The notes beneath the pieces are model-generated. The model saw only the letters and a program-made list of their open reading frames with translations, had not been told where the DNA came from and ran no database searches. The position numbers and the translations under genes were made by a program. From the NCBI RefSeq assembly GCF_029962605.1, contig NZ_CP124750.1, forward strand, positions 558,001 through 622,000: DNA of 64,000 bases, written 5' to 3'. The stretch comes from Serratia sarumanii. Its GTDB lineage: Bacteria > Pseudomonadota > Gammaproteobacteria > Enterobacterales > Enterobacteriaceae. Position 1 is the first letter of the stretch. Each line of letters begins with the position of its first letter. Shown piece after piece: positions 1 through 64,000 of this stretch.

Positions 1-471
1 GTGGAGAAATGGAACGCCATCCTCGCCATCAACCTGTCGGCGGTGTTCCACACCTGCCGATTGGCGCTGCCGGGGATGCGCGAGCGCAACTGGGGGCGCA
101 TCATCAACGTGGCGTCGGTGCACGGGCTGGTGGCGTCGAAAGACAAGTCGGCCTATGTGGCGGCCAAGCACGGCGTGGTGGGGCTGACCAAGACGCTGGC
201 GCTGGAGACCGCGCGCACGCCCGTCACCTGCAACGCCATTTGCCCCGGCTGGGTGCTGACGCCGCTGGTGCAACAGCAGATCGACAAGCGCATTGCCGCC
301 GGGACCGACCCGCAGCGGGCGCGCGATGAGCTGTTGGCGGAGAAGCAGCCTTCGCAAGAGTTCGTCACGCCAGAGCAGCTCGGCGAGCTGGCGCTGTTCC
401 TGTGCAGCGATGCGGCGGCGCAGGTGCGCGGCGCCGCCTGGAACATGGACGGCGGCTGGCTGGCGCAGTAG
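1..471 (+). CDS. 3-hydroxybutyrate dehydrogenase-like SDR, 3' part only
   Basis: This is the C-terminal 156 residues of a classical short-chain dehydrogenase; the Rossmann glycine motif lies before the window. Visible are the NLSAVFHT segment, the active-site Tyr/Lys in YVAAKHGVVG, the CNAICPGWVLTPL segment after the active site, and a C-terminal DGGWLAQ. The long insert after TPLVQQQI and the QPSQEF segment resemble NAD-dependent D-3-hydroxybutyrate dehydrogenases, which interconvert 3-hydroxybutyrate and acetoacetate. The GTG at position 1 is simply an in-frame codon, not the true start. Other SDR substrates remain possible. Confidence 0.75.
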   Translation: MEKWNAILAINLSAVFHTCRLALPGMRERNWGRIINVASVHGLVASKDKSAYVAAKHGVVGLTKTLALETARTPVTCNAICPGWVLTPLVQQQIDKRIAAGTDPQRARDELLAEKQPSQEFVTPEQLGELALFLCSDAAAQVRGAAWNMDGGWLAQ

Positions 472-843
472 TGAATTCTTTTTCCCGGAGCGCGCAACGC
501 GCTCCGTCGTTATTTCCCGCCATGAGTTAATTCCCCTGCGTGACGGTTTACCTGCGGCAATAATATTTATTTGTTATTTGCTATCTTTATTCCCAGATAA
601 TCACGCCGGTTTATTTTGGGTGAAACGTGCGGATTGGTTTATTTTGTGCTGCGGTTATTACATTATTTTTCTCTGCGTTACAGATGAACACGTTTTTGCT
701 GAAATTAAATTCAACCTGAAATAATGGCAGGTTATGGCGTGAATTTTTATATCTTGCGTGCGCTGTTCACATCGGGTAATTATTTCCGCGTGGCTTAAGA
801 CCACCGTGTTTATAACAATAATTTTTTTCGGGCAGGGGTAATA
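472..843. other. Intergenic region upstream of the porin gene
   Basis: A GC-rich hairpin (arms GGAGCGCG and CGCGCTCC, 487-505) follows the SDR stop but has only a weak T-rich tail, so it is at best a poor terminator. The rest, about 530-840, is AT-rich and without convincing genes; it fits a long promoter/leader for the porin. No clear operator was recognised. Confidence 0.5.
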
Positions 844-1980
844 ATGAGAAAAAATACAACGCCAATATTCATTGGCGGCGTCTTGCTGTCGGCGTTATCC
901 GCCGGCGCACAGGCCGAGATCACCATTCTGGATAAAAACCCGCAGAGCAATGTGTTGCTGGCGCCGCTCAGTTTAAAGGTGGGCGGCAGCATTCGCCCCG
1001 AGTGGATCTTCAATAACGGCCCGGAGCCGGGCTATGACAAAAACGGCCACGACGGCGGCACGCGTTTTCGCTTCAGCGGCGACTATGCGCTGACGCAGAA
1101 CACCTCGATCATCGGCTATTACGAGTGGGGCGTCGATCTGGCGCACGCGCTCAGCTGGGACGGGCACTATAACGAAGACGGCAAGCGCGACTATCAGCGC
1201 CAGCTGTACGCCGGTTTCAAAGACGATCGTTACGGCACCCTGACCTACGGCCATCAATACGGCATCTATTATTCGGTGGTCGGCATCAAAAGCGACGTCT
1301 GGGATAACGATGGCCACGCGGGCGGCACCGGCATCGGTATTTCCGGCGACTACGACGGCGGCAATAAACCGAAAAACAGCATCAAGTACACCAATGATTT
1401 CGGGCCGGTAACGCTGTACGCCAACTATTTATTGCCGGAAGACGATCTGCACACCGCGGATAACCTGATTTATCGCCGCAAGGGCGGGGGCGGGCTGGGC
1501 TTCGATTACAAGGTGACGAAGGATTTAACCTTCAGCGCGGCCTACAGTTATACCGAAGCGAAGATCAAAGACAATCTGTACAACGAAAAGGATTATCACC
1601 AGCAGCTGTCCGGCACCGCGTTGACCTGGCAGCCGAACAACTGGTACATCGTCGGCACCGCCAGCTACTATAAAGACTATGTGCCGAGCACCCGCCAGCG
1701 CACGCTGTCGCACTTCTTCGCCGGTGACGGCTACGGGTTGGAAGGCTTCGTCGGTTACACCTTCAATATCGACAAGCCGTTCCTCAAATCGATCCAGCCT
1801 TACGTGGCGGCGGACTCGCTGCGGCTGAAGGGGGACGAGGCGTATCACGCCAACCACGTTTACCTCGGCGCGGGCACCACCATCGGTTACGGTCTGTCGG
1901 TGTATGTGGAACGCACGCTGGCCAACAGCAGCGACAACGAGCCGGACTCCACCTGGATTACGGTGTTCTACGACTTCTGA
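844..1980 (+). CDS. Outer-membrane porin
   Basis: The 378-residue product starts with a Sec signal peptide (basic MRKN, hydrophobic core, cleavage after about AQA at residue 24). The mature part alternates short amphipathic strands with Tyr/Gly/Asp-rich turns and ends in Phe (TWITVFYDF), the C-terminal aromatic signature recognised by the BAM assembly machinery. Sequences such as GSIRPEWIFNN, DDRYGTLTYGHQYG and VGYTF are typical of enterobacterial porins. It probably forms a diffusion channel. The substrate is not clear from sequence. It is transcribed alone, after an AT-rich leader, and is closed by a strong terminator. Confidence 0.85.
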   Translation: MRKNTTPIFIGGVLLSALSAGAQAEITILDKNPQSNVLLAPLSLKVGGSIRPEWIFNNGPEPGYDKNGHDGGTRFRFSGDYALTQNTSIIGYYEWGVDLAHALSWDGHYNEDGKRDYQRQLYAGFKDDRYGTLTYGHQYGIYYSVVGIKSDVWDNDGHAGGTGIGISGDYDGGNKPKNSIKYTNDFGPVTLYANYLLPEDDLHTADNLIYRRKGGGGLGFDYKVTKDLTFSAAYSYTEAKIKDNLYNEKDYHQQLSGTALTWQPNNWYIVGTASYYKDYVPSTRQRTLSHFFAGDGYGLEGFVGYTFNIDKPFLKSIQPYVAADSLRLKGDEAYHANHVYLGAGTTIGYGLSVYVERTLANSSDNEPDSTWITVFYDF

Positions 1981-1994
1981 TTTTCACCTGCTCC

Positions 1995-2019
1995 AAGCCG
2001 GCGCCTGCGCCGGCTTTTT
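1995..2019. terminator. Bidirectional intrinsic terminator between porin and AraC genes
   Basis: Inverted repeat AAGCCGGCGC / GCGCCGGCTT with a 2-base loop, followed by TTTT on the plus strand. It sits between the convergent porin and AraC-type genes and its A-rich left flank could also serve the minus strand. Confidence 0.85.
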
Positions 2020-2840
2020 CACATGGTAATTGCGCCGCCCAGGGTTTCTCCAGAGGCGTTGCGCTCCGCCAGGTAGCGCGCCGGCGGTTTGCCTACCGCC
2101 TTTCTGAACATGGTGACGAAGCCGCTGGCGCTCTCGTAGCCCAGATCCAGCGCCACCGTCTGTACGCTCTCGCCCTGCGTCAGGCGCTGCAGCGCCAGCA
2201 TCACGTGCAGTTGGCGCCGCCAGTGGCCGAAGCTCATGCCCATCTGCTGTTGCAAGGTGCGGCTGAGGGAACGCTCGCTCATGCCGATGCGCTGCGCCCA
2301 CTGCCCTAGCGTGGATTTGTCCGCCGGGCTGCTCAGCATGCCTTCGGTCAACTGCCGAATGCGCGCGTCGTCGGACACCGGCAAGTGCAGATTCTCGATC
2401 GGCGCGGCCGCCAGCTGGTCCAGCAGTACCGCCGTCAGGCGCCCCTCGGCGCCCTGTTCATCGTAGAGCGGCTCGAAGGTGCTGGCCTGCAGCAGCAGCT
2501 CGCGCAGCAGCGGCGAGACCGACAGCGTGCAGCAGTTTTGCGGCAGACCGGCGGCGGCATGTTGATCGACGAACAGGCAGTAGGCTTCGGTGGAGCCGGC
2601 GCCCTGGGCGTTGTGCAACACGTTGCCCGGCATCCACAGCGCGCACTGCGGCGGCACCAGCCACAGCCCGTTTTCCACTTCGCAGCGGATCATGCCGCGT
2701 ACCGTATAGATCAGCTGCGCCTTCTGGTGGCGGTGTGGCTCGACTTCCCAATCCTGCTCAAGGGTCGAACCTTGCAGGGCAAACAGCGGACGCGGCACCT
2801 GATCGATATCCAGACAGTGACGGGGGATCTGTACTTTCAT
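2019..2840 (-). CDS. AraC-family regulator with N-terminal cupin sensor
   Basis: 273 residues. The N-terminal part (about 1-150) is a cupin-like fold (HRHQKAQLIYTVRG, WLVPPQCALWMPGN). The C-terminal 100 residues carry the two AraC helix-turn-helix units (LGQWAQRIGMSERSLSRTLQQQMG and VQTVALDLGYESASGFVTMFRKAVGKPP). The start is set at the ATG giving MKVQIPRHC because the cupin begins there; the only extension upstream needs a TTG. No good Shine-Dalgarno is visible, and a 15-base palindrome overlaps the start codon. The target is unknown, and the gene stands divergent from the next two genes. Confidence 0.85.
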   Translation of the reverse strand: MKVQIPRHCLDIDQVPRPLFALQGSTLEQDWEVEPHRHQKAQLIYTVRGMIRCEVENGLWLVPPQCALWMPGNVLHNAQGAGSTEAYCLFVDQHAAAGLPQNCCTLSVSPLLRELLLQASTFEPLYDEQGAEGRLTAVLLDQLAAAPIENLHLPVSDDARIRQLTEGMLSSPADKSTLGQWAQRIGMSERSLSRTLQQQMGMSFGHWRRQLHVMLALQRLTQGESVQTVALDLGYESASGFVTMFRKAVGKPPARYLAERNASGETLGGAITM

Positions 2841-2854
2841 GAGAACAATTCTCA
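2840..2854. promoter_or_regulatory. Palindrome over the start of the AraC gene, Fur-box-like
   Basis: TGAGAACAATTCTCA is an inverted repeat with 6-base arms around CAA. It matches 11 of the 14 specified bases of the 7-1-7 Fur consensus TGATAATNATTATCA. It overlaps the AraC start codon on the minus strand and lies about 107 bases before the divergent gene. Fur binding is an inference; autoregulation by the AraC protein is an alternative. Confidence 0.4.
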
Positions 2855-2960
2855 ATTTGGCGGAATTGAAAAGTATTATGTCCTGATTGCGCAATGTGGT
2901 CTAGCGCCGGTGCCGATAAAGTAAGCGCCAGTCCTAAACCATTTCGTGAGGAAACTGATT

Positions 2961-3338
2961 ATGTCATTGGATACCGCCGATTTTCCGCTGGTATGGATGC
3001 GCCAAAACGGGCGCGATACCCAGGCCGAGCTGGCCGAGTTCAGCGCGCTGCTGGCGCGCGCCGAACCCTTTGTCCTGATGACCGACCGCAGCGTCGGCGA
3101 TGAAGAACAAGAACATGACCGCGATGCCCGCACCCAGGTCGCGCTGTGGAAGCGCGATAACCGCGAGGCGCTGAAGCTGTGGGTGAAAGGTATGATCATG
3201 CTGGAACCGGACGACGCCAAACGCGCGGCGGCGGAAGAATTCGCCGAATACGGCGCCAAGTTCTGGGGCTATCCGGTGCTGGTGGCCGCCGATGAAGCCG
3301 CAGGGCGGGTATTGGCGCAGACGTTATTGTTAAAATAA
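2961..3338 (+). CDS. Conserved protein of unknown function
   Basis: 125 residues, soluble, acidic and rich in Ala/Glu, with no signal peptide or membrane segment. I do not recognise a family. The middle contains a charged stretch DEEQEHDRDARTQ followed by a helix-rich part ending in a small-residue segment (FWGYPVLVAADEAAG). The start MSLDTADF is chosen because GAGGAAA lies just upstream. The stop is 10 bases before the Rob-like regulator, so the two are probably cotranscribed. It could be a small partner or co-effector sensor of that regulator, but nothing in the sequence proves this. Confidence 0.7.
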   Translation: MSLDTADFPLVWMRQNGRDTQAELAEFSALLARAEPFVLMTDRSVGDEEQEHDRDARTQVALWKRDNREALKLWVKGMIMLEPDDAKRAAAEEFAEYGAKFWGYPVLVAADEAAGRVLAQTLLLK

Positions 3339-3348
3339 GGGGAATACC

Positions 3349-4224
3349 ATGCACCAGCAACAGGTGATTGAACAGCTGCTGGCCTGGATCGAGCAGAGCC
3401 TGGATCAGCCGCTGACGCTGGACGACATTGCCGCCAAGTCCGGCTACTCCAAGTGGCATTTGCAGCGGATGTTCAAGCAGCATACCGGCCATATTCTCGG
3501 CACGTACGCGCGCCGCAGAAGGCTGACCGCCGCCGCGCGCGAACTGCGCCTGACCGGCACCAGCGTGGCCTGCATCGCCGACACTTACCAGTTCGATTCG
3601 CAGCAGACCTTCACCCGTTGCTTCCGCAAGCAGTTCGGTTTGCCGCCGGCCAGCTATCGCCGCAGCCAGGATTGGTCGAGCTATGGCCTGCAGCCGCCGC
3701 TGCGGCTGACCGAAACGCCGTTGCCGCAGGCCGATATCGTGACGCTGCCCGCCATGCAGCTGGTGGGCCATACCCAGCGCCGCAGCTTTACGCTGGGGCA
3801 GCTGGCGGCCTCCAAGTGCGAGCTGCGCCGCCACGCCTGGCGGCAGCTGCTGCCGCCGCAGGCGCTGCCGGAGGTGGTATACGGCCTCACCAGCCTGGAG
3901 GTCGATCGGCAACGCCGGGGTAACCCGCGCATGGCCTACACCGCCGCTCTGCCGGACGAAGGGGCGATGGGGGAGCGGGTGACTATCGAACAGGGCGAGT
4001 ATGCCCGCTTCACCTATCAAGGGCAGGAGGAAGGGTTACAAAACTTTATCGCGCGGCTGTATGACACCGCGATGCCGCAGATGAACGCCATCCGTCGGCC
4101 GGGGCAGGATATCGAGCTTTTCTACCCGGCGCAGGAGGGCCGCTGCCCGCTCGGCGGCGCGGCGATCCGCTGCGAATATCTGATCCCGATCCGGCGGGTA
4201 GAAGCGTTGGCCGCCGCCAGTTAG
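3349..4224 (+). CDS. Rob-like AraC/XylS-family transcriptional activator
   Basis: 291 residues arranged as in E. coli Rob (289 aa): an N-terminal AraC DNA-binding domain (residues 1-110, SGYSKWHLQRMFKQHTGH and FDSQQTFTRCFRKQFG) followed by a GyrI-like effector-binding domain ending in CEYLIPIRR. Rob and its relatives activate stress and multidrug-resistance genes on binding small hydrophobic ligands. Divergence from E. coli Rob is substantial, so this may be a paralogue instead of the true Rob. It follows the unknown gene by 10 bases and is preceded by GGGGAA. Confidence 0.85.
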   Translation: MHQQQVIEQLLAWIEQSLDQPLTLDDIAAKSGYSKWHLQRMFKQHTGHILGTYARRRRLTAAARELRLTGTSVACIADTYQFDSQQTFTRCFRKQFGLPPASYRRSQDWSSYGLQPPLRLTETPLPQADIVTLPAMQLVGHTQRRSFTLGQLAASKCELRRHAWRQLLPPQALPEVVYGLTSLEVDRQRRGNPRMAYTAALPDEGAMGERVTIEQGEYARFTYQGQEEGLQNFIARLYDTAMPQMNAIRRPGQDIELFYPAQEGRCPLGGAAIRCEYLIPIRRVEALAAAS

Positions 4225-4455
4225 GCGGCGGTTCTCGCAAAAAATCGCCTTCGTGGCGCTTCAGGTTACAAAAAATTGCGATATTACATCGGTAATGGTT
4301 CACACTTTGATTGATGTGCACATATAATGCGCATCCGGTCAAATCCCCCCTGTATTTCAGGCCGCAGCGCTTGGCTGCCGGCTGAAACCCATCGGGGTAA
4401 AAGTGGCCGTAGAAACCGATCCCCCTAATCGCCAGTGGCCTTGACCAACACGAAG

Positions 4456-5376
4456 ATGAAAATGAGCATTCGCGCGTTATTAACCCTGTTTACGGCACTG
4501 GTTGCATTCAGCCAGGCTGCCTTCGCCGTCGTTTACCCGCTGCCGCCAAAAGACAGCCGTTTGGTGGGCGAAAATATCCAAATCACCGTACCGGAAGACA
4601 GCAAACTGCCGCTGGAAAGCTTCGCCGCCCAGTATCAGATGGGGCTGAGCAACATGCTGGAGGCCAACCCGGGCGTGGATCCGTTCCTGCCGAAGGCCGG
4701 CAGCACCCTGACCATCCCGCAGCAGCTGATCCTGCCGGACGCGCCGCGTGAAGGCATCATCATCAACAGCGCCGAGATGCGTCTGTACTACTACCCGAAA
4801 GGCTCCAAAACCGTGGTGGTGCTGCCGATCGGTATCGGCCAGCTGGGCAAAGACACCCCGCTGAACTGGACCACCACCGTGCAGCGCAAGAAAGACGGCC
4901 CGACCTGGACGCCGACCGCCAAGATGCGCGCCGAATACGCGGCCGACGGCGAGATCCTGCCTGCGGTGTTCCCGGCCGGCCCGGACAACCCGATGGGGCT
5001 GTATGCGCTGTATGTTGGCCGCCTGTACGCCATCCACGGCACCAACGCCAACTTCGGCATCGGCCTGCGCGTGAGCCACGGCTGCGTGCGTCTGCGCGCC
5101 GACGACATCAAGTACCTGTTCGAGAACGTGCCGGTCGGCACCCGCGTGCAGTTCATCAACGAACCGATGAAAGCCACCGTCGAACCGGACGGCTCGCGCT
5201 ACGTGGAAGTGCACAACCCGCTGTCGGCCAACGAAGAGCAGCTGCAATCGAAAGATCCGGTGCCGCTGACCATCTCCGCCCCGGTCGGCAAAGTGCTGAT
5301 GGACGCCGGCGTCAACCAGAGCGAAGTGGACGCGGCGATCAAGGCCCGTTCCGGTATGCCGGTGAAAGTGAACTGA
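4456..5376 (+). CDS. ldtB: L,D-transpeptidase LdtB (YbiS/ErfK family)
   Basis: A periplasmic enzyme that anchors Braun lipoprotein to peptidoglycan diaminopimelate. With the ATG at 4456 the protein is 306 residues, the same length as E. coli YbiS. It has a signal peptide ending at AFA (residue 24), a LysM-like segment ([21 protein letters not shown]), and the YkuD catalytic domain with HGTNANFG and SHGCVRL; the nucleophile is Cys210. An ATG two codons downstream (4462) is an alternative start. The wording [14 protein letters not shown] and VSHGCVRL is closer to YbiS than to ErfK. It is monocistronic. Confidence 0.92.
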
Positions 5377-5406
5377 TTGCCTTCCGGCCTCAGTGAAAAT
5401 GCCAAG

Positions 5407-5431
5407 AAGACGCCTACGGGCGTCTTTTTTT
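5407..5431 (+). terminator. Intrinsic terminator of ldtB
   Basis: GACGCC-TACG-GGCGTC stem-loop followed by a run of seven T residues, 30 bases after the ldtB stop codon. Confidence 0.9.
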
Positions 5432-5631
5432 ATGCCCGTAAAACATGCTGTTGCGTGTGCGTGCGCAATGATGCCCTCAACGTTGCACTGAAAGAAGTCA
5501 TTATGCGCGTCATCATGCAAATCGGGTTTCTCATGGTGGTCGTCATCAATGTTTAAAGCGATGCTGGCGGGGAGGAATGCACTGGAAAAGTGTCTCACTA
5601 AGTGCTACGTTTTTACGGGAAGCCCATCGCA

Positions 5632-6012
5632 ATGCGTACATTTAAAACTTGTTGGTTTAGCAGGAAAGCTCGTGCTCACGGCATCACCGATAAGGCGTTG
5701 TGTCGGGCAGTAAAAGACGTGCAACGGGGTTTGGCTACAGATTTAGGCGGTGGCGTATTTAAAAAACGTCTTAATCATAATCGCGACCGCGCGTTGGTAT
5801 TAGCGAAAAATGGTCGGCACTGGGTGTTTGTTTTTTTGTTTGCCAAGCAGGCCCAGACCAATATTACAGGGGCAGAATTACACGCTTTTCGCAAGTTAGC
5901 CATGCAGTTTGGCGCGTTGAGCGACGACCAGGTCGAGTCCCTGGTTGTGAAAAAAGAATGGATGGAGATTTGCCATGAAGCAGGAAAAAACGTTTCGGAG
6001 TCAGGCCTTTGA
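5632..6012 (+). CDS. RelE/ParE-superfamily toxin of a type II toxin-antitoxin pair
   Basis: 126 residues, basic, beginning MRTFKTCWFSRKARAHGITD and containing the GGGVFKKRLNHNRDR and GRHWVFVFLFAKQ segments typical of the small RelE-like group whose genes precede an HTH antitoxin. Family members are usually mRNA interferases or gyrase poisons; which one is not clear here. The start is placed at 5632 because GGGA precedes it and the family begins there; the GTG at 5602 adds only unrelated residues. The gene is clearly lower in GC than its neighbours, suggesting transfer. It overlaps the antitoxin by 38 bases. Confidence 0.8.
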   Translation: MRTFKTCWFSRKARAHGITDKALCRAVKDVQRGLATDLGGGVFKKRLNHNRDRALVLAKNGRHWVFVFLFAKQAQTNITGAELHAFRKLAMQFGALSDDQVESLVVKKEWMEICHEAGKNVSESGL

Positions 6013-6298
6013 GGCGATTCACAGCGCCGCTGAAGGATTGCATCGTGCTGGCGCCATTTCTCTGGAAACCCTACGCAGTTTTGATGAGTCTTGCCTTGCG
6101 CCGGTCGAGATGTTGCAGCCCCAGGAGATCAAAGCGTTGCGCGAGCAGTTACGTTTAAGCCAACCGGTTTTTGCCCGTTATCTGAATACCAGCGTGTCGA
6201 CCATACAGAAATGGGAGACGGGGGTGAAACGGCCGGGCGGCGTGTCGCTTAAGCTGCTTTCGATCGTACGCAAGCACGGGCTTGAGGTCTTGTTGTAG
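5975..6298 (+). CDS. HTH antitoxin (NadS-like) of the type II pair
   Basis: 107 residues. The C-terminal half is a lambda-repressor-like helix-turn-helix (LREQLRLSQPVFARYLNTSVSTIQKWETGVKRPGG), the typical form of antitoxins encoded after RelE-like toxins of this group. The N-terminal half is the probable toxin-binding region. A GGAG stands eight bases before the ATG, and the reading frame starts within the toxin gene, implying translational coupling. It most likely neutralises the toxin and represses the shared promoter. Confidence 0.82.
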   Translation: MKQEKTFRSQAFEAIHSAAEGLHRAGAISLETLRSFDESCLAPVEMLQPQEIKALREQLRLSQPVFARYLNTSVSTIQKWETGVKRPGGVSLKLLSIVRKHGLEVLL

Positions 6299-6542
6299 TG
6301 ACCGTCTGGGCTGTCACTATTATCACATTATCCCCTCTGGCTTTGGTTCTCTGAAATGCCCACCTCGCAATTATTCCAATAAAAACTATCGCTAATTAAT
6401 AAGTTATATCTCTCTCGTTATCCCATGCCATTGAAAAAATTCTCGCAAAAAATCCACACTGTGAAAATAAGATCACACAAGCGTAACAAAAGGTAAACAA
6501 ACCCCTCCTATATTGGCTGCTTCGCTTTTGGGAGGGAGTGTC

Positions 6543-6950
6543 ATGCGTAACTGGAACGAACCGAAAAAGAACAAAGCGCACATCGAACTGATCCCGATGA
6601 TCGACGTGATGATGTTTTTATTGGTGTTTTTCGTCTTGATTAGCCTGAACGTCATTCCTGCGCTCGGGTTGAAAACGCAGCTGCCGTCCGCTGGCAGCGC
6701 GCAGCAACTGAAACCGCAGAAGAAAGCGATCATCACGCTGGGGGCCGACGAACAGCTGCAGCTGGATGGCCAGCCGATCGCGCTCGACGCGCTGGTCAAC
6801 ACGCTGAAGCAACAGCAGCAGGCCAACCAGACCACCACCATCATCGTCAACAGTGACAAGGGCGTGGCGGTCGAGCGGCTGGTGGCGGTGATGGACAACC
6901 TGCGCCAGGGCGGTTTCTTCTCCGTCTCCATCGCGACACGGAAGCTGTGA
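6543..6950 (+). CDS. ExbD/TolR-type proton-channel subunit
   Basis: 135 residues. A cytoplasmic tail, one membrane helix (about 20-42) containing the conserved Asp in ELIPMIDVMMFLLVFF, and a periplasmic domain ending in a short helix. ExbD works with ExbB and TonB to couple the proton gradient to outer-membrane receptors. The start is fixed by the strong GGAGGGAG at 6530-6540. The stop overlaps the tonB start region by two bases, and it opens a five-gene operon. Because exbB lies three genes away beyond the receptor, the usual exbB-exbD pairing is broken. Confidence 0.9.
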   Translation: MRNWNEPKKNKAHIELIPMIDVMMFLLVFFVLISLNVIPALGLKTQLPSAGSAQQLKPQKKAIITLGADEQLQLDGQPIALDALVNTLKQQQQANQTTTIIVNSDKGVAVERLVAVMDNLRQGGFFSVSIATRKL

Positions 6951-6951
6951 C

Positions 6952-7689
6952 ATGTATCTGCTCTATCGCTCACGTCATCTTTTCAGCTGGTTGCCGGCGC
7001 TGATTGTCGCCGGTTGCCTGCTGTTCGCCAGCCAGCAGGCGGCGCTGAAGATCCAGCCGCGCTACGACGAAACCGCCATCGAACTGGTGCTGGTGGAGCC
7101 TGAACCGGCGCCTGAACCTCAACCGGAAACGCCGCCGGAGCCTCAGCCAGAACCGCCGCCGCCCGAGCCGGAGCCGATCCCCGAACCGGTAGTGCCGGCG
7201 CCGGAACCGATCGTGGAAGCCAAGCCGGTGCCAAAACCGCAGCCGAAGCCCAAACCCAAACCGGTGAAAGAGAAAGCCAAACCGGCAGAGAAGCCTAAAC
7301 CGACGCCGGCGCCCGCCGCCCCGCGCGCGCTGGTCAGCAAACCGGCGGCGCAGCCCGCACCGGCCGCGCCGAAGGTGAATGCGCAGGCGATCGAAAACGG
7401 CTATCTGCTGGCCTTGCGCCGCGAGCTGGAACAGCGCAAGCGCTACCCAAGCGGGCGCCAGGCCTCGCTCGAGCGCCCGCAGGGCAACGTCGAAGTGTGG
7501 CTGGAGGTCGATCGCAGCGGGCGGGTGCTCTCTTCCGGCATCGCCAACAAAGCCGCCAGCATGTTGCTGAACCGCGCGGCGATGAGCAGCCTGCAAAGCA
7601 TCAGTTCAGTAAAGCCGTTCCCGAGCGAGGCGTTCGCCGGGCAAACAACCAAAAGATTTACCGCGACGTTCAATTATCAGGCGCCTTAG
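6952..7689 (+). CDS. TonB-family energy transducer
   Basis: 245 residues with an N-terminal membrane anchor (about 12-30), a long Pro-Glu then Pro-Lys region (about residues 47-125) that spans the periplasm, and a C-terminal TonB domain (ALRRELEQRKRYPSGRQASLERPQGNVEVWLEVDRSGRV) that contacts the TonB box of receptors. The switch from acidic to basic prolines is typical. The start is one base after the exbD stop. Its position next to a dedicated receptor suggests a TonB specialised for that receptor, not the housekeeping copy. Confidence 0.92.
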   Translation: MYLLYRSRHLFSWLPALIVAGCLLFASQQAALKIQPRYDETAIELVLVEPEPAPEPQPETPPEPQPEPPPPEPEPIPEPVVPAPEPIVEAKPVPKPQPKPKPKPVKEKAKPAEKPKPTPAPAAPRALVSKPAAQPAPAAPKVNAQAIENGYLLALRRELEQRKRYPSGRQASLERPQGNVEVWLEVDRSGRVLSSGIANKAASMLLNRAAMSSLQSISSVKPFPSEAFAGQTTKRFTATFNYQAP

Positions 7690-7728
7690 CGCAAGGGTTA
7701 ATCGTTTGATTTTTATGGGATGCACACA

Positions 7729-9972
7729 ATGAAATCGTTTAATCGTTCTGGGATCTATCTGGCGGTGATGTCGGCGATGCTGCCGGGCGCCGCGCTGGCG
7801 GCCGACGCCACCGATGTCGGCACCATCAGCGTCAAGGGGCAGTCGCTCGGCGGCGGCATGATGGTGCAGGATGACAGCGCCAAGGCGCGCTCCACCGTCA
7901 CCAAAGAAGCGATGGACAAAATGCCGTCGGCGGCCAACGCCATCGATAAGCTGAAATACACTCCGGGCCTGAACGTCAACAGCAACGACGCCAGCGGCCT
8001 GAGCGGCGTGGACTACACCATGCGCGGCATGAACTCGGATCAGATCGGCCTGTCGATGGACGGCATCCCGATCAACGACTCCGGCAACTACGCGGTATAC
8101 CCGAACCTGCTGGGCGATGCGGAGAACCTGGAAGAGGTGTTCGTCACCCAGGGCTCCTCCGAAGCGGACGGCCCGCACATCGGCTCGAGCGGCGGCAACA
8201 TCGGCCTGGTGACGCGCCGCCCGGCGAAAGACTTCGGCGGTTTCCTCAAACAGACGCTGGGCAGCAATAACCTGAGCAAAACCTTCGCCCGTCTGGAGAC
8301 CGGCGAATACAACGGTTTCAGCAACTGGATATCTTATTCGCACACCGAGGCGAAGAAGTGGCGCGGCGAAGGGCGCCTGTACTCCGACAAGTTCGAGATG
8401 AACTCGCTGTATGAAGACGGCAACGGCAACAGCAGCAATCTGGTGATGAAGTACAACCGCCAGAACAACACCAACTACAACACCCTGAGCAAGGCGCAGT
8501 TCCAAAACGATGGGCGTGGTACCGATTACGCCACCACGCCGGAGTACAACAGCAAAGGGCAGTTGAACAAGTATTACAAGATCGAACGCAACCCGTTCGA
8601 GAACTTCACGCTATCGTTCACCCAGAAACTGCAGCTGCGCGACGACCTGTCGCTGACCCTGCAGCCGTATTACTACTGGGGCAACGGCGGCAGTTTCAAC
8701 GGCCAGACGGCCTCGGTATTGTCCAGCACGTCGGACAGAGCCGGGCAGTATGACCTCAGCAACCTGCAGTCCAACACCTATTACCGCCCGTCGTGGACCC
8801 AAACCTGGCGGCCGGGCATCACCACCAAGCTGAAGTGGGACATCAACGAGCAGCACAGCCTGGATATCGGCTACTGGTATGAGCGTGCGCGCCAGCTGCA
8901 AACCCAGCCGTTCATCAGCATCAAGGACGACGGCAACCCGGCGCAGATTTGGGGAAAACCTGGCGGCTCCGATCAGGTGAAGGACGCCAACGGCAATACG
9001 GTGCAGGGGCGCAACCAGTACACCATCACCCCGGCGCAGAAGGTGTGGTTGCAGGATACCTGGTTCGCCACGCCGGACTGGACCTTCGTCGGTGGCCTGG
9101 CCTATCAGTATGTGGAGCGCAAAGGGGACAACCGCGGCAGCCTGTACAATGTGCCGGAGAAGCGCAAAGCCACCTATCATGAATTCCTGCCGAACTTCAG
9201 CGCCAGCTATAAGGTGAATCAGGAAAACCAAGTGTTCTACAACCTGACGCGCAACATGCGCACGCCGCCCAACTACGTGCTGTACAACGTCGGCGACTCG
9301 CTCAGCACCAAGCCTGAGCTAAGCTGGAACCACGAATTGGGCTGGCGTTTCCAACAAGAGGACATGCTGCTGAGCGCCACGCTGTTCTACATGCGCTACA
9401 GCGATCGCCAGATCTCCACCACCAACGCGGCCGGCGACTACGAGATGATGAACATCGGTAACGTGGAGAACAAAGGGCTGGAGCTGGAGTGGAGCGGCCA
9501 GTTGCCGCATAACTTCAACTACTACACCTCGTATACCTACACCGAATCGAAGCAGAAGAACGACATCGTCAGCAACGGCGGGCTGCCGCTGCCGACCTCC
9601 GGCAAAGAGGTGCCGAACGTGCCGAAAAACCTGCTGAACATGACGCTGGGTTATGACGACGGGCTGTATTACGGCAGCGTCAGCGGCAAGTACGTCAGTG
9701 CGTTCTACGGCGATCTGACCAACGACGAGAAGATCGGTGGCCGCACGGTGTTCGATCTGGCGGCGGGCGTGCATCTGCCGGTGGACAAGAAAATCGTCAA
9801 AAGCGCCGCGCTGCGCTTTGGCATCAGCAACCTGTTTGACAAGGAATACCTGACCTCGGTGCGCACCACCACCTTCAACGCGGCGCCTTACGGCGGCGTG
9901 AGGGCCAGCACGCCGTATTACAACGTCGGCGAAGAACGCACCTTCAGCGTCTCGCTGGAAGCCACCTTTTAA
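7729..9972 (+). CDS. TonB-dependent outer-membrane receptor
   Basis: About 747 residues: signal peptide ending in ALA, a plug domain (AIDKLKYTPGLNVNS, YTMRGMNSDQIGLSMDGIPIND, SGGNIGLVTRRP), and a 22-strand barrel ending in the terminal Phe of FSVSLEATF. A candidate TonB box lies near VGTISVKG after the signal peptide. The ATG at 7729 is preferred over 7720 because GGGA is then nine bases upstream. The ligand cannot be read from the sequence. No Fur box was seen upstream of the operon, so iron-siderophore uptake should not be assumed. The linked phosphodiesterase-like gene hints at a phosphorus- or lipid-related substrate. Confidence 0.9.
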   Translation: MKSFNRSGIYLAVMSAMLPGAALAADATDVGTISVKGQSLGGGMMVQDDSAKARSTVTKEAMDKMPSAANAIDKLKYTPGLNVNSNDASGLSGVDYTMRGMNSDQIGLSMDGIPINDSGNYAVYPNLLGDAENLEEVFVTQGSSEADGPHIGSSGGNIGLVTRRPAKDFGGFLKQTLGSNNLSKTFARLETGEYNGFSNWISYSHTEAKKWRGEGRLYSDKFEMNSLYEDGNGNSSNLVMKYNRQNNTNYNTLSKAQFQNDGRGTDYATTPEYNSKGQLNKYYKIERNPFENFTLSFTQKLQLRDDLSLTLQPYYYWGNGGSFNGQTASVLSSTSDRAGQYDLSNLQSNTYYRPSWTQTWRPGITTKLKWDINEQHSLDIGYWYERARQLQTQPFISIKDDGNPAQIWGKPGGSDQVKDANGNTVQGRNQYTITPAQKVWLQDTWFATPDWTFVGGLAYQYVERKGDNRGSLYNVPEKRKATYHEFLPNFSASYKVNQENQVFYNLTRNMRTPPNYVLYNVGDSLSTKPELSWNHELGWRFQQEDMLLSATLFYMRYSDRQISTTNAAGDYEMMNIGNVENKGLELEWSGQLPHNFNYYTSYTYTESKQKNDIVSNGGLPLPTSGKEVPNVPKNLLNMTLGYDDGLYYGSVSGKYVSAFYGDLTNDEKIGGRTVFDLAAGVHLPVDKKIVKSAALRFGISNLFDKEYLTSVRTTTFNAAPYGGVRASTPYYNVGEERTFSVSLEATF

Positions 9973-9979
9973 CTGAATG

Positions 9980-10004
9980 CCCCGCCGCCTGCCGGGCGGC
10001 GGGG
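9980..10004 (+). other. GC-rich hairpin between receptor and exbB genes
   Basis: Perfect 10-base inverted repeat CCCCGCCGCC / GGCGGCGGGG, directly after the receptor stop and before the exbB ribosome site (GAAGAGG). There is no T run. It may protect the 3' end of the receptor mRNA or lower expression of the downstream genes. Confidence 0.5.
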
Positions 10005-10018
10005 AAGAGGACCCCTGT

Positions 10019-10669
10019 ATGGACGCCAATCTGTTGCACGACATTATTTTCTACGTGATGTACGCCGCGCTGGCGATCGCGCTGGTGATCATCATCGAAC
10101 GCACGCTGTACTTCGCCTACACCCAGCGCCAGGCGCGCCGGCTGGAGCAGGCGCTGACGCCGGACGTGCGCCGCGCCGCCGATCTGCCGGACGAGTTGAC
10201 CCAGCGCAACAGCCTGCCGATGACGGTGATCGCGCCGGTATTGGCGCAGAAACACCGCGCCGGCGACCGCGAGGCGATCGGCGATCTGATCGACGCCCAG
10301 TACCTGCTGAGCAAGCCGCCGATGGCGCGCGGCCTGTGGCTGCTGGAAACCGTGGTCACCGCCGCGCCGCTGCTGGGGCTGCTGGGCACGGTGATGGGGA
10401 TCATCGAAACCTTCAAGGCGCTGGCCGCCTCGGGGGTGTCCGAGCCGAGCCTGGTGTCGGCCGGGATGGGCACCGCGCTGTACGCCACCGGCCTCGGCAT
10501 CGCCATCGCGCTGCTGTGCCTGGTGGCCAACAACTTCCTGCAGAGCCGCATGGAGCGCATCAACGAACTGCTGAAGGTGCTGCTGATCCGCGCCGGCCAA
10601 CCGGCCAGCCGCCCGGAGAGCGGCAGCGGCGAACAATGGGTTGACAGCGGGGCGCCGCGCTATGCCTAA
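10019..10669 (+). CDS. ExbB/TolQ-type proton-channel subunit
   Basis: 216 residues with the MotA/TolQ/ExbB layout: an N-terminal membrane helix (IIFYVMYAALAIALVIIIERTLYF), a cytoplasmic domain, then two helices (LLETVVTAAPLLGLLGTVMGIIETF and GMGTALYATGLGIAIALLCLVANNF). The TAPLLGLLGTV and YATGLGI motifs are diagnostic. It forms the ion channel with ExbD for this TonB cassette. The start is the ATG at 10019 after GAAGAGG. Its 3' end overlaps the start of the phospholipase-D-like gene by eight bases. Confidence 0.92.
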   Translation: MDANLLHDIIFYVMYAALAIALVIIIERTLYFAYTQRQARRLEQALTPDVRRAADLPDELTQRNSLPMTVIAPVLAQKHRAGDREAIGDLIDAQYLLSKPPMARGLWLLETVVTAAPLLGLLGTVMGIIETFKALAASGVSEPSLVSAGMGTALYATGLGIAIALLCLVANNFLQSRMERINELLKVLLIRAGQPASRPESGSGEQWVDSGAPRYA

Positions 10670-11912
10670 TGGCCATCCAGTACGGCGGCCGCGCGGCCGC
10701 CTTTATACGGCATTGTGGGGCGGTTGTTTGTTGATGTTGAGCCAGAGCGCCGCGGCGCGTTTTGCTATTCCCGGCTATGAGCTGGTGTACACCGCACCGG
10801 TGGAAACCGCGCTGCAGGCCGACGATCTGCGTAACACCGCCGAGGTGTGGCGCGAGATGTTCGACGCGGCGAAAACCCGCATCGATCTGGGGCAGTTCTA
10901 CGTGGCGAATCAGGACGGTTCGCTGCTGGACGGCGTGCTGCAGCACCTGAAGGCGGCAGGCGAACGCGGGGTGAAAATCCGCTTTTTGCTGGAAGAGAAG
11001 GGCCTTCGCATGTCTACCGCCGAGACGCTGGAACAGCTGAAGGCGATCCCCAATCTGGAGCTGCGCATCATTCCTTACCAGAAGCTGAGCGGCGGCATTC
11101 TGCACGCCAAATATCTGCTGGTGGACGGCGAGCAGGCGTTCGTCGGCAGCCAGAACTTCGACTGGCGTGCGCTGGAACACATTCACGAAACCGGGCTGCG
11201 CATCAGCGACGCCAAGGTGGTGGGGCAGATCCAGGCGATCTTCGAACAGGACTGGCAGGCGCAGGCGCTGTTGGCGCAGGATAAGCCGGTGCCGGCGCTG
11301 CCCGATTCGCCGCCGACGGCGCAGCCGCAGGGCAACTATCTGGCGGCCAGCCCGCGCGCCTACAACCCGGCGGGGGTGATTGATTCGCAGGCCGAGCTGC
11401 CGCGCCTGCTGGCCGGCGCCAAGCGGCGGGTGCGGGTGCAGGTGATGGACTACGCGCCGCTGTCGTTCGGCCCGGAACGCAGCCGCCCCTTCTATGCGGT
11501 GATCGACAACGCGCTGCGCAGCGCGGCGGCGCGTGGGGTGCAGATCGAGCTGATGGTGGCAAACTGGAACACCAAAAAGCCGGATATTGCCTGGCTGAAG
11601 AGCCTGGCGCTGGTGCCGAATGTGCAGATCAAGGTGGTGACCATTCCGCCGGCCAGCAGCGGCTTCATTCCGTTCGCCCGCGTCATCCACAGCAAGCTGA
11701 TGACCATCGACGATGAGATTGCCTGGGTGGGCACCAGCAACTGGACCGGCGGCTATCTGGACAACTCGCGCAATCTGGAGCTGGTGATGCACAGCGCGGC
11801 GATGAGCGGGCGGTTGGACAAGTTGTACCAACAGCTGTGGAACAGCGTCTACGCCGAACCGTTGCGGCTGGATTACGACTACCCGCCGCCCAAGCTGGGC
11901 GGCGAATCCTGA
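10662..11912 (+). CDS. Exported phospholipase D-superfamily protein
   Basis: 416 residues with two HKD catalytic motifs: HAKYLLVD (His148, Lys150, Asp155) and HSKLMTID (His343, Lys345, Asp350), each followed by GSQNFD or GTSNWT. An N-terminal hydrophobic segment (about 13-33, ending SAAA) looks like a signal peptide, placing it in the periplasm or outside. The family cleaves or transfers phosphodiester bonds in phospholipids, cardiolipin or nucleic acids. The start overlaps exbB by eight bases, so it is translationally coupled to a TonB system. This could mean the enzyme releases or trims the ligand of the linked receptor; that is inference. Confidence 0.88.
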   Translation: MPNGHPVRRPRGRLYTALWGGCLLMLSQSAAARFAIPGYELVYTAPVETALQADDLRNTAEVWREMFDAAKTRIDLGQFYVANQDGSLLDGVLQHLKAAGERGVKIRFLLEEKGLRMSTAETLEQLKAIPNLELRIIPYQKLSGGILHAKYLLVDGEQAFVGSQNFDWRALEHIHETGLRISDAKVVGQIQAIFEQDWQAQALLAQDKPVPALPDSPPTAQPQGNYLAASPRAYNPAGVIDSQAELPRLLAGAKRRVRVQVMDYAPLSFGPERSRPFYAVIDNALRSAAARGVQIELMVANWNTKKPDIAWLKSLALVPNVQIKVVTIPPASSGFIPFARVIHSKLMTIDDEIAWVGTSNWTGGYLDNSRNLELVMHSAAMSGRLDKLYQQLWNSVYAEPLRLDYDYPPPKLGGES

Positions 11913-11916
11913 TGAG

Positions 11917-11950
11917 CAGGGCGCGGTTCACCTCCGCGCCCTGTGTTTTT
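11917..11950 (+). terminator. Terminator of the TonB/PLD operon
   Basis: AGGGCGCGG / CCGCGCCCT stem with a 7-base loop, followed closely by a run of seven T residues. It sits between convergent genes and just touches the stop codon of the peptidase gene on the other strand. Confidence 0.85.
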
Positions 11951-13059
11951 TAGCGCCGCCAGCCGGCCTTCTCCAGCGCCGTCACCAGCTGCTCGGCGCT
12001 CAACCCTTCCGCCCGGTGGCCGTTGCCGCTGACGGTATTGGCCGCCAGCAACGCATTGACGATCGCTTCTTCCACCGCTTCCGCCGCGGCGGCGAACAGC
12101 GCCGAAATATAGTCGTTGTTCACCATGCGCAGCGGCGTGGTGAAGGCGCCTTTGTTGGCGTAGTCGGCGGGCGGCAGGCCGTCGTTGCCGGTAGCGAAGG
12201 CGATGAAAATGTCGCCGCTCGAATCCTCGGTGCCGCCGCCGGTGCGGGCGATGCCGATGCTGGCGCGCTGCGCCAGCCGCGCACACTGGTGCGGCAGCAG
12301 CGGCGCGTCGGTCGCCAGCGCCACCACGATGGAGCCCATGCCGGGATGCGGCAACTGCGGCGTGAACGGCGAGGGGAGATGCCCCAGATGCCGGCCTACC
12401 GGGTAACCGCCGACCAGCAGCGACTCGCGCTTGCCGTGGTTGGCCTGCACGATGGCGCCCACCGTCCAGCCGCCCTGATCGGCGGGCAAGCGTCGCGACG
12501 CGGTGCCGCTGCCGCCTTTGAATTCATGGCAGATCATGCCGCTGCCGCCGCCGACCGCGCCTTCCTGCGGCAAGCCGCCCCGGGCCGCCTGCTGCGCCTG
12601 GCGCACGTGCTCGGCCTTGACGTGAAAGCCGTTGATGTCGTTGAGCAGGCCGTCGAAGGTTTCCATCACCACCGGCATATTCCAATACACCGCGTTGTCG
12701 CCTGCGGGCAGCGTTTCACGCTCCAGCGCGATCAGCGCATCGCGCACCACGCCCACGCTGTGGGTGTTGGTGAAGGCGATCGGGCTGGTCAGCAGGCCCG
12801 CTTCGCGCACCCATTCCAGACCGGTGGCGTCGCCGTTGCCGTTCAACACGTGCACCCCGGCGAAGCAGGGCGCGTGGCGCGCGGAGCCGGGGCGCGGTTC
12901 GATCACCGTCACGCCGGTGCGCACGCTGCGCCCGTCCGCCAAATCGGCATGGATGCTGGTATGGCCGACGCGCACGCCGGGCACGTCGGTGATGGCGTTC
13001 AGCGGGCCGGGCGTGCCCTGTCCGATGATAATGCCCAGATCCTGAGCGCGCTGCGTCAT
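11950..13059 (-). CDS. P1-family (S58) N-terminal nucleophile aminopeptidase, DmpA/BapA type
   Basis: 369 residues. DmpA/BapA enzymes are made as one chain and cut themselves before a Ser that becomes the N-terminal nucleophile. Here the likely site is Gly242-Ser243 in PGMGSIVVALATDAPL. The early NAITDVPGVRVGHTS and the GGGSGMICHEFKGGSGTASR segment are family hallmarks. Members remove N-terminal D-residues, or beta-amino acids such as beta-alanine, from short peptides. The start is the ATG after GGAG; the open frame extends upstream through the permease gene but that part is not coding. It lies two bases after the permease stop, so the two form an operon. Confidence 0.88.
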   Translation of the reverse strand: MTQRAQDLGIIIGQGTPGPLNAITDVPGVRVGHTSIHADLADGRSVRTGVTVIEPRPGSARHAPCFAGVHVLNGNGDATGLEWVREAGLLTSPIAFTNTHSVGVVRDALIALERETLPAGDNAVYWNMPVVMETFDGLLNDINGFHVKAEHVRQAQQAARGGLPQEGAVGGGSGMICHEFKGGSGTASRRLPADQGGWTVGAIVQANHGKRESLLVGGYPVGRHLGHLPSPFTPQLPHPGMGSIVVALATDAPLLPHQCARLAQRASIGIARTGGGTEDSSGDIFIAFATGNDGLPPADYANKGAFTTPLRMVNNDYISALFAAAAEAVEEAIVNALLAANTVSGNGHRAEGLSAEQLVTALEKAGWRR

Positions 13060-13061
13060 GG

Positions 13062-14438
13062 TTATTCTCCTTCTATTGAGGGGGCGGCGAGGGGCGCCGG
13101 TTGGCGGCCGCGCAGATGGTTCAGCGCCAGCCCGAAGCCGATGATGCCGGCAATGATAATAAAGTCTTTCAGGCTGCTGGCGATCAAAATCGTCCACAGC
13201 ACGTACAGGCAGCACAGCAGCGCCACCACCACCGGCAGCGGCCATAGCGGCATCAGGTACGGGTGGTGGAAGTGGCGGCGACGGCGGCTGATCAGCGCCG
13301 CCACCGCCATGATGATGTACACCAGCAGCAGCAGGATCACGGTGAACGAGGTCAGCGATTCGAGATCGGAGCAAAACGCCAGCAGCGCCGACGGCACGCC
13401 GAACAGCAGGGTGGCGATCCAGGGGGTGCCGAAGCGCGGGTGGATGATTTTCAGCGCCCGGTTAAACGTCGGCAGCCAGAAGCCGTCGCGCCCGCTGGCG
13501 AACATCATGCGGCTGAACTGCGCCACGATGGCGATGATGGCGTTGAACACCGACAGATAAATCGCGCCGCTTACCACCCGCGCCAACGTCGGGCCGCCGA
13601 GCTCGGTGACCACATAGCCGACCGGATCGGCCTGTTTGGCCATCTCCGTCAACGACGGCGAGCCGATCAGCAGGGCGGTGAACGGCACCAGTTCCACCAG
13701 CACCACGATAGCCAGCGTCAGCATGATCGCGATCGCCATCGGCCTGCCCTGTTCGCGCATGTCTTCCGCCATGTACACCGCCGCGCCGTAGCCGTTGTAG
13801 GAGAACAGCGCGACCCCGACCATGGCGACGATCAGCGGCAGCGACACCGGCGCCAGGCTGCCCTGCGCGTCCAGCATCACCGGCGCGGTGAGGATCTCCG
13901 TGCTCTGATGCGGGTGGCTGAAGCCGAGCCAGGCGATCAGCGCCAGCACCGCCACTTCCACCACCAGAAAGGCGCCGGTCAGCAGGGCGTTGGCCTTGAT
14001 GTTGAAAATGGCACAGATGCCGCCGACCAGCACGGTGAGCATGCCGGCGGTCGAGGCGTCGAACTGGGTGCCCAGCGCGGTGTTCAGGTAGGGCACCGCG
14101 CCGGTGGCCAGCACCGCCGGCACGAACAGCGAGGCGCTGAGGATAAACAGATAGGTCTGCAACCCGCACAGGGTGCCGAACAGGCGCTTGATGATGCTGT
14201 ATTCGCCGCCGGCGCTGGGGTGTGCGGCGCCGAGTTCGGCATAGCACAGCGCGATGGCGGCGGCGACGCAGGCGGCGATCAGAAACGACAGAAAGGCGCC
14301 GCTGCCGGCGTTGGCGATCGCCAGCGGGGCGATGACGAAGATCGAACTGGCCGGCGTCACGCCGGACGCGGTGATCATCACCACGTCGAGGACGCTGAGA
14401 TTGCCTTTGAAGGTGTGTTCAGGGGCGGACTCTTTCAT
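13062..14438 (-). CDS. APC-superfamily amino acid permease
   Basis: 458 residues with about 12 hydrophobic helices. The first helix has the APC signature (ITASGVTPASSIFVIAPLAIANAGSGAFLSF) and a later loop shows ALCYAELGAAHPSAGGEYSIIKR, the conserved substrate and sodium/proton-site region of the superfamily. It probably imports an amino acid or amine. Coupling to the P1 peptidase suggests uptake of a peptide-derived or beta-amino acid, but the substrate is not decided by sequence. It is followed by the peptidase with a 2-base gap and preceded by an ERIC element. Confidence 0.88.
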   Translation of the reverse strand: MKESAPEHTFKGNLSVLDVVMITASGVTPASSIFVIAPLAIANAGSGAFLSFLIAACVAAAIALCYAELGAAHPSAGGEYSIIKRLFGTLCGLQTYLFILSASLFVPAVLATGAVPYLNTALGTQFDASTAGMLTVLVGGICAIFNIKANALLTGAFLVVEVAVLALIAWLGFSHPHQSTEILTAPVMLDAQGSLAPVSLPLIVAMVGVALFSYNGYGAAVYMAEDMREQGRPMAIAIMLTLAIVVLVELVPFTALLIGSPSLTEMAKQADPVGYVVTELGGPTLARVVSGAIYLSVFNAIIAIVAQFSRMMFASGRDGFWLPTFNRALKIIHPRFGTPWIATLLFGVPSALLAFCSDLESLTSFTVILLLLVYIIMAVAALISRRRRHFHHPYLMPLWPLPVVVALLCCLYVLWTILIASSLKDFIIIAGIIGFGLALNHLRGRQPAPLAAPSIEGE

Positions 14439-14521
14439 GGGATAACGACTCCATTAACGTGTGAGTGAATTATTGTTTTGCTGCACAGGCTGTACGCAGG
14501 AATCAAATGGAGCGCGCGGAA

Positions 14522-14651
14522 AATCCCCTGCGCCTTTCAAGCCGCAGCGTTGTTGGCCGCAGATCATTCGCACCAGTCACTTACTTAAGTAAGCTCCTGG
14601 AGACGAATGACTTTGCCGCCTGGCTGCAACTTGAAATTCGTTGGGGGATAA
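14522..14651. repeat. ERIC element, copy 1
   Basis: About 130 bases whose core CACTTACTTAAGTAAGCTCC and flanking TTTCAAGCCGCAG / CTGCAACTTGAAA arms match the enterobacterial repetitive intergenic consensus. It lies between the permease and the semialdehyde dehydrogenase genes and is oriented opposite to copy 3. Confidence 0.85.
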
Positions 14652-14662
14652 GTTTGTTATTT

Positions 14663-16165
<1,503 letters not shown>

Positions 16166-16175
16166 GGCTCTCTCC

Positions 16176-17516
16176 TTATTCGGTGGCGTTGAGGGCGTCG
16201 CCCACGGCGTTGATCAGCGCATCGATCTGCGCTTCGCTGCTGATGAACGGCGGCGCCAGCTGCAGGGTGTCGCCGCCGTAGCGCACGTAAAATCCGCTTT
16301 CCCAGCAACGCATCGCCGCCTCGAAGGGGCGCCGCGCCGGTTCGCCCGGCCGCGCCGCCAGCGTAATGCCGGCCGCCAGGCCGATGTTGCGAATGTCGGC
16401 GACGTGTTTGGCTCCCTGCAGGCTGTGCACCGCGCGCTCGAAGTAGGGCGCCAGCGCCTGTACGCGCTCCACCATCTGTTCGCGCTGCAGGATGTCCAGC
16501 GTCGCCAGCGCGACCGCGCAGCTGACCGGGTGGGCGGAGTAGGTGTAGCCGTGCGGGAATTCGAGCTGGTAGTCCGGCTCGCCGCCGTTCATGAAGGTTT
16601 GGTAGATCTCCGGCCGCACCACCACTGCGCCCATCGGCTGCGCGCCGTTGGTCACCTGTTTGGCGATGTTCATGATGTCCGGCGTGACGCCGAACGCCTC
16701 GGCGCCGGTCATCGCGCCACAGCGGCCGAAGGCGGTGATCACTTCGTCGAAGATCAGCAGGATGTCATGCTGGGTACAGATTTCGCGCAGGCGCTGCAGG
16801 TAGCCGACCGGCGGCACGATCACCCCGGCGGAGCCGGAGAAGGGTTCGACGATCACCGCGGCGATCGTTGAGGCGTCGCGCAGCGCGATGATGCGGTTGA
16901 GCTCTTCCGCCAGCTCCGCCCCCTGTTGCGGCATGCCGCGCGAAAAGGCGTTGCCGGCCAGCAGGGTATGCGGCAGGTGGTCCGCCTCGGCGCCGGCGCC
17001 GAACGTTTTGCGGTTGCCGGCGATGCCGCCGACCGAGATGCCGCCGAAGTTAACGCCGTGATAGCCCTTTTCCCGGCCGATAAAGCAGGTTTTGCCCGCC
17101 TGGCCTTTGGCGCGCCAGTAAGCGCGCGCCATTTTCAGCGAGGTGTCCGCCGCTTCCGATCCGGAGCCGGTGAAGAATACGTAATCCAGCCCCGCCGGCG
17201 TCAGTGCCTTGATCTTGTTGGCCAGTTCGAACGACAGCGGGTGGCCGAACTGAAACGCCGGCGAGTAATCCAGCGTCGCCAGCTGGCGCTGGGCGGCGTC
17301 GGTGATTTCCTGCCGGCCGTGCCCCAATCCGCAACACCATAATCCGGACAGGCCGTCGAAAATCTTTCTGCCGTCATGGCTGGTGTAATACGTCCCCGCG
17401 GCTTGAGTAATGATGCGCGGCTGCGCTTTAAAATTACGGTTGCCGGTAAAAGGCATCCAATGGGCCTCTAACCCTTCGGCATCGAGACTATTTAGCGGGT
17501 GATTTTCAGCGGCCAT
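16176..17516 (-). CDS. Omega-amino acid:pyruvate (beta-alanine) aminotransferase
   Basis: 446 residues, class III pyridoxal-phosphate aminotransferase. Features include HWMPFTGNRNFK near the N-terminus (substrate pocket of beta-alanine:pyruvate transaminases), FFTGSGSEAADTSLKMAR for phosphate binding, LLIFDEVITAFGR with the Asp that contacts the PLP ring, and the PLP lysine in NIAKQVTNGAQPMG. It probably moves the amino group of beta-alanine or another omega-amine to pyruvate. It heads a two-gene operon with mmsA and is divergent from a LysR regulator 135 bases away. Broader amine substrates are possible. Confidence 0.88.
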   Translation of the reverse strand: MAAENHPLNSLDAEGLEAHWMPFTGNRNFKAQPRIITQAAGTYYTSHDGRKIFDGLSGLWCCGLGHGRQEITDAAQRQLATLDYSPAFQFGHPLSFELANKIKALTPAGLDYVFFTGSGSEAADTSLKMARAYWRAKGQAGKTCFIGREKGYHGVNFGGISVGGIAGNRKTFGAGAEADHLPHTLLAGNAFSRGMPQQGAELAEELNRIIALRDASTIAAVIVEPFSGSAGVIVPPVGYLQRLREICTQHDILLIFDEVITAFGRCGAMTGAEAFGVTPDIMNIAKQVTNGAQPMGAVVVRPEIYQTFMNGGEPDYQLEFPHGYTYSAHPVSCAVALATLDILQREQMVERVQALAPYFERAVHSLQGAKHVADIRNIGLAAGITLAARPGEPARRPFEAAMRCWESGFYVRYGGDTLQLAPPFISSEAQIDALINAVGDALNATE

Positions 17517-17651
17517 GTTTTCCTCCGAACAGGAAAATAAGAGCGATTAATGAAATAAACCGAGTTGTTAACGAATTGTTGTGCGAAATTGACTATGTAC
17601 CGCTTGTTCTCTACTGTGAATAATCATATGTCGAAACTTACTTAAGGTTTT

Positions 17652-18581
17652 ATGCAAGTAAAAAAGCGCGCGCTGTTAGGGCAATTGTCGGATATGGATC
17701 TGCGTTTGCTGCGGGTATTCAAGGCCGTGGTCGACTGCGGCGGCATGAGCGCCGCCGAACTGGAGCTGAACATCAGCCTGTCGACCATCAGCAAACACAT
17801 CAAGGATCTGGAGCAGCGGCTGGGCCTGACGCTGTGCCAGCGCGGGCGCGAGGGCTTTGCGGTCACCGACGAGGGGCTGCTTATCTACCAGGAAACCGTC
17901 AACCTGCTGGCGGCCACCGAGGCGTTCCGGCGCGGGGTGGACGAGGTACACCAGCGCCTGGGCGGGCAGCTGCACGTGGCGATATTCGACCATACGGTCA
18001 GCAATCCGCAGGCGCAGATCGGCCGAGCCATCGCGTTATTCAGCGAGCGCGCGCCGGAGGTTTCTTTGCAAATGTACGTGGAGCCGATTAATACCATTGA
18101 ACGCGGCGTAATTGACGGGCAATTTCAGGTTGGCGTTATTCCCATGCACCGCAGCGCGGAAAGTTTATCTTATCATTCGTTATTCAGTGAGAGGATGTTC
18201 TTATATTGCGGCGCGCAGCATGAATTATTTTCCGCCCCCCATGAAACATTAAATTGGGATCTGCTGCACAATTATGCCTTCGCTGGATTAGGCTACCATT
18301 CGCCGAATATGGAACTGAGCCTGCAGCAACATTTGCATCGCAAGGCGACGGGGTTCGCGCAGGAGTCGATCGCCACGCTGATCCTCTCCGGCAAATACGT
18401 CGGCTTTTTGCCGGATCACTACGCGGCGTTTTTCGTGGCGCAGAACCTGATGCGGGCGATCAAACCGGCGCTGTTCCGCTATCACTGCGAATACTCCAGC
18501 GTGCTGCGCCGCTCGCCGGTGCCGCAGCGGGTGGTGAAGCTGTTCCATGAGTGCCTGCTGGCGGCCCACGGAACAGCGTGA
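17652..18581 (+). CDS. LysR-family regulator
   Basis: 309 residues. The N-terminal winged helix (DLRLLRVFKAVVDCGGMSAAELELNISLSTISKHIKDLEQRLGLTLCQRGREGFAVTDEG) is followed by a LysR substrate-binding domain from about residue 105. Divergent placement 135 bases from the transaminase-mmsA operon makes those genes the likely target. The start ATG at 17652 has AAGG upstream. The middle part (about 18060-18300) is lower in GC than the ends, but the reading frame is intact. Confidence 0.88.
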   Translation: MQVKKRALLGQLSDMDLRLLRVFKAVVDCGGMSAAELELNISLSTISKHIKDLEQRLGLTLCQRGREGFAVTDEGLLIYQETVNLLAATEAFRRGVDEVHQRLGGQLHVAIFDHTVSNPQAQIGRAIALFSERAPEVSLQMYVEPINTIERGVIDGQFQVGVIPMHRSAESLSYHSLFSERMFLYCGAQHELFSAPHETLNWDLLHNYAFAGLGYHSPNMELSLQQHLHRKATGFAQESIATLILSGKYVGFLPDHYAAFFVAQNLMRAIKPALFRYHCEYSSVLRRSPVPQRVVKLFHECLLAAHGTA

Positions 18582-18584
18582 CGC

Positions 18585-18677
18585 TTACTGCTCTTTCTTC
18601 TTGCCGAAGATTTTGATCAGCGCGCCGACCAGGATGCCGACCGCGATGCCGGCGAAGATCCAGCCGATGATGCCCAT
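18585..18677 (-). CDS. Thirty-residue membrane protein
   Basis: A 30-codon open frame starting MGIIGWIFAGIAVGILVG and ending in a lysine-rich tail (KIFGKKKEQ), so one Gly-rich membrane helix with a basic C-terminus. The ATG is preceded by AGGAGTAAGGAA, a very good ribosome site, which is the main reason to accept it. The stop is four bases from the convergent LysR stop. I do not recognise the family. Single-helix proteins of this size often act as regulators of larger membrane complexes or as stress proteins; no specific role can be given. Confidence 0.65.
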   Translation of the reverse strand: MGIIGWIFAGIAVGILVGALIKIFGKKKEQ

Positions 18678-18708
18678 TTCCTTACTCCTGCTAGTGCGTT
18701 GATCTGAT

Positions 18709-18834
18709 TATACCCGTCATACTTGAAACTGCATCTGTGTTGGCTGCGAGTGCGTACGCCAGTCACTGACTTGAGTAAGCTCTGGCGAGCCGCCTCTTGC
18801 CGCCGGGATGCCGCTCCAACTATTTAGGGTAGAA
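18709..18834. repeat. ERIC element, copy 2
   Basis: About 126 bases beginning TATACCCGTCATACTTGAAA, with the CAGTCACTGACTTGAGTAAG core and ending CAACTATTTAGGGTA. It matches the ERIC consensus along its whole length and lies just before the 3' end of the alcohol dehydrogenase gene. Confidence 0.9.
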
Positions 18835-18838
18835 ATAG

Positions 18839-19966
18839 TCATTCGACGCGAAACGCCTCTTCGATCATCCGTTGCCGCTGCGCCGGCGCATAGTCGATCC
18901 AGGAATTCTTGCTGTTGGATTTCTCCAGCGCCACCGCCAGTTCCTGGCCGGAAATCGGCAAATCGTCCCGCCAGAACGGCGCGATGGCGTGGCGGGTGAT
19001 GAAATCGGTCAGGTAGCTCTCCGGGCTGCCCTGCCAGTGCGGATACAGGCGCGCGGCCAGCTCGGCCATCAGCGCGCGTTGCTGCGGCTGTTCGCTGCTT
19101 TCCAACAGGGCGAGGAACGGCAGCAGCAGACGGCCGCAGACCTGGCCGTGGTGGTAGTCGCGCAGCGCGCCAATCTCGCCGGCGATGCCGTGGATCACCC
19201 CCAGCCCGGCGGCGCTCAGCGTCAGCCCCCCGAGGTAGGAAGCCTGCATAATCGCTTCGCGCGCCGCATCGCTGCGGTTGAGCGCCGGCCAGGCCGCAAG
19301 GAAGTGGCGGATGCCGCTCAGCGACATGTCGCGCGTCATGGCGCCGGCGGTTTTCGACAGATAGGCCTCGAACAGGTGGGTGAAGGCGTCGATGGCGCAG
19401 TAGGCCAGCACCTTGTCCGGCGCGCCCGCCAGCAGCTGCGGATCGAGAATGGCGGTGTGCGGCACGAAGTTATTGTGGCGCAGCGAGGCCTTCACTTTGC
19501 TGACCTGGGTGTCGGTGATCACCGCGTTCTGCGTCACCTCGCTGCCGGTGCCGGCGGTGGTGGGAATGGCGATCAGCGGCAGGGTGGCGCCGCTGATTTT
19601 GCTGTCGCCCACCTTTTCCATATAGCGCAGCGTCGGCAGCGGATGCTCCACCAGCGCGGAGAACGCCTTGGCGGCGTCCAGCACGCTGCCGCCGCCGATG
19701 GCCACCACGCGCCGCGCCTGGCCGCGCCAGCGCGCCACCCAGGCGTCAATTTCCTGCGGTGACGCCTCGTGGCTGACGATCTCGGTGCCGATGAACAGTG
19801 GCGCCAGCGATTCGCGCAGGCCGGCGTACACCGGGCCGTTGAGAAAAGATCGGCAGCTGAACAGCAGCGTTGGCTGCGGATCGGCAAGCAGCAGCGGCGG
19901 CAGTTGCCGGATGCTGCCGTGGCCGAACCAGGTCTGGCGGTTGGCGATGATGTGGTTGACGGACAT
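18839..19966 (-). CDS. Iron-containing alcohol dehydrogenase
   Basis: 375 residues, group III (Fe-ADH) fold. The NAD-binding GGGSVLDAAKAFSAL motif, the IPTTAGTGSEVT segment, and the metal-ligand region AIDAFTHLFEAYLS with later HGIAGEIGALRDYHHGQVCG are all present, with His/Asp ligands in place. Such enzymes interconvert alcohols and aldehydes or ketones. The start MSVNHII follows AAGGAG; an upstream in-frame ATG has no ribosome site. It is divergent from the LuxR-type gene, its likely regulator. The substrate may be an aldehyde from nearby amine oxidation, but this is not shown. Confidence 0.88.
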   Translation of the reverse strand: MSVNHIIANRQTWFGHGSIRQLPPLLLADPQPTLLFSCRSFLNGPVYAGLRESLAPLFIGTEIVSHEASPQEIDAWVARWRGQARRVVAIGGGSVLDAAKAFSALVEHPLPTLRYMEKVGDSKISGATLPLIAIPTTAGTGSEVTQNAVITDTQVSKVKASLRHNNFVPHTAILDPQLLAGAPDKVLAYCAIDAFTHLFEAYLSKTAGAMTRDMSLSGIRHFLAAWPALNRSDAAREAIMQASYLGGLTLSAAGLGVIHGIAGEIGALRDYHHGQVCGRLLLPFLALLESSEQPQQRALMAELAARLYPHWQGSPESYLTDFITRHAIAPFWRDDLPISGQELAVALEKSNSKNSWIDYAPAQRQRMIEEAFRVE

Positions 19967-20050
19967 GAGGTCTCCTTGACGGCGTTGCAGGGCGCGATGC
20001 CACAGCATAAGCCAGCGGGCGCAGAGCGGCCACCGCTTTCCCCGCTGCGG

Positions 20051-20064
20051 CAACTTGTGAGTTG
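20051..20064. promoter_or_regulatory. Inverted repeat in the alcohol dehydrogenase-luxR intergenic region
   Basis: CAACTTGTGAGTTG has perfect 5-base arms around TGTG. It lies 85 bases upstream of the alcohol dehydrogenase and about 130 upstream of luxR, so it could be an operator. No other support. Confidence 0.25.
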
Positions 20065-20195
20065 TTTAACATGTAAACGATCGCGTTCTTGCATTTCGGC
20101 GCGCCTGATGCTTTTTTTAACAGTACCGGCCGTCATTCGGCCAACCCCATCCGAAATCGGTAGATTGTTAATGTATTAATAATGGCGAGGCGGGT

Positions 20196-20954
20196 ATGGA
20201 TATTCAGGTTGAACGCTTGTCTGCGGTGATCGATGCGGTGGCCAGCCCGCGCTTTTATCCCAGCCTGTTGAACTGGCTGGAAGGGTTTTTCGCCTTCGAC
20301 AACGCCATCGTTTATGCCTTCGAACGCGGCCGGCCGCCGCGCTGCCTGATCAAAACCGAGCGGGAAAACAGCGATGCGGTCAACCAGATCTACCAACAGG
20401 GCGCCTATCTGCAGGATCCGTTTTACCGTGCGCTGAACGACGGCGGCGCAGGCGAGGTGCTCACGCTGCGCCAGCTGGCGCCCTGCGGGTTTTATCACAG
20501 CGACTATTACCGTAATTTTTATCGCAAGACCGGTTGGCACGACGAGGCTGGCGTGCTGCTGCAGCTGACGCCGGAGCGCGGGCTGGGAGTGTTCTTCGGC
20601 TCGGCGCGCCGCACGGTGGCGGTGCGCTACCCGCAGCGGGCGGATCTGCGCAGCGCGCTGACGCTGGTGAAAAGCGTGGCGCGGCTGCACGGCGAAGTGG
20701 TAGCGGCACCGGCCGAGGCCGACACGGGGAACGACGATGGCGCGCAGGCGCGCTATCTGCTGACGCCGCGCGAGCGCGAGATTGTCGATCTGATCCTCGC
20801 CGGCTGCGGTTCGCAGCAGATTGCCGACCGGCTGTTCATCAGCCTCGGCACGGTAAAAAATCACCGCAAGAACATCTACGGCAAGCTGAACATCGGCTCG
20901 CAGGCCGAACTGTTCAGCCTGCTGCTGACCGCCCCGCAGCGCCGCAGCGCGTGA
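20196..20954 (+). CDS. LuxR-type regulator next to alcohol and amine oxidation genes
   Basis: 252 residues. Residues 1-180 form an unrecognised sensor region; the C-terminal 65 residues are a LuxR/FixJ helix-turn-helix (YLLTPREREIVDLILAGCGSQQIADRLFISLGTVKNHRKNIYGKL). No receiver Asp pattern or typical acyl-homoserine-lactone pocket motif was seen. It lies between the divergent alcohol dehydrogenase and the downstream FAD oxidoreductase, whose promoter carries a palindrome. A second regulator of the same architecture lies at 26237-26884. Confidence 0.85.
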   Translation: MDIQVERLSAVIDAVASPRFYPSLLNWLEGFFAFDNAIVYAFERGRPPRCLIKTERENSDAVNQIYQQGAYLQDPFYRALNDGGAGEVLTLRQLAPCGFYHSDYYRNFYRKTGWHDEAGVLLQLTPERGLGVFFGSARRTVAVRYPQRADLRSALTLVKSVARLHGEVVAAPAEADTGNDDGAQARYLLTPREREIVDLILAGCGSQQIADRLFISLGTVKNHRKNIYGKLNIGSQAELFSLLLTAPQRRSA

Positions 20955-20965
20955 ATGTATCGATC

Positions 20966-21090
20966 TATCCCCTATAGCTTTCAAGCTACAGCTAGGCGGC
21001 CAGGACGAGCGTCCCCAGGAGCTTACTTAGGTAAGTGACTGGGGTGAACGTCAGCAGCCAACAACGCTGTAGTTTGAAAGATGAAGGGGA
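20966..21090. repeat. ERIC element, copy 3
   Basis: About 125 bases. It contains GTCCCCAGGAGCTTAC and AGGTAAGTGACTGGGGTGAA, near-exact matches to the central ERIC sequence used for typing primers, with TTTCAAGCTACAG / CTGTAGTTTGAAA arms. It lies between luxR and the FAD oxidoreductase gene and ends five bases before the palindrome upstream of that gene. Confidence 0.92.
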
Positions 21091-21094
21091 CGAA

Positions 21095-21139
21095 TGTCCC
21101 TAAGGGGACATAGCGGCACGGCTGCCGCTTCCCGATAAT
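21095..21139 (+). promoter_or_regulatory. Predicted activator site and -10 box upstream of the FAD oxidoreductase
   Basis: TGTCCCTAAGGGGACA (21095-21110) is a 16-base inverted repeat (six of eight pairs match, central mismatch), followed by TAG and, 23 bases later, GATAAT (21134-21139) as a -10 box. If GATAAT is the -10 hexamer, the palindrome centre falls near -43.5. The arrangement matches two better palindromes upstream of the sulfatase and APC permease genes. Confidence 0.5.
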
Positions 21140-21174
21140 CCGATGTCATGGCATAGGCAATCGGGAGTGCGGCA

Positions 21175-22476
21175 GTGAACAACGAAATCGAGTCCTTAAC
21201 CTACTACGCGGCGACCAAAAAATACGATCTGCGCTTCCCGACGCTGGAAGAGGATCTGGACGTCGACGTGGTGATCATCGGCGGCGGCTTCTCCGGCATC
21301 AACACCGCGCTGGAGCTGGCGGAGAAGGGCATCACCAACATCGCCATTCTCGAAGGCCGCTATCTGGGTTACGGCGGCACCGGGCGCAACGGCGGCCAGG
21401 TGATGGCCGGCATCGGCCACGATCTGGAGAAGATCAAGCGCCACGTTGGCCCGGCCGGGCTGGAAACCATCTTCAAAATCAGCAACCTCGGCGCCGGCAT
21501 CATCCGCGAACGCATCAAGAAATATGACATCGACGCCGACTTCTGCTTCGGCTACGGCTATCTCGGCAGCAATGCGCGCCAGGAGAAGACCCTGCGCGGC
21601 TGGCTGAAGGAGTTCAGGGCGGTAGCGCCGCAGGAGGAGATTGAGCTCTACACCGGGGCGGAGGTGAAGCAGGTGGTGGGCTCCGACGCCTACACCTGCG
21701 CGCTGAAACACATGGGCGGCGGCCACGTGCATTCGCTCAACCTGCTGCTGGGCGAGGCCAAGGCGCTGAGCGGCTACGGGGTGAAAATCTTCGAGAACAG
21801 CAGCGTGCTCAACGTGGAGTATGGGTCGCGCATCACGGTGCGCACCGCCATGGGCTCGGTGCGCGCCAACAAGATGCTGTGGGCCTGCAACGGCTTCCTC
21901 AACGGCATGGAGCCGCAGATTTATCGCAAGACCATCAATACCTACGCCTTCCAGCTGGCCACCGAGCCGCTGTCTGACGATCTGATCCGCCAGATCAGCC
22001 CGATCCGCGGCGCCTACAGCGACATCCGCCCGGTGATCGACTATTACCGGGTGACCAACGAAAACCGGCTGCTGTTCGGCAGCGCCACCCGCCTGATCGA
22101 ATACTTCCCGTCGGATCTCAAGGCCTGGAACCGCAACCTGATGCTGAAAGTGTTCCCGTACCTGAAAGACGTGAAGATCGATCTGGCCTGGGGCGGCCCG
22201 CTGTGCTGCAGCGCCAACCTGTTCCCGCAGATCGGCACGCTGCCGGATCGCGACAACGTGTTTTACGTGCAGGGCTACTCCGGCTTCGGCGTGACGCCGA
22301 GCCACATCGTGTGCAAGGTGCTGGCGGAAGGCATGAGCGAAGGATCCGATCGCTACGATCTGATGAGCTCGATCCCGCACGTCAACATCTTCGGCAAGGA
22401 CAAGCTGCGGCGGGTGATGACCACCGCCGGTAAGGTTTGGCACCAGACATCCGGCTACTGGAAAGGCCGCCGTTAA
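21175..22476 (+). CDS. FAD-dependent amine oxidase-like oxidoreductase (DAO/PuuB family)
   Basis: 433 residues. The N-terminal FAD-binding motif VVIIGGGFSGINTALELAEKG and the GYGGTGRNGGQV segment are those of the D-amino-acid-oxidase superfamily, close to gamma-glutamylputrescine oxidoreductase PuuB. The C-terminal VQGYSGFGVTPSHIVCKVLAEG closes the flavin site. It probably oxidises an amine to an aldehyde with release of ammonia. It starts with GTG behind CGGGAG. A cupin gene follows by 18 bases. No glutamate-putrescine ligase is present here, so a substrate other than gamma-glutamylputrescine is likely. Confidence 0.85.
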   Translation: MNNEIESLTYYAATKKYDLRFPTLEEDLDVDVVIIGGGFSGINTALELAEKGITNIAILEGRYLGYGGTGRNGGQVMAGIGHDLEKIKRHVGPAGLETIFKISNLGAGIIRERIKKYDIDADFCFGYGYLGSNARQEKTLRGWLKEFRAVAPQEEIELYTGAEVKQVVGSDAYTCALKHMGGGHVHSLNLLLGEAKALSGYGVKIFENSSVLNVEYGSRITVRTAMGSVRANKMLWACNGFLNGMEPQIYRKTINTYAFQLATEPLSDDLIRQISPIRGAYSDIRPVIDYYRVTNENRLLFGSATRLIEYFPSDLKAWNRNLMLKVFPYLKDVKIDLAWGGPLCCSANLFPQIGTLPDRDNVFYVQGYSGFGVTPSHIVCKVLAEGMSEGSDRYDLMSSIPHVNIFGKDKLRRVMTTAGKVWHQTSGYWKGRR

Positions 22477-22494
22477 CCCTCAGAGGAGAATGAC

Positions 22495-22860
22495 ATGAAA
22501 CCGTTACTGCTTAAACAACCGCTGCCGGAACTGCTGGAGATCGGCAGCGTCAGCAACCTGGGCGCCACGGTGATCGCCGGCACGCCAAACGTCGGCGTGG
22601 CCAGCATCTTCGGCGAACCGACCGACAACCTGAACTGCGGCGTGTTCAGCTGCACCCGCGGCAGCTTCGTGATGGAGTACCCGTTCGCCGAGCACGCCAC
22701 GGTGTGGGAAGGCAGCGCGACCCTGACCAACGAACGCACCGGCGAATCGGTGCAGTATCAGGCCGGCGACTCCTGGTTCGTCGAGAAGGGCACCCCGGTG
22801 CGCTGGGACATCACCTCGGACCGCTTCGTCAAACACTACCTCGCCATCGTCGAGGGATGA
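22495..22860 (+). CDS. Small cupin-domain protein (DUF861/EutQ-like)
   Basis: 121 residues forming a single cupin barrel: CTRGSFVMEYPFAEHATVWEGSATLTNERTGESVQYQAGDSWFVEKGTPVRW. Proteins of this kind often accompany amine-oxidising flavoenzymes. Their reaction is not firmly known. It follows the FAD oxidoreductase by 18 bases behind GAGGAG and is clearly in the same operon. It probably binds or processes the product or substrate of the oxidase. Confidence 0.85.
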   Translation: MKPLLLKQPLPELLEIGSVSNLGATVIAGTPNVGVASIFGEPTDNLNCGVFSCTRGSFVMEYPFAEHATVWEGSATLTNERTGESVQYQAGDSWFVEKGTPVRWDITSDRFVKHYLAIVEG

Positions 22861-22870
22861 CGCTTTTATG

Positions 22871-22892
22871 CCCCCTCAGCATGCTGAGGGGG
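22871..22892. terminator. Hairpin between convergent genes
   Basis: CCCCCTCAGC and GCTGAGGGGG form a perfect 10-base palindrome with minimal loop between the cupin and the lipase genes. Neither side has a strong T run, so termination is probable but not certain. Confidence 0.6.
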
Positions 22893-22898
22893 AACGCC

Positions 22899-23705
22899 TT
22901 AGCCCAGCGCCCGCGCAATAAAATCGGTCACCCGCTTGAGGATCCGATCCTTATTGGTTTCGTTAAAGCTCTCGTGCCGCCCGCCCGCATTGATCATCTG
23001 TTCGAAATTGTCGCCGCGCAGACGATCGAGCTCGGTTTGCGTTTCGCTCATCAGCACCAGCCGATCGTCGTCGCCGTGGATCCACAGCGTGGGCAGCGCG
23101 CCGAAGCCCGGCCCGGCGTTGATGGCGGCGAGGATCCGCTGCATGGCGCGCAGGGTGGGGCGCTTGAACGGCCCGTGCCACACCAGCGGATCTTCCTGAT
23201 ACGCCGCGCCAACCGCCGGATCGCGCGCCAGGGTAGCGGTATCCAGCGGCGCGTCGGGGATCGTCGGCAGTTCGGCCAGATCGGAGATCGCCGTTCTGTC
23301 GCCAAGCAGCGGGCCGGAAAGCACCAGCGCGCGCACCTCCTCGCCATAGCGCTGCACGTAGCGGGTAGCGATCATACCGCCCATCGAGTGGCCGATCACC
23401 ACCAGCGGCAAGGTGGGGTATTGCTGCCGGAAATGGCTGACCACGTGCTGCACGTCGTCGACCACGGCGTCATAATCCTCGATCAGCACGCGTTCGCCCT
23501 GCGACAGGCCGTGGCCGAGATGGTCGGGGCCAAACACCCGCGCGCCCTGCGCCTGTAGCGTGCGCGCCACGTATTGGTAACGGCCGAGATGCTCGCCGTA
23601 GCCGTGCACCAGCAGCGCCAGATAGCGCGGCTGGTCATTTCCCCAATCATGCACGGCGATGTCGCCGTGACGGCCTTTGATAAAGCTGACGGTTTGTTCG
23701 GGCAT
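22899..23705 (-). CDS. Alpha/beta hydrolase, monoacylglycerol-lipase type
   Basis: 268 residues. LLVHGYGEHLGRYQYVARTL carries the oxyanion-hole His-Gly segment; GHSMGG holds the nucleophile Ser; LWIHGDDDRLV and GGRHESFNE supply the acid and His. The order and lid region fit the serine aminopeptidase S33/monoacylglycerol lipase group, which cleaves monoacylglycerols or lysophospholipids. It is transcribed alone, opposite to the cupin gene. The natural substrate is open. Confidence 0.85.
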   Translation of the reverse strand: MPEQTVSFIKGRHGDIAVHDWGNDQPRYLALLVHGYGEHLGRYQYVARTLQAQGARVFGPDHLGHGLSQGERVLIEDYDAVVDDVQHVVSHFRQQYPTLPLVVIGHSMGGMIATRYVQRYGEEVRALVLSGPLLGDRTAISDLAELPTIPDAPLDTATLARDPAVGAAYQEDPLVWHGPFKRPTLRAMQRILAAINAGPGFGALPTLWIHGDDDRLVLMSETQTELDRLRGDNFEQMINAGGRHESFNETNKDRILKRVTDFIARALG

Positions 23706-23799
23706 GTTATTGTTCTCATGGTGGTAGGGTTGCCCTTCAGCGTAGCGGCTGGCGGCGAGGTTGTCAGGGGCGCCGGGTGCGGCGCCCGCAGAGAGGGGG

Positions 23800-24912
23800 T
23801 TACAGGCCGAACTGGCGCGCCAGCTCGTCGAGCGCTTCGCGCTGGAAGCGGTTGAAGGCGTCGCGCGGCTGCTGTTGCTGGATAAACGCCAGCAGCGGAT
23901 CCTGCACTTCAGTGCGCACGCCGCTCAGCTGTTCCATCACCGCCAGCCCGCAGAACGGCACGTAGGATTCGGCATAGCCGCCTTCGTGCACCATCACCAG
24001 CTTGCCGCCGCACAGCCGGTCGGCGGCGTCCTGCACCAGCGCGGTCATGGCGCGGAAGCTGTCGCTGTGCAGCTGCATGCGCGCCAGCGGATCGAGGGCG
24101 TTGGCATCGTAACCGCAGGCGACGATGATCAGCTCCGGCTCGAATTTTTCCAGCGCCGGGATAATGATGCGCCGCATGGCGTGCAGGTAGCCGTCGTCGC
24201 CGGCGCCGGCCAGCATCGGCACGTTAACGTTGCAGCCCGCCCCGTCGCCTTCGCCGCGATCCCGTTCGCCGGAGTAGCCCGCCGGGAAGCAGCCGTCCTG
24301 ATGCAGCGACAGCGTCAGCACGTCGCCGCGTTGCCAATAGATGTTCTGGGTGCCGTTGCCGTGGTGCACGTCCCAGTCGAGTACCGCCACCTTGCCGAGG
24401 CCATGGCGGGCCTTGGCGCGCTCGATGGCGATGGGAATATTGGCCAGGAAGCAGAAGCCCATCGATTGATCCGGCAGGCAGTGGTGGCCCGGCGGGCGCG
24501 ACAGCGCATAGGCGTTATCCAGCTCGCCCTGCAGCACCGCCTCCACCGCCGTGCAGGCCAGCCCGGCGGAGAGCTTGGCGATTTCATAGCTGCCCGGCCC
24601 CAGCGGCGCTTCCTCTCCCAGCAGGCCGCCGCCGCTGTCGCTCACCTGTTTGAAACGCTGCAGGTAGTGGGCGGGGTGAATGCGCAGCAGGTCTTCTTCC
24701 GTCGCCGGTTCGGCGCTCAGCAGGGTGAGCTGGCGCGACAGGCCGGATACGTCCATCAGGTTCTTCATGCGCCGTTTGGTTTCCGGCGACTCGGCGTGGC
24801 CGGCGCCCGAAGGCGGTTGCACCCAGCCGCCGACCGGCAGGGTAGTGGCGTGCAGGCCGGTGCTGTGCCAGAAACAGCGTTCATCAAACAAGAAACCGGT
24901 TGTTCTTTTCAC
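23800..24912 (-). CDS. Class II histone-deacetylase-like amidohydrolase
   Basis: 370 residues with the zinc amidohydrolase fold of class II HDACs and acetylpolyamine amidohydrolases. RPPGHHCLP holds the catalytic His pair, LDWDVHHGNGTQNIYW the Asp and His zinc ligands, ACGYDANALDPL the second Asp ligand, and VHEGGYAESY the catalytic Tyr. Bacterial members remove acetyl groups from polyamines or other amines. Its start overlaps the MFS stop by four bases, so uptake and deacetylation are probably coupled. The FAD amine oxidase nearby supports an acetylated-amine substrate; this is inference. Confidence 0.88.
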   Translation of the reverse strand: MKRTTGFLFDERCFWHSTGLHATTLPVGGWVQPPSGAGHAESPETKRRMKNLMDVSGLSRQLTLLSAEPATEEDLLRIHPAHYLQRFKQVSDSGGGLLGEEAPLGPGSYEIAKLSAGLACTAVEAVLQGELDNAYALSRPPGHHCLPDQSMGFCFLANIPIAIERAKARHGLGKVAVLDWDVHHGNGTQNIYWQRGDVLTLSLHQDGCFPAGYSGERDRGEGDGAGCNVNVPMLAGAGDDGYLHAMRRIIIPALEKFEPELIIVACGYDANALDPLARMQLHSDSFRAMTALVQDAADRLCGGKLVMVHEGGYAESYVPFCGLAVMEQLSGVRTEVQDPLLAFIQQQQPRDAFNRFQREALDELARQFGL

Positions 24913-26096
24913 CTTTCTCCTCCTGTTATACGGCGCGGTGCGCGCGGTGAAGCCAGCGAAATCAACAGCAGCGACAGCAGCGCGCAGCCCAGCGCGCCGA
25001 ACAGCAAAGCGTTGAAACCGCCGAAAGATTCGATCAGAGAGCCGGCCAGCGTCGGGCCGATGGCCATGCCGCCGCCGATCACCAGGTTGATGCCGTTCAT
25101 CAGCTTGCCGTCGTTATCCAACCCGGCGACCCGCGCCAGAATGAACGGCAGCACGAAGGTCCAGGTGAATTTGAACAGTAGAGCGGCCAGGGCGAAGCGC
25201 AGCAGCAGGGGCTGGCCCGTCAGCAGCGCCACGCTGGCCAGCAGCAGGGCGTACCCCAGCACGATCAGGCGTCCGCCGCCGAAGCGCGCGCCGATCAGCG
25301 CTGCTGCCCCCGCGCCGACGATGCCGAGTAAGGTGGCGACGGCCAGCACCTGGCCGCTGTGGGCCGGCGACAGCCCGGCGCCGGCGGCGATGCCGCCGAT
25401 AAAGGTCCAGACCGCGCTCAGGCTGATGTAAAAGGTCAGCACCGCCAGCACGGCACACAGCTTGCGCGCCAGCGAGGCGGCGGGGCCGCTGCGGGCGGCG
25501 CGGGCGGCGGTGAAACTGTTGGGGAATGCCGGGATGAGCGGCAGGCAGCACAGCATGATGGCCGCCAGAATCAGGTAGACCGCCATCAGGCCGAAGTGCG
25601 CGAACAGCGGCGGCAGCACCAGCAGCCCGACCGCGCCCAGCACCAGCTGGCCGAGCACCCAGAAGGCATAGACCCGGCTGGGATTGGCGGTGCCGGCGGC
25701 GCAGGTGATGCACAGGATCATCAGGGTGCCGCCCGCCAGCGAGGCGATAAAGCGCAGCGGCAGCAGCAGGGTAAAATCCTGCGCCAGCGCCGAAGCCAGG
25801 TTGCCGGCGATAAACACCAGCGCCGACAGCGTAGCGACCCGCCGCCAGTTGATGCGCCCGATCCACCACCACGCCGGCAGCGTGGCCAGGCTCATGGCGC
25901 CGAGTTCGGTGGAGAACAGGTGGCCGATCTGCGCCGGGCCGAGCTGCCACTGCGCGGCGAGCTGGGCGGCCACGGCGGGGGCGGTCATCAGAATGCCCGG
26001 CGCGATGGCGGCGAAGACGATAATGGCGGTCAGCAGCCGCGGCGGGCAGGGGAGCGCCGCCGAGGCGGCGGGCGCGGAAACCGAATCACTGGACAT
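24909..26096 (-). CDS. MFS transporter
   Basis: 395 residues with 12 predicted hydrophobic helices and MFS-like loops (WWWIGRINWRRVATLSALVFIAGNL). The start MSSDSVS follows AAGG; the longer open frame upstream is not coding. It overlaps the deacetylase gene by four bases and precedes it in transcription. Direction and substrate cannot be judged from sequence; import of acetylated amines for the deacetylase is the simplest idea. Confidence 0.85.
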   Translation of the reverse strand: MSSDSVSAPAASAALPCPPRLLTAIIVFAAIAPGILMTAPAVAAQLAAQWQLGPAQIGHLFSTELGAMSLATLPAWWWIGRINWRRVATLSALVFIAGNLASALAQDFTLLLPLRFIASLAGGTLMILCITCAAGTANPSRVYAFWVLGQLVLGAVGLLVLPPLFAHFGLMAVYLILAAIMLCCLPLIPAFPNSFTAARAARSGPAASLARKLCAVLAVLTFYISLSAVWTFIGGIAAGAGLSPAHSGQVLAVATLLGIVGAGAAALIGARFGGGRLIVLGYALLLASVALLTGQPLLLRFALAALLFKFTWTFVLPFILARVAGLDNDGKLMNGINLVIGGGMAIGPTLAGSLIESFGGFNALLFGALGCALLSLLLISLASPRAPRRITGGER

Positions 26097-26236
26097 AAAC
26101 CTTATTCCCCAAGCGTTAAGTGACGATGAAATATCCCGCCCGGCCCGATTGCGGGCAGGGGGAGGCCGCGCCATAAATGGCGAATACGTTTTGGCGTTAT
26201 TTTCCGGCCGTCGGCAGCGGCGGCCGTTATCGGGCG

Positions 26237-26884
26237 TTAACCGTGGGCGAGAAAGCCGCCGGCGACCAGTTCGGTGCGGTTCACCACGTCGGTTTTGGCG
26301 AAAATATTGCGCATATGGGTTTTCACCGTGGACAGCGAAATACCCAGCTTCAGGGCGATGCGCTTATTGCTGGCGCCTTCGCGCACCAGGTTGACGATCT
26401 CTTGCTCTTTGGCGGTCAGCATCTGCGCCTCGCCGTCGGGCAGCAGATCGCGCGTCGCCAGCTCGATCAGCGGCAGCACCGCGCGCAGGCGGCCGCGCTC
26501 CACTTCGGTAAACGGCGTATCGCGGATCAGCGATACCCCGGCGACGATGCGCTTGCGCTGGCGGATGAAGATCTCCGTCATGTCGCGCATGTCGTTCGGC
26601 AGCATAAAGTCGTGGTAATAGCGGCGGTTGCCGGCGATCGCCGCCGGGCTCATGCCGACCATGGTGATGTCCTGGCGATGGAAATTGGCCGGTTGCAGCG
26701 GGTCTATCTGTTGGAAGTGGTTCAGATACTGCTGATGCGTTTTATCGGGCATGCCGTACAGGATGTAATGATCCGGCCGCAGGTCGCGATCGACCAGATA
26801 AAACACCCCGGCGGACACCGGGATCAGGTGCGTAATGGTCGCCAAACAACTGTTGATAAAGGCATCGGATGCTGTGCTGTGCAT
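26237..26884 (-). CDS. LuxR-type regulator, candidate MoaR-like activator
   Basis: 215 residues: an N-terminal sensor region (about 1-150) and a C-terminal LuxR helix-turn-helix (QMLTAKEQEIVNLVREGASNKRIALKLGISLSTVKTHMRNIFAKT). It is divergent from the sulfatase operon across a 482-base gap that holds a 16-base palindrome. In Klebsiella, sulfatase and monoamine oxidation genes belong to a monoamine regulon controlled by MoaR, a protein of similar size with a C-terminal HTH; equivalence here is inferred from position only. It probably activates the sulfatase and permease operons. Confidence 0.82.
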   Translation of the reverse strand: MHSTASDAFINSCLATITHLIPVSAGVFYLVDRDLRPDHYILYGMPDKTHQQYLNHFQQIDPLQPANFHRQDITMVGMSPAAIAGNRRYYHDFMLPNDMRDMTEIFIRQRKRIVAGVSLIRDTPFTEVERGRLRAVLPLIELATRDLLPDGEAQMLTAKEQEIVNLVREGASNKRIALKLGISLSTVKTHMRNIFAKTDVVNRTELVAGGFLAHG

Positions 26885-27080
26885 GATTCGTGTTCCTCCC
26901 TTTATCGTTCAATCTGGAGAAGGTTGGCGGTCAATATATGAACGATACAAGCATAGTTGTAGCAATTTGGCAACACAATAAAAACATATTAACAACGTGA
27001 GGCCGATTGCAATAAAACACATAAATAACAAGATGACACTGCGTTAATCAGGGCTTTTCGGTTCGGATTTATCGCGATTT

Positions 27081-27098
27081 TCATTAATAGGTTAATGA
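27081..27098. promoter_or_regulatory. Palindrome resembling the hpaG1 upstream operator
   Basis: TCATTAATAGGTTAATGA has perfect 7-base arms around TAGG, and the symmetry extends two further bases on each side. Sixteen of 18 bases equal the palindrome at 35610-35627 in front of hpaG1. A MarR-type dimer such as HpaR would fit such a site. It lies 197 bases upstream of the LuxR gene. Confidence 0.45.
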
Positions 27099-27206
27099 AA
27101 TAATTCACCGCTTTTCCCGCTGAATTTACAGCGCTTTTCAATGTTTGCCCGGACGAAGCCCTCGCCGCCCTGCGCGTGCTACAGCCGATGCCGTCGCCGT
27201 CGTCCC

Positions 27207-27252
27207 TCGTTCTTAAGAACGATAGCCAGGCTTTTCCGCCGCTTCCTACACT
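27207..27252 (+). promoter_or_regulatory. Predicted activator site and -10 box of the sulfatase operon
   Basis: TCGTTCTTAAGAACGA (27207-27222) is a perfect 16-base palindrome, followed by TAG, and then after 24 bases by TACACT (27247-27252). Its centre is at about -44.5 if TACACT is the -10 box, the position of activators that touch RNA polymerase next to the -35 region. The same layout recurs at 30268. Confidence 0.6.
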
Positions 27253-27366
27253 GCGAATTGAAGATAGCGCCAGGCGGCGCCAAACGTATAAGACGAAAAA
27301 ATGATGACCTTTCTCGGGCTGAGGCGTCGGGTTGTTCAGTCCGCATGACCATACGGGGAACAAACG

Positions 27367-29079
27367 ATGCAGAAAAAAACGTTGGCGGTGGCGTTGAGCG
27401 GCGCCTTATCGGGTCTGGCACAGGGGGCGGACGCCGATCGCCCCAATGTGCTGATCATTCTGGTGGACGACATGGGCTACTCCGACATCAGCCCGTTCGG
27501 CGGCGAGATACCGACGCCCAACCTGCAGGCGTTGGCCGAACGGGGCGTGCGCATGAGCCAGTACTACACCTCGCCGATGTCGGCGCCGGCACGGTCGATG
27601 CTGATGACCGGCAACACCAATCAGCAGGCCGGCATGGGCGGCATGTGGTGGTATGAGAGCACCGCCGCGCAGCCGGGCTATGAAATGCGCCTGACCGACC
27701 GCGTGACCACGCTGCCGGAGCGTTTTCGCGACGCGGGTTACGCCACCATGATGGCGGGCAAATGGCACCTGGGCTATGTCGACGGCGCCAAACCGACCGA
27801 TCGCGGCTTCGAGCGCGCCTTCGCCTTTATGGGCGGCGGCACCAGCCATTTCGACGATGCGAAACCGCTGGGCACCGTGGAGGCGTTCCACACCTTCTAC
27901 ACTCTGAACGGCAAACGCGTGTCGTTGCCCAAAGATTTCTATTCCAGCAAGGCCTATGCCGATCAGCTGGAACAGTGGATCCGCGATACGCCGCAAAATA
28001 AGCCCGTCTTCGCCTATCTGGCCTTCACCGCGCCGCACGATCCATTGCAGGCGCCGGATGACTGGATCGCAAAATTCGACGGCAAATACGACGCCGGTTA
28101 CCAGCAGGTCTATCAGCAGCGCATTCAGCGCCTGAAAGCGCTGGGGCTGATTTCCGAGCGTACGCCGATGCCGACGCTGGCGCTGGATAAGGCCTGGAAC
28201 GCGCTGACGCCCGAGCAGCAAAAATATGAAGCCAAGACCATGCAGGTGTACGCGGCGATGATCGCTTACATGGACGATCAGGTCGGCGCGGTGCTGAACA
28301 CCCTGAAGCAGACCGGCCGCGACCAAAATACGGTGATCGTGTTCGCCACCGACAACGGCGCCAACCCCGCCAGCGGCTTCTACTACGGCTCGAAGCCGGA
28401 GTATTGGCGGCAGTTCGACAACAGCTACGCCAACCTCGGCCGCAAGGGCTCGTTCATCTCCTACGGGCCGCACTGGGCCAACGTCAGCAACGCGCCGTAC
28501 GCCAATTACCACAAAACCACCAGCGCGCAGGGCGGCATCAATACCGATTTCATCATCTCCGCGCCGCGGCTGAAGGGGCGCGGCGGCATCGACCGCACGC
28601 CGATGGCGGTGTATGACATCGCCCCGACGCTGTATGACTATGCCGGCATCGACGCCAACAAACCGCTGAAGGCCAAACCGACCCTGCCGATGGTCGGCGT
28701 CAGCTTCAAACGCTATTTCAGCGGCGAGGCCGACGGCGTGCCGCGCGCGACCTACGGCGTGGAGCTGCATAACCAGGCCGCCTATGTGGACGGCGTCTGG
28801 AAGCTGCGGCGGTTGGTGAAGGCCGGGCCGACGGCGCAGATGGCGCCGTGGGGGCTGTTCAACCTGCATGACGATCCGCTGGAAACGCGCGATCTGGCCG
28901 CCGCCAACCCGGAGCGAGTCAAACGGCTGAGCGAGGCGTATCGCCGCTTTGCGCAGCAGGGCATGGTCATTGAAGCCAAAGGCGCAGCGATCGACTACCT
29001 CGGCGTCGACGCCAGCACCGGCGACTACATCGGCCTGGATCCGTTGACTCACAAACCGTTGCCGCAGGCGGCGCCATGA
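27367..29079 (+). CDS. Ser-type arylsulfatase, periplasmic
   Basis: 570 residues with a signal peptide (cleavage near AQG, residue 20). The sulfatase signature [11 protein letters not shown] begins at Ser72, which a radical-SAM enzyme must convert to formylglycine; the Klebsiella arylsulfatase AtsA also uses Ser72. Metal-binding residues appear in [10 protein letters not shown] and FATDNGAN, and GKWHLG is conserved. It releases sulfate from aryl or similar esters. The next gene, overlapping by four bases, encodes the matching maturase. The promoter carries a palindrome shared with the permease operon. Confidence 0.92.
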
Positions 29080-30260
29080 ACCTGGTCCAGCTGCGCGCGC
29101 AGCAGATCCCGGTAGAGAGCGAACCGCGCGCGGCGGCGCCTTTTCATCTGTTGGTGAAGCCGATCGGCGCCGGCTGCAACCTGGGCTGCCGCTACTGCTA
29201 CTATCCGCAGCGCCAGCAGGAGCGGACGCGCAAGATGGACGACGACCTGCTGGCGGAATTTATCCGCGGCTACATCGCCGCCCAGCCGCGTTACAGCCGC
29301 GAGATCAACTTCGTCTGGCAGGGCGGTGAGCCGCTGCTGGCGGGGATCGGTTTTTACAAGCGGGCGCTGGCGTTGCAACGCCGCTACGCGCCGTCGGGCG
29401 TGCGGATCAGCAACAGCCTGCAGACTAACGGTACCCTGCTGAACGACGCCTGGTGCCGGCTGTTCCGGCAGCATCACTTTATCCTCGGCGTCAGCCTGGA
29501 CGGCGATCGCGAGGTGCAGGACGCCCACCGGCCGGACAAGCGCGGCGGTGCCAGCTATGACGCCGCGCTGCGCGGCATTGCGCTGTTGCAGCGCCATCAG
29601 ATCGATTTCAACCTGCTGATGGTGGTGCACGACGGCGTCGCGGATCGCGCCGAGGCGATCTACGATCATGCGGTGGCGATCGGGGCGCGCTATCTGCAGT
29701 TCCAGCCGCTGATGCTGGAAGGGGATGCGCCCACCGCCGGCTATGGGCTAAGCGCCGCCAACTGGGGGCGCTTCATGCTGGCGGTGTACCGCCGCTGGCG
29801 CAGCCGCGGGCACGTCGGCCAGGTGTTTGTGATGAACATCGAACAGGTCTACGCGCAGTATTTCACCCACGTCAGCCCCAGCTGCGTACACGCCGAACGC
29901 TGCGGCGGCAATCTGGTGATGGAGCCGGACGGGCGGCTTTACGCCTGCGATCATCTGATCAACGCGCAGCACCTGCTCGGCCATGCCGATCGCCACACGC
30001 CGCTCGCCACCCTGGCGGCAAGGGCGGCGGAGATGCCGTTCGGTAAAAACAAGAGCCTGCGCCGCGAGTGCCAACGCTGCAGCGTGAAAAGCGTCTGCCA
30101 GGGCGGCTGCCCGGCGCATGTGGGCGAAGATCGCTACAACCGGCTGTGCGCCGGCTATTACGCCTTCTTTTCCGCGCTGCTGGCGCCGCTGCGCGCCTAC
30201 CCGCGCAGCCCGCAGGGGGCGATGCAGTGGCGCGCCGCCGTGAGCGCGGCCGCAGGTTGA
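29076..30260 (+). CDS. Anaerobic sulfatase-maturating radical SAM enzyme (anSME)
   Basis: 394 residues. [10 protein letters not shown] (Cys34, Cys38, Cys41) binds the radical-SAM iron-sulfur cluster; [10 protein letters not shown] is the conserved GGEP motif; the C-terminal Cys-rich part ([34 protein letters not shown]) is the SPASM domain with two more clusters. It oxidises the sulfatase Ser to formylglycine in the cytoplasm before export. The start overlaps the sulfatase stop (ATGA), which implies coupled translation. Confidence 0.93.
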
Positions 30261-30267
30261 AACCGTC

Positions 30268-30313
30268 TCGTCCTTAAGGACGATAGTCAGCATTTTCCTT
30301 TCCTCTCTATAGT
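30268..30313 (+). promoter_or_regulatory. Predicted activator site and -10 box of the permease-MoaF operon
   Basis: TCGTCCTTAAGGACGA (30268-30283) is a perfect 16-base palindrome eight bases after the anSME stop, followed by TAG and, after 24 bases, TATAGT (30308-30313). Fourteen of 16 bases equal the sulfatase-promoter palindrome and the spacing is identical. Confidence 0.65.
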
Positions 30314-30389
30314 GAGATTACCGCCGCTGGCGGTGAAAAACCTGCAAGCACCTGCATGCATCAGGCCAAAACTATAAGAGGAAATAACC

Positions 30390-31883
30390 ATGAACCTGTC
30401 GTCGCGGTTGCACGCCCACCTGGCTCGAGGCAAGGTCGGCTTTCCCACCACCCTGGCCAGTTCGGTCGGGGTGATCATGGCCAGCCCGGTGATCCTGACG
30501 GTCACCAGCGGCTTCGGCATCGGCGGCGACACCTTCGCGCTGGCGATGCTGATCGCCTTCATCATGATGCAGGCGCAGCTCACCACCTTCTCCGAAGCGG
30601 CGGCGCTGCTGCCGACCTCCGGTTCGGTTTACGACTACATCTCCTGCGGCATGGGGCGCTTTTTCGCCATCACCGGCGCGCTGTCGGCCTACCTGATCGT
30701 GCACATCTTCGCTGGCACTGCCGAGACCATTCTCTCCGGCATCATGGCGCTGGTGAACTTCGAGCACCTCAACACCCTGATGGAAAGCCACAACGCCTCC
30801 TGGATGGTCGGCGTCGGGCTGGTCATCGTGTTCGGCCTGCTCAACGCGTTCGGCATCGAGGCCTTCGGCAAGGCGGAGATCGTGCTGACCTTCGCCATGT
30901 GGAGCACGCTGGTGATTTTCGGCATCGTCGGGCTGCTGTCGCCGCATGCGGTGCCGCTCGAGGGCTGGTTCGGCAGCACGCTGAGCCTGAACGATCCCTT
31001 CGCGGTGTTCAGCCTGATCGGCATGGCGATGTTCATGTTCGTCGGCTGTGAGCTGGTGACGCCGATGGCGCCGGAGATCAAACGTTGCGATCGGGTGATC
31101 CCGCGCGCGATGGCGCTGGGGTTGTGCGGCGTGGCGGTATGCATGGCGCTGTATGGCGCGGCGCTCAGCCACCAGGTGGAAAACGTGGTGATCGACGCCG
31201 CCAGCGGCACGCGTCTGCTGGAAACGCCGATGGCCATCCCGGCGTTCGCCGGCCAGGTAATGGGCCAGTTCGGCAAATACTGGCTCGGCGTCGGCCTGTT
31301 GTTGGCCGGCGCCGCGACCATCAACACGCTGATGGCGGCGGTGCCGCGCATTCTGTACGGCATGGCGCTGGACGGCGCGCTGCCGCGCATGTTCGCCTAT
31401 CTGCACCCGCGCTTTAAAACGCCGGTGGTCGGCATTCTGGTGGCGGTATTGATCCCCTGCGTACACGCCTTCGCCATTCAGGGCAACCTCGACAGGATCA
31501 TTCCGCTGGTGCTGGCGGCGGTGTGCGCCTGGGGCGTGGCCTACCTGCTGGTGACCTGCTCGGTGGTGATCCTGCGCGTACGCCGCCCCGATCTGCCGCG
31601 CGCCTATAAATCGCCGTGGTTCCCGCTGCCGCAGATCGTTTCCAGCGTCGGCATCGTGCTGGCCATCGTTTACATCACGCCGCCGGGAATGAACCCGAGC
31701 GACATCTACATTCCCTTTGGCTGGATGATCGGCCTGACCGCCGCCTATGCGCTGTTCTGGACGCTGTGCGTGCAGAAAGTGAATCCGTTCAAGCCGGTGC
31801 CGGTCGAGCAGGTGCTGGAGAACGCGTTCGCCAAAGGTGAAAACGAGGAGGCGCAGTTTGATCGGCTTACTTCCCTCACTTAA
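30390..31883 (+). CDS. APC-superfamily permease, probable amine importer
   Basis: 497 residues with about 12 membrane helices. The first helix region (TTLASSVGVIMASPVILTVTSGFGIGGDTFALAM) and MQAQLTTFSEAAALLPTSGSVYDYIS follow the APC pattern. It leads an operon with an unknown gene, two SDRs and MoaF, and shares a promoter palindrome with the sulfatase operon. Import of a biogenic amine such as tyramine is the best guess from context; sequence alone supports only amino acid or amine transport. Confidence 0.85.
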   Translation: MNLSSRLHAHLARGKVGFPTTLASSVGVIMASPVILTVTSGFGIGGDTFALAMLIAFIMMQAQLTTFSEAAALLPTSGSVYDYISCGMGRFFAITGALSAYLIVHIFAGTAETILSGIMALVNFEHLNTLMESHNASWMVGVGLVIVFGLLNAFGIEAFGKAEIVLTFAMWSTLVIFGIVGLLSPHAVPLEGWFGSTLSLNDPFAVFSLIGMAMFMFVGCELVTPMAPEIKRCDRVIPRAMALGLCGVAVCMALYGAALSHQVENVVIDAASGTRLLETPMAIPAFAGQVMGQFGKYWLGVGLLLAGAATINTLMAAVPRILYGMALDGALPRMFAYLHPRFKTPVVGILVAVLIPCVHAFAIQGNLDRIIPLVLAAVCAWGVAYLLVTCSVVILRVRRPDLPRAYKSPWFPLPQIVSSVGIVLAIVYITPPGMNPSDIYIPFGWMIGLTAAYALFWTLCVQKVNPFKPVPVEQVLENAFAKGENEEAQFDRLTSLT

Positions 31884-32448
31884 TCGCGCCTGGCGGCGAG
31901 CGCCGTCGGGCTATCGGCCGGGCGCCGCGCTGGATCGTCTGGCGCGCAACCTGGAGCCCTATGCGTGCGAACGCCTGGCACCGGGCCTGCTGCGGCTGAC
32001 GCTGCCGCAGGGGCTGCAGATCGAGATCGGCGAACAGGTCCAGGGGCTGTTTATGGCGCATATCGTCAGCCACCGCTTTCGGTTGCAGGGCGCGTGCGCG
32101 GCGCAGCCCCCGCTGACGCTGGACGTGGTGACCGGCGGCTGGCTGCGGCGGCGCGGGGTGCGTTATCTGCTGCGCCAGCGCCACGCGGCCGCGCAGCGGG
32201 TGCTGGACGGCCTGCAGCGCTACCCGCAGATCGGCGAGACGCTGGCGCAGCTGGATTTTCGCCGCGTGCGGCTGACGGTGAACGACGGGCGTTGGCAGGT
32301 GGAGATTGAGCATTTTGCCGCGTCGGAGGTAGTCAGCCGTTTGCCGGCCGGCCGCCGCTACCTGCGGCTGGATGCCGAACAGCGGCGGCTGCTGTTGAGC
32401 AGCCTGCTGATGATCGGCCAACTGATGGAGAAGCTGAATCATGAATAG
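31858..32448 (+). CDS. Conserved protein of unknown function (possibly DUF3156)
   Basis: 196 residues, rich in Arg and Leu, without signal peptide or clear helices. The best start is TTG at 31858: a perfect AGGAGG lies six bases upstream, inside the end of the permease gene. Overlaps of 26 bases with the permease and 8 with the next SDR show tight coupling. The pattern (GLQIEIGEQVQGLFMAHIVSHRF, LRRRGVRYLLRQR) suggests the DUF3156 family, but I am not certain. No function is known to me. Confidence 0.75.
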   Translation: MIGLLPSLNRAWRRAPSGYRPGAALDRLARNLEPYACERLAPGLLRLTLPQGLQIEIGEQVQGLFMAHIVSHRFRLQGACAAQPPLTLDVVTGGWLRRRGVRYLLRQRHAAAQRVLDGLQRYPQIGETLAQLDFRRVRLTVNDGRWQVEIEHFAASEVVSRLPAGRRYLRLDAEQRRLLLSSLLMIGQLMEKLNHE

Positions 32449-33223
32449 AGTGGTTGTGATTACCGGCGGCGGCACCGGCGTCGGCGCCGCCTGCGCCCGT
32501 CTGCTGGCGGCGCAGGGCGATCGGGTGTTCATCATCGGCCGCCGCCCGGAACCGCTGGCGGCGCTGGCGCAAGAGATCGGCGCGCAGGCGCTGGTGGGCG
32601 ATGCCGCCAGTGGCGAGAGCTGGAACCATGCGCTGCTGCCGGCTATTCTGCGCGAAGCCGGGCGCATCGACTGCCTGATCGGCAGCGCCGGCGGCATGGG
32701 CTTCAAGCGCATCACCGAGATGACCGACGCGCAGTGGCAAGGGGCGATGGACAGCAACCTCAACAGCGCCTTCGCCAGCGCGCGCGCCTGCCTGCCGGAG
32801 CTGATTAAAAGCGGCGGCAACCTGCTGTTTGTCGCGTCGATCGCCTCGCTGGCCGCCGGGCCGGAGGTCTGCGGCTACGTCACCGCCAAGCACGCGCTGA
32901 TCGGGCTGATGCGCTCCATCGCCCGCGACTATGGCCCGCTGGGCGTGCGCGCCAACGCGGTGTGCCCCGGCTGGGTGACCACGCCGATGGCGGACGAAGA
33001 GATGCAACTGCTGATGGACGCCCATCAGATTTCGCTGGAGCAGGCTTACCAGATGGTCTGCCGCGACGTGCCGCTGCGCCGCCCGGCCAGCGCCGAGGAG
33101 ATCGCCCGCGTCTGCCGTTTCCTGTGTTCCAGCGAAGCTTCAATCATTACCGGCGCGGCGCTGGTGGCCGACGGCGGCTCCACCATCGTTGACGTGCCGA
33201 CCCTGGCTTTCACTTCCCTGTAA
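32441..33223 (+). CDS. SDR-family oxidoreductase
   Basis: 260 residues. The NAD(P)-binding TGGGTGVGAACARLL, the NNAG-like position GSAGG, Ser in LLFVASIAS, Tyr/Lys in YVTAKHA and the PGWVTTPM segment are complete. The NNAG motif is altered to GSAGG. It lies between the unknown gene (8-base overlap) and moaF (12-base gap). It probably reduces or oxidises an intermediate of amine catabolism; the substrate is unknown. Confidence 0.87.
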   Translation: MNRVVVITGGGTGVGAACARLLAAQGDRVFIIGRRPEPLAALAQEIGAQALVGDAASGESWNHALLPAILREAGRIDCLIGSAGGMGFKRITEMTDAQWQGAMDSNLNSAFASARACLPELIKSGGNLLFVASIASLAAGPEVCGYVTAKHALIGLMRSIARDYGPLGVRANAVCPGWVTTPMADEEMQLLMDAHQISLEQAYQMVCRDVPLRRPASAEEIARVCRFLCSSEASIITGAALVADGGSTIVDVPTLAFTSL

Positions 33224-33234
33224 GGAGCATTTCC

Positions 33235-34032
33235 ATGAGTTCAGAAGCGGTATTCATTCAGGTTGGCGCGTTGGCGGAAGGCTTTGCGCCGCACAGCAAT
33301 ACGCTGGAACGGCAGCACGGGCTGGCGGGCAGCACGCTGACGCTGCGCTTTAGCGACGGCGCGACGCAGCGCTGCCGGTTTACCGACGAGCAGACGCTGG
33401 AGTGGGGCGAACGGTGCGGCGTCGCCTATCGCGCCACCAGCATTCGCCCCGGCGTGCTGTTTATCGATTTTCTCGATCCCGCCCGCGCCAACGCCAGCAT
33501 TACGCTGGTATGCGACCGCAATCAGGGCAACTTCACTGCGGTATACGGCCAACTGCCGGACGAAGCGCAGGCGCGGCTCGATGCCTTCAGCCGGGTGGAA
33601 CAGGGGCTGCCGCTGACCGCGGTCGAGGCCGAGTTCCGCTTCGGCACGCTGGATGACGCCGACGTGGCGCCGCCGGGCTTTACCGATGAGCTGATCGGCA
33701 TGCGCAATATGTACACCTACAGCCCGACCGAGCGGTACGAGCACATCTACCTGAACGATAACTTCTACGCCTGGCAGTGTCTGGACGGGGTGGAGAAAGG
33801 GCTGGCGGACGTCGATCGCTGCCACTACGTGAAGGTGGCGGAGCAGCTTTATCTGTTCGTCTGGCGCGAGAAGATCATCCCGACGCTGGGCGTGGTGATG
33901 ATCGATCTGCAGGGCATGCGCACCGACGGCAAGATCCTCGGTTATCAGGGCAGCGATTTCAGCGCGCTGAGCAACTTTGCGGTCGGCGCCCATGCGCAGG
34001 TGCTGAACACCACGCGCCACCCGCGAGGATAG
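33235..34032 (+). CDS. moaF: MoaF-family protein of the monoamine regulon
   Basis: 265 residues. The two-part layout matches MoaF: an N-terminal lipocalin-like half (LAGSTLTLRFSDGATQRCRF, YRATSIRPGVLFIDFLD) and a C-terminal half (RYEHIYLNDNFYAWQCLDGVEKGLADVDRCHYVKVAEQLYLFVWREKIIPTLG). In Klebsiella, moaF is induced by tyramine as part of the monoamine regulon; despite the name it is unrelated to molybdenum cofactor synthesis. The biochemical role is unknown. GGAGC precedes the ATG. Its presence is the strongest single sign that this operon deals with monoamines. Confidence 0.85.
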   Translation: MSSEAVFIQVGALAEGFAPHSNTLERQHGLAGSTLTLRFSDGATQRCRFTDEQTLEWGERCGVAYRATSIRPGVLFIDFLDPARANASITLVCDRNQGNFTAVYGQLPDEAQARLDAFSRVEQGLPLTAVEAEFRFGTLDDADVAPPGFTDELIGMRNMYTYSPTERYEHIYLNDNFYAWQCLDGVEKGLADVDRCHYVKVAEQLYLFVWREKIIPTLGVVMIDLQGMRTDGKILGYQGSDFSALSNFAVGAHAQVLNTTRHPRG

Positions 34033-34036
34033 GGCG

Positions 34037-34828
34037 ATGAGCGCAACCTATGCGGCCGACGCCTTCGCGGGGCAGGCGGTGCTGGTGACCGGCGGCGCGC
34101 AGGGCATTGGGCTGGCGATCGTCAGCGCCTTTGCCCGGTTGGGCGCCGAGGTGACGATCGCGGACGTGCAGCTGCCGCAGGCGCAGGCGGCGGCGCAGGC
34201 GCTGCGGGACGAAGGGCTGAGCGTGCAGGCGCTGGCCTGCGATCTGGCCGAACCGGGGCAGATCGCCGAGCTGGTGACGGCGGTAGGTGAGCGGCATCAA
34301 CGGCTGGACGTGGTGATCCACAACGCCGCTTACTTTCCGCTGACGCCGTTCGCCGCCATCGACGCGGCCCTGCTGCAACGCACGCTGAGCGTCAATCTGA
34401 TGGCGCCGTTCTTTCTGGCGCAGGCGGCGCTGCCGTGGATGCGCCGCCGGGGCGGCGGCTGCCTTCTGGTGACCTCGTCGGTGACCGGCCCGCGGGTAGC
34501 CTACCCGGGGCTGGCGCACTACGCCGCCTCCAAGGCCGGGGTGAACGGGTTTATTCGCGCGGCGGCGCTGGAGCTGGCGGCGGAGAAAATTCGCGTCAAC
34601 GGCGTGGAACCGGGGATGATCCGCACGCCGGCGATGGCCAACCTGGGCGGCGCACAGGTGAATCAGGCGATCGCCGCCTCGGTGCCGCTAGGGCGGCTGG
34701 GGGAACCGGAAGACATCGCCGCGGCGATGGTGTTTCTCGCTTCGCCGGCGGCGGCCTACATCACCGGCCAGACGCTGGTGGTGGACGGCGGCGCGCTGTT
34801 GCCGGAAACGAATTCTCTGCTTACTTGA
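34037..34828 (+). CDS. SDR-family oxidoreductase, last gene of the permease-MoaF operon
   Basis: 263 residues with TGGAQGIGLAIVSAFARLGAEV, HNAA at the NNAG position, Ser in LLVTSSVTG, Tyr/Lys in HYAASKAGVNG, and the DGGALLP C-terminus. It starts four bases after the moaF stop. It is related to 3-oxoacyl-ACP or sugar dehydrogenases in sequence, but its genomic place suggests a role with the other amine-linked genes. The substrate is not predictable. Confidence 0.87.
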   Translation: MSATYAADAFAGQAVLVTGGAQGIGLAIVSAFARLGAEVTIADVQLPQAQAAAQALRDEGLSVQALACDLAEPGQIAELVTAVGERHQRLDVVIHNAAYFPLTPFAAIDAALLQRTLSVNLMAPFFLAQAALPWMRRRGGGCLLVTSSVTGPRVAYPGLAHYAASKAGVNGFIRAAALELAAEKIRVNGVEPGMIRTPAMANLGGAQVNQAIAASVPLGRLGEPEDIAAAMVFLASPAAAYITGQTLVVDGGALLPETNSLLT

Positions 34829-34884
34829 CGCTGCAGCGTTGTTTGCTGCAACGCCAATTAATTTGAGAATTCCGGTTGGTTAAA

Positions 34885-35337
34885 TCACTTCTTAGTGGGA
34901 TGCGCGGTGACGTTGGCGGGCAGGCTGTCGCCCAGGGTGATCAGCTCGTCCAGCAGCGTCATCAGCTGGTCCATTTTCTGCCGCGAGAAAGCGGCTTCAA
35001 TCTCGGCGTAGCCCTGTTCCACCTGGTGGCGCGCCACTTCATACAGATCCTGGCCCTGCTGGGTCAGCGACACGTACAGCTTGCGCTGATCGTTGACCGG
35101 CTTGAGGCGGAAGATCAGCTTGTCACGCTCCATGCGCGACAGAATGCCGGTCAGGCTGGGGCGCAGGATGCAGGTTTCCGCCGCCAGCTCGTGGAATTCG
35201 ATCGAGCGGTTGTTGGCCAGCACGCGGATGATGCGCCACTGCTGTTCGGTCAAATTGTGGCTTTTCAGGATCGGGCGGAAGAACCCCATGGCGGTTTCAC
35301 GCGCCTGCAGCAGGGCGATGGTTAACGATTCATGCAT
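34885..35337 (-). CDS. hpaR: HpaR, MarR-family repressor of the hpa operon
   Basis: 150 residues beginning MHESLTIALLQARETAMGFFRP, very like E. coli HpaR. The winged helix (HNLTEQQWRIIRVLAN, CILRPSLTGILSRMERDKLIFRLKPVNDQRKLYVSLTQQG) is intact. HpaR represses the meta-cleavage operon until 4-hydroxyphenylacetate or its relatives bind. The start is placed at residue M of MHES, as in the family; seven more upstream residues are in frame but not conserved. It is divergent from hpaG1. Confidence 0.93.
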   Translation of the reverse strand: MHESLTIALLQARETAMGFFRPILKSHNLTEQQWRIIRVLANNRSIEFHELAAETCILRPSLTGILSRMERDKLIFRLKPVNDQRKLYVSLTQQGQDLYEVARHQVEQGYAEIEAAFSRQKMDQLMTLLDELITLGDSLPANVTAHPTKK

Positions 35338-35545
35338 AAGTTTGGCCTTAGCTATCAAGGTGTTCGTTGTTACGGCGCTCGTTATGGGGGCGCCCGCCCC
35401 GCAAAGCCCGATTTTGTTAATAACTTAATAGTAGCCAAAGTTACCCGTAGGGATAAAGCAAAAATGCGTGCCGCAGCGAAAAATGGCGAGAAAAATGATT
35501 AATACGTTGAATAATCACGCTAATGTTCGTTATTTGTGAATATTT

Positions 35546-35561
35546 TGTTATCACGATCACA
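35546..35561. promoter_or_regulatory. CRP-like site upstream of hpaG1
   Basis: TGTTATCACGATCACA has the right 6-base spacing; the right half is a perfect TCACA and the left TGTTA differs at one base from TGTGA. It lies about 110 bases before hpaG1. Catabolite control of hpa genes is known in E. coli, so the site is plausible. Confidence 0.4.
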
Positions 35562-35609
35562 AATCACTCCAAGCGCGTTGCGTAAAAGCTGCACAGCGTA
35601 TAAAAGTAA

Positions 35610-35627
35610 TCATTAATATATTAATGA
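35610..35627. promoter_or_regulatory. Perfect 18-base palindrome, candidate HpaR operator
   Basis: TCATTAATATATTAATGA is a perfect palindrome 37 bases before the hpaG1 start, where a repressor would cover the promoter or start of transcription. MarR-family proteins bind such AT-rich palindromes. A near copy is at 27081-27098. Confidence 0.55.
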
Positions 35628-35664
35628 ACGCCGGTTGTCATGTTTTGCCATTGGAGGAGTTCGC

Positions 35665-36297
35665 ATGAAAGGCACCGTATTTTCCGTTGCGCTGAACCAC
35701 CGCAGCCAACTGGACGCCTGGGATCAGGCGTTTCACCAGCCACCGTATCAGACCCCGCCCAAAACCCCGGTGTGGTTTATCAAACCGCGCAACACCCACC
35801 TCGCCAACGGCGGGGCGATCCCGTTTCCGGCCGGTGAAACCGTGCAGAGCGGCGGCACGCTGGCGGTGATCATCGGCGATACCGCGCGCAAGGTGCCGGT
35901 TGAGCAGGTGAGCCGTTATCTGGCCGGCTACGCGTTGGCCAACGACGTCAGCCTGCCGGAAAGCAGCTTCTATCGCCCGGCGATCAAGGCCAAATGCCGC
36001 GACGGGTTCTGCCCGCTGGGGGAGATCGGCCAGCTGGAGGCCGCCGATCGGCTGGAGATCGTCACCGAGATCAACGGCGTGGAGCAGGATCGCTGGTCCA
36101 CCGCCGATCTGGTGCGCTCGGTGCCGGAGCTGATCGCCGCCATCAGCGATTTCATCACCCTGCAGCCGGGCGATGCGGTGCTGATCGGCACCCCGCACCA
36201 GCGGGTGGAGATCAAACCGGGGGATGAGGTGACGGTGCGCGCCGCCGGCCTGCCCACGCTGACCAACCGCGTCACCCAAGCAGGAGCCGCATCATGA
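35665..36297 (+). CDS. hpaG1: HpaG1, N-terminal subunit of the hpa isomerase/decarboxylase
   Basis: 210 residues of the fumarylacetoacetate hydrolase fold. With HpaG2 it decarboxylates 5-oxo-pent-3-ene-1,2,5-tricarboxylate and isomerises the product in the homoprotocatechuate pathway. In E. coli the two halves are one protein; here they are separate genes overlapping by four bases (ATGA). PKTPVWFIKPRNTH and FITLQPGDAVLIGTPHQRVEI are recognisable. The start ATG follows GGAGG; the open frame starts ten codons earlier but without a ribosome site. Confidence 0.92.
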   Translation: MKGTVFSVALNHRSQLDAWDQAFHQPPYQTPPKTPVWFIKPRNTHLANGGAIPFPAGETVQSGGTLAVIIGDTARKVPVEQVSRYLAGYALANDVSLPESSFYRPAIKAKCRDGFCPLGEIGQLEAADRLEIVTEINGVEQDRWSTADLVRSVPELIAAISDFITLQPGDAVLIGTPHQRVEIKPGDEVTVRAAGLPTLTNRVTQAGAAS

Positions 36298-37058
36298 AAC
36301 ATGCCCGTATTCGCCATCATGGCCAGGCCGTCAACGTCCAGGTGGACGACCAGCTGCGCGTCACGCTGCCGAACGGCGAGGTGCTGCAGGAGCGCGAAGT
36401 GGAATGGCTGCCGCCGGCGCAGGGCACGGTGTTCGCCCTCGGGCTGAACTATGCCGACCACGCCAGCGAGCTGGAATTCAAGGCGCCGGAGGAACCGCTG
36501 GTGTTCCTCAAGGCGCCGAACACCCTGACCGGGCACCGCCAGGTGTCGGTGCGCCCGGCCGGCGTGGAGTACATGCATTACGAAGCCGAGCTGGTGGCGG
36601 TGATCGGCAAGACCGCGCGCAACGTCAGCCGCGAGCACGCCATGGAGTACGTGGCGGGTTACACCCTGTGCAACGACTACGCCATCCGCGATTACCTGGA
36701 GAACTACTACCGGCCGAATCTGCGGGTGAAGAGCCGCGACACCCTGACGCCGATCGGGCCGTACATCGTCGATCGCGACGACGTCGCCGATCCGCACCGG
36801 CTGGCGCTCAGCACCTACGTCAACGGCGAGCTGCGCCAGCGCGGCAGCACCGCCGACATGATTTTCGACATTCCGTTCCTGGTCGCCTACCTGAGTGAAT
36901 TCATGACGCTGCAGCCGGGCGACATGATCGCCACCGGCACGCCGAAAGGGCTGGCCGACGTGCAGCCAGGCGACGAAGTGGTGGTGGAGATCGAGGGCAT
37001 CGGCCGTCTGGTTAACCACATTATCAGTGAAAAAGATTACGAGGAGAGCCTGCGTTGA
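36294..37058 (+). CDS. hpaG2: HpaG2, C-terminal subunit of the hpa isomerase/decarboxylase
   Basis: 254 residues, FAH-family domain with [28 protein letters not shown], the metal-binding Glu/Asp in HYEAELVAVIG and NDYAIRDY, and FMTLQPGDMIATGTPKG. It completes the OPET decarboxylase/isomerase with HpaG1. The reading frame ends in the sequence SLR and a TGA that seems to lie inside the right end of the inserted tnpB element; removing the element predicts the same last residues and a TAA stop. Function should therefore be unchanged. Confidence 0.92.
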   Translation: MKHARIRHHGQAVNVQVDDQLRVTLPNGEVLQEREVEWLPPAQGTVFALGLNYADHASELEFKAPEEPLVFLKAPNTLTGHRQVSVRPAGVEYMHYEAELVAVIGKTARNVSREHAMEYVAGYTLCNDYAIRDYLENYYRPNLRVKSRDTLTPIGPYIVDRDDVADPHRLALSTYVNGELRQRGSTADMIFDIPFLVAYLSEFMTLQPGDMIATGTPKGLADVQPGDEVVVEIEGIGRLVNHIISEKDYEESLR

Positions 37059-37200
37059 CTTCCCTGGCTTCAAAGAAACAAGGGTTCCCATTTCAGTGCA
37101 ACGAACCAAGGCCGCATCACGCGACTTGAGGATTTACCGTCGCTCCATGGGCTAACACTGTCAGCCCGGCAGCTTTGATATTTCGGGCCGCGTTGATATC
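37055..37200 (-). ncRNA. Predicted omega (guide) RNA scaffold of TnpB
   Basis: TnpB proteins use an RNA from the element's right end, overlapping the 3' part of tnpB, with the guide taken from flanking DNA. Two stem-loops fit: GGGCTAAC/GTCAGCCC at 37149-37167 inside tnpB, and a 10-pair terminal hairpin at 37062-37084. The guide would start just outside AAGTCAA and read into the complement of the hpaG2 3' end. The 5' boundary is only approximate. Confidence 0.45.
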
Positions 37201-38238
37201 GCGGTCATGGTGACTCTGACATTTGGGGCACAGCCAAAAGCGAATATTCAGGGGTAAAACTTGCATGGTGTATCCGCAGCAGGAACAGCGCTTAGATGAT
37301 GGGAAGAATGGGTCGACCGCGATGAGACGACGGCCAGCCCACTCACTTTTATACCTGAGCTGTCGGATGAGTTCCGACCAGCCTGCATCAGCAATGCTTT
37401 TTGCCAACTGTGGATTACGCATCATGTTTTTCACGCTTAGCGACTCGACGCACACAACTTGGTTTTCGTTAATGAGTGTGCGGGACAACTTATGCAGGTT
37501 GTCCAGGCGGCAATCCGCAATTTTTGCATGCAACCGGGCAACTTTTTGGCGAGCTTTAGTGCGGTTTTTTGAACCCAGTTGTTTCCTGCTTAATCGGCGC
37601 TGTAGCAATGCAAGCCGCTTGGCATTCTTGGCTGTATTGCGTGGGTTGTCAGCTTTAAATCCGCTGTCCGTGACCAATAGACGAGTTAGACCAACATCTA
37701 TTCCCACTATTGATGACGTAACAGGTAATGGCTCCGGCTGGACTTCGCATAGACAGCTGACGAAGTATCGACCTGCAGAGTCCTTGCTCACAGTGACTGT
37801 CGAAGGGGACGACGGCAGTTTACGCGACCAGCGGATGTTCAGAGGCGTTTTGCTTTTCGCTATGTATAGATGTCCTTCTCGATACCTAAAAGCACTGGCG
37901 GTTAACTCAGCGACTTGCTTGTGGCGTTTAGATTTAAAGGCCGGATATGAAGTTCGACCTTCAAAGAAGTTTTTAAAAGCAGTCTGTTGGTGGCGTAAGC
38001 ATTGCTGGAGTGGGACGCATGAAACGTCATTTAACCAAGCGAATTCAGGTGTTCTCTTGAGGATGGTTAATCGTGCGCTAGCTTGGGCATAACTGACTTT
38101 TTCTTTCCGTTGACGAAAGGCATCGGTGCGCCAATTCAGGATGAAGTTATAAACGAAACGTACGCAGCCAAATGTATGAGCTAAAAGTTGAATTTGCTCA
38201 GTTGAGGGATAGAACCGGAACTTATAGGCACGTTTCAT
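37117..38238 (-). CDS. tnpB: TnpB, RNA-guided endonuclease of IS605 type
   Basis: 373 residues, full length. The N-terminal KRAYKFRFYPSTEQ and VRFVYNFILNWR are family hallmarks. The RuvC triad is complete: Asp181 in GIDVGL, Glu265 in VCVESLSVKNM, Asp347 in HHDRDINAARNI. The zinc ribbon has CSCCG and CPKC (Cys318, Cys321, Cys337, Cys340). TnpB is the ancestor type of Cas12 and cuts DNA matching the guide next to a short target motif. The gene is antisense to the hpa operon. All key residues are intact, so activity is likely. Confidence 0.92.
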   Translation of the reverse strand: MKRAYKFRFYPSTEQIQLLAHTFGCVRFVYNFILNWRTDAFRQRKEKVSYAQASARLTILKRTPEFAWLNDVSCVPLQQCLRHQQTAFKNFFEGRTSYPAFKSKRHKQVAELTASAFRYREGHLYIAKSKTPLNIRWSRKLPSSPSTVTVSKDSAGRYFVSCLCEVQPEPLPVTSSIVGIDVGLTRLLVTDSGFKADNPRNTAKNAKRLALLQRRLSRKQLGSKNRTKARQKVARLHAKIADCRLDNLHKLSRTLINENQVVCVESLSVKNMMRNPQLAKSIADAGWSELIRQLRYKSEWAGRRLIAVDPFFPSSKRCSCCGYTMQVLPLNIRFWLCPKCQSHHDRDINAARNIKAAGLTVLAHGATVNPQVA

Positions 38239-38346
38239 GGCGTAACAAATTACAGAGAGATGTGGACAGATGCAAAGAGATTTTAGGTTAAAAATTACTC
38301 AGTCCCTTTTTTGGCTTTCACGCCAAAAGTTGCAGGAGAAGTGCTA

Positions 38347-39801
38347 ATGAAAACCATCAACCATTGGATCAACGGCAAGAATGTCACCAGCAAAGAGTAT
38401 TTCACCACCACCAACCCGGCGAACGGCGAGGTGCTGGCGGAAGTGGCCTCCGGCGGCCAGCTGGAGATAGACCAGGCGGTGGCGGCGGCGAAAGAGGCGT
38501 TTCCCAAGTGGGCCAACACGCCGATGAAAGAGCGCGCGCGCCTGATGCGTCGCCTGGGCGAGCTGATCGACCAGAACGTGCCGCAGATCGCCGAACTGGA
38601 AACCGCCGACACCGGCCTGCCGATCCACCAGACCAAAAACGTGCTGATCCCGCGCGCCTCGCACAACTTCGAGTTCTTCGCCGAGGTGTGCCAGCAGATG
38701 AACGGCAAGACCTACCCGGTGGACGACAAGATGCTCAACTACACGCTGGTGCAGCCGGTGGGGGTATGCGCGCTGGTGTCGCCGTGGAACGTGCCGTTCA
38801 TGACCGCCACCTGGAAAACCGCGCCTTGCCTGGCGCTGGGCAACACCGCGGTGCTGAAGATGTCCGAACTGTCGCCGCTGACCGCCGATCGCCTGGGCGA
38901 GCTGGCGCTGGAGGCCGGCATTCCGGCCGGGGTGCTGAACGTGGTGCAGGGCTACGGCGCCACCGCCGGCGACGCATTGGTGCGCCATAAAGACGTGCGC
39001 GCGGTCTCCTTCACCGGCGGCACCGCCACCGGCCGCCGCATCATCGAAAGCGCCGGGCTGAAGAAATTCTCCATGGAACTGGGCGGCAAGTCGCCGGTGC
39101 TGATCTTTGAAGACGCCGACATCGAGCGGGCGCTCGACGCCGCGCTGTTCACCATCTTCTCGATCAACGGCGAGCGCTGCACCGCCGGTTCGCGCATCTT
39201 CATTCAGGAGAGCATCTACCCGGAATTCGTCAAACGTTTCGCCGAGCGCGCCAACCGTCTGCGCGTGGGCGATCCGCAAGATCCCAATACCCAGGTGGGG
39301 GCGCTGATCAGCCCGCAGCACTGGGAAAAAGTCTCCGGCTATATCCGCCTCGGGGTGGAAGAAGGGGCGACCCTGTTGGCCGGCGGTCCGGACAAACCTG
39401 CCGGTTTGAGCCACGGCAACTTCCTGCGCCCGACGGTGCTGGCGGATGTCGACAACCGGATGCGCGTGGCGCAGGAAGAGATCTTCGGGCCGGTGGCCTG
39501 CCTGCTGCCGTTCAAGTCGGAAGAAGACGGCCTGCGCATGGCCAACGACGTGGAATACGGCCTGGCGTCGTACATCTGGACGCAGGATGTGAGCAAGGTT
39601 CTGCGCCTGGCCCGCGGTATCGAAGCGGGCATGGTTTTCGTCAACACCCAAAACGTACGCGATCTGCGCCAACCGTTCGGCGGTGTGAAAGCCTCCGGCA
39701 CCGGCCGCGAAGGCGGCGAATACAGCTTCGAAGTGTTCGCCGAAATGAAGAACGTGTGCATTTCCATGGGCGACCACCCGATCCCGAAATGGGGCGTCTA
39801 A
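38347..39801 (+). CDS. hpaE: 5-carboxymethyl-2-hydroxymuconate semialdehyde dehydrogenase
   Basis: 484 residues, aldehyde dehydrogenase fold, near the E. coli HpaE length. LVSPWNVPFMTATWKTAPCLALGNTAVLKMSE binds NAD; FTGGTATGR and ELGGKSPVLIFEDAD include the general-base Glu; the catalytic Cys is in NGERCTAGSR. It oxidises the ring-cleavage semialdehyde to the muconate. The ATG at 38347 has AGGAGAAGTGCTA upstream, which has stayed intact beyond the left end of the tnpB insertion. Confidence 0.93.
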   Translation: MKTINHWINGKNVTSKEYFTTTNPANGEVLAEVASGGQLEIDQAVAAAKEAFPKWANTPMKERARLMRRLGELIDQNVPQIAELETADTGLPIHQTKNVLIPRASHNFEFFAEVCQQMNGKTYPVDDKMLNYTLVQPVGVCALVSPWNVPFMTATWKTAPCLALGNTAVLKMSELSPLTADRLGELALEAGIPAGVLNVVQGYGATAGDALVRHKDVRAVSFTGGTATGRRIIESAGLKKFSMELGGKSPVLIFEDADIERALDAALFTIFSINGERCTAGSRIFIQESIYPEFVKRFAERANRLRVGDPQDPNTQVGALISPQHWEKVSGYIRLGVEEGATLLAGGPDKPAGLSHGNFLRPTVLADVDNRMRVAQEEIFGPVACLLPFKSEEDGLRMANDVEYGLASYIWTQDVSKVLRLARGIEAGMVFVNTQNVRDLRQPFGGVKASGTGREGGEYSFEVFAEMKNVCISMGDHPIPKWGV

Positions 39802-39838
39802 GCCTCGGGCCACAATAATAACGAAAGAGATGAGAACA

Positions 39839-40912
39839 ATGACGACAAAACTTACCACTAATGCTGTCCCTGCTCCCGACGTCGTGCGCTGTGCCTACAT
39901 GGAAATTCAGGTCACGAACCTTAAAGCCGCACGCGAATTTTACGTCGATATCCTCGGCCTGGTCGTGACCGCCGAGGATGACAAAACCCTCTACCTGCGT
40001 TCGATGGAGGAGTTCATTCACCATAACCTGGTGCTGCGCGAAGGCCCGGTCGCCGCCGTTGCGGCGTTTGCTTTCCGCGTGCGCACGCCGGAAGACGTCG
40101 ATCGCGCCGAAGCGTATTTCAAGGCGCTTGGCTGTCGCACCGAGCGTCGGGTGAACGGGTTCGCCAAAGGCATCGGCGATGCGGTGCGGGTCGAGGATCC
40201 GCTCGGCTTCCCGTATGAGTTTTTCTACGACGTGCAGCACGTCGAGCGTCTGGCCTGGCGCTACGATCTGTATACGCCGGGCGCGCTGGTGCGCCTCGAT
40301 CACTTTAACCAAATCACCCCTGACGTGCCGCGCGCCGTGGAATACATCCAGGGGCTGGGCTTTCGCGTAACGGAAGACATCCGCGATGAAGACGGCGTGG
40401 TTTACGCCGCCTGGATGCGCCGCAAGGCGACGGTGCACGATACCGCGATGACCGGCGGCGCCGGGCCGCGCATGCATCACATCGCCTTCGCCACCCATGA
40501 AAAGCACAATATTTTGGCCATCTGCGACAAGCTCGGCGCGCTGCGCAAATCCGATTTGATCGAACGCGGCCCCGGCCGTCACGGCGTCTCCAACGCGTTC
40601 TACCTCTACCTGCGCGATCCCGATGGTCACCGCGTGGAGATCTACACGCAGGATTACTACACCGGCGATCCGGACAACCCGACCGTGACCTGGGACGTGC
40701 ATGACAACCAGCGCCGCGACTGGTGGGGCAATCCGGTGGTGCCGAGCTGGTATACCGAAGGATCGCTGGTGCTGGATCTCGATGGGCAGCCACAGCCGGT
40801 CATCGAGCGCAGCGCGCCCAGCGAAATGGCCGTCACCATCGGCGCAGACGGTTTTTCCTACACCCGTGAGGGCGATACGGAAAAAGGTTTCAAACTTGGC
40901 AATACGCTGTAA
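39839..40912 (+). CDS. hpaD: 3,4-dihydroxyphenylacetate 2,3-dioxygenase, vicinal-oxygen-chelate type
   Basis: 357 residues, made of four VOC (glyoxalase-fold) modules in two domains. Iron ligands fall at His155 (LDHFNQ), His214 (MHHIAF) and Glu267 (HRVEIY), and the second-sphere His200 and Tyr257 are also in place: the same positions as in the well-studied homoprotocatechuate 2,3-dioxygenase of Brevibacterium. It opens the ring of 3,4-dihydroxyphenylacetate between C2 and C3. This is a different fold from the LigB-type HpaD of E. coli, although it occupies the same place in the operon. Confidence 0.93.
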   Translation: MTTKLTTNAVPAPDVVRCAYMEIQVTNLKAAREFYVDILGLVVTAEDDKTLYLRSMEEFIHHNLVLREGPVAAVAAFAFRVRTPEDVDRAEAYFKALGCRTERRVNGFAKGIGDAVRVEDPLGFPYEFFYDVQHVERLAWRYDLYTPGALVRLDHFNQITPDVPRAVEYIQGLGFRVTEDIRDEDGVVYAAWMRRKATVHDTAMTGGAGPRMHHIAFATHEKHNILAICDKLGALRKSDLIERGPGRHGVSNAFYLYLRDPDGHRVEIYTQDYYTGDPDNPTVTWDVHDNQRRDWWGNPVVPSWYTEGSLVLDLDGQPQPVIERSAPSEMAVTIGADGFSYTREGDTEKGFKLGNTL

Positions 40913-40962
40913 ATGCCGCTGCGCGGGCTGCGCCCGCGCCTATGCGCCGTCTGGAGAACGCT

Positions 40963-41349
40963 ATGCCCCATTTTTACGCTGAATGTACCGACAACATCCG
41001 CCGCGAGGCGGATTTGCCCACCCTGTTCGCCAAGGTCAACGAGGCGCTGGCGGCGACCGGCATCTTTCCGCTGGCCGGCGTACGCAGCCGCGCCATCTGG
41101 CTCGACACCTGGCAGATGGCCGACGGCAAGCAGGACTACGCCTTCGTGCACATGACGCTGAAGATCGGCCACGGCCGCAGTCTGGAAAGCCGGCAGCAGG
41201 TGGGCGAGATGCTGTTTGCGCTGATCAAGGAACACTTCGCCGCGCTGATGGCGCAGCGTTACCTGGCGCTCTCTTTCACTATGGAAGAGCTGGATCCGGT
41301 GCTGAATTACAAACAGAACAATGTCCACGCGCTGTTCAACAAGGCGTGA
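40963..41349 (+). CDS. hpaF: 5-carboxymethyl-2-hydroxymuconate delta-isomerase
   Basis: 128 residues, tautomerase superfamily. The start ATG is followed by Pro, the N-terminal proline that acts as base after Met removal, as expected for HpaF. MPHFYAECTDNIR and DYAFVHMTLKIGHGR are close to the E. coli enzyme. GGAGA precedes the start; seven codons further upstream are in frame but would hide the catalytic Pro. A GC hairpin (GCGCGGGC/GCCCGCGC, 40921-40939) separates it from hpaD and may tune downstream expression. Confidence 0.92.
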   Translation: MPHFYAECTDNIRREADLPTLFAKVNEALAATGIFPLAGVRSRAIWLDTWQMADGKQDYAFVHMTLKIGHGRSLESRQQVGEMLFALIKEHFAALMAQRYLALSFTMEELDPVLNYKQNNVHALFNKA

Positions 41350-41363
41350 ATAAGGGGTCGTAA

Positions 41364-42167
41364 ATGCTGGATAAAGAGCAGGTTAACCGCGCCGTACAGC
41401 GCCTGCATCAGGCGGAAAAGAGTCGTGAACAGATCCGCGCGCTGTCGCTCGATCATCCCGAGATCACCATCGAGGACGCCTACGCCATTCAGCGGCAGTG
41501 GGTGGAGCTGAAGATCGCCGAGGGGCGCACGCTCAAGGGCCACAAGATCGGCCTGACCTCGCGCGCCATGCAGGTGAGCTCGCAGATCACTGAGCCGGAC
41601 TACGGCGCGCTGCTGGACGACATGTTCTTCAACGACGGCAGCGACATTCCGATCGATCGCTTTATCGTGCCGCGGGTGGAGGTGGAGCTGGCGTTCGTGC
41701 TGGCCAAGCCGCTGCGCGGGCCGAACTGCACGCTGTTCGACGTCTACAACGCCACCGACTACGTCATTCCGGCGCTGGAGATCATCGACGCGCGCAGCCA
41801 CAACGTCGATCCCGAGACGCAGCGGCCGCGCAAGGTGTTCGACACCATCTCCGACAACGCCGCCAACGCTGGGGTGGTAATGGGCGGGCGGCCGATCAAG
41901 CCGGATGCGCTGGACCTGCGCTGGATAGCTGCGCTGCTGTACCGCAACGGCGTGATTGAAGAGTCCGGCGTGGCGGCGGCGGTGCTCAACCACCCGGCCA
42001 ACGGCGTGGCCTGGCTGGCCAACAAGCTGGCGCCGTATGAGGTGGAGCTGGAAGCGGGGCAGGTGATCCTCGGCGGCTCCTTCACCCGGCCGGTGCCGGC
42101 GCGGCGCGGCGACACCTTCCACGTCGACTACGGCCCGATGGGCTGCATCAGCTGCCGCTTTGTCTAA
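41364..42167 (+). CDS. hpaH: 2-oxo-hept-4-ene-1,7-dioate hydratase
   Basis: 267 residues, MhpD/HpaH hydratase family. The stretch [23 protein letters not shown] and the metal-binding [16 protein letters not shown] and [15 protein letters not shown] are conserved. It adds water to the dienol product of HpaG, giving the substrate of the aldolase HpaI. It is located between hpaF and hpaI, as in other enterics, with GGGG before the ATG. Confidence 0.93.
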
Positions 42168-42243
42168 TGCAGGCTCGGCGAACCGGGCCGCAATAAACCG
42201 GGCGGGGAGCCATGCGCTACGCCCGCTTGTCAGGGAGAATGCG

Positions 42244-43038
42244 ATGTTAACCAACCACTTCAAGCGTGCGCTGCAGGAAAAACGCCCGCAGATCGGGCTG
42301 TGGCTCGGGCTGTGCAGCAGCTACAGCGCCGAGCTGCTGGCCGGCGCCGGTTTCGACTGGCTGCTGATCGACGGCGAACATGCGCCCAACAACGTGCAGA
42401 CGGTGCTGGGGCAGCTGCAGGCGGTCGCGCCTTACCCGAGCCGGCCGGTGGTGCGGCCGCCGTGGAACGACGCGGTGATCATCAAGCAACTGCTGGACGT
42501 CGGCGCGCAAACCTTGCTTATCCCGATGATTCAAAACGCCGAACAGGCGCGCGATGCGGTGCGCGCCACGCGCTATCCGCCGCACGGCGTGCGCGGCGTC
42601 GGCAGCGCCCTGGCGCGCGCTTCGCGCTGGAACCGGGTGCCCGATTACCTGCAGCAGGCCGACGAGCAGATGTGCGTGCTGGTGCAGATTGAAACCCGCG
42701 AAGCGGTAAAAAACCTCGACGCCATTTTGCAGGTGGAAGGGGTGGACGGCGTGTTTATCGGCCCGGCGGATCTCAGCGCCGATATGGGCTTCGCCGGCAA
42801 TCCGCAGCACCCGGAGGTGCAGCGCACCATCGACGACGCGATTGCCCGCATCCGCGCCGCCGGCAAGGCGCCCGGCATTTTGATGGCCAACAAGGCACTG
42901 GCGCAGCGCTATCTGGAAGCCGGCGCGCTGTTCGTCGCGGTGGGGGTGGACACCACCCTGCTGGCGCGGGCGGCGGAAGCCCTGGCTGACGAGTTCAAAC
43001 AGGGCGGGGTGCAAGCGCCTTCATCGGGAGTTTACTGA
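42244..43038 (+). CDS. hpaI: 4-hydroxy-2-oxo-heptane-1,7-dioate aldolase
   Basis: 264 residues, class II HpcH/HpaI aldolase. Conserved parts are [54 protein letters not shown] with the metal-binding Glu, and [10 protein letters not shown] with the Asp. It splits the hydrated product into pyruvate and succinate semialdehyde, the end of the pathway. The start is at 42244 ([10 protein letters not shown]) after AGGGAGA; 28 in-frame codons before it are not conserved. Confidence 0.93.
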
Positions 43039-43041
43039 ACC

Positions 43042-44412
43042 ATGAACCACGTCGATTCGCTGCCGCCGGCCAACCCGGCGCAGCAACATAAAGCGTTAAC
43101 CGCCGCCGAGCAATCGGTGATTAAAAAGTTGTTTCGGCGCCTGATCATTTTCCTGTTCGTGTTGTTTGTTTTCTCTTTCCTCGACCGTATCAACATCGGC
43201 TTCGCCGGGCTGACGATGGGCAAAGATCTCGGCCTCAGCTCGACCATGTTCGGGCTGGCGGCGACGTTGTTCTATGTCACCTACGTGATCTTCGGCATTC
43301 CGAGCAACATGATGCTGAGCCGGGTCGGCGCGCGGCGCTGGATCGCCACCATCATGGTGCTGTGGGGCATCGCCTCCACCTGCACCATGTTCGCCACCGG
43401 GCCGACCAGCCTGTACGTGCTGCGCATGATCGTCGGCATCACCGAGGCCGGTTTCCTGCCGGGCATTCTGGTGTACCTCACCTACTGGTTCCCGGCGTTC
43501 TACCGCGCCCGCGCCAACGCCTTGTTCATGATCGCCATGCCGGTGACCATGGCGATCGGCTCGCTGGTCTCCGGCTATATCCTGGCGCTGGACGGGGTGA
43601 TGAACCTGAAGGGCTGGCAGTGGCTGTTTCTGCTGGAAGGCATTCCGTCGGTGCTGCTGGGCGTGGTGGTGTGGTTTTACCTCGACGATACGCCGGCCAA
43701 GGCCAAGTGGCTGACCGACGAGGAAAAATCCAGCCTGCAGGCGATGATGGAGGCCGATAAGCTGCAGCTGGTGCAGCCCAACGGGCCGAGCAGCCACCGC
43801 GCGCTGCAGCAACGCAGCCTGTGGCGCGAAATTTTCACGCCGATCGTGCTGATGTACACGCTGGCCTATTTCTGCCTGACCAACACCCTGAGCGCGATCA
43901 ACATCTGGACGCCGCAGATCCTGCAAAGCTTCAACCAGGGCAGCAGCAACGTGACGATCGGCATTCTGGCGGCGATCCCGCAGATCTGCACCATCGCCGG
44001 CATGGTGTGGTGGAGCAAACGATCCGACAGGCTGCAGGAGCGCAAGCATCACACCGCGCTGCCGTATCTGTTCGCCGCCGCCGGCTGGCTGCTGGCGTCT
44101 GCCACCGATCACAGCCTGATCCAGCTGCTGGGGATCGTGATGGCCTCGGTCGGCTCCTTTACCGCCATGGCGATCTTCTGGACCACGCCGGATCAGTCGA
44201 TCAGCCTGGAAGCGCGCGCGGTGGGGATCGCGGTGATCAACGCCACCGGCAATATCGGATCGGCGCTCAGCCCGCTGTTGATCGGCTGGTTCAAGGATCT
44301 GACCGGCAGCTTCAACTCCGGGCTGTATTTCGTCTCGGCGCTGCTGATCGTCGGCGCCGTGCTGGTGTGGCGCATCCCGATGAAGGATTCGCGCCCGAGG
44401 GCGACGCCTTGA
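43042..44412 (+). CDS. hpaX: HpaX, MFS transporter for 4-hydroxyphenylacetate
   Basis: 456 residues, anion:cation symporter branch of the MFS, about 12 helices. FSFLDRINIGFAGLTMGKDLGLS and the loop SRVGARRWIATIMVLWGIAS are characteristic. It imports 4-hydroxyphenylacetate. The ATG is three bases after the hpaI stop. The order hpaI-X-A is conserved in E. coli. Confidence 0.92.
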   Translation: MNHVDSLPPANPAQQHKALTAAEQSVIKKLFRRLIIFLFVLFVFSFLDRINIGFAGLTMGKDLGLSSTMFGLAATLFYVTYVIFGIPSNMMLSRVGARRWIATIMVLWGIASTCTMFATGPTSLYVLRMIVGITEAGFLPGILVYLTYWFPAFYRARANALFMIAMPVTMAIGSLVSGYILALDGVMNLKGWQWLFLLEGIPSVLLGVVVWFYLDDTPAKAKWLTDEEKSSLQAMMEADKLQLVQPNGPSSHRALQQRSLWREIFTPIVLMYTLAYFCLTNTLSAINIWTPQILQSFNQGSSNVTIGILAAIPQICTIAGMVWWSKRSDRLQERKHHTALPYLFAAAGWLLASATDHSLIQLLGIVMASVGSFTAMAIFWTTPDQSISLEARAVGIAVINATGNIGSALSPLLIGWFKDLTGSFNSGLYFVSALLIVGAVLVWRIPMKDSRPRATP

Positions 44413-44446
44413 TGCGCAAGTGGGCATGATTGCAGGAGGTCATGAG

Positions 44447-45343
44447 GTGCGGAAAAGTACCGGCTTTATCGCCAACATCGATATTTGCAAAGAGTATGAC
44501 GCGCGCTACGCCGCCGACGAGGTGCACTACGAAACCTTCGCCGGGCTGGCGGCATTCTTCGGCCGTGACATGCAGGTGCACTGGCACGACTGCTTCTTCC
44601 AGGTGCATTTCCTGGAAACCGGCAAGATAGAGCTGCAGCTCGACGATCAGCACTATTCGGTGCAGGCGCCGCTGTTCATCCTTACGCCGCCGTCGGTGCC
44701 GCATGCGTTCTTCACCGAACCGGACAGCGACGGCCATGTGCTGACGGTGCGCCAGGAGCTGATTTGGCCGCTGCTGGAGCGCCTGTATCCCGGCAGCAAC
44801 CTGGCGCTGGACATGCCGGGCATCTGCCTGTCGCTGGCCGATGCGCCGCAGGAGCTGACGGCGCTCAGCCACTACTGGGCGCTGATCCGCCGCGAGTTCG
44901 GCCAGAACCTGGCCGGGCGCGAACAGACGCTGGCGCTGCTGGCGCAGGCGGTGTTCACGCTGCTGCTGCGCAACACCGCGCTGGAAGACAACGCCAACAG
45001 CGGCGTGCGCGGCGAACTGCAGCTGTTTCAGCGGTTCAACAAGATGGTGGACGAGCGTTTTCGCGAGCACCTGCCGGTGCCGGAGTATGCGCAGGCGCTG
45101 GGAGTGACCGAATCGCGGCTCAACGATCTGTGCCGGCGCTTCGCCAACCGGCCGCCCAAGCGGCTGATCTTCGATCGGCTGCTGCGCGAGGCCAAACGCA
45201 TGCTGCTGTTCAGCGCCTGCACGGTGCATGAAACCGCCTACAGCCTCGGCTTCAAGGATCCGGCCTATTTCGCCCGTTTTTTCAATCGGCTGGAAGGCTG
45301 TTCCCCCTCGACCTACCGCGCGGCGCAACACGCCCTTTCGTAA
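44447..45343 (+). CDS. hpaA: HpaA, AraC-family activator of hpaBC
   Basis: 298 residues. The N-terminal cupin (FGRDMQVHWHDCFFQVHFLETGKIELQLDD, LTPPSVPHAFFTEPDSDGHVLTVRQEL) senses 4-hydroxyphenylacetate; the C-terminal AraC HTH (VPEYAQALGVTESRLNDLCRRFANRPPKRLIFDRLLREAKR, SLGFKDPAYFARFFNRLEGCSPSTYR) is nearly identical to E. coli HpaA. The GTG at 44447 is preferred because AGGAGG is seven bases upstream; earlier in-frame GTG/ATG codons lack a site. It activates the hpaBC promoter just downstream. Confidence 0.92.
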   Translation: MRKSTGFIANIDICKEYDARYAADEVHYETFAGLAAFFGRDMQVHWHDCFFQVHFLETGKIELQLDDQHYSVQAPLFILTPPSVPHAFFTEPDSDGHVLTVRQELIWPLLERLYPGSNLALDMPGICLSLADAPQELTALSHYWALIRREFGQNLAGREQTLALLAQAVFTLLLRNTALEDNANSGVRGELQLFQRFNKMVDERFREHLPVPEYAQALGVTESRLNDLCRRFANRPPKRLIFDRLLREAKRMLLFSACTVHETAYSLGFKDPAYFARFFNRLEGCSPSTYRAAQHALS

Positions 45344-45352
45344 CCGCGATCA

Positions 45353-45378
45353 CAGTTTGCCGCGAAAGCGGCAAACTG
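45353..45378. other. Perfect hairpin between hpaA and hpaB
   Basis: Arms CAGTTTGCCGC and GCGGCAAACTG (11 of 11) with a GAAA tetraloop, immediately after hpaA. There is no T run, so this may be an mRNA end stabiliser or weak terminator instead of a strong one. It could also act as an operator within the 178-base hpaBC promoter region. Confidence 0.55.
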
Positions 45379-45521
45379 ACCTGAAAAGTACCGGCGATTG
45401 CCGCAAAAGTCTCTTCTCGAAACCGGCTTTGGCAGCTTCAATTAAGCAACCAAAAGAAAACATTATTTTAACAAATGGCCGGATCCACGGCCTGAAAAAT
45501 GCCGATGACGAGGAAGACCCG

Positions 45522-47084
45522 ATGAAACCAGAAGACTTTCGTGCCGACAGCAAACGCCCGTTTACCGGCGCCGAATACCTGAAAAGTTTGCAGGACAGCC
45601 GCGAAATCTACATTTACGGCGAGCGCGTGAAAGACGTCACCACCCACCCGGCGTTCCGCAACGCGGCGGCGTCTGTCGGCCAGCTGTATGACGCGCTGCA
45701 CGATCCGGCCAGCCAGGATCGCCTGTGCTGGAATACCGACACCGGCAACGGCGGCTATACCCACAAATTTTTCCGCTACGCCCGCAGCCCGGAAGAGATG
45801 CGCCAGCAGCGCGATGCCATCGCCGACTGGTCGCGTCAAAGCTACGGCTGGATGGGGCGCACGCCGGACTACAAGGCGGCCTTCGGCTGCGCGCTGGGCG
45901 CTTATCCGGAGTTCTACGGCCAGTTCGCCGACAACGCGCGCCACTGGTACAAACGCATTCAGGAAACCGGGCTCTATTTCAACCACGCCATCGTCAACCC
46001 GCCGATCGACCGCCACAAGCCGGTCAACGAGGTGAAGGACGTTTACATTCAGGTGGAGAAAGAGACCGACGCCGGCATCGTGGTCAGCGGCGCCAAAGTG
46101 GTGGCCACCAACTCGGCGTTGACCCACTACAACTTCATCGGCTTCGGTTCGGCGCAGGTGATGGGCGATAACCCGGACTTCGCGCTGATGTTCGTGGCGC
46201 CGATGGACGCCGAAGGGGTGAAGCTGATTTCGCGCGCCTCCTACGAACTGGTGGCCGGCGCCACCGGATCGCCGTTCGACTACCCGCTCTCCAGCCGCTT
46301 CGACGAGAACGACGCGATCCTGATTATGGATCATGTGCTGATCCCGTGGGAAAACGTGCTGATCTACCGCGATTTCGACCGCTGCCGGCGCTGGAGCACC
46401 CAGGGCGGTTTCGCTCGGCTGTTCCCGCTGCAGGCCTGCGTGCGCCTGGCGGTGAAGATGGACTTCATCACCGCGCTGCTGCAAAAGAGCCTCTCGTGCA
46501 CCGGCGTGCTGGAGTTCCGCGGCGTGCAGGCCGATCTGGGCGAAGTGGTGGCCTGGCGCAACCTGTTCTGGTCGCTGAGCGACGCGATGTGCGCCGAAGC
46601 CACAAAATGGGAAAACGGCGCCTACCTGCCGGATTCCGCCGCGCTGCAAACCTACCGCGTGATGGCGCCGATGGCCTACACCAAGGTGAAACACATCATC
46701 GAGAAGAACGTCACCAGCGGCCTGATCTACCTGCCGTCCAGCGTGCGCGACATGAACAACCCGGAGATCGACAAGTACCTGGCGCGCTACGTGCGCGGAT
46801 CGGACGGTATGGATCACGTCGAACGCATCAAGATCCTCAAGCTGATGTGGGATGCGATCGGCAGCGAATTCGGCGGCCGTCACGAGCTGTATGAGATCAA
46901 CTACGCCGGCAGCCAGGATGAGATCCGCCTGCAGTGCCTGCGCCACGCGCAGGGATCCGGCAACATGGATCGCATGATGCAGATGGTCGACAAGTGCCTG
47001 GCCGATTACGATCAGCACGGCTGGAAGGTGCCGCACCTGCGGAACAATGACGATATTAATCAGTTGGATAATCTGCTGAAGTAA
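45522..47084 (+). CDS. hpaB: 4-hydroxyphenylacetate 3-monooxygenase, oxygenase subunit
   Basis: 520 residues, the same as E. coli HpaB. It uses reduced FAD from HpaC to hydroxylate 4-hydroxyphenylacetate to 3,4-dihydroxyphenylacetate. MKPEDFRADSKRPFTGAEYLKSLQDSREIYIYGERV, the flavin-site region (NNPEIDKYLARYVRG), and HALTHYNFIGFG-like segment TNSALTHYNFIGFGSAQV are conserved. The start follows GAGGAAG. A long open frame begins earlier (45228) but the upstream part is not coding. Confidence 0.95.
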   Translation: MKPEDFRADSKRPFTGAEYLKSLQDSREIYIYGERVKDVTTHPAFRNAAASVGQLYDALHDPASQDRLCWNTDTGNGGYTHKFFRYARSPEEMRQQRDAIADWSRQSYGWMGRTPDYKAAFGCALGAYPEFYGQFADNARHWYKRIQETGLYFNHAIVNPPIDRHKPVNEVKDVYIQVEKETDAGIVVSGAKVVATNSALTHYNFIGFGSAQVMGDNPDFALMFVAPMDAEGVKLISRASYELVAGATGSPFDYPLSSRFDENDAILIMDHVLIPWENVLIYRDFDRCRRWSTQGGFARLFPLQACVRLAVKMDFITALLQKSLSCTGVLEFRGVQADLGEVVAWRNLFWSLSDAMCAEATKWENGAYLPDSAALQTYRVMAPMAYTKVKHIIEKNVTSGLIYLPSSVRDMNNPEIDKYLARYVRGSDGMDHVERIKILKLMWDAIGSEFGGRHELYEINYAGSQDEIRLQCLRHAQGSGNMDRMMQMVDKCLADYDQHGWKVPHLRNNDDINQLDNLLK

Positions 47085-47100
47085 TTCAGGAGGAGGTTGT

Positions 47101-47616
47101 ATGTCTCAGGAAAATGAACAGCGCCTGCGCTTTCGCGACGCCATGGCCAGCCTGTCGGCGGCGGTGAATATCGTCACCACCGACGGCCCGGCGGGGCGCT
47201 GCGGCATCACCGCCACGGCGGTGTGCTCGGTAACCGATACGCCGCCGACGCTGCTGGTGTGCATCAACCGCAACAGCGCGATGAACCCGGTGTTTCAGGA
47301 AAACCGCAGGCTGTGCGTCAACGTACTCAACCACGAGCAGGAGCTGATGGCGCGCCACTTCGCCGGCATGACCGGCGTCAGCATGGAAGATCGTTTCCGG
47401 CTGAAAGAGTGGCAACTCGGTGCGCTGGGGCAGCCGGTGCTGCGCAATACCCTGGCCAGCCTGGAAGGGGAGATCGAGCAGATCCAGAGCATCGGCACCC
47501 ACCAGATGTACCTGGTGCAGATCAAGCAGATCGCACTGAGCGAAGCCGGCAACGGGTTGATCTACTTCAAGCGCAATTTCCATTCGGTGATCCACCCGAT
47601 GGCGGTGCCGGCCTGA
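47101..47616 (+). CDS. hpaC: 4-hydroxyphenylacetate 3-monooxygenase, flavin reductase
   Basis: 171 residues, HpaC/flavin reductase-like fold with RFRDAMASLSAAVNIVTTDGPAGRCGITATAVCSVTDTPPTLLVCINRNS and a C-terminal FKRNFHSV. It supplies FADH2 to HpaB from NADH. AGGAGG lies eight bases before the start and the gap to hpaB is 16 bases, so both are made from one mRNA. Confidence 0.95.
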   Translation: MSQENEQRLRFRDAMASLSAAVNIVTTDGPAGRCGITATAVCSVTDTPPTLLVCINRNSAMNPVFQENRRLCVNVLNHEQELMARHFAGMTGVSMEDRFRLKEWQLGALGQPVLRNTLASLEGEIEQIQSIGTHQMYLVQIKQIALSEAGNGLIYFKRNFHSVIHPMAVPA

Positions 47617-47622
47617 GGCGTT

Positions 47623-47644
47623 GGGGCGCAGCCCGCTGCGCCCC
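47623..47644. terminator. Hairpin after hpaC
   Basis: GGGGCGCAG / CTGCGCCCC (9 of 9) with loop CCCG between convergent hpaC and ampH. No long T run follows on either strand. Confidence 0.6.
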
Positions 47645-47649
47645 GCATA

Positions 47650-48792
47650 TCAACTCTTGTTGGCCGCCAGATCGCTCACCAGGCGGTTGACCGGATCGCT
47701 CATGTTGGTGAACTTGCTCAGTTCCGAGCGGGTCACCACCACGAACACCCCGACGTTTTTCGCCGGGATCATCGCCATGTAGGTAATGAACCCGCCGCCG
47801 CCGCCGGTCTTCTGAATGATGCCCGGCAGCCCGTCCTTCGGCGCCATATACACCCAGCCCAACCCTAGCGCATCCGCTTGCCCCGGCACGTCCATGCCCT
47901 TCAGCGACACCAGATCGTGACGCTGGAAGTACATGGTTTGCTCGCTGGCGGCGGTGGCTTTGCGCGGGCCGCTGGCGCTGGAGGAGAGGAACTGTTGCAT
48001 CCAGCGCTGCATGTCGCGCGGGGTGGAGTAGACGCCGCCGCTGCCGGCCGCGGCGGTGGTGTCGCGGCAGGCGCTCGGGCCGGCCGCCGCCACCATCAGG
48101 CGCGAGCACTGTTCGGGGCTCGGTGTCAGCGTGGTGTCGACCATGCCGAGCGGCGCGGTGATTTTCTCTTTCAGCAGCGCGTTGTAAGGCTTGCCTGCGG
48201 CGCGCGACAGCGCGTCGGCCAGCAGGTCATACGCCAGGTTGGAGTAGGCGGCGCGTACGCCCGGCGGCACCGTAACGTTGGCATGCGCCAGCCACTGCCA
48301 GCGCTGGGCCTTGGTCGGCCAGGTGAACACCGGCGTCTTCGGCGGCTTCTTGCCCGGCTGCTCGCGCGGCAGCGCGCTGGTGTGCGTCGCCAGGTTCAGC
48401 AGGGTGATCGGCTGCCCGGCGTTGTAAGCCGGCACATAGGCGCCTTTGGGGGCGTACTTGCGCAGCGGGTCAGTCAGTTTGACCTGGCCTGCCGCCGCCA
48501 TTTTCACCATCACTTCGCTGGTCATCAGCTTGGTGATCGAAGCGATGCGGATCAGCGAATCCGGGCGCGGGCGCAGGTTGTTGCCGGGTTTGGTATCGCC
48601 AAAGCTGCGGTTAACCACCTGATTGCCGTCGATCACCACCAGCGCCATGCCGGTGGCGCCGCTGTTGTAGAAAATATGTTCGGCATACTGGTCGACGATT
48701 TGCGAAGCCAGCTGCGGGGGGGCGGCCAGCGCGGCCAGCGGCGCGGCGCACAGGCCCAGCGCCAGCAATAAAGCGGAGACAGAGTTCTTCAA
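47650..48792 (-). CDS. ampH: AmpH, penicillin-binding D-Ala-D-Ala carboxypeptidase/endopeptidase
   Basis: 380 residues with a signal peptide (to about ALAA, residue 24) and the serine beta-lactamase/PBP fold: SITK (active Ser), YSN, and KTGG. The wording GATGMALVVIDGNQVVNRSFGDTKPGNNLRP and KTGGGGGFITYMAMIPAKNVGVFVVVTRS matches E. coli AmpH, not AmpC. AmpH trims peptidoglycan and has weak beta-lactamase activity. It is transcribed alone, convergent with hpaC. Confidence 0.93.
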   Translation of the reverse strand: MKNSVSALLLALGLCAAPLAALAAPPQLASQIVDQYAEHIFYNSGATGMALVVIDGNQVVNRSFGDTKPGNNLRPRPDSLIRIASITKLMTSEVMVKMAAAGQVKLTDPLRKYAPKGAYVPAYNAGQPITLLNLATHTSALPREQPGKKPPKTPVFTWPTKAQRWQWLAHANVTVPPGVRAAYSNLAYDLLADALSRAAGKPYNALLKEKITAPLGMVDTTLTPSPEQCSRLMVAAAGPSACRDTTAAAGSGGVYSTPRDMQRWMQQFLSSSASGPRKATAASEQTMYFQRHDLVSLKGMDVPGQADALGLGWVYMAPKDGLPGIIQKTGGGGGFITYMAMIPAKNVGVFVVVTRSELSKFTNMSDPVNRLVSDLAANKS

Positions 48793-48918
48793 CGGTCGTT
48801 ATCCATTTAACAATGCAGCGGGGAAAGGGCTTATTCGTCGCCCAGTGTAATGCGCTCAGGCCCCGGCTGCATGTAGAAAAAAGAGCGGTGGCGATAAAAT
48901 TTTTTGACCGCTGGCGGC

Positions 48919-49677
48919 CTACTGCGCGCGGGCGAAAATGGCGATCACTTCATCGAGGTGCGCCTTCATCGCCTTGCGGGCGCCGCGCACGTCGCGCGCT
49001 TCGATCGCCGCCAGGATCGCCCGGTGTTCCAGCTCGGAACGGTGCGGCATGTCGTCCGGCGTATAGTGGCGCTGCAGCACGCGAAACATGCTACCGTAAC
49101 GGTGGCCGAGCAGGTGGCCGATAATGAACGCATAGGCCGGGTTGCCGCTGGCCTGGGCGATGCGGATGTGGAACAGCCGATCGCCGGGGTGAGTGGCGGA
49201 GCCGGCGCGGTTATCGCGGCAGTTCTGCTCGTAGGCGGCGCGGATGCCCGCCAGCTCTTCGTCGGTGGCGTGGCGCGCGGCCAGCGCGGCGGTCTCCGGT
49301 TCGATCAACAGGCGGGTTTGCAGCAGTGAAAACGGCGGCAGCTCGGCGTTGAAATCCAGTTCGATATTCAGTTCGTCGTCGATCTCCGCCCACTGGTTGC
49401 GGCCGGCCTGCGCCATCACCGGCTCCTGCGACGGCGCCAGCGGCGTTTGCGAGCGCACGATCACCCCGTTGCCGACCTTGACGTCCACCAGGCCGATCAC
49501 TTCCAGCGCGATCAGCGCTTCGCGCACCGACGCGCGGCTGACCTGCAACTGCTGGGCGAGATCGCGCTCCGAGGGCAGGCGGCTGCCCGGCGGAAATTCG
49601 TTATTTTCGATCAGACGTTTGAGCTGGTCTGCTATCTGTCTGTAAATTCTTGGGTTTTCCAGTCGGGTAATCGGCAT
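48919..49677 (-). CDS. GntR-family (FCD) regulator of the fucose cluster
   Basis: 252 residues. N-terminal winged helix (IYRQIADQLKRLIENNEFPPGSRLPSERDLAQQLQVSRASVREALIALEVIGLVDVKVGNGVIV) and C-terminal FCD ligand domain (LIEPETAALAARHATDEELAGI, HIRIAQASGN, EHRAILAAIEARDVRGARKAMKAHL), the metal-binding His/Asp pattern of sugar-acid-sensing regulators. It lies divergent, 235 bases from the fucose pathway operon, and GGCCTGACC repeats in the gap are its likely operators. Confidence 0.9.
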   Translation of the reverse strand: MPITRLENPRIYRQIADQLKRLIENNEFPPGSRLPSERDLAQQLQVSRASVREALIALEVIGLVDVKVGNGVIVRSQTPLAPSQEPVMAQAGRNQWAEIDDELNIELDFNAELPPFSLLQTRLLIEPETAALAARHATDEELAGIRAAYEQNCRDNRAGSATHPGDRLFHIRIAQASGNPAYAFIIGHLLGHRYGSMFRVLQRHYTPDDMPHRSELEHRAILAAIEARDVRGARKAMKAHLDEVIAIFARAQ

Positions 49678-49851
49678 TTTTGACCTTTGACGATTCGGCG
49701 TTCAGTGATTTGGCGCACAATTATGCGACAAGGCGCTTGAGTAATCGTTATTCAAGTGTAAAAAAATGGTTAATTGAAATGCGGTTTCAAGGCTGTTTTA
49801 TTAACTTCTTCCCCCAACGATAACGCGTAAAGCGTCTTTTGTCATGTTAGA

Positions 49852-49886
49852 GGCCTGACCTTTAACCGCCTTTAGTGGCCTGACCA
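49852..49886. promoter_or_regulatory. Direct repeat and GntR-like operator before the fucose operon
   Basis: GGCCTGACC occurs twice (49852-49860 and 49877-49885), 25 bases apart. The second copy is embedded in TGGCCTGACCA, close to the TGGTnnnACCA pattern bound by FCD-type regulators. The pair lies 27-61 bases before the first gene of the operon, where a repressor would act. Confidence 0.5.
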
Positions 49887-49912
49887 TTAGACCTTTAGGC
49901 CGAGGAGTCAAG

Positions 49913-50653
49913 ATGGATTTAACCGGGAAACGCGTACTGATCACCGCCGCCGGGCAAGGGATCGGTTTTACCACCGCCAGGCTGTTCGCCGCCGCCGGTG
50001 CCGAGGTGATCGCCAGCGACATCAACCTCGAGCGCCTGCAGGGCTGCGCCGGGATCCGAGCACTGACGCTGAACGTCACCGATCCGGCCGCCATCGCGGC
50101 GGCGGCGGAAGCGATCGGCCCGATCGACGTGCTGTTCAACTGCGCCGGCGTGGTGCACAGCGGATCGATCCTCGATTGCAGCGAAGATCAGTGGGCGTTC
50201 GCGCTCGATCTCAACGTTACCGCGATGTTCCGCATGATCCGCGCCTTCCTGCCGGGCATGTTGGCGCGCGGCAAAGGCTCGATCATCAACATGTCCTCGG
50301 TGGCCTCGAGCGTGAAAGGGGTGCCGACCCGCTTCGCTTACAGCGCCAGCAAGGCGGCGGTGATCGGCCTGACGCGCTCGGTGGCGGCGGACTACGTCAC
50401 GCAGGGCATCCGCTGCAACGCCATCTGCCCCGGCACGGTGGAGTCGCCGTCGCTGCGCCAGCGCATTGCCGAGCAGGCGCGCGAGCAGGGGCGCAGCGAG
50501 CAAGAGGTGTATCAGGCGTTCGTCGCCCGTCAGCCGATCGGGCGCATCGGCACCACCGAGGAAATCGCCCAACTGGCGCTGTATCTGGCCTCCGACGCCA
50601 GTTCGTACACCACCGGCACGGTGCAGATCATCGACGGCGGCTGGAGCAACTGA
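49913..50653 (+). CDS. 2-keto-3-deoxy-L-fuconate dehydrogenase (SDR)
   Basis: 246 residues with [26 protein letters not shown], Ser in INMSSVASS, Tyr/Lys in [12 protein letters not shown], and the [18 protein letters not shown] stretch that is shared with KDF dehydrogenases and the related human BDH2. It would oxidise 2-keto-3-deoxy-L-fuconate to 2,4-diketo-3-deoxy-L-fuconate. It is the first gene of a seven-gene operon and starts behind GAGGAG. The exact substrate is taken from the pathway context, chiefly the recognisable fuconate dehydratase. Confidence 0.85.
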
Positions 50654-50678
50654 GCCGCCATTTTTGAGAGAGGAACGC

Positions 50679-51524
50679 ATGAAACTTTTACGTTACGGGC
50701 AACCCGGGCAAGAGCGCCCCGGCATGTTGGATGCGCAGGGCCGCCTGCGCGATCTGTCGCAGCATATCGCCGACGTGGGGGGCGCCGCGTTATTGCCGGC
50801 GTCGCTCGCCAAACTGCGCGCTCTGGACAGCGCCGCGCTGCCGCTGGTCGAAGGGCAGCCGCGCCTCGGCGCCTGCGTCGGCGGCATCGGCAAGTTTATC
50901 TGCATCGGCCTGAACTATGCCGATCACGCGGCGGAAACCGGCGCGGCCATTCCTGAGGAACCGGTGGTATTCAACAAATGGACCAGCGCGGTGGTCGGCC
51001 CCTATGACCAGGTGGAGATCCCGCGCGGCTCGCAGAAAACCGACTGGGAAGTGGAGCTGGGCGTGGTGATCGGCCAGGGCGGGCGCTACATCAGCGAAGC
51101 GGACGCCATGCGCCACGTCGCCGGCTACTGCGTGATCAACGACGTTTCAGAACGCGAATATCAAATTGAACGCGGCGGCACCTGGGACAAGGGCAAAGGC
51201 TGCGACACCTTCGGGCCGATCGGCCCCTGGCTGGTCACCGCCGACGAGATCGCCGATCCGCACAGCCTGAACCTGTGGCTGGAGGTGGACGGCAAGCGCT
51301 ATCAGGACGGCAACACCAGCACCATGATCTTCCGCATTCCGCAGATCGTCAGCTACCTCAGCCGCTTTATGAGCCTGCAGCCGGGCGACGTGATCTCCAC
51401 CGGCACGCCGCCGGGCGTCGGCATGGGGCAGAAACCGCAGCCCATCTACCTGCGGGCGGGCCAGACGATGCGTCTGGGCATCGAAGGGCTGGGCGAACAG
51501 CGCCAGCAAACCGTACAGGCCTAA
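50679..51524 (+). CDS. FAH-family hydrolase, 2,4-diketo-3-deoxy-L-fuconate hydrolase
   Basis: 281 residues, FAH fold: [29 protein letters not shown], the metal ligands in [11 protein letters not shown] and [11 protein letters not shown], and [22 protein letters not shown]. In this pathway the enzyme cleaves the diketo acid to pyruvate and L-lactate. The ATG at 50679 follows AGAGAGGAA; the frame is open further upstream inside the previous gene but is not coding there. The 25-base gap to the dehydrogenase fits cotranscription. Confidence 0.88.
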
Positions 51525-51538
51525 CCGGGAGCGCCGCC

Positions 51539-52816
51539 ATGACCACCATTACCGCACTGCGGGTTGAAGACATTCGTTTCCCCACGTCGCTGGGGCTGGA
51601 CGGATCCGACGCCATGAATCCGGATCCCGACTATTCCGCCGCCTACGTGATCCTGGAGACCGATCGCGCGGATCTCAGCGGCCACGGGCTGACGTTCACC
51701 ATCGGCCGCGGCAACGAGATCTGCTGCGCGGCTATCCGCGCGCTGGAACATCAGATCGTCGGCGAGCGGCTGGAGGATATCGCCGCCGACATGGGCGCCT
51801 TCTGGCGGCGCTTCACCAGCGACAGCCAGCTGCGCTGGATCGGGCCGGACAAGGGCGCCATTCACCTGGCGACCGGTGCGGTGGTCAACGCGGTGTGGGA
51901 TCTGTGGGCCAAATCGGTCGGCAAGCCGGTGTGGCGGCTGGTGGCGGAGATGACGCCGGAGGAGCTGGTGCGCTGCATCGACTTCCGTTACATCACCGAC
52001 TGCATCACGCCGCAGGAAGCGCTGGCGCTGCTGAAACAGCGTGCCGAGGGCAAAGAAGAGCGCCTGGCGCGGCTGCTGCAGGAGGGGTATCCCTGCTACA
52101 CCACCTCCGCCGGCTGGCTGGGTTATCCGGACGACAAGCTGCGTCGCCTGTGCCAGGAAGCGGTCGACGCCGGTTTCTCCTACCTGAAGCTGAAGGTCGG
52201 GCGCGATCTGGAAGATGACATCCGCCGGGTGCGCATCGCCCGCGAGGTGATCGGCCCGGATCGGCGGCTGATGATCGACGCCAACCAGGTGTGGGAGGTG
52301 GACGAAGCCATTCCGTGGGTGAAGCATCTGGCGTTCGCCAAACCCTGGTTTATCGAAGAGCCGACCAGCCCGGATGACGTGGAAGGGCACCGCCGCATCC
52401 GCGAAGGGGTGGCGCCGGTCAAGGTGGCCACCGGCGAGATGTGTCAGAACCGCATCATGTTCAAGCAGTTCATCATGCGCGGCGCGGTCGACGTGGTGCA
52501 GATTGACGCCTGCCGCCTCGGCGGCGTCAACGAAGTGCTGGCGGTGATGTTGATGGCGGCCAAATACCAGCTGCCGGTCTGCCCGCACGCCGGCGGCGTC
52601 GGGCTGTGCGAGTACGTGCAGCACCTGTCGATGATCGACTACCTGTGCATTGCCGGCACCCACGAAGGCCGGGTGATCGAGTATGTCGATCATTTGCATG
52701 AACACTTTGTCGATCCCTGCGTGATCAACGGCGCGGCCTACATGCCGCCGAGCCGTCCCGGCTATTCGATCGAGATGCATCCGTCGTCGATCGCGCAGTA
52801 TCGGTTCCGTGGGTGA
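51539..52816 (+). CDS. fucD: L-fuconate dehydratase (enolase superfamily)
   Basis: 425 residues with the fuconate-dehydratase start (LRVEDIRFPTSLGLDGSDAMNPDPDYSAAYVILETD), the KxK motif in FSYLKLKVGRDLEDD, metal ligands in LMIDANQVW, FIEEPTSPDD and KVATGEMCQNRIMFKQF, and the general-base His in CPHAGGVGLCEYVQHLSM. It removes water from L-fuconate to give 2-keto-3-deoxy-L-fuconate. The likeness to the characterised Xanthomonas enzyme is strong along its whole length, making this the anchor for the whole operon. Confidence 0.93.
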   Translation: MTTITALRVEDIRFPTSLGLDGSDAMNPDPDYSAAYVILETDRADLSGHGLTFTIGRGNEICCAAIRALEHQIVGERLEDIAADMGAFWRRFTSDSQLRWIGPDKGAIHLATGAVVNAVWDLWAKSVGKPVWRLVAEMTPEELVRCIDFRYITDCITPQEALALLKQRAEGKEERLARLLQEGYPCYTTSAGWLGYPDDKLRRLCQEAVDAGFSYLKLKVGRDLEDDIRRVRIAREVIGPDRRLMIDANQVWEVDEAIPWVKHLAFAKPWFIEEPTSPDDVEGHRRIREGVAPVKVATGEMCQNRIMFKQFIMRGAVDVVQIDACRLGGVNEVLAVMLMAAKYQLPVCPHAGGVGLCEYVQHLSMIDYLCIAGTHEGRVIEYVDHLHEHFVDPCVINGAAYMPPSRPGYSIEMHPSSIAQYRFRG

Positions 52817-52830
52817 GGCGGGAGGATCGC

Positions 52831-54804
<1,974 letters not shown>

Positions 54805-54844
54805 CGCCAACATCATCATCGCCAGACGATACGAGGGTATCACC

Positions 54845-56074
54845 ATGCTTGCTGAAAAAAGTGCGGCCTCCGCGCAGCCGGGCGTCGCCGTGACCGCCAA
54901 TCTGCGCTGGGCCTTTATCCTGGTCACCAGCCTGTTCTTCATGTGGGGGCTGTCCTATGGCCTGCTGGACGTATTAAACAAACATTTTCAGGAGACGTTG
55001 CACGTCACCAAGGCGCAGTCGGGGCTATTGCAGGCGGCCTATTTCGGCGCCTATTTCCTGGTGGCGCTGCCCGCCGGGTACTTTATGGACCGCAAGGGCT
55101 ATAAGGCGGGCATTCTGGTCGGGCTTTGCCTGTATGCGCTGGGAGCGCTGCTGTTCGTGCCGGCGGCATCGGCCAACAGCTTCGGCGTGTTCCTGTTCGC
55201 GCTGTTCGTTATCGCCAGCGGCCTGGGCTGCCTGGAAACGGCCGCCAACCCGTACGCCACGGTGCTGGGCGACGCGCAGGGCGCCGAACGGCGGCTCAAC
55301 CTGGCCCAGTCGTTCAACGGCCTCGGGCAGTTTATCGGCCCGCTGATCGGTGGCACGCTGTTCTTCTCCGCCAGTCAGTCCGCCGGCGGCGGCGATCAGA
55401 GCGCGGTGAAGATGACCTATGTGGCGATCGCCGTGCTGGTGCTGCTGATCGCGCTGTTGTTCAGCCGCACCCGGCTGCCGGCGATCCGCGAAGAGGAAAA
55501 ACCGGTGCACGGCGTGATAGCGCAGGGATTATGGCAGCATCCGCATTTCGTCGGCGGGGTGATCACGCAGTTCTTCTACGTGGCGGCGCAGGTGGGCGTG
55601 GGGGCGTTCTTCATCAACTACGCCACCGAGCATTGGCGCGAGGTGTCTAACCAGAGCGCCTCTTACCTGCTGTCGATCGCCATGATCTGCTTTATGGTCG
55701 GGCGCTTCTTCAGCACCTGGCTGATGGGGCGAGTCAAGCCGGCGACGCTGTTGGCGGCCTATGCGCTGATCAACATCGCGCTGTGCGGCGTGGTGATGCT
55801 GAGCGTTGACGGCGTGTCGGTGGTGGCACTGATCGCGGTGTTCTTCTTTATGTCGATCATGTTCCCGACCATTTTCGCCCTGGGGGTGAAAAACCTGGGT
55901 AAACACACCAAGCGCGCCAGCTCCTTTATGATCATGGCGATCGTCGGCGGCGCCATCATGCCGTACTTTATGGGGGCGCTGGCTGACCGTTACAGCACCG
56001 CGCTCTCTTATCTGCTGCCGCTGCTGTGCTTCGCGGTGGTGCTGGTTTACGGCCTGCGGCAGCGCCGCGCCTGA
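54845..56074 (+). CDS. fucP: L-fucose:H+ symporter FucP-like
   Basis: 409 residues, FHS branch of the MFS, about 12 helices. FMWGLSYGLLDVLNKHFQETLHVTKAQSGLLQAAYFGAYFLVALPAGYFMDRKGYK and ETAANPYATVLG are FucP hallmarks, including the Asp and Glu used for proton coupling. It imports L-fucose. It is the last gene of the operon and ends one base before the convergent MFS gene. Confidence 0.9.
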   Translation: MLAEKSAASAQPGVAVTANLRWAFILVTSLFFMWGLSYGLLDVLNKHFQETLHVTKAQSGLLQAAYFGAYFLVALPAGYFMDRKGYKAGILVGLCLYALGALLFVPAASANSFGVFLFALFVIASGLGCLETAANPYATVLGDAQGAERRLNLAQSFNGLGQFIGPLIGGTLFFSASQSAGGGDQSAVKMTYVAIAVLVLLIALLFSRTRLPAIREEEKPVHGVIAQGLWQHPHFVGGVITQFFYVAAQVGVGAFFINYATEHWREVSNQSASYLLSIAMICFMVGRFFSTWLMGRVKPATLLAAYALINIALCGVVMLSVDGVSVVALIAVFFFMSIMFPTIFALGVKNLGKHTKRASSFMIMAIVGGAIMPYFMGALADRYSTALSYLLPLLCFAVVLVYGLRQRRA

Positions 56075-56075
56075 T

Positions 56076-57275
56076 TCAACCCGGCGGCGAATCGGCCTTC
56101 GCCGCCGTTGTCAGCGCCTGCGGGCGGGTTCGCATCAGGATCGCCAACGCCAGCAGCAGCACGATGCCGGACAGCACGCCGTTTATCGTCAATCCCCCTG
56201 CATCCACCACCAGCCCGCCCGCCAGTGAACCGCAGGAAATCGCCAGATTAAACAGCGCGATATACAGCGAAGAGGCGACCTCGACCGCGTCGGGGGCCGC
56301 CTTGAGCATCCATGCCATCAGCGACACGGAAACGCCGCCGTAGGCGATGCCCCACAGCAGGAGGAAAGCGCCGCCGCTCAGCGGCGCGCGGCCCAGCAGC
56401 GGCAGCAGCAGGACGGCGAGCGCCAGCCCGAAGGCGATCAGCGCCAGGGTACGGCGCAGCCGTGTGGCGGCGGCCTGGCCGGCGATGAAATTCCCGACGA
56501 TACCGGCGACGCCGTAGGCGAACAGCAGCGGCCCCACCCAGCGGCTCTCGATGCCGGCGACCGTCTGCAGCAGCGGGCGGACAAAGGTGTAGGCCATAAA
56601 GTGGCCGGCGACCAGCAGAAACGTCAGCAGCAGCCCGAGGAGCAACCGGCGATTCGCGCGCTGCGCGGTGAACGACCGCCAGCTCACCGCCTGCGTGACC
56701 GGCAGCGGCGGCAGCACGCACAGCAGCAGGAGCAGGGTCAGCGCCGCCAGAACGGCGACGGCCAGAAACGCCATGCGCCAGCCCAGCGCTTCGCCGAGGA
56801 ACACCCCGAGCGGCACGCCGAGCACCGAGGCCGCCGCTACGCCGCCGAAGATGACGGACAGCGCCAATCCGACGGAGGCCGGCGGCACCAGACGTTCCGC
56901 CAATCCGCCGGCGATGGCCCAGATACCGCCGATGCAAAAGCCCAGCAGGATGCGCGCAGCGAACAGCAGCGCCATGGAGGTAGCGGCGGCGGCCAGCAGG
57001 TTGGCGGCGATCAGCAGTAGCAGAAAGACGATCAGCAGGCTGCGGCGATCTGTGCGCCGGGCGCCCAGCACCACCAGCGGGGCGAACAGCGCGGCGAACA
57101 GGGCAGGCAGGGAAATCAGCAGCCCGGCGCGGCCTATCGATGCGTTCAAGGTGCTGACTATCGGGGTCAGCAGCCCGACGGGCAGCATTTCTGCCGTGAC
57201 GACGGTAAAGGTGGATAGGCCGATGGCGAAGGTCGCCAGCCAGGGTTTTGCGCCGCCGGCTTGTAAGGCAATCAT
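56076..57275 (-). CDS. MFS transporter, sugar-efflux or drug-efflux type
   Basis: 399 residues, 12 helices, DHA1-like. FAIGLSTFTVVTAEMLPVGLLTPI and the loop GARRTDRRSLLIVFLLLLIAANLLAAAA (motif A) place it with AraJ/YdhP-like exporters. GGGAGAG lies before the ATG. It is divergent from a LysR gene 90 bases away, the usual arrangement for an exporter and its regulator. The substrate is unknown. Confidence 0.87.
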   Translation of the reverse strand: MIALQAGGAKPWLATFAIGLSTFTVVTAEMLPVGLLTPIVSTLNASIGRAGLLISLPALFAALFAPLVVLGARRTDRRSLLIVFLLLLIAANLLAAAATSMALLFAARILLGFCIGGIWAIAGGLAERLVPPASVGLALSVIFGGVAAASVLGVPLGVFLGEALGWRMAFLAVAVLAALTLLLLLCVLPPLPVTQAVSWRSFTAQRANRRLLLGLLLTFLLVAGHFMAYTFVRPLLQTVAGIESRWVGPLLFAYGVAGIVGNFIAGQAAATRLRRTLALIAFGLALAVLLLPLLGRAPLSGGAFLLLWGIAYGGVSVSLMAWMLKAAPDAVEVASSLYIALFNLAISCGSLAGGLVVDAGGLTINGVLSGIVLLLALAILMRTRPQALTTAAKADSPPG

Positions 57276-57365
57276 AATGACTCTCCCAACAGATGAAGAG
57301 CCTCAGTGTATCCGCGCCAAAATGGCTGATAAACTGGCCTGAATGCGCAACATTGGGGACAAATC

Positions 57366-58295
57366 GTGGCTAATTTACCGTCTATGCCGTTGGATAACCT
57401 GACCGACCTGCTGGTGTTCATTCGCGTCGCCGACGCCTGCAGCTTCACGCTGGCGGCCGAGAGGCTGGGCATCTCCCGCTCGGCGGCGGGCAAATGCGTG
57501 ATCCGATTGGAGGAGCGATTGGCCACCCGGTTGCTGCAGCGCACCACGCGCAGCGTCAGCCTGACCGAAGACGGCGCGGTGTTTTACGAGTATGCGCAGC
57601 GCATCCTGTCGCAGGCCGAAGAGGCGGAAACGGCGCTCAATACGCGGCGGCAAACCCCACGCGGGCGGCTGCGGCTGGATCTGCCGGTCTCGTTGGGGCG
57701 GTTGCATATCCTGCCGATTCTGCGGGAGTTTTTGGCGCAGTGGCCGGAGGTGGACGCCGACGTCAGCTTCTCCGACGATTACAGCGATCTGGTGCGCGAC
57801 GGCATCGACGTGGCTGTCCGCGTCGGCGGCAACGACGACAGCCGGCTGGTGCGGCGGGTGCTCGCGCCACATCGCCTGATCACCTGCGCGGCGCCGGATT
57901 ATCTGGCGCGGCACGGCACGCCTGCAAAACCGGAGGCGTTGGGCGATCACGAGACGCTGGTCTTCAGCCATCAGGGGCTGCCGGCGCCCTGGCGCTATTT
58001 GGTCAACGGCCAACTGCACGAACAGCCGGTGCGCGGCCGGATGCGTTTCAACAACGTCGAGGCCTTGCGGGATGCGGCCGTCGCCGGAGCCGGCCTGTGC
58101 CAGGTGGGGGCGTTTCTGGTCGGCGAGCAGATTGCGGCCGGCACGCTGGTGCCGGTGCTGGAGCGCTATTGCCGCCCGGGGCCGCCGATCTGCGCCGTCT
58201 ATCCCAGCCGGCGCCATCTTTCCCCCAAGGTGAAACTGTTCCTGGCGGCGATCGAACGGCGCTGGCAGGGCAAGGCGATTTGGGAAACCGCTTAG
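57366..58295 (+). CDS. LysR-family regulator divergent from an MFS exporter
   Basis: 309 residues. DNLTDLLVFIRVADACSFTLAAERLGISRSAAGKCVIRLEERLATRLLQRTTRSVSLTEDG is the winged helix; the effector domain follows (GRLRLDLPVSLGRLHILPILREFLAQWPEVDADVSFSDDYSDLVRDGIDVAVRVG). GTG at 57366 has GGGGACA upstream and is preferred to the later ATG at 57384, which has no ribosome site. It probably controls the divergent MFS gene. Confidence 0.87.
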   Translation: MANLPSMPLDNLTDLLVFIRVADACSFTLAAERLGISRSAAGKCVIRLEERLATRLLQRTTRSVSLTEDGAVFYEYAQRILSQAEEAETALNTRRQTPRGRLRLDLPVSLGRLHILPILREFLAQWPEVDADVSFSDDYSDLVRDGIDVAVRVGGNDDSRLVRRVLAPHRLITCAAPDYLARHGTPAKPEALGDHETLVFSHQGLPAPWRYLVNGQLHEQPVRGRMRFNNVEALRDAAVAGAGLCQVGAFLVGEQIAAGTLVPVLERYCRPGPPICAVYPSRRHLSPKVKLFLAAIERRWQGKAIWETA

Positions 58296-58305
58296 CGCGA
58301 GCGAT

Positions 58306-59502
58306 TCACGCCGCTTTCAAGGCCAGCGTTCGCCGCATTAAGCGGTAGCCGCCGGCCGCCACCAGCAGCACGATCAGCCCGGCGGTGAGCGTGACGCCGA
58401 AGCCGGCCGCTATCCCGGCGGCATCGATCGCCAGGCCCGCCAATGCGGCGCCGAGCGCCACCCCTATCCCCAGACCGGTGACCATCCAGGTCAACCCCTC
58501 CGTCAGCCGGGAGGGCGGCACGATGTTTTCAACCAGCCCCATGGCAATGATCATGGTCGGCGCAAAAAACAGTCCGGCGACAAACATCGCCGCCGCCAGC
58601 GTCAAGACATCGTGTACCCACAGCAGCGGCAGGGTGGTGAAGGCGGTGGCGAACGCTGCGTATAAGAACAGGCGAGGCAAGGGGACGGGGATCTTCATTG
58701 CGCCGAAAATCAGCCCAGCCAGGCAGGAGCCGAACGCGTAAACCGACAGCACGATGCTGGCGGCGGCCGGCTGTCCTTGCTGCTCGGCGAAAGCCACGCT
58801 GATGACGTCCACGGTGCCGACGATGGTGCCCAGGGCGATCAGCGCCAGCAGCAGGATCTGCATTGACGGCATGGCCAGGATGGCGCGCTGCCGCTGGTTA
58901 TTGCGGGTGTAGACCGGGGGCTGAGTGCTTTTTTGCGAGGCGAATGCCGCAACGCCCGCCACCAGAAGCAGCGCGGCCACCAGAGGGCCGGCTTCTGGGA
59001 AGAGTGAAACGCTAAGCCCCACGGCGATCGGTGGGCCGACGATAAAGGCCACTTCATCTAACACGGACTCGAATGAAAATGCCGTGTGCAGCTGTGGCGT
59101 GCCGCGATAAATTTCGCTCCAGCGGGCTCTGACCATCGCGGAGATGCTGGGCATGCCGCCCGCGAGCGCGGCGAAGACGAACAGCGTCCAGTCCGGCGCC
59201 CGATAGTGGGTGCAGAGCAACAGCAGTAGCAGGGCGAGCGTGCTGATCCCGGTGGCATACGGCAGCACGCGGCTTTGGCCGTGACGATCCGCCGCGCGCG
59301 CGATTTGCGGCGCAAGCAGCGCCATGGAAAAGGCGAACGTCGCCGCCACCGCGCCCGCCAACCAATAAGAGCCGCGTACCTGTGAGAGCATGGTGATGAT
59401 GCCGATACCGGTCATCGAGACCGGCAGGCGCGCGATCAGCCCGGCAGAGGAAAACGCCTTGCTGCCCGGGGCGTTGAACAGGTTGAAATAAGGATTTGCC
59501 AT
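58306..59502 (-). CDS. MFS transporter under TetR control
   Basis: 398 residues, about 12 helices, related to EntS-like or drug-exporting MFS proteins (ARAADRHGQSRVLPYATGISTLALLLLLLCTHYRAPDWTLFVFAALAGGMPSISAMVRARWSE). It stands divergent from a TetR gene with strong palindromes in between, so it is probably induced by the compound it exports. The substrate is unknown. It is tail-to-tail with the LysR gene. Confidence 0.87.
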   Translation of the reverse strand: MANPYFNLFNAPGSKAFSSAGLIARLPVSMTGIGIITMLSQVRGSYWLAGAVAATFAFSMALLAPQIARAADRHGQSRVLPYATGISTLALLLLLLCTHYRAPDWTLFVFAALAGGMPSISAMVRARWSEIYRGTPQLHTAFSFESVLDEVAFIVGPPIAVGLSVSLFPEAGPLVAALLLVAGVAAFASQKSTQPPVYTRNNQRQRAILAMPSMQILLLALIALGTIVGTVDVISVAFAEQQGQPAAASIVLSVYAFGSCLAGLIFGAMKIPVPLPRLFLYAAFATAFTTLPLLWVHDVLTLAAAMFVAGLFFAPTMIIAMGLVENIVPPSRLTEGLTWMVTGLGIGVALGAALAGLAIDAAGIAAGFGVTLTAGLIVLLVAAGGYRLMRRTLALKAA

Positions 59503-59550
59503 GGAAAGGGCTCCAGAAGTTGGCGGCTCAGTATTCGCTCAATGGCCATC

Positions 59551-59603
59551 ATTGACATACGCCACGTATGTTACGTTAATTGACATACATGGTGTATGTC
59601 AAT
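59551..59603. promoter_or_regulatory. Two TetR-type operators between MFS and tetR genes
   Basis: Site 2 (59579-59603) is a perfect inverted repeat with 11-base arms ATTGACATACA and TGTATGTCAAT around TGG. Site 1 (59551-59575) repeats ATTGACATACG with a weaker second arm (CGTATGT). Centres are 28 bases apart. The position between the divergent genes suits repression of both. Confidence 0.75.
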
Positions 59604-59639
59604 TATAACGTTCATCAATAACGAGGTGGGAGTGGACCC

Positions 59640-60236
59640 ATGGCACGTAAAGCGCGCGCAGAAATGATTGAAGAAACCCGACAAAAACTGGTGGCGGCCG
59701 CCCGTCAGCAGTTCGGCAGCGTGGGGTATGCCGAGACGGTGATGGATGAACTCACCGCGCAAGCCGGCATGACGCGCGGTGCGCTCTATCACCATTTTGG
59801 CGATAAAAAGGGGTTGTTCCTGGCGGTTGTGAAGGCGATTGATGCTGAAATGGATGCGCGTCTTGCCGACATTACCGCGCGTACGGCGGATGACTGGGAG
59901 GCGTTTGCGGCGCGTTGTCGCGGTTATTTGATCATGATGACGGAGCCGCAAGCGCAACGCATTTTGTTGCGCGATTCACCTTCGGTGCTGGGGGCTGAAT
60001 ATTTGCAGGCCAGTAAGCTGCAATGCATTGTCTGGATGACGGGCGCATTGCAGGCGTTGATGGCGCAGGGGCGCATCGCCGTCGCCGAGCCGGAATCGCT
60101 GGCGCATTTGATCAACGGCGGCCTGATGGATGCCGCGCTTTGGATCGCGCACCAGCCGGATGAGAAAACCGCTTTGGAGCAGGCGTTGGCCGGTTTGTCG
60201 CTGTTGCTGAACGGCTTGCGGCCAATGGCCGCTTAA
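59640..60236 (+). CDS. TetR-family repressor
   Basis: 198 residues. The N-terminal HTH (RQKLVAAARQQFGSVGYAETVMDELTAQAGMTRGALYHHFGDKKGLFLAVVKAID) is classical for TetR; the C-terminal ligand domain is helical. It is divergent from the MFS gene and has two operators within 90 bases of its start. GGTGGGAG precedes the ATG. Likely an efflux repressor and its own repressor. Confidence 0.88.
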   Translation: MARKARAEMIEETRQKLVAAARQQFGSVGYAETVMDELTAQAGMTRGALYHHFGDKKGLFLAVVKAIDAEMDARLADITARTADDWEAFAARCRGYLIMMTEPQAQRILLRDSPSVLGAEYLQASKLQCIVWMTGALQALMAQGRIAVAEPESLAHLINGGLMDAALWIAHQPDEKTALEQALAGLSLLLNGLRPMAA

Positions 60237-60249
60237 CCGGGCAGGGTAT

Positions 60250-61335
60250 TTACTCCTGCGGCAGCAGCAGGGCGGGCTGGACGTTTTGCGCCAGCTGAAT
60301 ATTGTTGCGGCCGCTGTGCTTCGCCAGATAGAGCGCGGCGTCGGCCGCGCCGATCGCCGATTCGACGTCCAGTTTTTCCAATGCCGAGATGCCGGCGCTG
60401 AGCGTCAGCGTACCGCTGTGCTGCGGGCTGGCGCCGTGCGGGATATTCAGTTCCGCCACCCGTTGGCGCACCCGTTCGGCCAGCTGCGCCGCGTAGCCTT
60501 CGTGCACGTTGGTCAGCAGCACCAAAAACTCTTCCCCGCCGTAGCGCACCACGATGTCGCGCGAACGCACCGCATCGCGGATGGCGATCGCCACCTGCAC
60601 CAGCGCCCGGTCGCCCATGGCGTGGCCGTAGCTGTCGTTGTAGACCTTGAAGTGGTCGATATCCAGCAGCAGCACGTAGTGGCGGCCGGTTTGCGGTTCC
60701 AGCAGCATGTTGATCTTATTCTCCAGCCCGCGGCGGTTATAAAGGCCGGTCAGGGGATCGAGCATGCTCAAATTATTGAATTTGTCCCGCTCGTTATACA
60801 GGTTGGCCACCAGCGCGTGGGTAAAGATTTCACTGCGTTTCAACATCAGGTGATGAATGGAGAAAGCGATAATAGGCAATAGCGTGGTGAATAATATCCG
60901 CGAGGTATTATGCATACCGTCTAAAGCCAGGATCATCATTGCGGAAGGCACAGCGTGTAAACAAAATGCGGTAAAGTTGTCCGTCAGAGAAATAGCGCTG
61001 ATAAAAAAGATGCTGAACAAACTAATTAATAAAAAATCTTGGTTATTCGGCAGGCAATATTGACTTTTAACGTAGATATGCGCAGCCCACAGCAGGCCGA
61101 GCACGCTGGCGAACAGGTTGAGTTTGTACAGGTATTGCCGCGGCGTATGCAGAGAAAATAGCGCCGCCGCCAGACAAAATAACGGGATGCATAATAAAGG
61201 CAGAGTAAAAGAAGGGACATCCCTAAAAGGGAACAATAACGTAAATATGGAAGAGGCGGCATTCATCATTAGAAAAAGAAATAATGCCAGGCGCTGCTTG
61301 CTGTTCAGTAATTCCTGATAAGAACGGGCGTTCAT
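60250..61335 (-). CDS. Membrane diguanylate cyclase (GGDEF)
   Basis: 361 residues. About six hydrophobic helices (residues 15-180) form an MASE-like sensor, followed by a GGDEF domain with LDPLTGLYNRRGLE, LLLDIDHFKVYNDSYGHAMGD and the active loop RYGGEEF. The inhibitory RxxD site (RSRD) lies five residues before GGEEF, so product inhibition by c-di-GMP is expected. The start MNARSYQELL is preferred, though no clear Shine-Dalgarno is seen. The N-terminal half is lower in GC than the catalytic half. Confidence 0.88.
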   Translation of the reverse strand: MNARSYQELLNSKQRLALFLFLMMNAASSIFTLLFPFRDVPSFTLPLLCIPLFCLAAALFSLHTPRQYLYKLNLFASVLGLLWAAHIYVKSQYCLPNNQDFLLISLFSIFFISAISLTDNFTAFCLHAVPSAMMILALDGMHNTSRILFTTLLPIIAFSIHHLMLKRSEIFTHALVANLYNERDKFNNLSMLDPLTGLYNRRGLENKINMLLEPQTGRHYVLLLDIDHFKVYNDSYGHAMGDRALVQVAIAIRDAVRSRDIVVRYGGEEFLVLLTNVHEGYAAQLAERVRQRVAELNIPHGASPQHSGTLTLSAGISALEKLDVESAIGAADAALYLAKHSGRNNIQLAQNVQPALLLPQE

Positions 61336-61594
61336 ACGGAGGTCACTCTTTGCAAAGTCGTACTGTCGAATAATTAAGGTTGAGAAGCATTCCCTTGGCG
61401 CGAAATATCCACTTGAATTGCATGGTTGACCGTTGTGATTATTATCATGCAAACAGGACTAGGAATTTTCTTATGTCAAATTATCATTTTTTCCTGCTGG
61501 TGTCATCTGGGTTTGGTCATCGCAGCGAAAATGATGCGGCGGCCAAAAAAGTGTTATATGATATTGGTTATCATTATCACTTGAGGGGGTTGTC

Positions 61595-61879
61595 ATGCTC
61601 ACTGCCATGATTGCCGCATGCGGGCTGTGGGGCGTCAGCTGGTGCCTCGGCGATCGCCTGGCCAGCGCCTGGGGCGTTTTGCTGCCATGCGCGCTGATGC
61701 CGCTGCTGGCCTTGATCGATCTCGATATGATGCAGCTGCGCAGCCTGATCGTGATAGCGATGTTGGCGACGCTGGTGATGCTGTTCAACAGCCGGCTGCG
61801 TCATTATCTGCTGCTGCCTTCCTGCATGGCGCTGGCGGGCGGCCTGGCGGCGGTCAGCCTCAACTTCAACTTCGGGTAA
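61595..61879 (+). CDS. Small membrane protein (possibly DUF1435)
   Basis: 94 residues with three hydrophobic helices (about 1-20, 25-42, 47-64 and a short fourth near the end). GAGGGGG precedes the ATG. LLPCALMPLLALIDLDMMQLRSLIVIAMLATLVMLFNSRLRHYLLLP reminds me of the DUF1435 group found in enterics, but I cannot confirm it. No function is known to me. A terminator follows 20 bases after the stop. Confidence 0.7.
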   Translation: MLTAMIAACGLWGVSWCLGDRLASAWGVLLPCALMPLLALIDLDMMQLRSLIVIAMLATLVMLFNSRLRHYLLLPSCMALAGGLAAVSLNFNFG

Positions 61880-61899
61880 AACGCCGGAAACGGCAAAAC

Positions 61900-61918
61900 C
61901 ACGCTTAGGCGTGTTTTT
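61900..61918 (+). terminator. Terminator after the small membrane protein gene
   Basis: CACGC-TTAG-GCGTG stem-loop followed by TTTTT. Confidence 0.85.
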
Positions 61919-61968
61919 CATCAATGCGTTGGGATTTTTTCGAAGGAACTACCGGAGAGATCATCAAT

Positions 61969-62055
61969 TGGTGCGAAGAGAGGGACTTGAACCCTCACGT
62001 CCGTAAGGACACTAACACCTGAAGCTAGCGCGTCTACCAATTCCGCCACCTTCGC
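61969..62055 (-). tRNA. tRNA-Leu(CAG), copy 3 in transcription order
   Basis: 87 nt with encoded CCA. The minus strand starts GCGAAGGTGGCGGAATTGG; the anticodon loop is TTCAGGT between stems CTAGC and GTTAG, giving anticodon CAG; a long variable arm and GGTTCAAGTC T-loop follow. Matches E. coli leuPQV/leuT tRNAs closely. Confidence 0.97.
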
Positions 62056-62097
62056 ACAGTCGATGTTGTTGCTTTGATTTATATTACGTCGCCAGCG

Positions 62098-62184
62098 TGG
62101 TGCGAAGAGAGGGACTTGAACCCTCACGTCCGTAAGAACACTAACACCTGAAGCTAGCGCGTCTACCAATTCCGCCACCTTCGC
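62098..62184 (-). tRNA. tRNA-Leu(CAG), copy 2
   Basis: 87 nt with encoded CCA; same as the neighbouring copies except for one base in the variable arm (GTTCTTAC instead of GTCCTTAC on the RNA strand). Confidence 0.97.
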
Positions 62185-62220
62185 ATCGATGCTGAGTGCA
62201 ATATAAATCATGTGGTTATT

Positions 62221-62307
62221 TGGTGCGAAGAGAGGGACTTGAACCCTCACGTCCGTAAGGACACTAACACCTGAAGCTAGCGCGTCTACCAATTCCGCCA
62301 CCTTCGC
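62221..62307 (-). tRNA. tRNA-Leu(CAG), copy 1 (promoter-proximal)
   Basis: 87 nt with encoded CCA, identical to the copy at 61969-62055. It is nearest to the promoter at 62349-62376. Confidence 0.97.
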
Positions 62308-62348
62308 GTACCAGAAACATTACCGGAGTAACGTTACCACGGAGGCGA

Positions 62349-62376
62349 ATTCTAGAGATTTTGGCGGGCACGTCAA
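62349..62376 (-). promoter_or_regulatory. Strong promoter of the tRNA-Leu operon
   Basis: On the minus strand TTGACG (62371-62376) and TAGAAT (62349-62354) are separated by 16 bases; TCGCCTCC follows the -10 box, a GC-rich discriminator of the kind that gives growth-rate control to stable RNA promoters. Confidence 0.8.
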
Positions 62377-62379
62377 CAG

Positions 62380-63324
62380 TTATTTCCCCGCATTGCGGGC
62401 GTTTGCTGGAAAAACAGCCATATCGCCGCTTTTCCGCTGGTCAAACAGCCAAATCAGCCAATCAATCAACACCCTGACCCGTGGCGCCAGGAAACGGCCG
62501 GGCGGATACATGATGTAAATCGGCATCGGCGGCGGCGGCGTGTCCGCCAGCACTTCCACCAGTTCGCCCCGTTCCAGCCAGGGGGCAAGCGAATAGCGCG
62601 CCGCCTGAATCAACCCCATGCCGGCCCGCGCGCCGGCGATGTAGGCGTCGGCGCCGCTGACGCTCAGCCGGGCGGGCAGCTCGCGCAGTTCCACTTTGCC
62701 GCCGCGGCAGAATTCCAGCGGGTAATCGCGGTTGCTGGCCAGGGAAAAATACCCTACCGCGCGGTGCGGCTCCAGGCTATCAATGTCGCGTGGCATGCCG
62801 CAGGCCTGCAGGTAAGCGGGAGAAGCGCAGGTGACCTGTGGCAGCTGGGCGATGCGCCGCGCCACCAGGCTGTCGTCTTCGGTTTCCCAGGCGCGCAGCA
62901 CGCAGTCCACGCCTTCGCGCAACAGATCGACGTGGGTGTCGTTGGCGCCCAGCGCCAGCGTGATGTCGGGATAGCGGCGGTAAAAGTCGTCCAGTGCCGG
63001 AATGACAATCTGGCGCGCCAGCGAATGGGGCATATCGATGCGCACTTTGCCGGACGGCTGCAGCTTATGGTGGCTGAACAGCGTGTCCGCCTCCTCAAGC
63101 GCCCCCAGCAACTGTACGCAGCGTTGATAGTAGAGGCTGCCTTCGCTGGTCACCTGCACCTGGCGGGTGGTGCGGATCAGCAGGCGCACGCCCAGCCGCT
63201 GCTCCAGCCGTTTCAACGCGTTGCTGACCGTGGCGCGCGGCAGCTGCAGGCGCTCGGCCGCCCGGCTGAAGCTGCCCAGTTCGACGATGCGGGTAAAAAT
63301 GCGCATGGCTTGAACCTGATCCAT
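62380..63324 (-). CDS. LysR-family regulator, divergent from an aldo/keto reductase
   Basis: 314 residues. QAMRIFTRIVELGSFSRAAERLQLPRATVSNALKRLEQRLGVRLLIRTTRQVQVTSEGSLYYQRC is the winged helix; the effector domain begins near SGKVRIDMPHSLARQIVIPAL. The start MDQVQAM follows GGAG, while the longer open frame upstream crosses the promoter. The divergent aldo/keto reductase 118 bases away is the likely target, as in many LysR/AKR pairs. The stop is close to the tRNA promoter. Confidence 0.88.
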   Translation of the reverse strand: MDQVQAMRIFTRIVELGSFSRAAERLQLPRATVSNALKRLEQRLGVRLLIRTTRQVQVTSEGSLYYQRCVQLLGALEEADTLFSHHKLQPSGKVRIDMPHSLARQIVIPALDDFYRRYPDITLALGANDTHVDLLREGVDCVLRAWETEDDSLVARRIAQLPQVTCASPAYLQACGMPRDIDSLEPHRAVGYFSLASNRDYPLEFCRGGKVELRELPARLSVSGADAYIAGARAGMGLIQAARYSLAPWLERGELVEVLADTPPPPMPIYIMYPPGRFLAPRVRVLIDWLIWLFDQRKSGDMAVFPANARNAGK

Positions 63325-63442
63325 GTCCACTCCGGATTGTTGGTGATTTTTGAACAGTGATGTGCAATCTGCATTATTTATCTTTGTAGCGTAAACAACC
63401 AGACTTTGCTTCGTTATCCGTTCATCGCATGAGGGCAGCACA

Positions 63443-64000
<558 letters not shown>

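Follow-up and report, generated by a model that had tools for sequence, protein, structure and literature searches.

The three palindromes that stand in front of the FAD oxidase, sulfatase and permease operons of Serratia sarumanii very probably serve, judging from their distribution among related genomes, as binding sites for two related LuxR-type regulators, one of them the Serratia counterpart of MoaR, a Klebsiella regulator that switches on the use of amines and sulfate esters. For the window, by which we mean the whole 64,000-nucleotide stretch of DNA that was analysed, we favor with considerable confidence a reading in which operators B and C are predicted operators of a MoaR-like protein and operator A is the predicted operator of a second protein, LuxR1, both proteins being small-molecule-sensing dimeric activators and the whole a variant of the monoamine regulon (Table 1).

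Table 1. Operators, promoter elements and genes, numbered by position in the window.
Feature	Position	Strand	Basis or remark
LuxR1, LuxR-type regulator carrying a GerE HTH; predicted to activate from site A	20196..20954	+	Pfam GerE E=1.2e-16
Operator A, ATGTCCCTAAGGGGACAT, pattern ATRTCCCTAARGGGACAT, 7-2-7	21094..21111	+	promoter alignments, letter check
-10 hexamer GATAAT	21134..21139	+	23 bases after operator A 16-mer
FAD-dependent amine oxidase-like gene (DAO family), first behind operator A	21175..22476	+	Pfam DAO E=3.7e-50
Cupin gene, second in FAD-oxidase operon	22495..22860	+	Pfam Cupin_3 E=2.2e-17
Histone-deacetylase-like hydrolase gene, moaR-side run	23800..24912	-	Pfam Hist_deacetyl E=2.4e-81, synteny
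MFS transporter gene, adjoins moaR-like gene	24909..26174	-	Pfam MFS_1 E=2.3e-14
LuxR-type regulator, MoaR-like; predicted to activate from operators B and C	26237..26884	-	Pfam GerE E=2.2e-14, co-occurrence with palindrome
Operator B, TCGTTCTTAAGAACGA, perfect 16-bp palindrome	27207..27222	+	genome, genus and locus scans
-10 hexamer TACACT, sulfatase operon	27247..27252	+	24 bases past operator B
Sulfatase gene (atsA-like)	27367..29079	+	Pfam Sulfatase E=1.8e-54
Anaerobic sulfatase maturase gene (atsB-like)	29076..30260	+	NCBIfam TIGR03942 393.7 bits, cut-off 349.45
Operator C, TCGTCCTTAAGGACGA, perfect 16-bp palindrome	30268..30283	+	genome, genus and locus scans
Weak -35-like hexamer TAGTCA abutting operator C	30284..30289	+	18-base spacer
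-10 hexamer TATAGT, permease operon	30308..30313	+	24 bases past operator C
Amino-acid/amine permease-like gene	30390..31883	+	Pfam AA_permease_2 E=5.4e-34
Conserved gene without NCBIfam match, permease operon	31837..32448	+	kept beside permease in relatives
SDR dehydrogenase gene (moaE-like by position)	32441..33223	+	NCBIfam search, synteny
moaF-like gene	33235..34032	+	Pfam MoaF_C E=8.2e-49, MoaF E=1.4e-24
Second SDR dehydrogenase gene, permease operon	34037..34828	+	NCBIfam NF009468 392 bits, cut-off 318

Both operator types are inverted repeats of a heptamer with a 2-bp gap (7-2-7), the half-sites being TCGTYCT-2-AGRACGA in the B/C type and TRTCCCT-2-ARGGGACA in the A type, and Pfam finds a GerE/LuxR HTH domain in both of the proteins that the first-pass annotation had named as LuxR-type regulators lying among the operons. 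Its description of the promoters is borne out in letters and coordinates: B and C are perfect 16-base palindromes followed by TAG, with a -10 hexamer after 24 bases, and the 16-mer core of operator A (TGTCCCTAAGGGGACA, 21095-21110) is likewise followed by TAG, with GATAAT after 23 bases. Recomputed with the -10 placed at positions -12 to -7 from the predicted start, the centres fall at -44.5 for B and C and at -43.5 for A, as had been estimated. The TAG opens a would-be -35 hexamer with a spacer of 18 at C (TAGTCA) and at B (TAGCCA), and a consensus promoter scan lists a -35 at operator C only, with 9 of 12 letters.

Palindromy by itself is a weak argument against chance; the window holds eight perfect 16-bp palindromes, compared with a simulated mean of 2.7 and a largest simulated value of 8. 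The pattern shared by B and C has two matches in the window at up to three mismatches, where 0.33 are expected and two or more turn up in 3 of 100 shuffles, and at up to two mismatches B and C are its sole matches in the 5.19-Mb genome, while the reversed control pattern has 13. A further 22 places in the genome, excluded from the site count, match at exactly three mismatches (126 for the reversed control at that threshold). It is the conservation of the shared pattern across genomes that makes chance untenable as its origin. When the site nearest each gene is taken at up to three mismatches, the 79 gene-site pairs reduce to 59 distinct promoters, and in 54 of these the best -10 lies 22-24 bases past the operator (shuffles: mean 11, largest 20). 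Against this, operator B is retained in Serratia without the sulfatase operon and has no -10 at 24 bases in five of eight such genomes. In 32 permease promoters, which were taken with a site at up to two mismatches so that the value for the operator is partly by construction, the majority base makes up a mean fraction of 0.97 in the -10 versus 0.45 in the 40 bases upstream.

The B/C palindrome tracks the gene for the MoaR-like regulator. Among 30 genomes of the genus, 25 carry both the palindrome and a MoaR ortholog and five carry neither, a co-occurrence that argues for the LuxR-type regulon which had been suggested for these two sites. MoaR was found in 23 of 246 family genomes; 17 of the 23 have a site at no more than one mismatch within about 4 kb of the moaR-like gene, in the remaining six, target genes are preceded by sites at 0-3 mismatches, and stray matches occur in 15 of the 223 genomes without MoaR. 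The palindrome is also conserved before the orthologous genes in Klebsiella and Providencia relatives, including at sites that are unlinked from the regulator gene. In genome G102, for example, an exact palindrome lies on another contig than the regulator, 139 bases before the maturase match, and in four Providencia loci, where the moaR-like gene lies outside the locus and is broken in one, the site precedes SDR1-moaF with three mismatches in three loci and four in the other. Counted as distinct promoters, the pattern at up to three mismatches stands upstream of Mat and of Sulf eight times each and upstream of SDR1 ten times, the last count including a doubtful match in Paraburkholderia (L083) that lies with three mismatches between the moaR-like gene and SDR1 and fails the arm-symmetry filter. 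No convincing operator was found near the beta-proteobacterial MoaR relatives (38-42% identity) of Pseudogulbenkiania, Leeia and Paraburkholderia, and no site was found for the MoaR paralog in L138. Operator B was also considered as a divergent operator of moaR itself and set aside; the moaR start is some 320 bases away, and inspection by eye revealed no palindrome in the conserved stretch ahead of moaR.

It is improbable that the palindromes are instead operators of a third regulator encoded elsewhere, or sites of repression. Binding by the MoaR-like protein and LuxR1 is itself a prediction, and NarL represses at frdA from a 7-2-7 site near the start, according to the accessible part of one report (PMC4549865); against a third regulator, however, stand the co-occurrence of palindrome and moaR-like gene, both in the genus and in the family sample, and their linkage in the 17 genomes above; a site centred near -44 and next to a weak -35 occupies an activator position, and MoaR is called a positive regulator in the portion of the literature available to us (PMC6813237).

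The first-pass annotation regarded site A as a more diverged copy that might belong to the other regulator, and of these two suggestions it is the second that the comparative data support. Site A is present in 10 of the 12 family genomes with LuxR1 and in 0 of 234 without it, a count whose telling part is the 0 of 234, since the pattern was derived from promoters of LuxR1 genomes, and which suggests LuxR1 as the cognate protein. The 12 genomes, called at E<=1e-30, include two partial matches (G045 and G190), and in the latter (L136) the matches to LuxR1 and to the FAD oxidase are both split in two; LuxR1 flags at L120, L123, L130, L132 and L139 are cross-hits at E<1e-8, most likely via the shared HTH. 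GATAAT stands at 23 bases in all 23 rows of LuxR1-type FAD-oxidase promoters. We read site A as a second operator conserved in its own right and not as a diverged copy.

We consider it very unlikely that one LuxR-type protein, whichever of the two, serves A, B and C, with A a diverged copy of B/C. All three sites are 16-bp inverted repeats at a nearly equal distance from the -10, and the two proteins are distantly related, with 24% identity over 234 aligned columns, but the best B/C-type match in the 23 LuxR1-type rows has at least six mismatches, as has the best A-type match in the FAD-oxidase rows without LuxR1, and in the 11 of 23 MoaR family genomes without LuxR1, sites of the B/C type are retained and site A is missing. 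In nine of these eleven a MoaR-type site, one of them weak, stands before the same FAD oxidase gene; at the FAD-oxidase promoters of G085 and G211 neither operator type was found. The operator type at this gene changes once on the tree and the LuxR1 genomes are a subset of the MoaR genomes, so that the Fisher values computed for these associations rest on few independent events and are withheld here. The eight distinct FAD-oxidase promoters with MoaR-type sites have a weak -10, with a mean score of 0.2 at 23 bases. A dispersed repeat adjoins site A, and a minus-strand terminator-like match overlaps its left half.

These last two features, and the capacity of perfect inverted repeats to fold, would suit an RNA hairpin (terminator or attenuator) or a dispersed DNA repeat, a reading to which we attach almost no probability, because the palindromes lie upstream of their own -10 and hence outside that transcript, no terminator-like match occurs at B or C, only two genome copies exist within two mismatches, and positions 5 and 12 do not covary. 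Across 18 distinct operators these two positions show each of the four combinations, unpaired C/A included, which rejects the hairpin.

Publications have described MoaR as the switch of the monoamine regulon since the 1990s. The Klebsiella regulon comprises the operons atsBA, moaEF, tyn and mao under MoaR, and the Serratia system shares with it a regulator gene of the LuxR type that sits next to sulfatase-maturase and SDR-MoaF genes. In locus L076 of K. pneumoniae ATCC 13883 a MoaR-like ortholog with 58-60% identity lies beside the maturase-sulfatase-SDR-MoaF genes in the order MoaR, Mat, Sulf, SDR1, MoaF, with operators before Mat and SDR1 at 2 and 3 mismatches, respectively. Its gene order identifies this ortholog as the likely published MoaR, which is given as the positive regulator of atsBA and moaEF in the available sections of PMC6813237 and in a title cited in PMC9386226. 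The position of an orthologous regulator beside its targets, and the appearance of atsBA and moaEF among the predicted targets, both suggest that the Serratia genes belong to this regulon. The two systems differ in that the sulfatase precedes the maturase in Serratia, whereas Mat comes before Sulf in L076, and in that Serratia joins the permease with SDR-MoaF behind operator C and has the FAD oxidase with a second LuxR-type regulator. The S. sarumanii genome has no match to the copper amine oxidase/tyramine oxidase family PF01179, and tynA, present in four of seven genomes searched, has no site at up to three mismatches in its locus, which takes in roughly 440-480 bases upstream of the reading frame; for this reason we call the Serratia system a variant.

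The operators resemble those of the NarL/FixJ type, such as that of the ogt1052 promoter, in the 7-mer inverted repeat with a 2-bp gap, the LuxR/GerE HTH and, for B and C, the -44.5 position, and the common form of site A (TGTCCCTAAAGGGACA) has the same centre letters as the 7-2-7 NarL site TACCCCTAAAGGGGTA that appears in the accessible part of PMC4549865. Unlike NarL/FixJ, neither Serratia protein has a Pfam match to a receiver domain, the B/C half-sites are TCGTYCT, and the sensor domain in the model of the MoaR-like protein (pLDDT 85) resembles SdiA/QscR and GAF domains. The model aligns over its full length with the quorum-sensing regulator SdiA (Foldseek E=1.2e-9, TM 0.52), but at 19% identity and an rmsd of 8.9, indicating that its domains are arranged differently. 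Neither protein matches an autoinducer-binding domain in Pfam at E up to 0.001, and the fold resemblance concerns the MoaR-like protein alone, which argues against membership in the acyl-homoserine-lactone LuxR family; the gene context, amine and sulfate-ester use, also sets the Serratia proteins apart from SdiA, QscR and RhlR. A further likeness is to TpdR of Rhodococcus jostii, a LuxR-type regulator of a catabolic promoter that is grouped with the K. aerogenes monoamine-regulon regulator in a tree in the available part of PMC6099782; TpdR comes from another phylum and serves another substrate, and the likeness concerns the regulator.

Under the favored reading of two activators, the N-terminal domain of each regulator would sense a small molecule, probably an amine or an amine breakdown product, and each regulator, as a dimer, would occupy a 16-bp inverted repeat of 7-bp half-sites. 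The bound regulator may then bring in RNA polymerase from a site centred near -44 and adjoining the weak -35, comparable to NarL, for which a single site at -44.5 suffices for activation according to the portion of PMC9314961 available.

A literature search, with the original MoaR papers outside its range, found neither these operator letters nor the phrases MoaR box or MoaR binding. The explicit operator, half-site geometry and promoter distance proposed here fit Serratia, Klebsiella, Providencia and others, and since they fit several genera, regulon members should be predictable from sequence. More tentatively, and as a conjecture that we would not put forward as probable, two ligand-sensing 7-2-7 LuxR-type activators may have swapped one amine-oxidase promoter, in one switch and with the new operator at almost the old distance from the gene, and operator B may have a second role independent of its old -10. 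The former would be a clear-cut instance of a promoter handed from one LuxR-type regulator to another. The latter, which might for instance consist in operators B and C acting together on the permease promoter, would account for the retention of operator B in Serratia that have lost the sulfatase operon.

The 16-bp operators B and C, which precede the sulfatase-maturase and the permease-SDR-MoaF operons, have a distribution that, as judged by sequence comparison, tracks the MoaR-like protein, the LuxR-type regulator of the region named after the MoaR of the Klebsiella monoamine regulon. The letters, coordinates, and spacings that the first-pass annotation had given for these sites and for operator A, which precedes the FAD oxidase-cupin operon, were all correct on re-checking: B and C are perfect palindromes with TACACT (B) and TATAGT (C) each 24 bases downstream, and GATAAT lies 23 bases downstream of A. 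Palindromy by itself carries little weight here, since the window holds 8 perfect palindromes of 16 bp where simulated sequences average 2.7 and reach 8 at most. The pattern common to B and C, TCGTYCTTAAGRACGA, occurs only at these two sites in the 5.19-Mb genome at up to two mismatches, and 22 more places at three mismatches were excluded as sites. The TAG after B and C starts a hexamer weakly resembling a -35 (18-base spacer), which passes a consensus scan at C but not at B.

Features of the region (window positions)
Feature	Position	Strand
LuxR1, second LuxR-type regulator	20196-20954	+
Dispersed repeat	20955-21096	
Terminator-like match	21087-21100	-
Operator A	21095	
MoaR-like protein	26237-26884	-
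Operator B	27207	
15-codon reading frame	27301-27348	
Operator C	30268	
Conserved 203-residue protein	31837-32448	

The predicted co-occurrence of palindrome and regulator was borne out in Serratia, where the palindrome (at most one mismatch) and a MoaR ortholog (E below 1e-100) are found in the same 25 of 30 genomes and neither is found in the other five; three of the 25 contain one stray one-mismatch match. Among 246 genomes sampled from 154 genera of the family, with MoaR called at E up to 1e-30, MoaR is present in 23 genomes and the palindrome, with no more than one mismatch, in 34. The palindrome lies within about 4 kb of moaR in 17 of the 23, the other six (G031, G073, G102, G112, G181, and G228) have sites with zero to three mismatches preceding target genes, and a stray palindrome occurs in 15 of the 223 genomes without MoaR. 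Unlinked targets of two kinds favour regulation in trans: G102 has an exact palindrome 139 bases upstream of a maturase match on a contig other than that of moaR, and in Providencia the SDR-MoaF genes have a site (three mismatches in loci L082, L084, and L086, four in L085), with a moaR-like gene and its adjoining one-mismatch site located outside these loci. In Providencia stuartii NCTC11800, the genome of L084, the moaR-like gene (L154, L158) is broken by in-frame stops and the adjoining one-mismatch operator persists. No convincing site was found for distant MoaR relatives in beta-proteobacteria, nor any B/C operator, at up to three mismatches, in the 19 kb of a G211 locus (L138) where a second MoaR-like protein lies beside a MarR-type gene.

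The distance from operator to -10 was also compared among related promoters. When the best -10 was sought at 16-30 bases in 59 distinct promoters (from 79 gene-site pairs), it lay 22-24 bases past the operator in 54, whereas 500 shuffles of the same downstream bases placed it there in 11 promoters on average and in 20 at most; the promoter rows are related to one another, and the geometry figures are descriptive. The -10 is at 24 bases in 22 of 25 permease and 8 of 8 Serratia sulfatase promoters, at 22 bases in 6 of 8 Klebsiella-type maturase promoters, and at 23 bases both in 7 of 10 promoters of SDR1 (the first dehydrogenase gene of the permease operon, moaE-like by position) and in 5 of 8 FAD oxidase promoters with a MoaR-type site, where the hexamer is weak. 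Across 32 distinct promoters of the permease, the majority base accounts for a mean fraction of 0.97 in the -10, 0.94 in the operator (inflated in part by selecting sites at up to two mismatches), and 0.45 in the 40 bases upstream.

Site A would be a second operator, distinct from the B/C type. Aligned FAD-oxidase promoters of LuxR1 genomes share AATRTCCCTAARGGGACAT (at most two differences) and an invariant GATAAT, and the distance between them is 23 bases in all 23 LuxR1-type rows, which include close relatives. LuxR1 occurs in 12 of the 246 family genomes, and the site A pattern (at most one mismatch) occurs 10 times, always within about 0.3 kb of LuxR1; the pattern was derived from LuxR1 genomes, and the telling part is its occurrence in 0 of the 234 others, in keeping with the earlier suggestion that this site belongs to the other LuxR-type regulator. 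Two LuxR1 genomes have no such match: G118 has a site with two mismatches (L131), and G045 matches LuxR1 only in part, its 19-kb locus having yielded no FAD oxidase. A TGTTAA element that relatives have in common a short way upstream of operator A is displaced or lost in the window. The dispersed repeat, which we take to resemble an ERIC element, has 13 genome matches including itself (75-100% identical) and separates LuxR1 from operator A as an insertion; in L057 the corresponding stretch is about 105 bases long. The terminator-like match overlaps the left half of operator A and is probably a by-product of repeat and operator letters.

Eleven MoaR genomes lack LuxR1, and eight of these have MoaR-type operators (at most three mismatches) upstream of the FAD oxidase. 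In seven of the eight the operator is doubled, with abutting copies spaced 15 bases apart; in L123 the second of these has four mismatches. G102 has a four-mismatch MoaR-type site before this gene, and G085 and G211, of the same genus, have neither operator type at its promoter. A tree of 26 FAD oxidases requires a single change between the two operator types, which points to one evolutionary switch rather than many.

Both operator types resemble the NarL 7-2-7 site, given as TACCCCTAAAGGGGTA in a passage of PMC4549865, in being inverted 7-mers with a 2-bp gap, and an excerpt of PMC9314961 describes one NarL site at -44.5 as enough for induction of ogt1052. The model of the MoaR-like protein (mean pLDDT 85, pTM 0.67) aligns along its length with SdiA, QscR, and RhlR, although the domain arrangement differs, and over about 150 columns with DosS GAF domains. 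The simplest reading would be a ligand-binding sensor with a NarL-type HTH that touches RNA polymerase near -44, and the original interpretation as a LuxR-type activator regulon appears essentially right. The ligand of the MoaR-like protein may be an amine, as the genes present and the studies published on Klebsiella suggest.

By Pfam and NCBIfam, the region encodes two GerE-type regulators, an FAD oxidase of the DAO family paired with a cupin, a sulfatase paired with its anaerobic sulfatase maturase, and an operon ordered permease-unknown-SDR-MoaF-SDR; the 203-residue protein of the permease operon has no NCBIfam match. Background on the Klebsiella regulon is a 1995 paper, cited by title in PMC9386226, and PMC6813237 describes MoaR as a positive regulator of atsBA and moaEF. 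No copper amine oxidase match was obtained in this genome, so the system would be a variant of the monoamine regulon, and whereas the published list includes tyn, no operator at tynA was found in the four genomes examined. The literature searched contained none of four operator strings, neither "MoaR box" nor "MoaR binding," and no paper joining MoaF, LuxR, and Serratia. On these comparisons we read the system as a Serratia variant of the known regulon, now with an explicit operator, to which a further regulator is added that has a predicted operator of its own at the amine-oxidase gene.

Operator B, with at most one mismatch, is retained in eight loci without sulfatase genes between B and C (L057, L058, L061, L062, L063, L066, L067, and L146). 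This retention does not fit the proposed reading, and neither do the lack of an operator at tynA and the beta-proteobacterial relatives without a convincing site. Five of the eight loci, L061, L062 (which has TATTCT at 20 bases), L063, L066, and L146, have a hexamer at 24 bases that is not a -10; L067 retains a weak TTCACT, and the -10 after B is retained in L057 (TGTATT) and L058 (TACACT). A second role for operator B is possible but unproven. In L077, too, two sites are present, separated by other DNA, and L071 has one site only. The close relatives L057 and L058 lack the sulfatase-maturase genes with differing junctions (6857-7060 versus 6875-7060), which suggests separate losses of the operon. 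The 15-codon frame within the sulfatase leader, MMTFLGLRRRVVQSA, is missing from L069, L070, and L087, has similar counterparts in L059, L060, L064, L065, L068, and L160, and possibly encodes a leader peptide.
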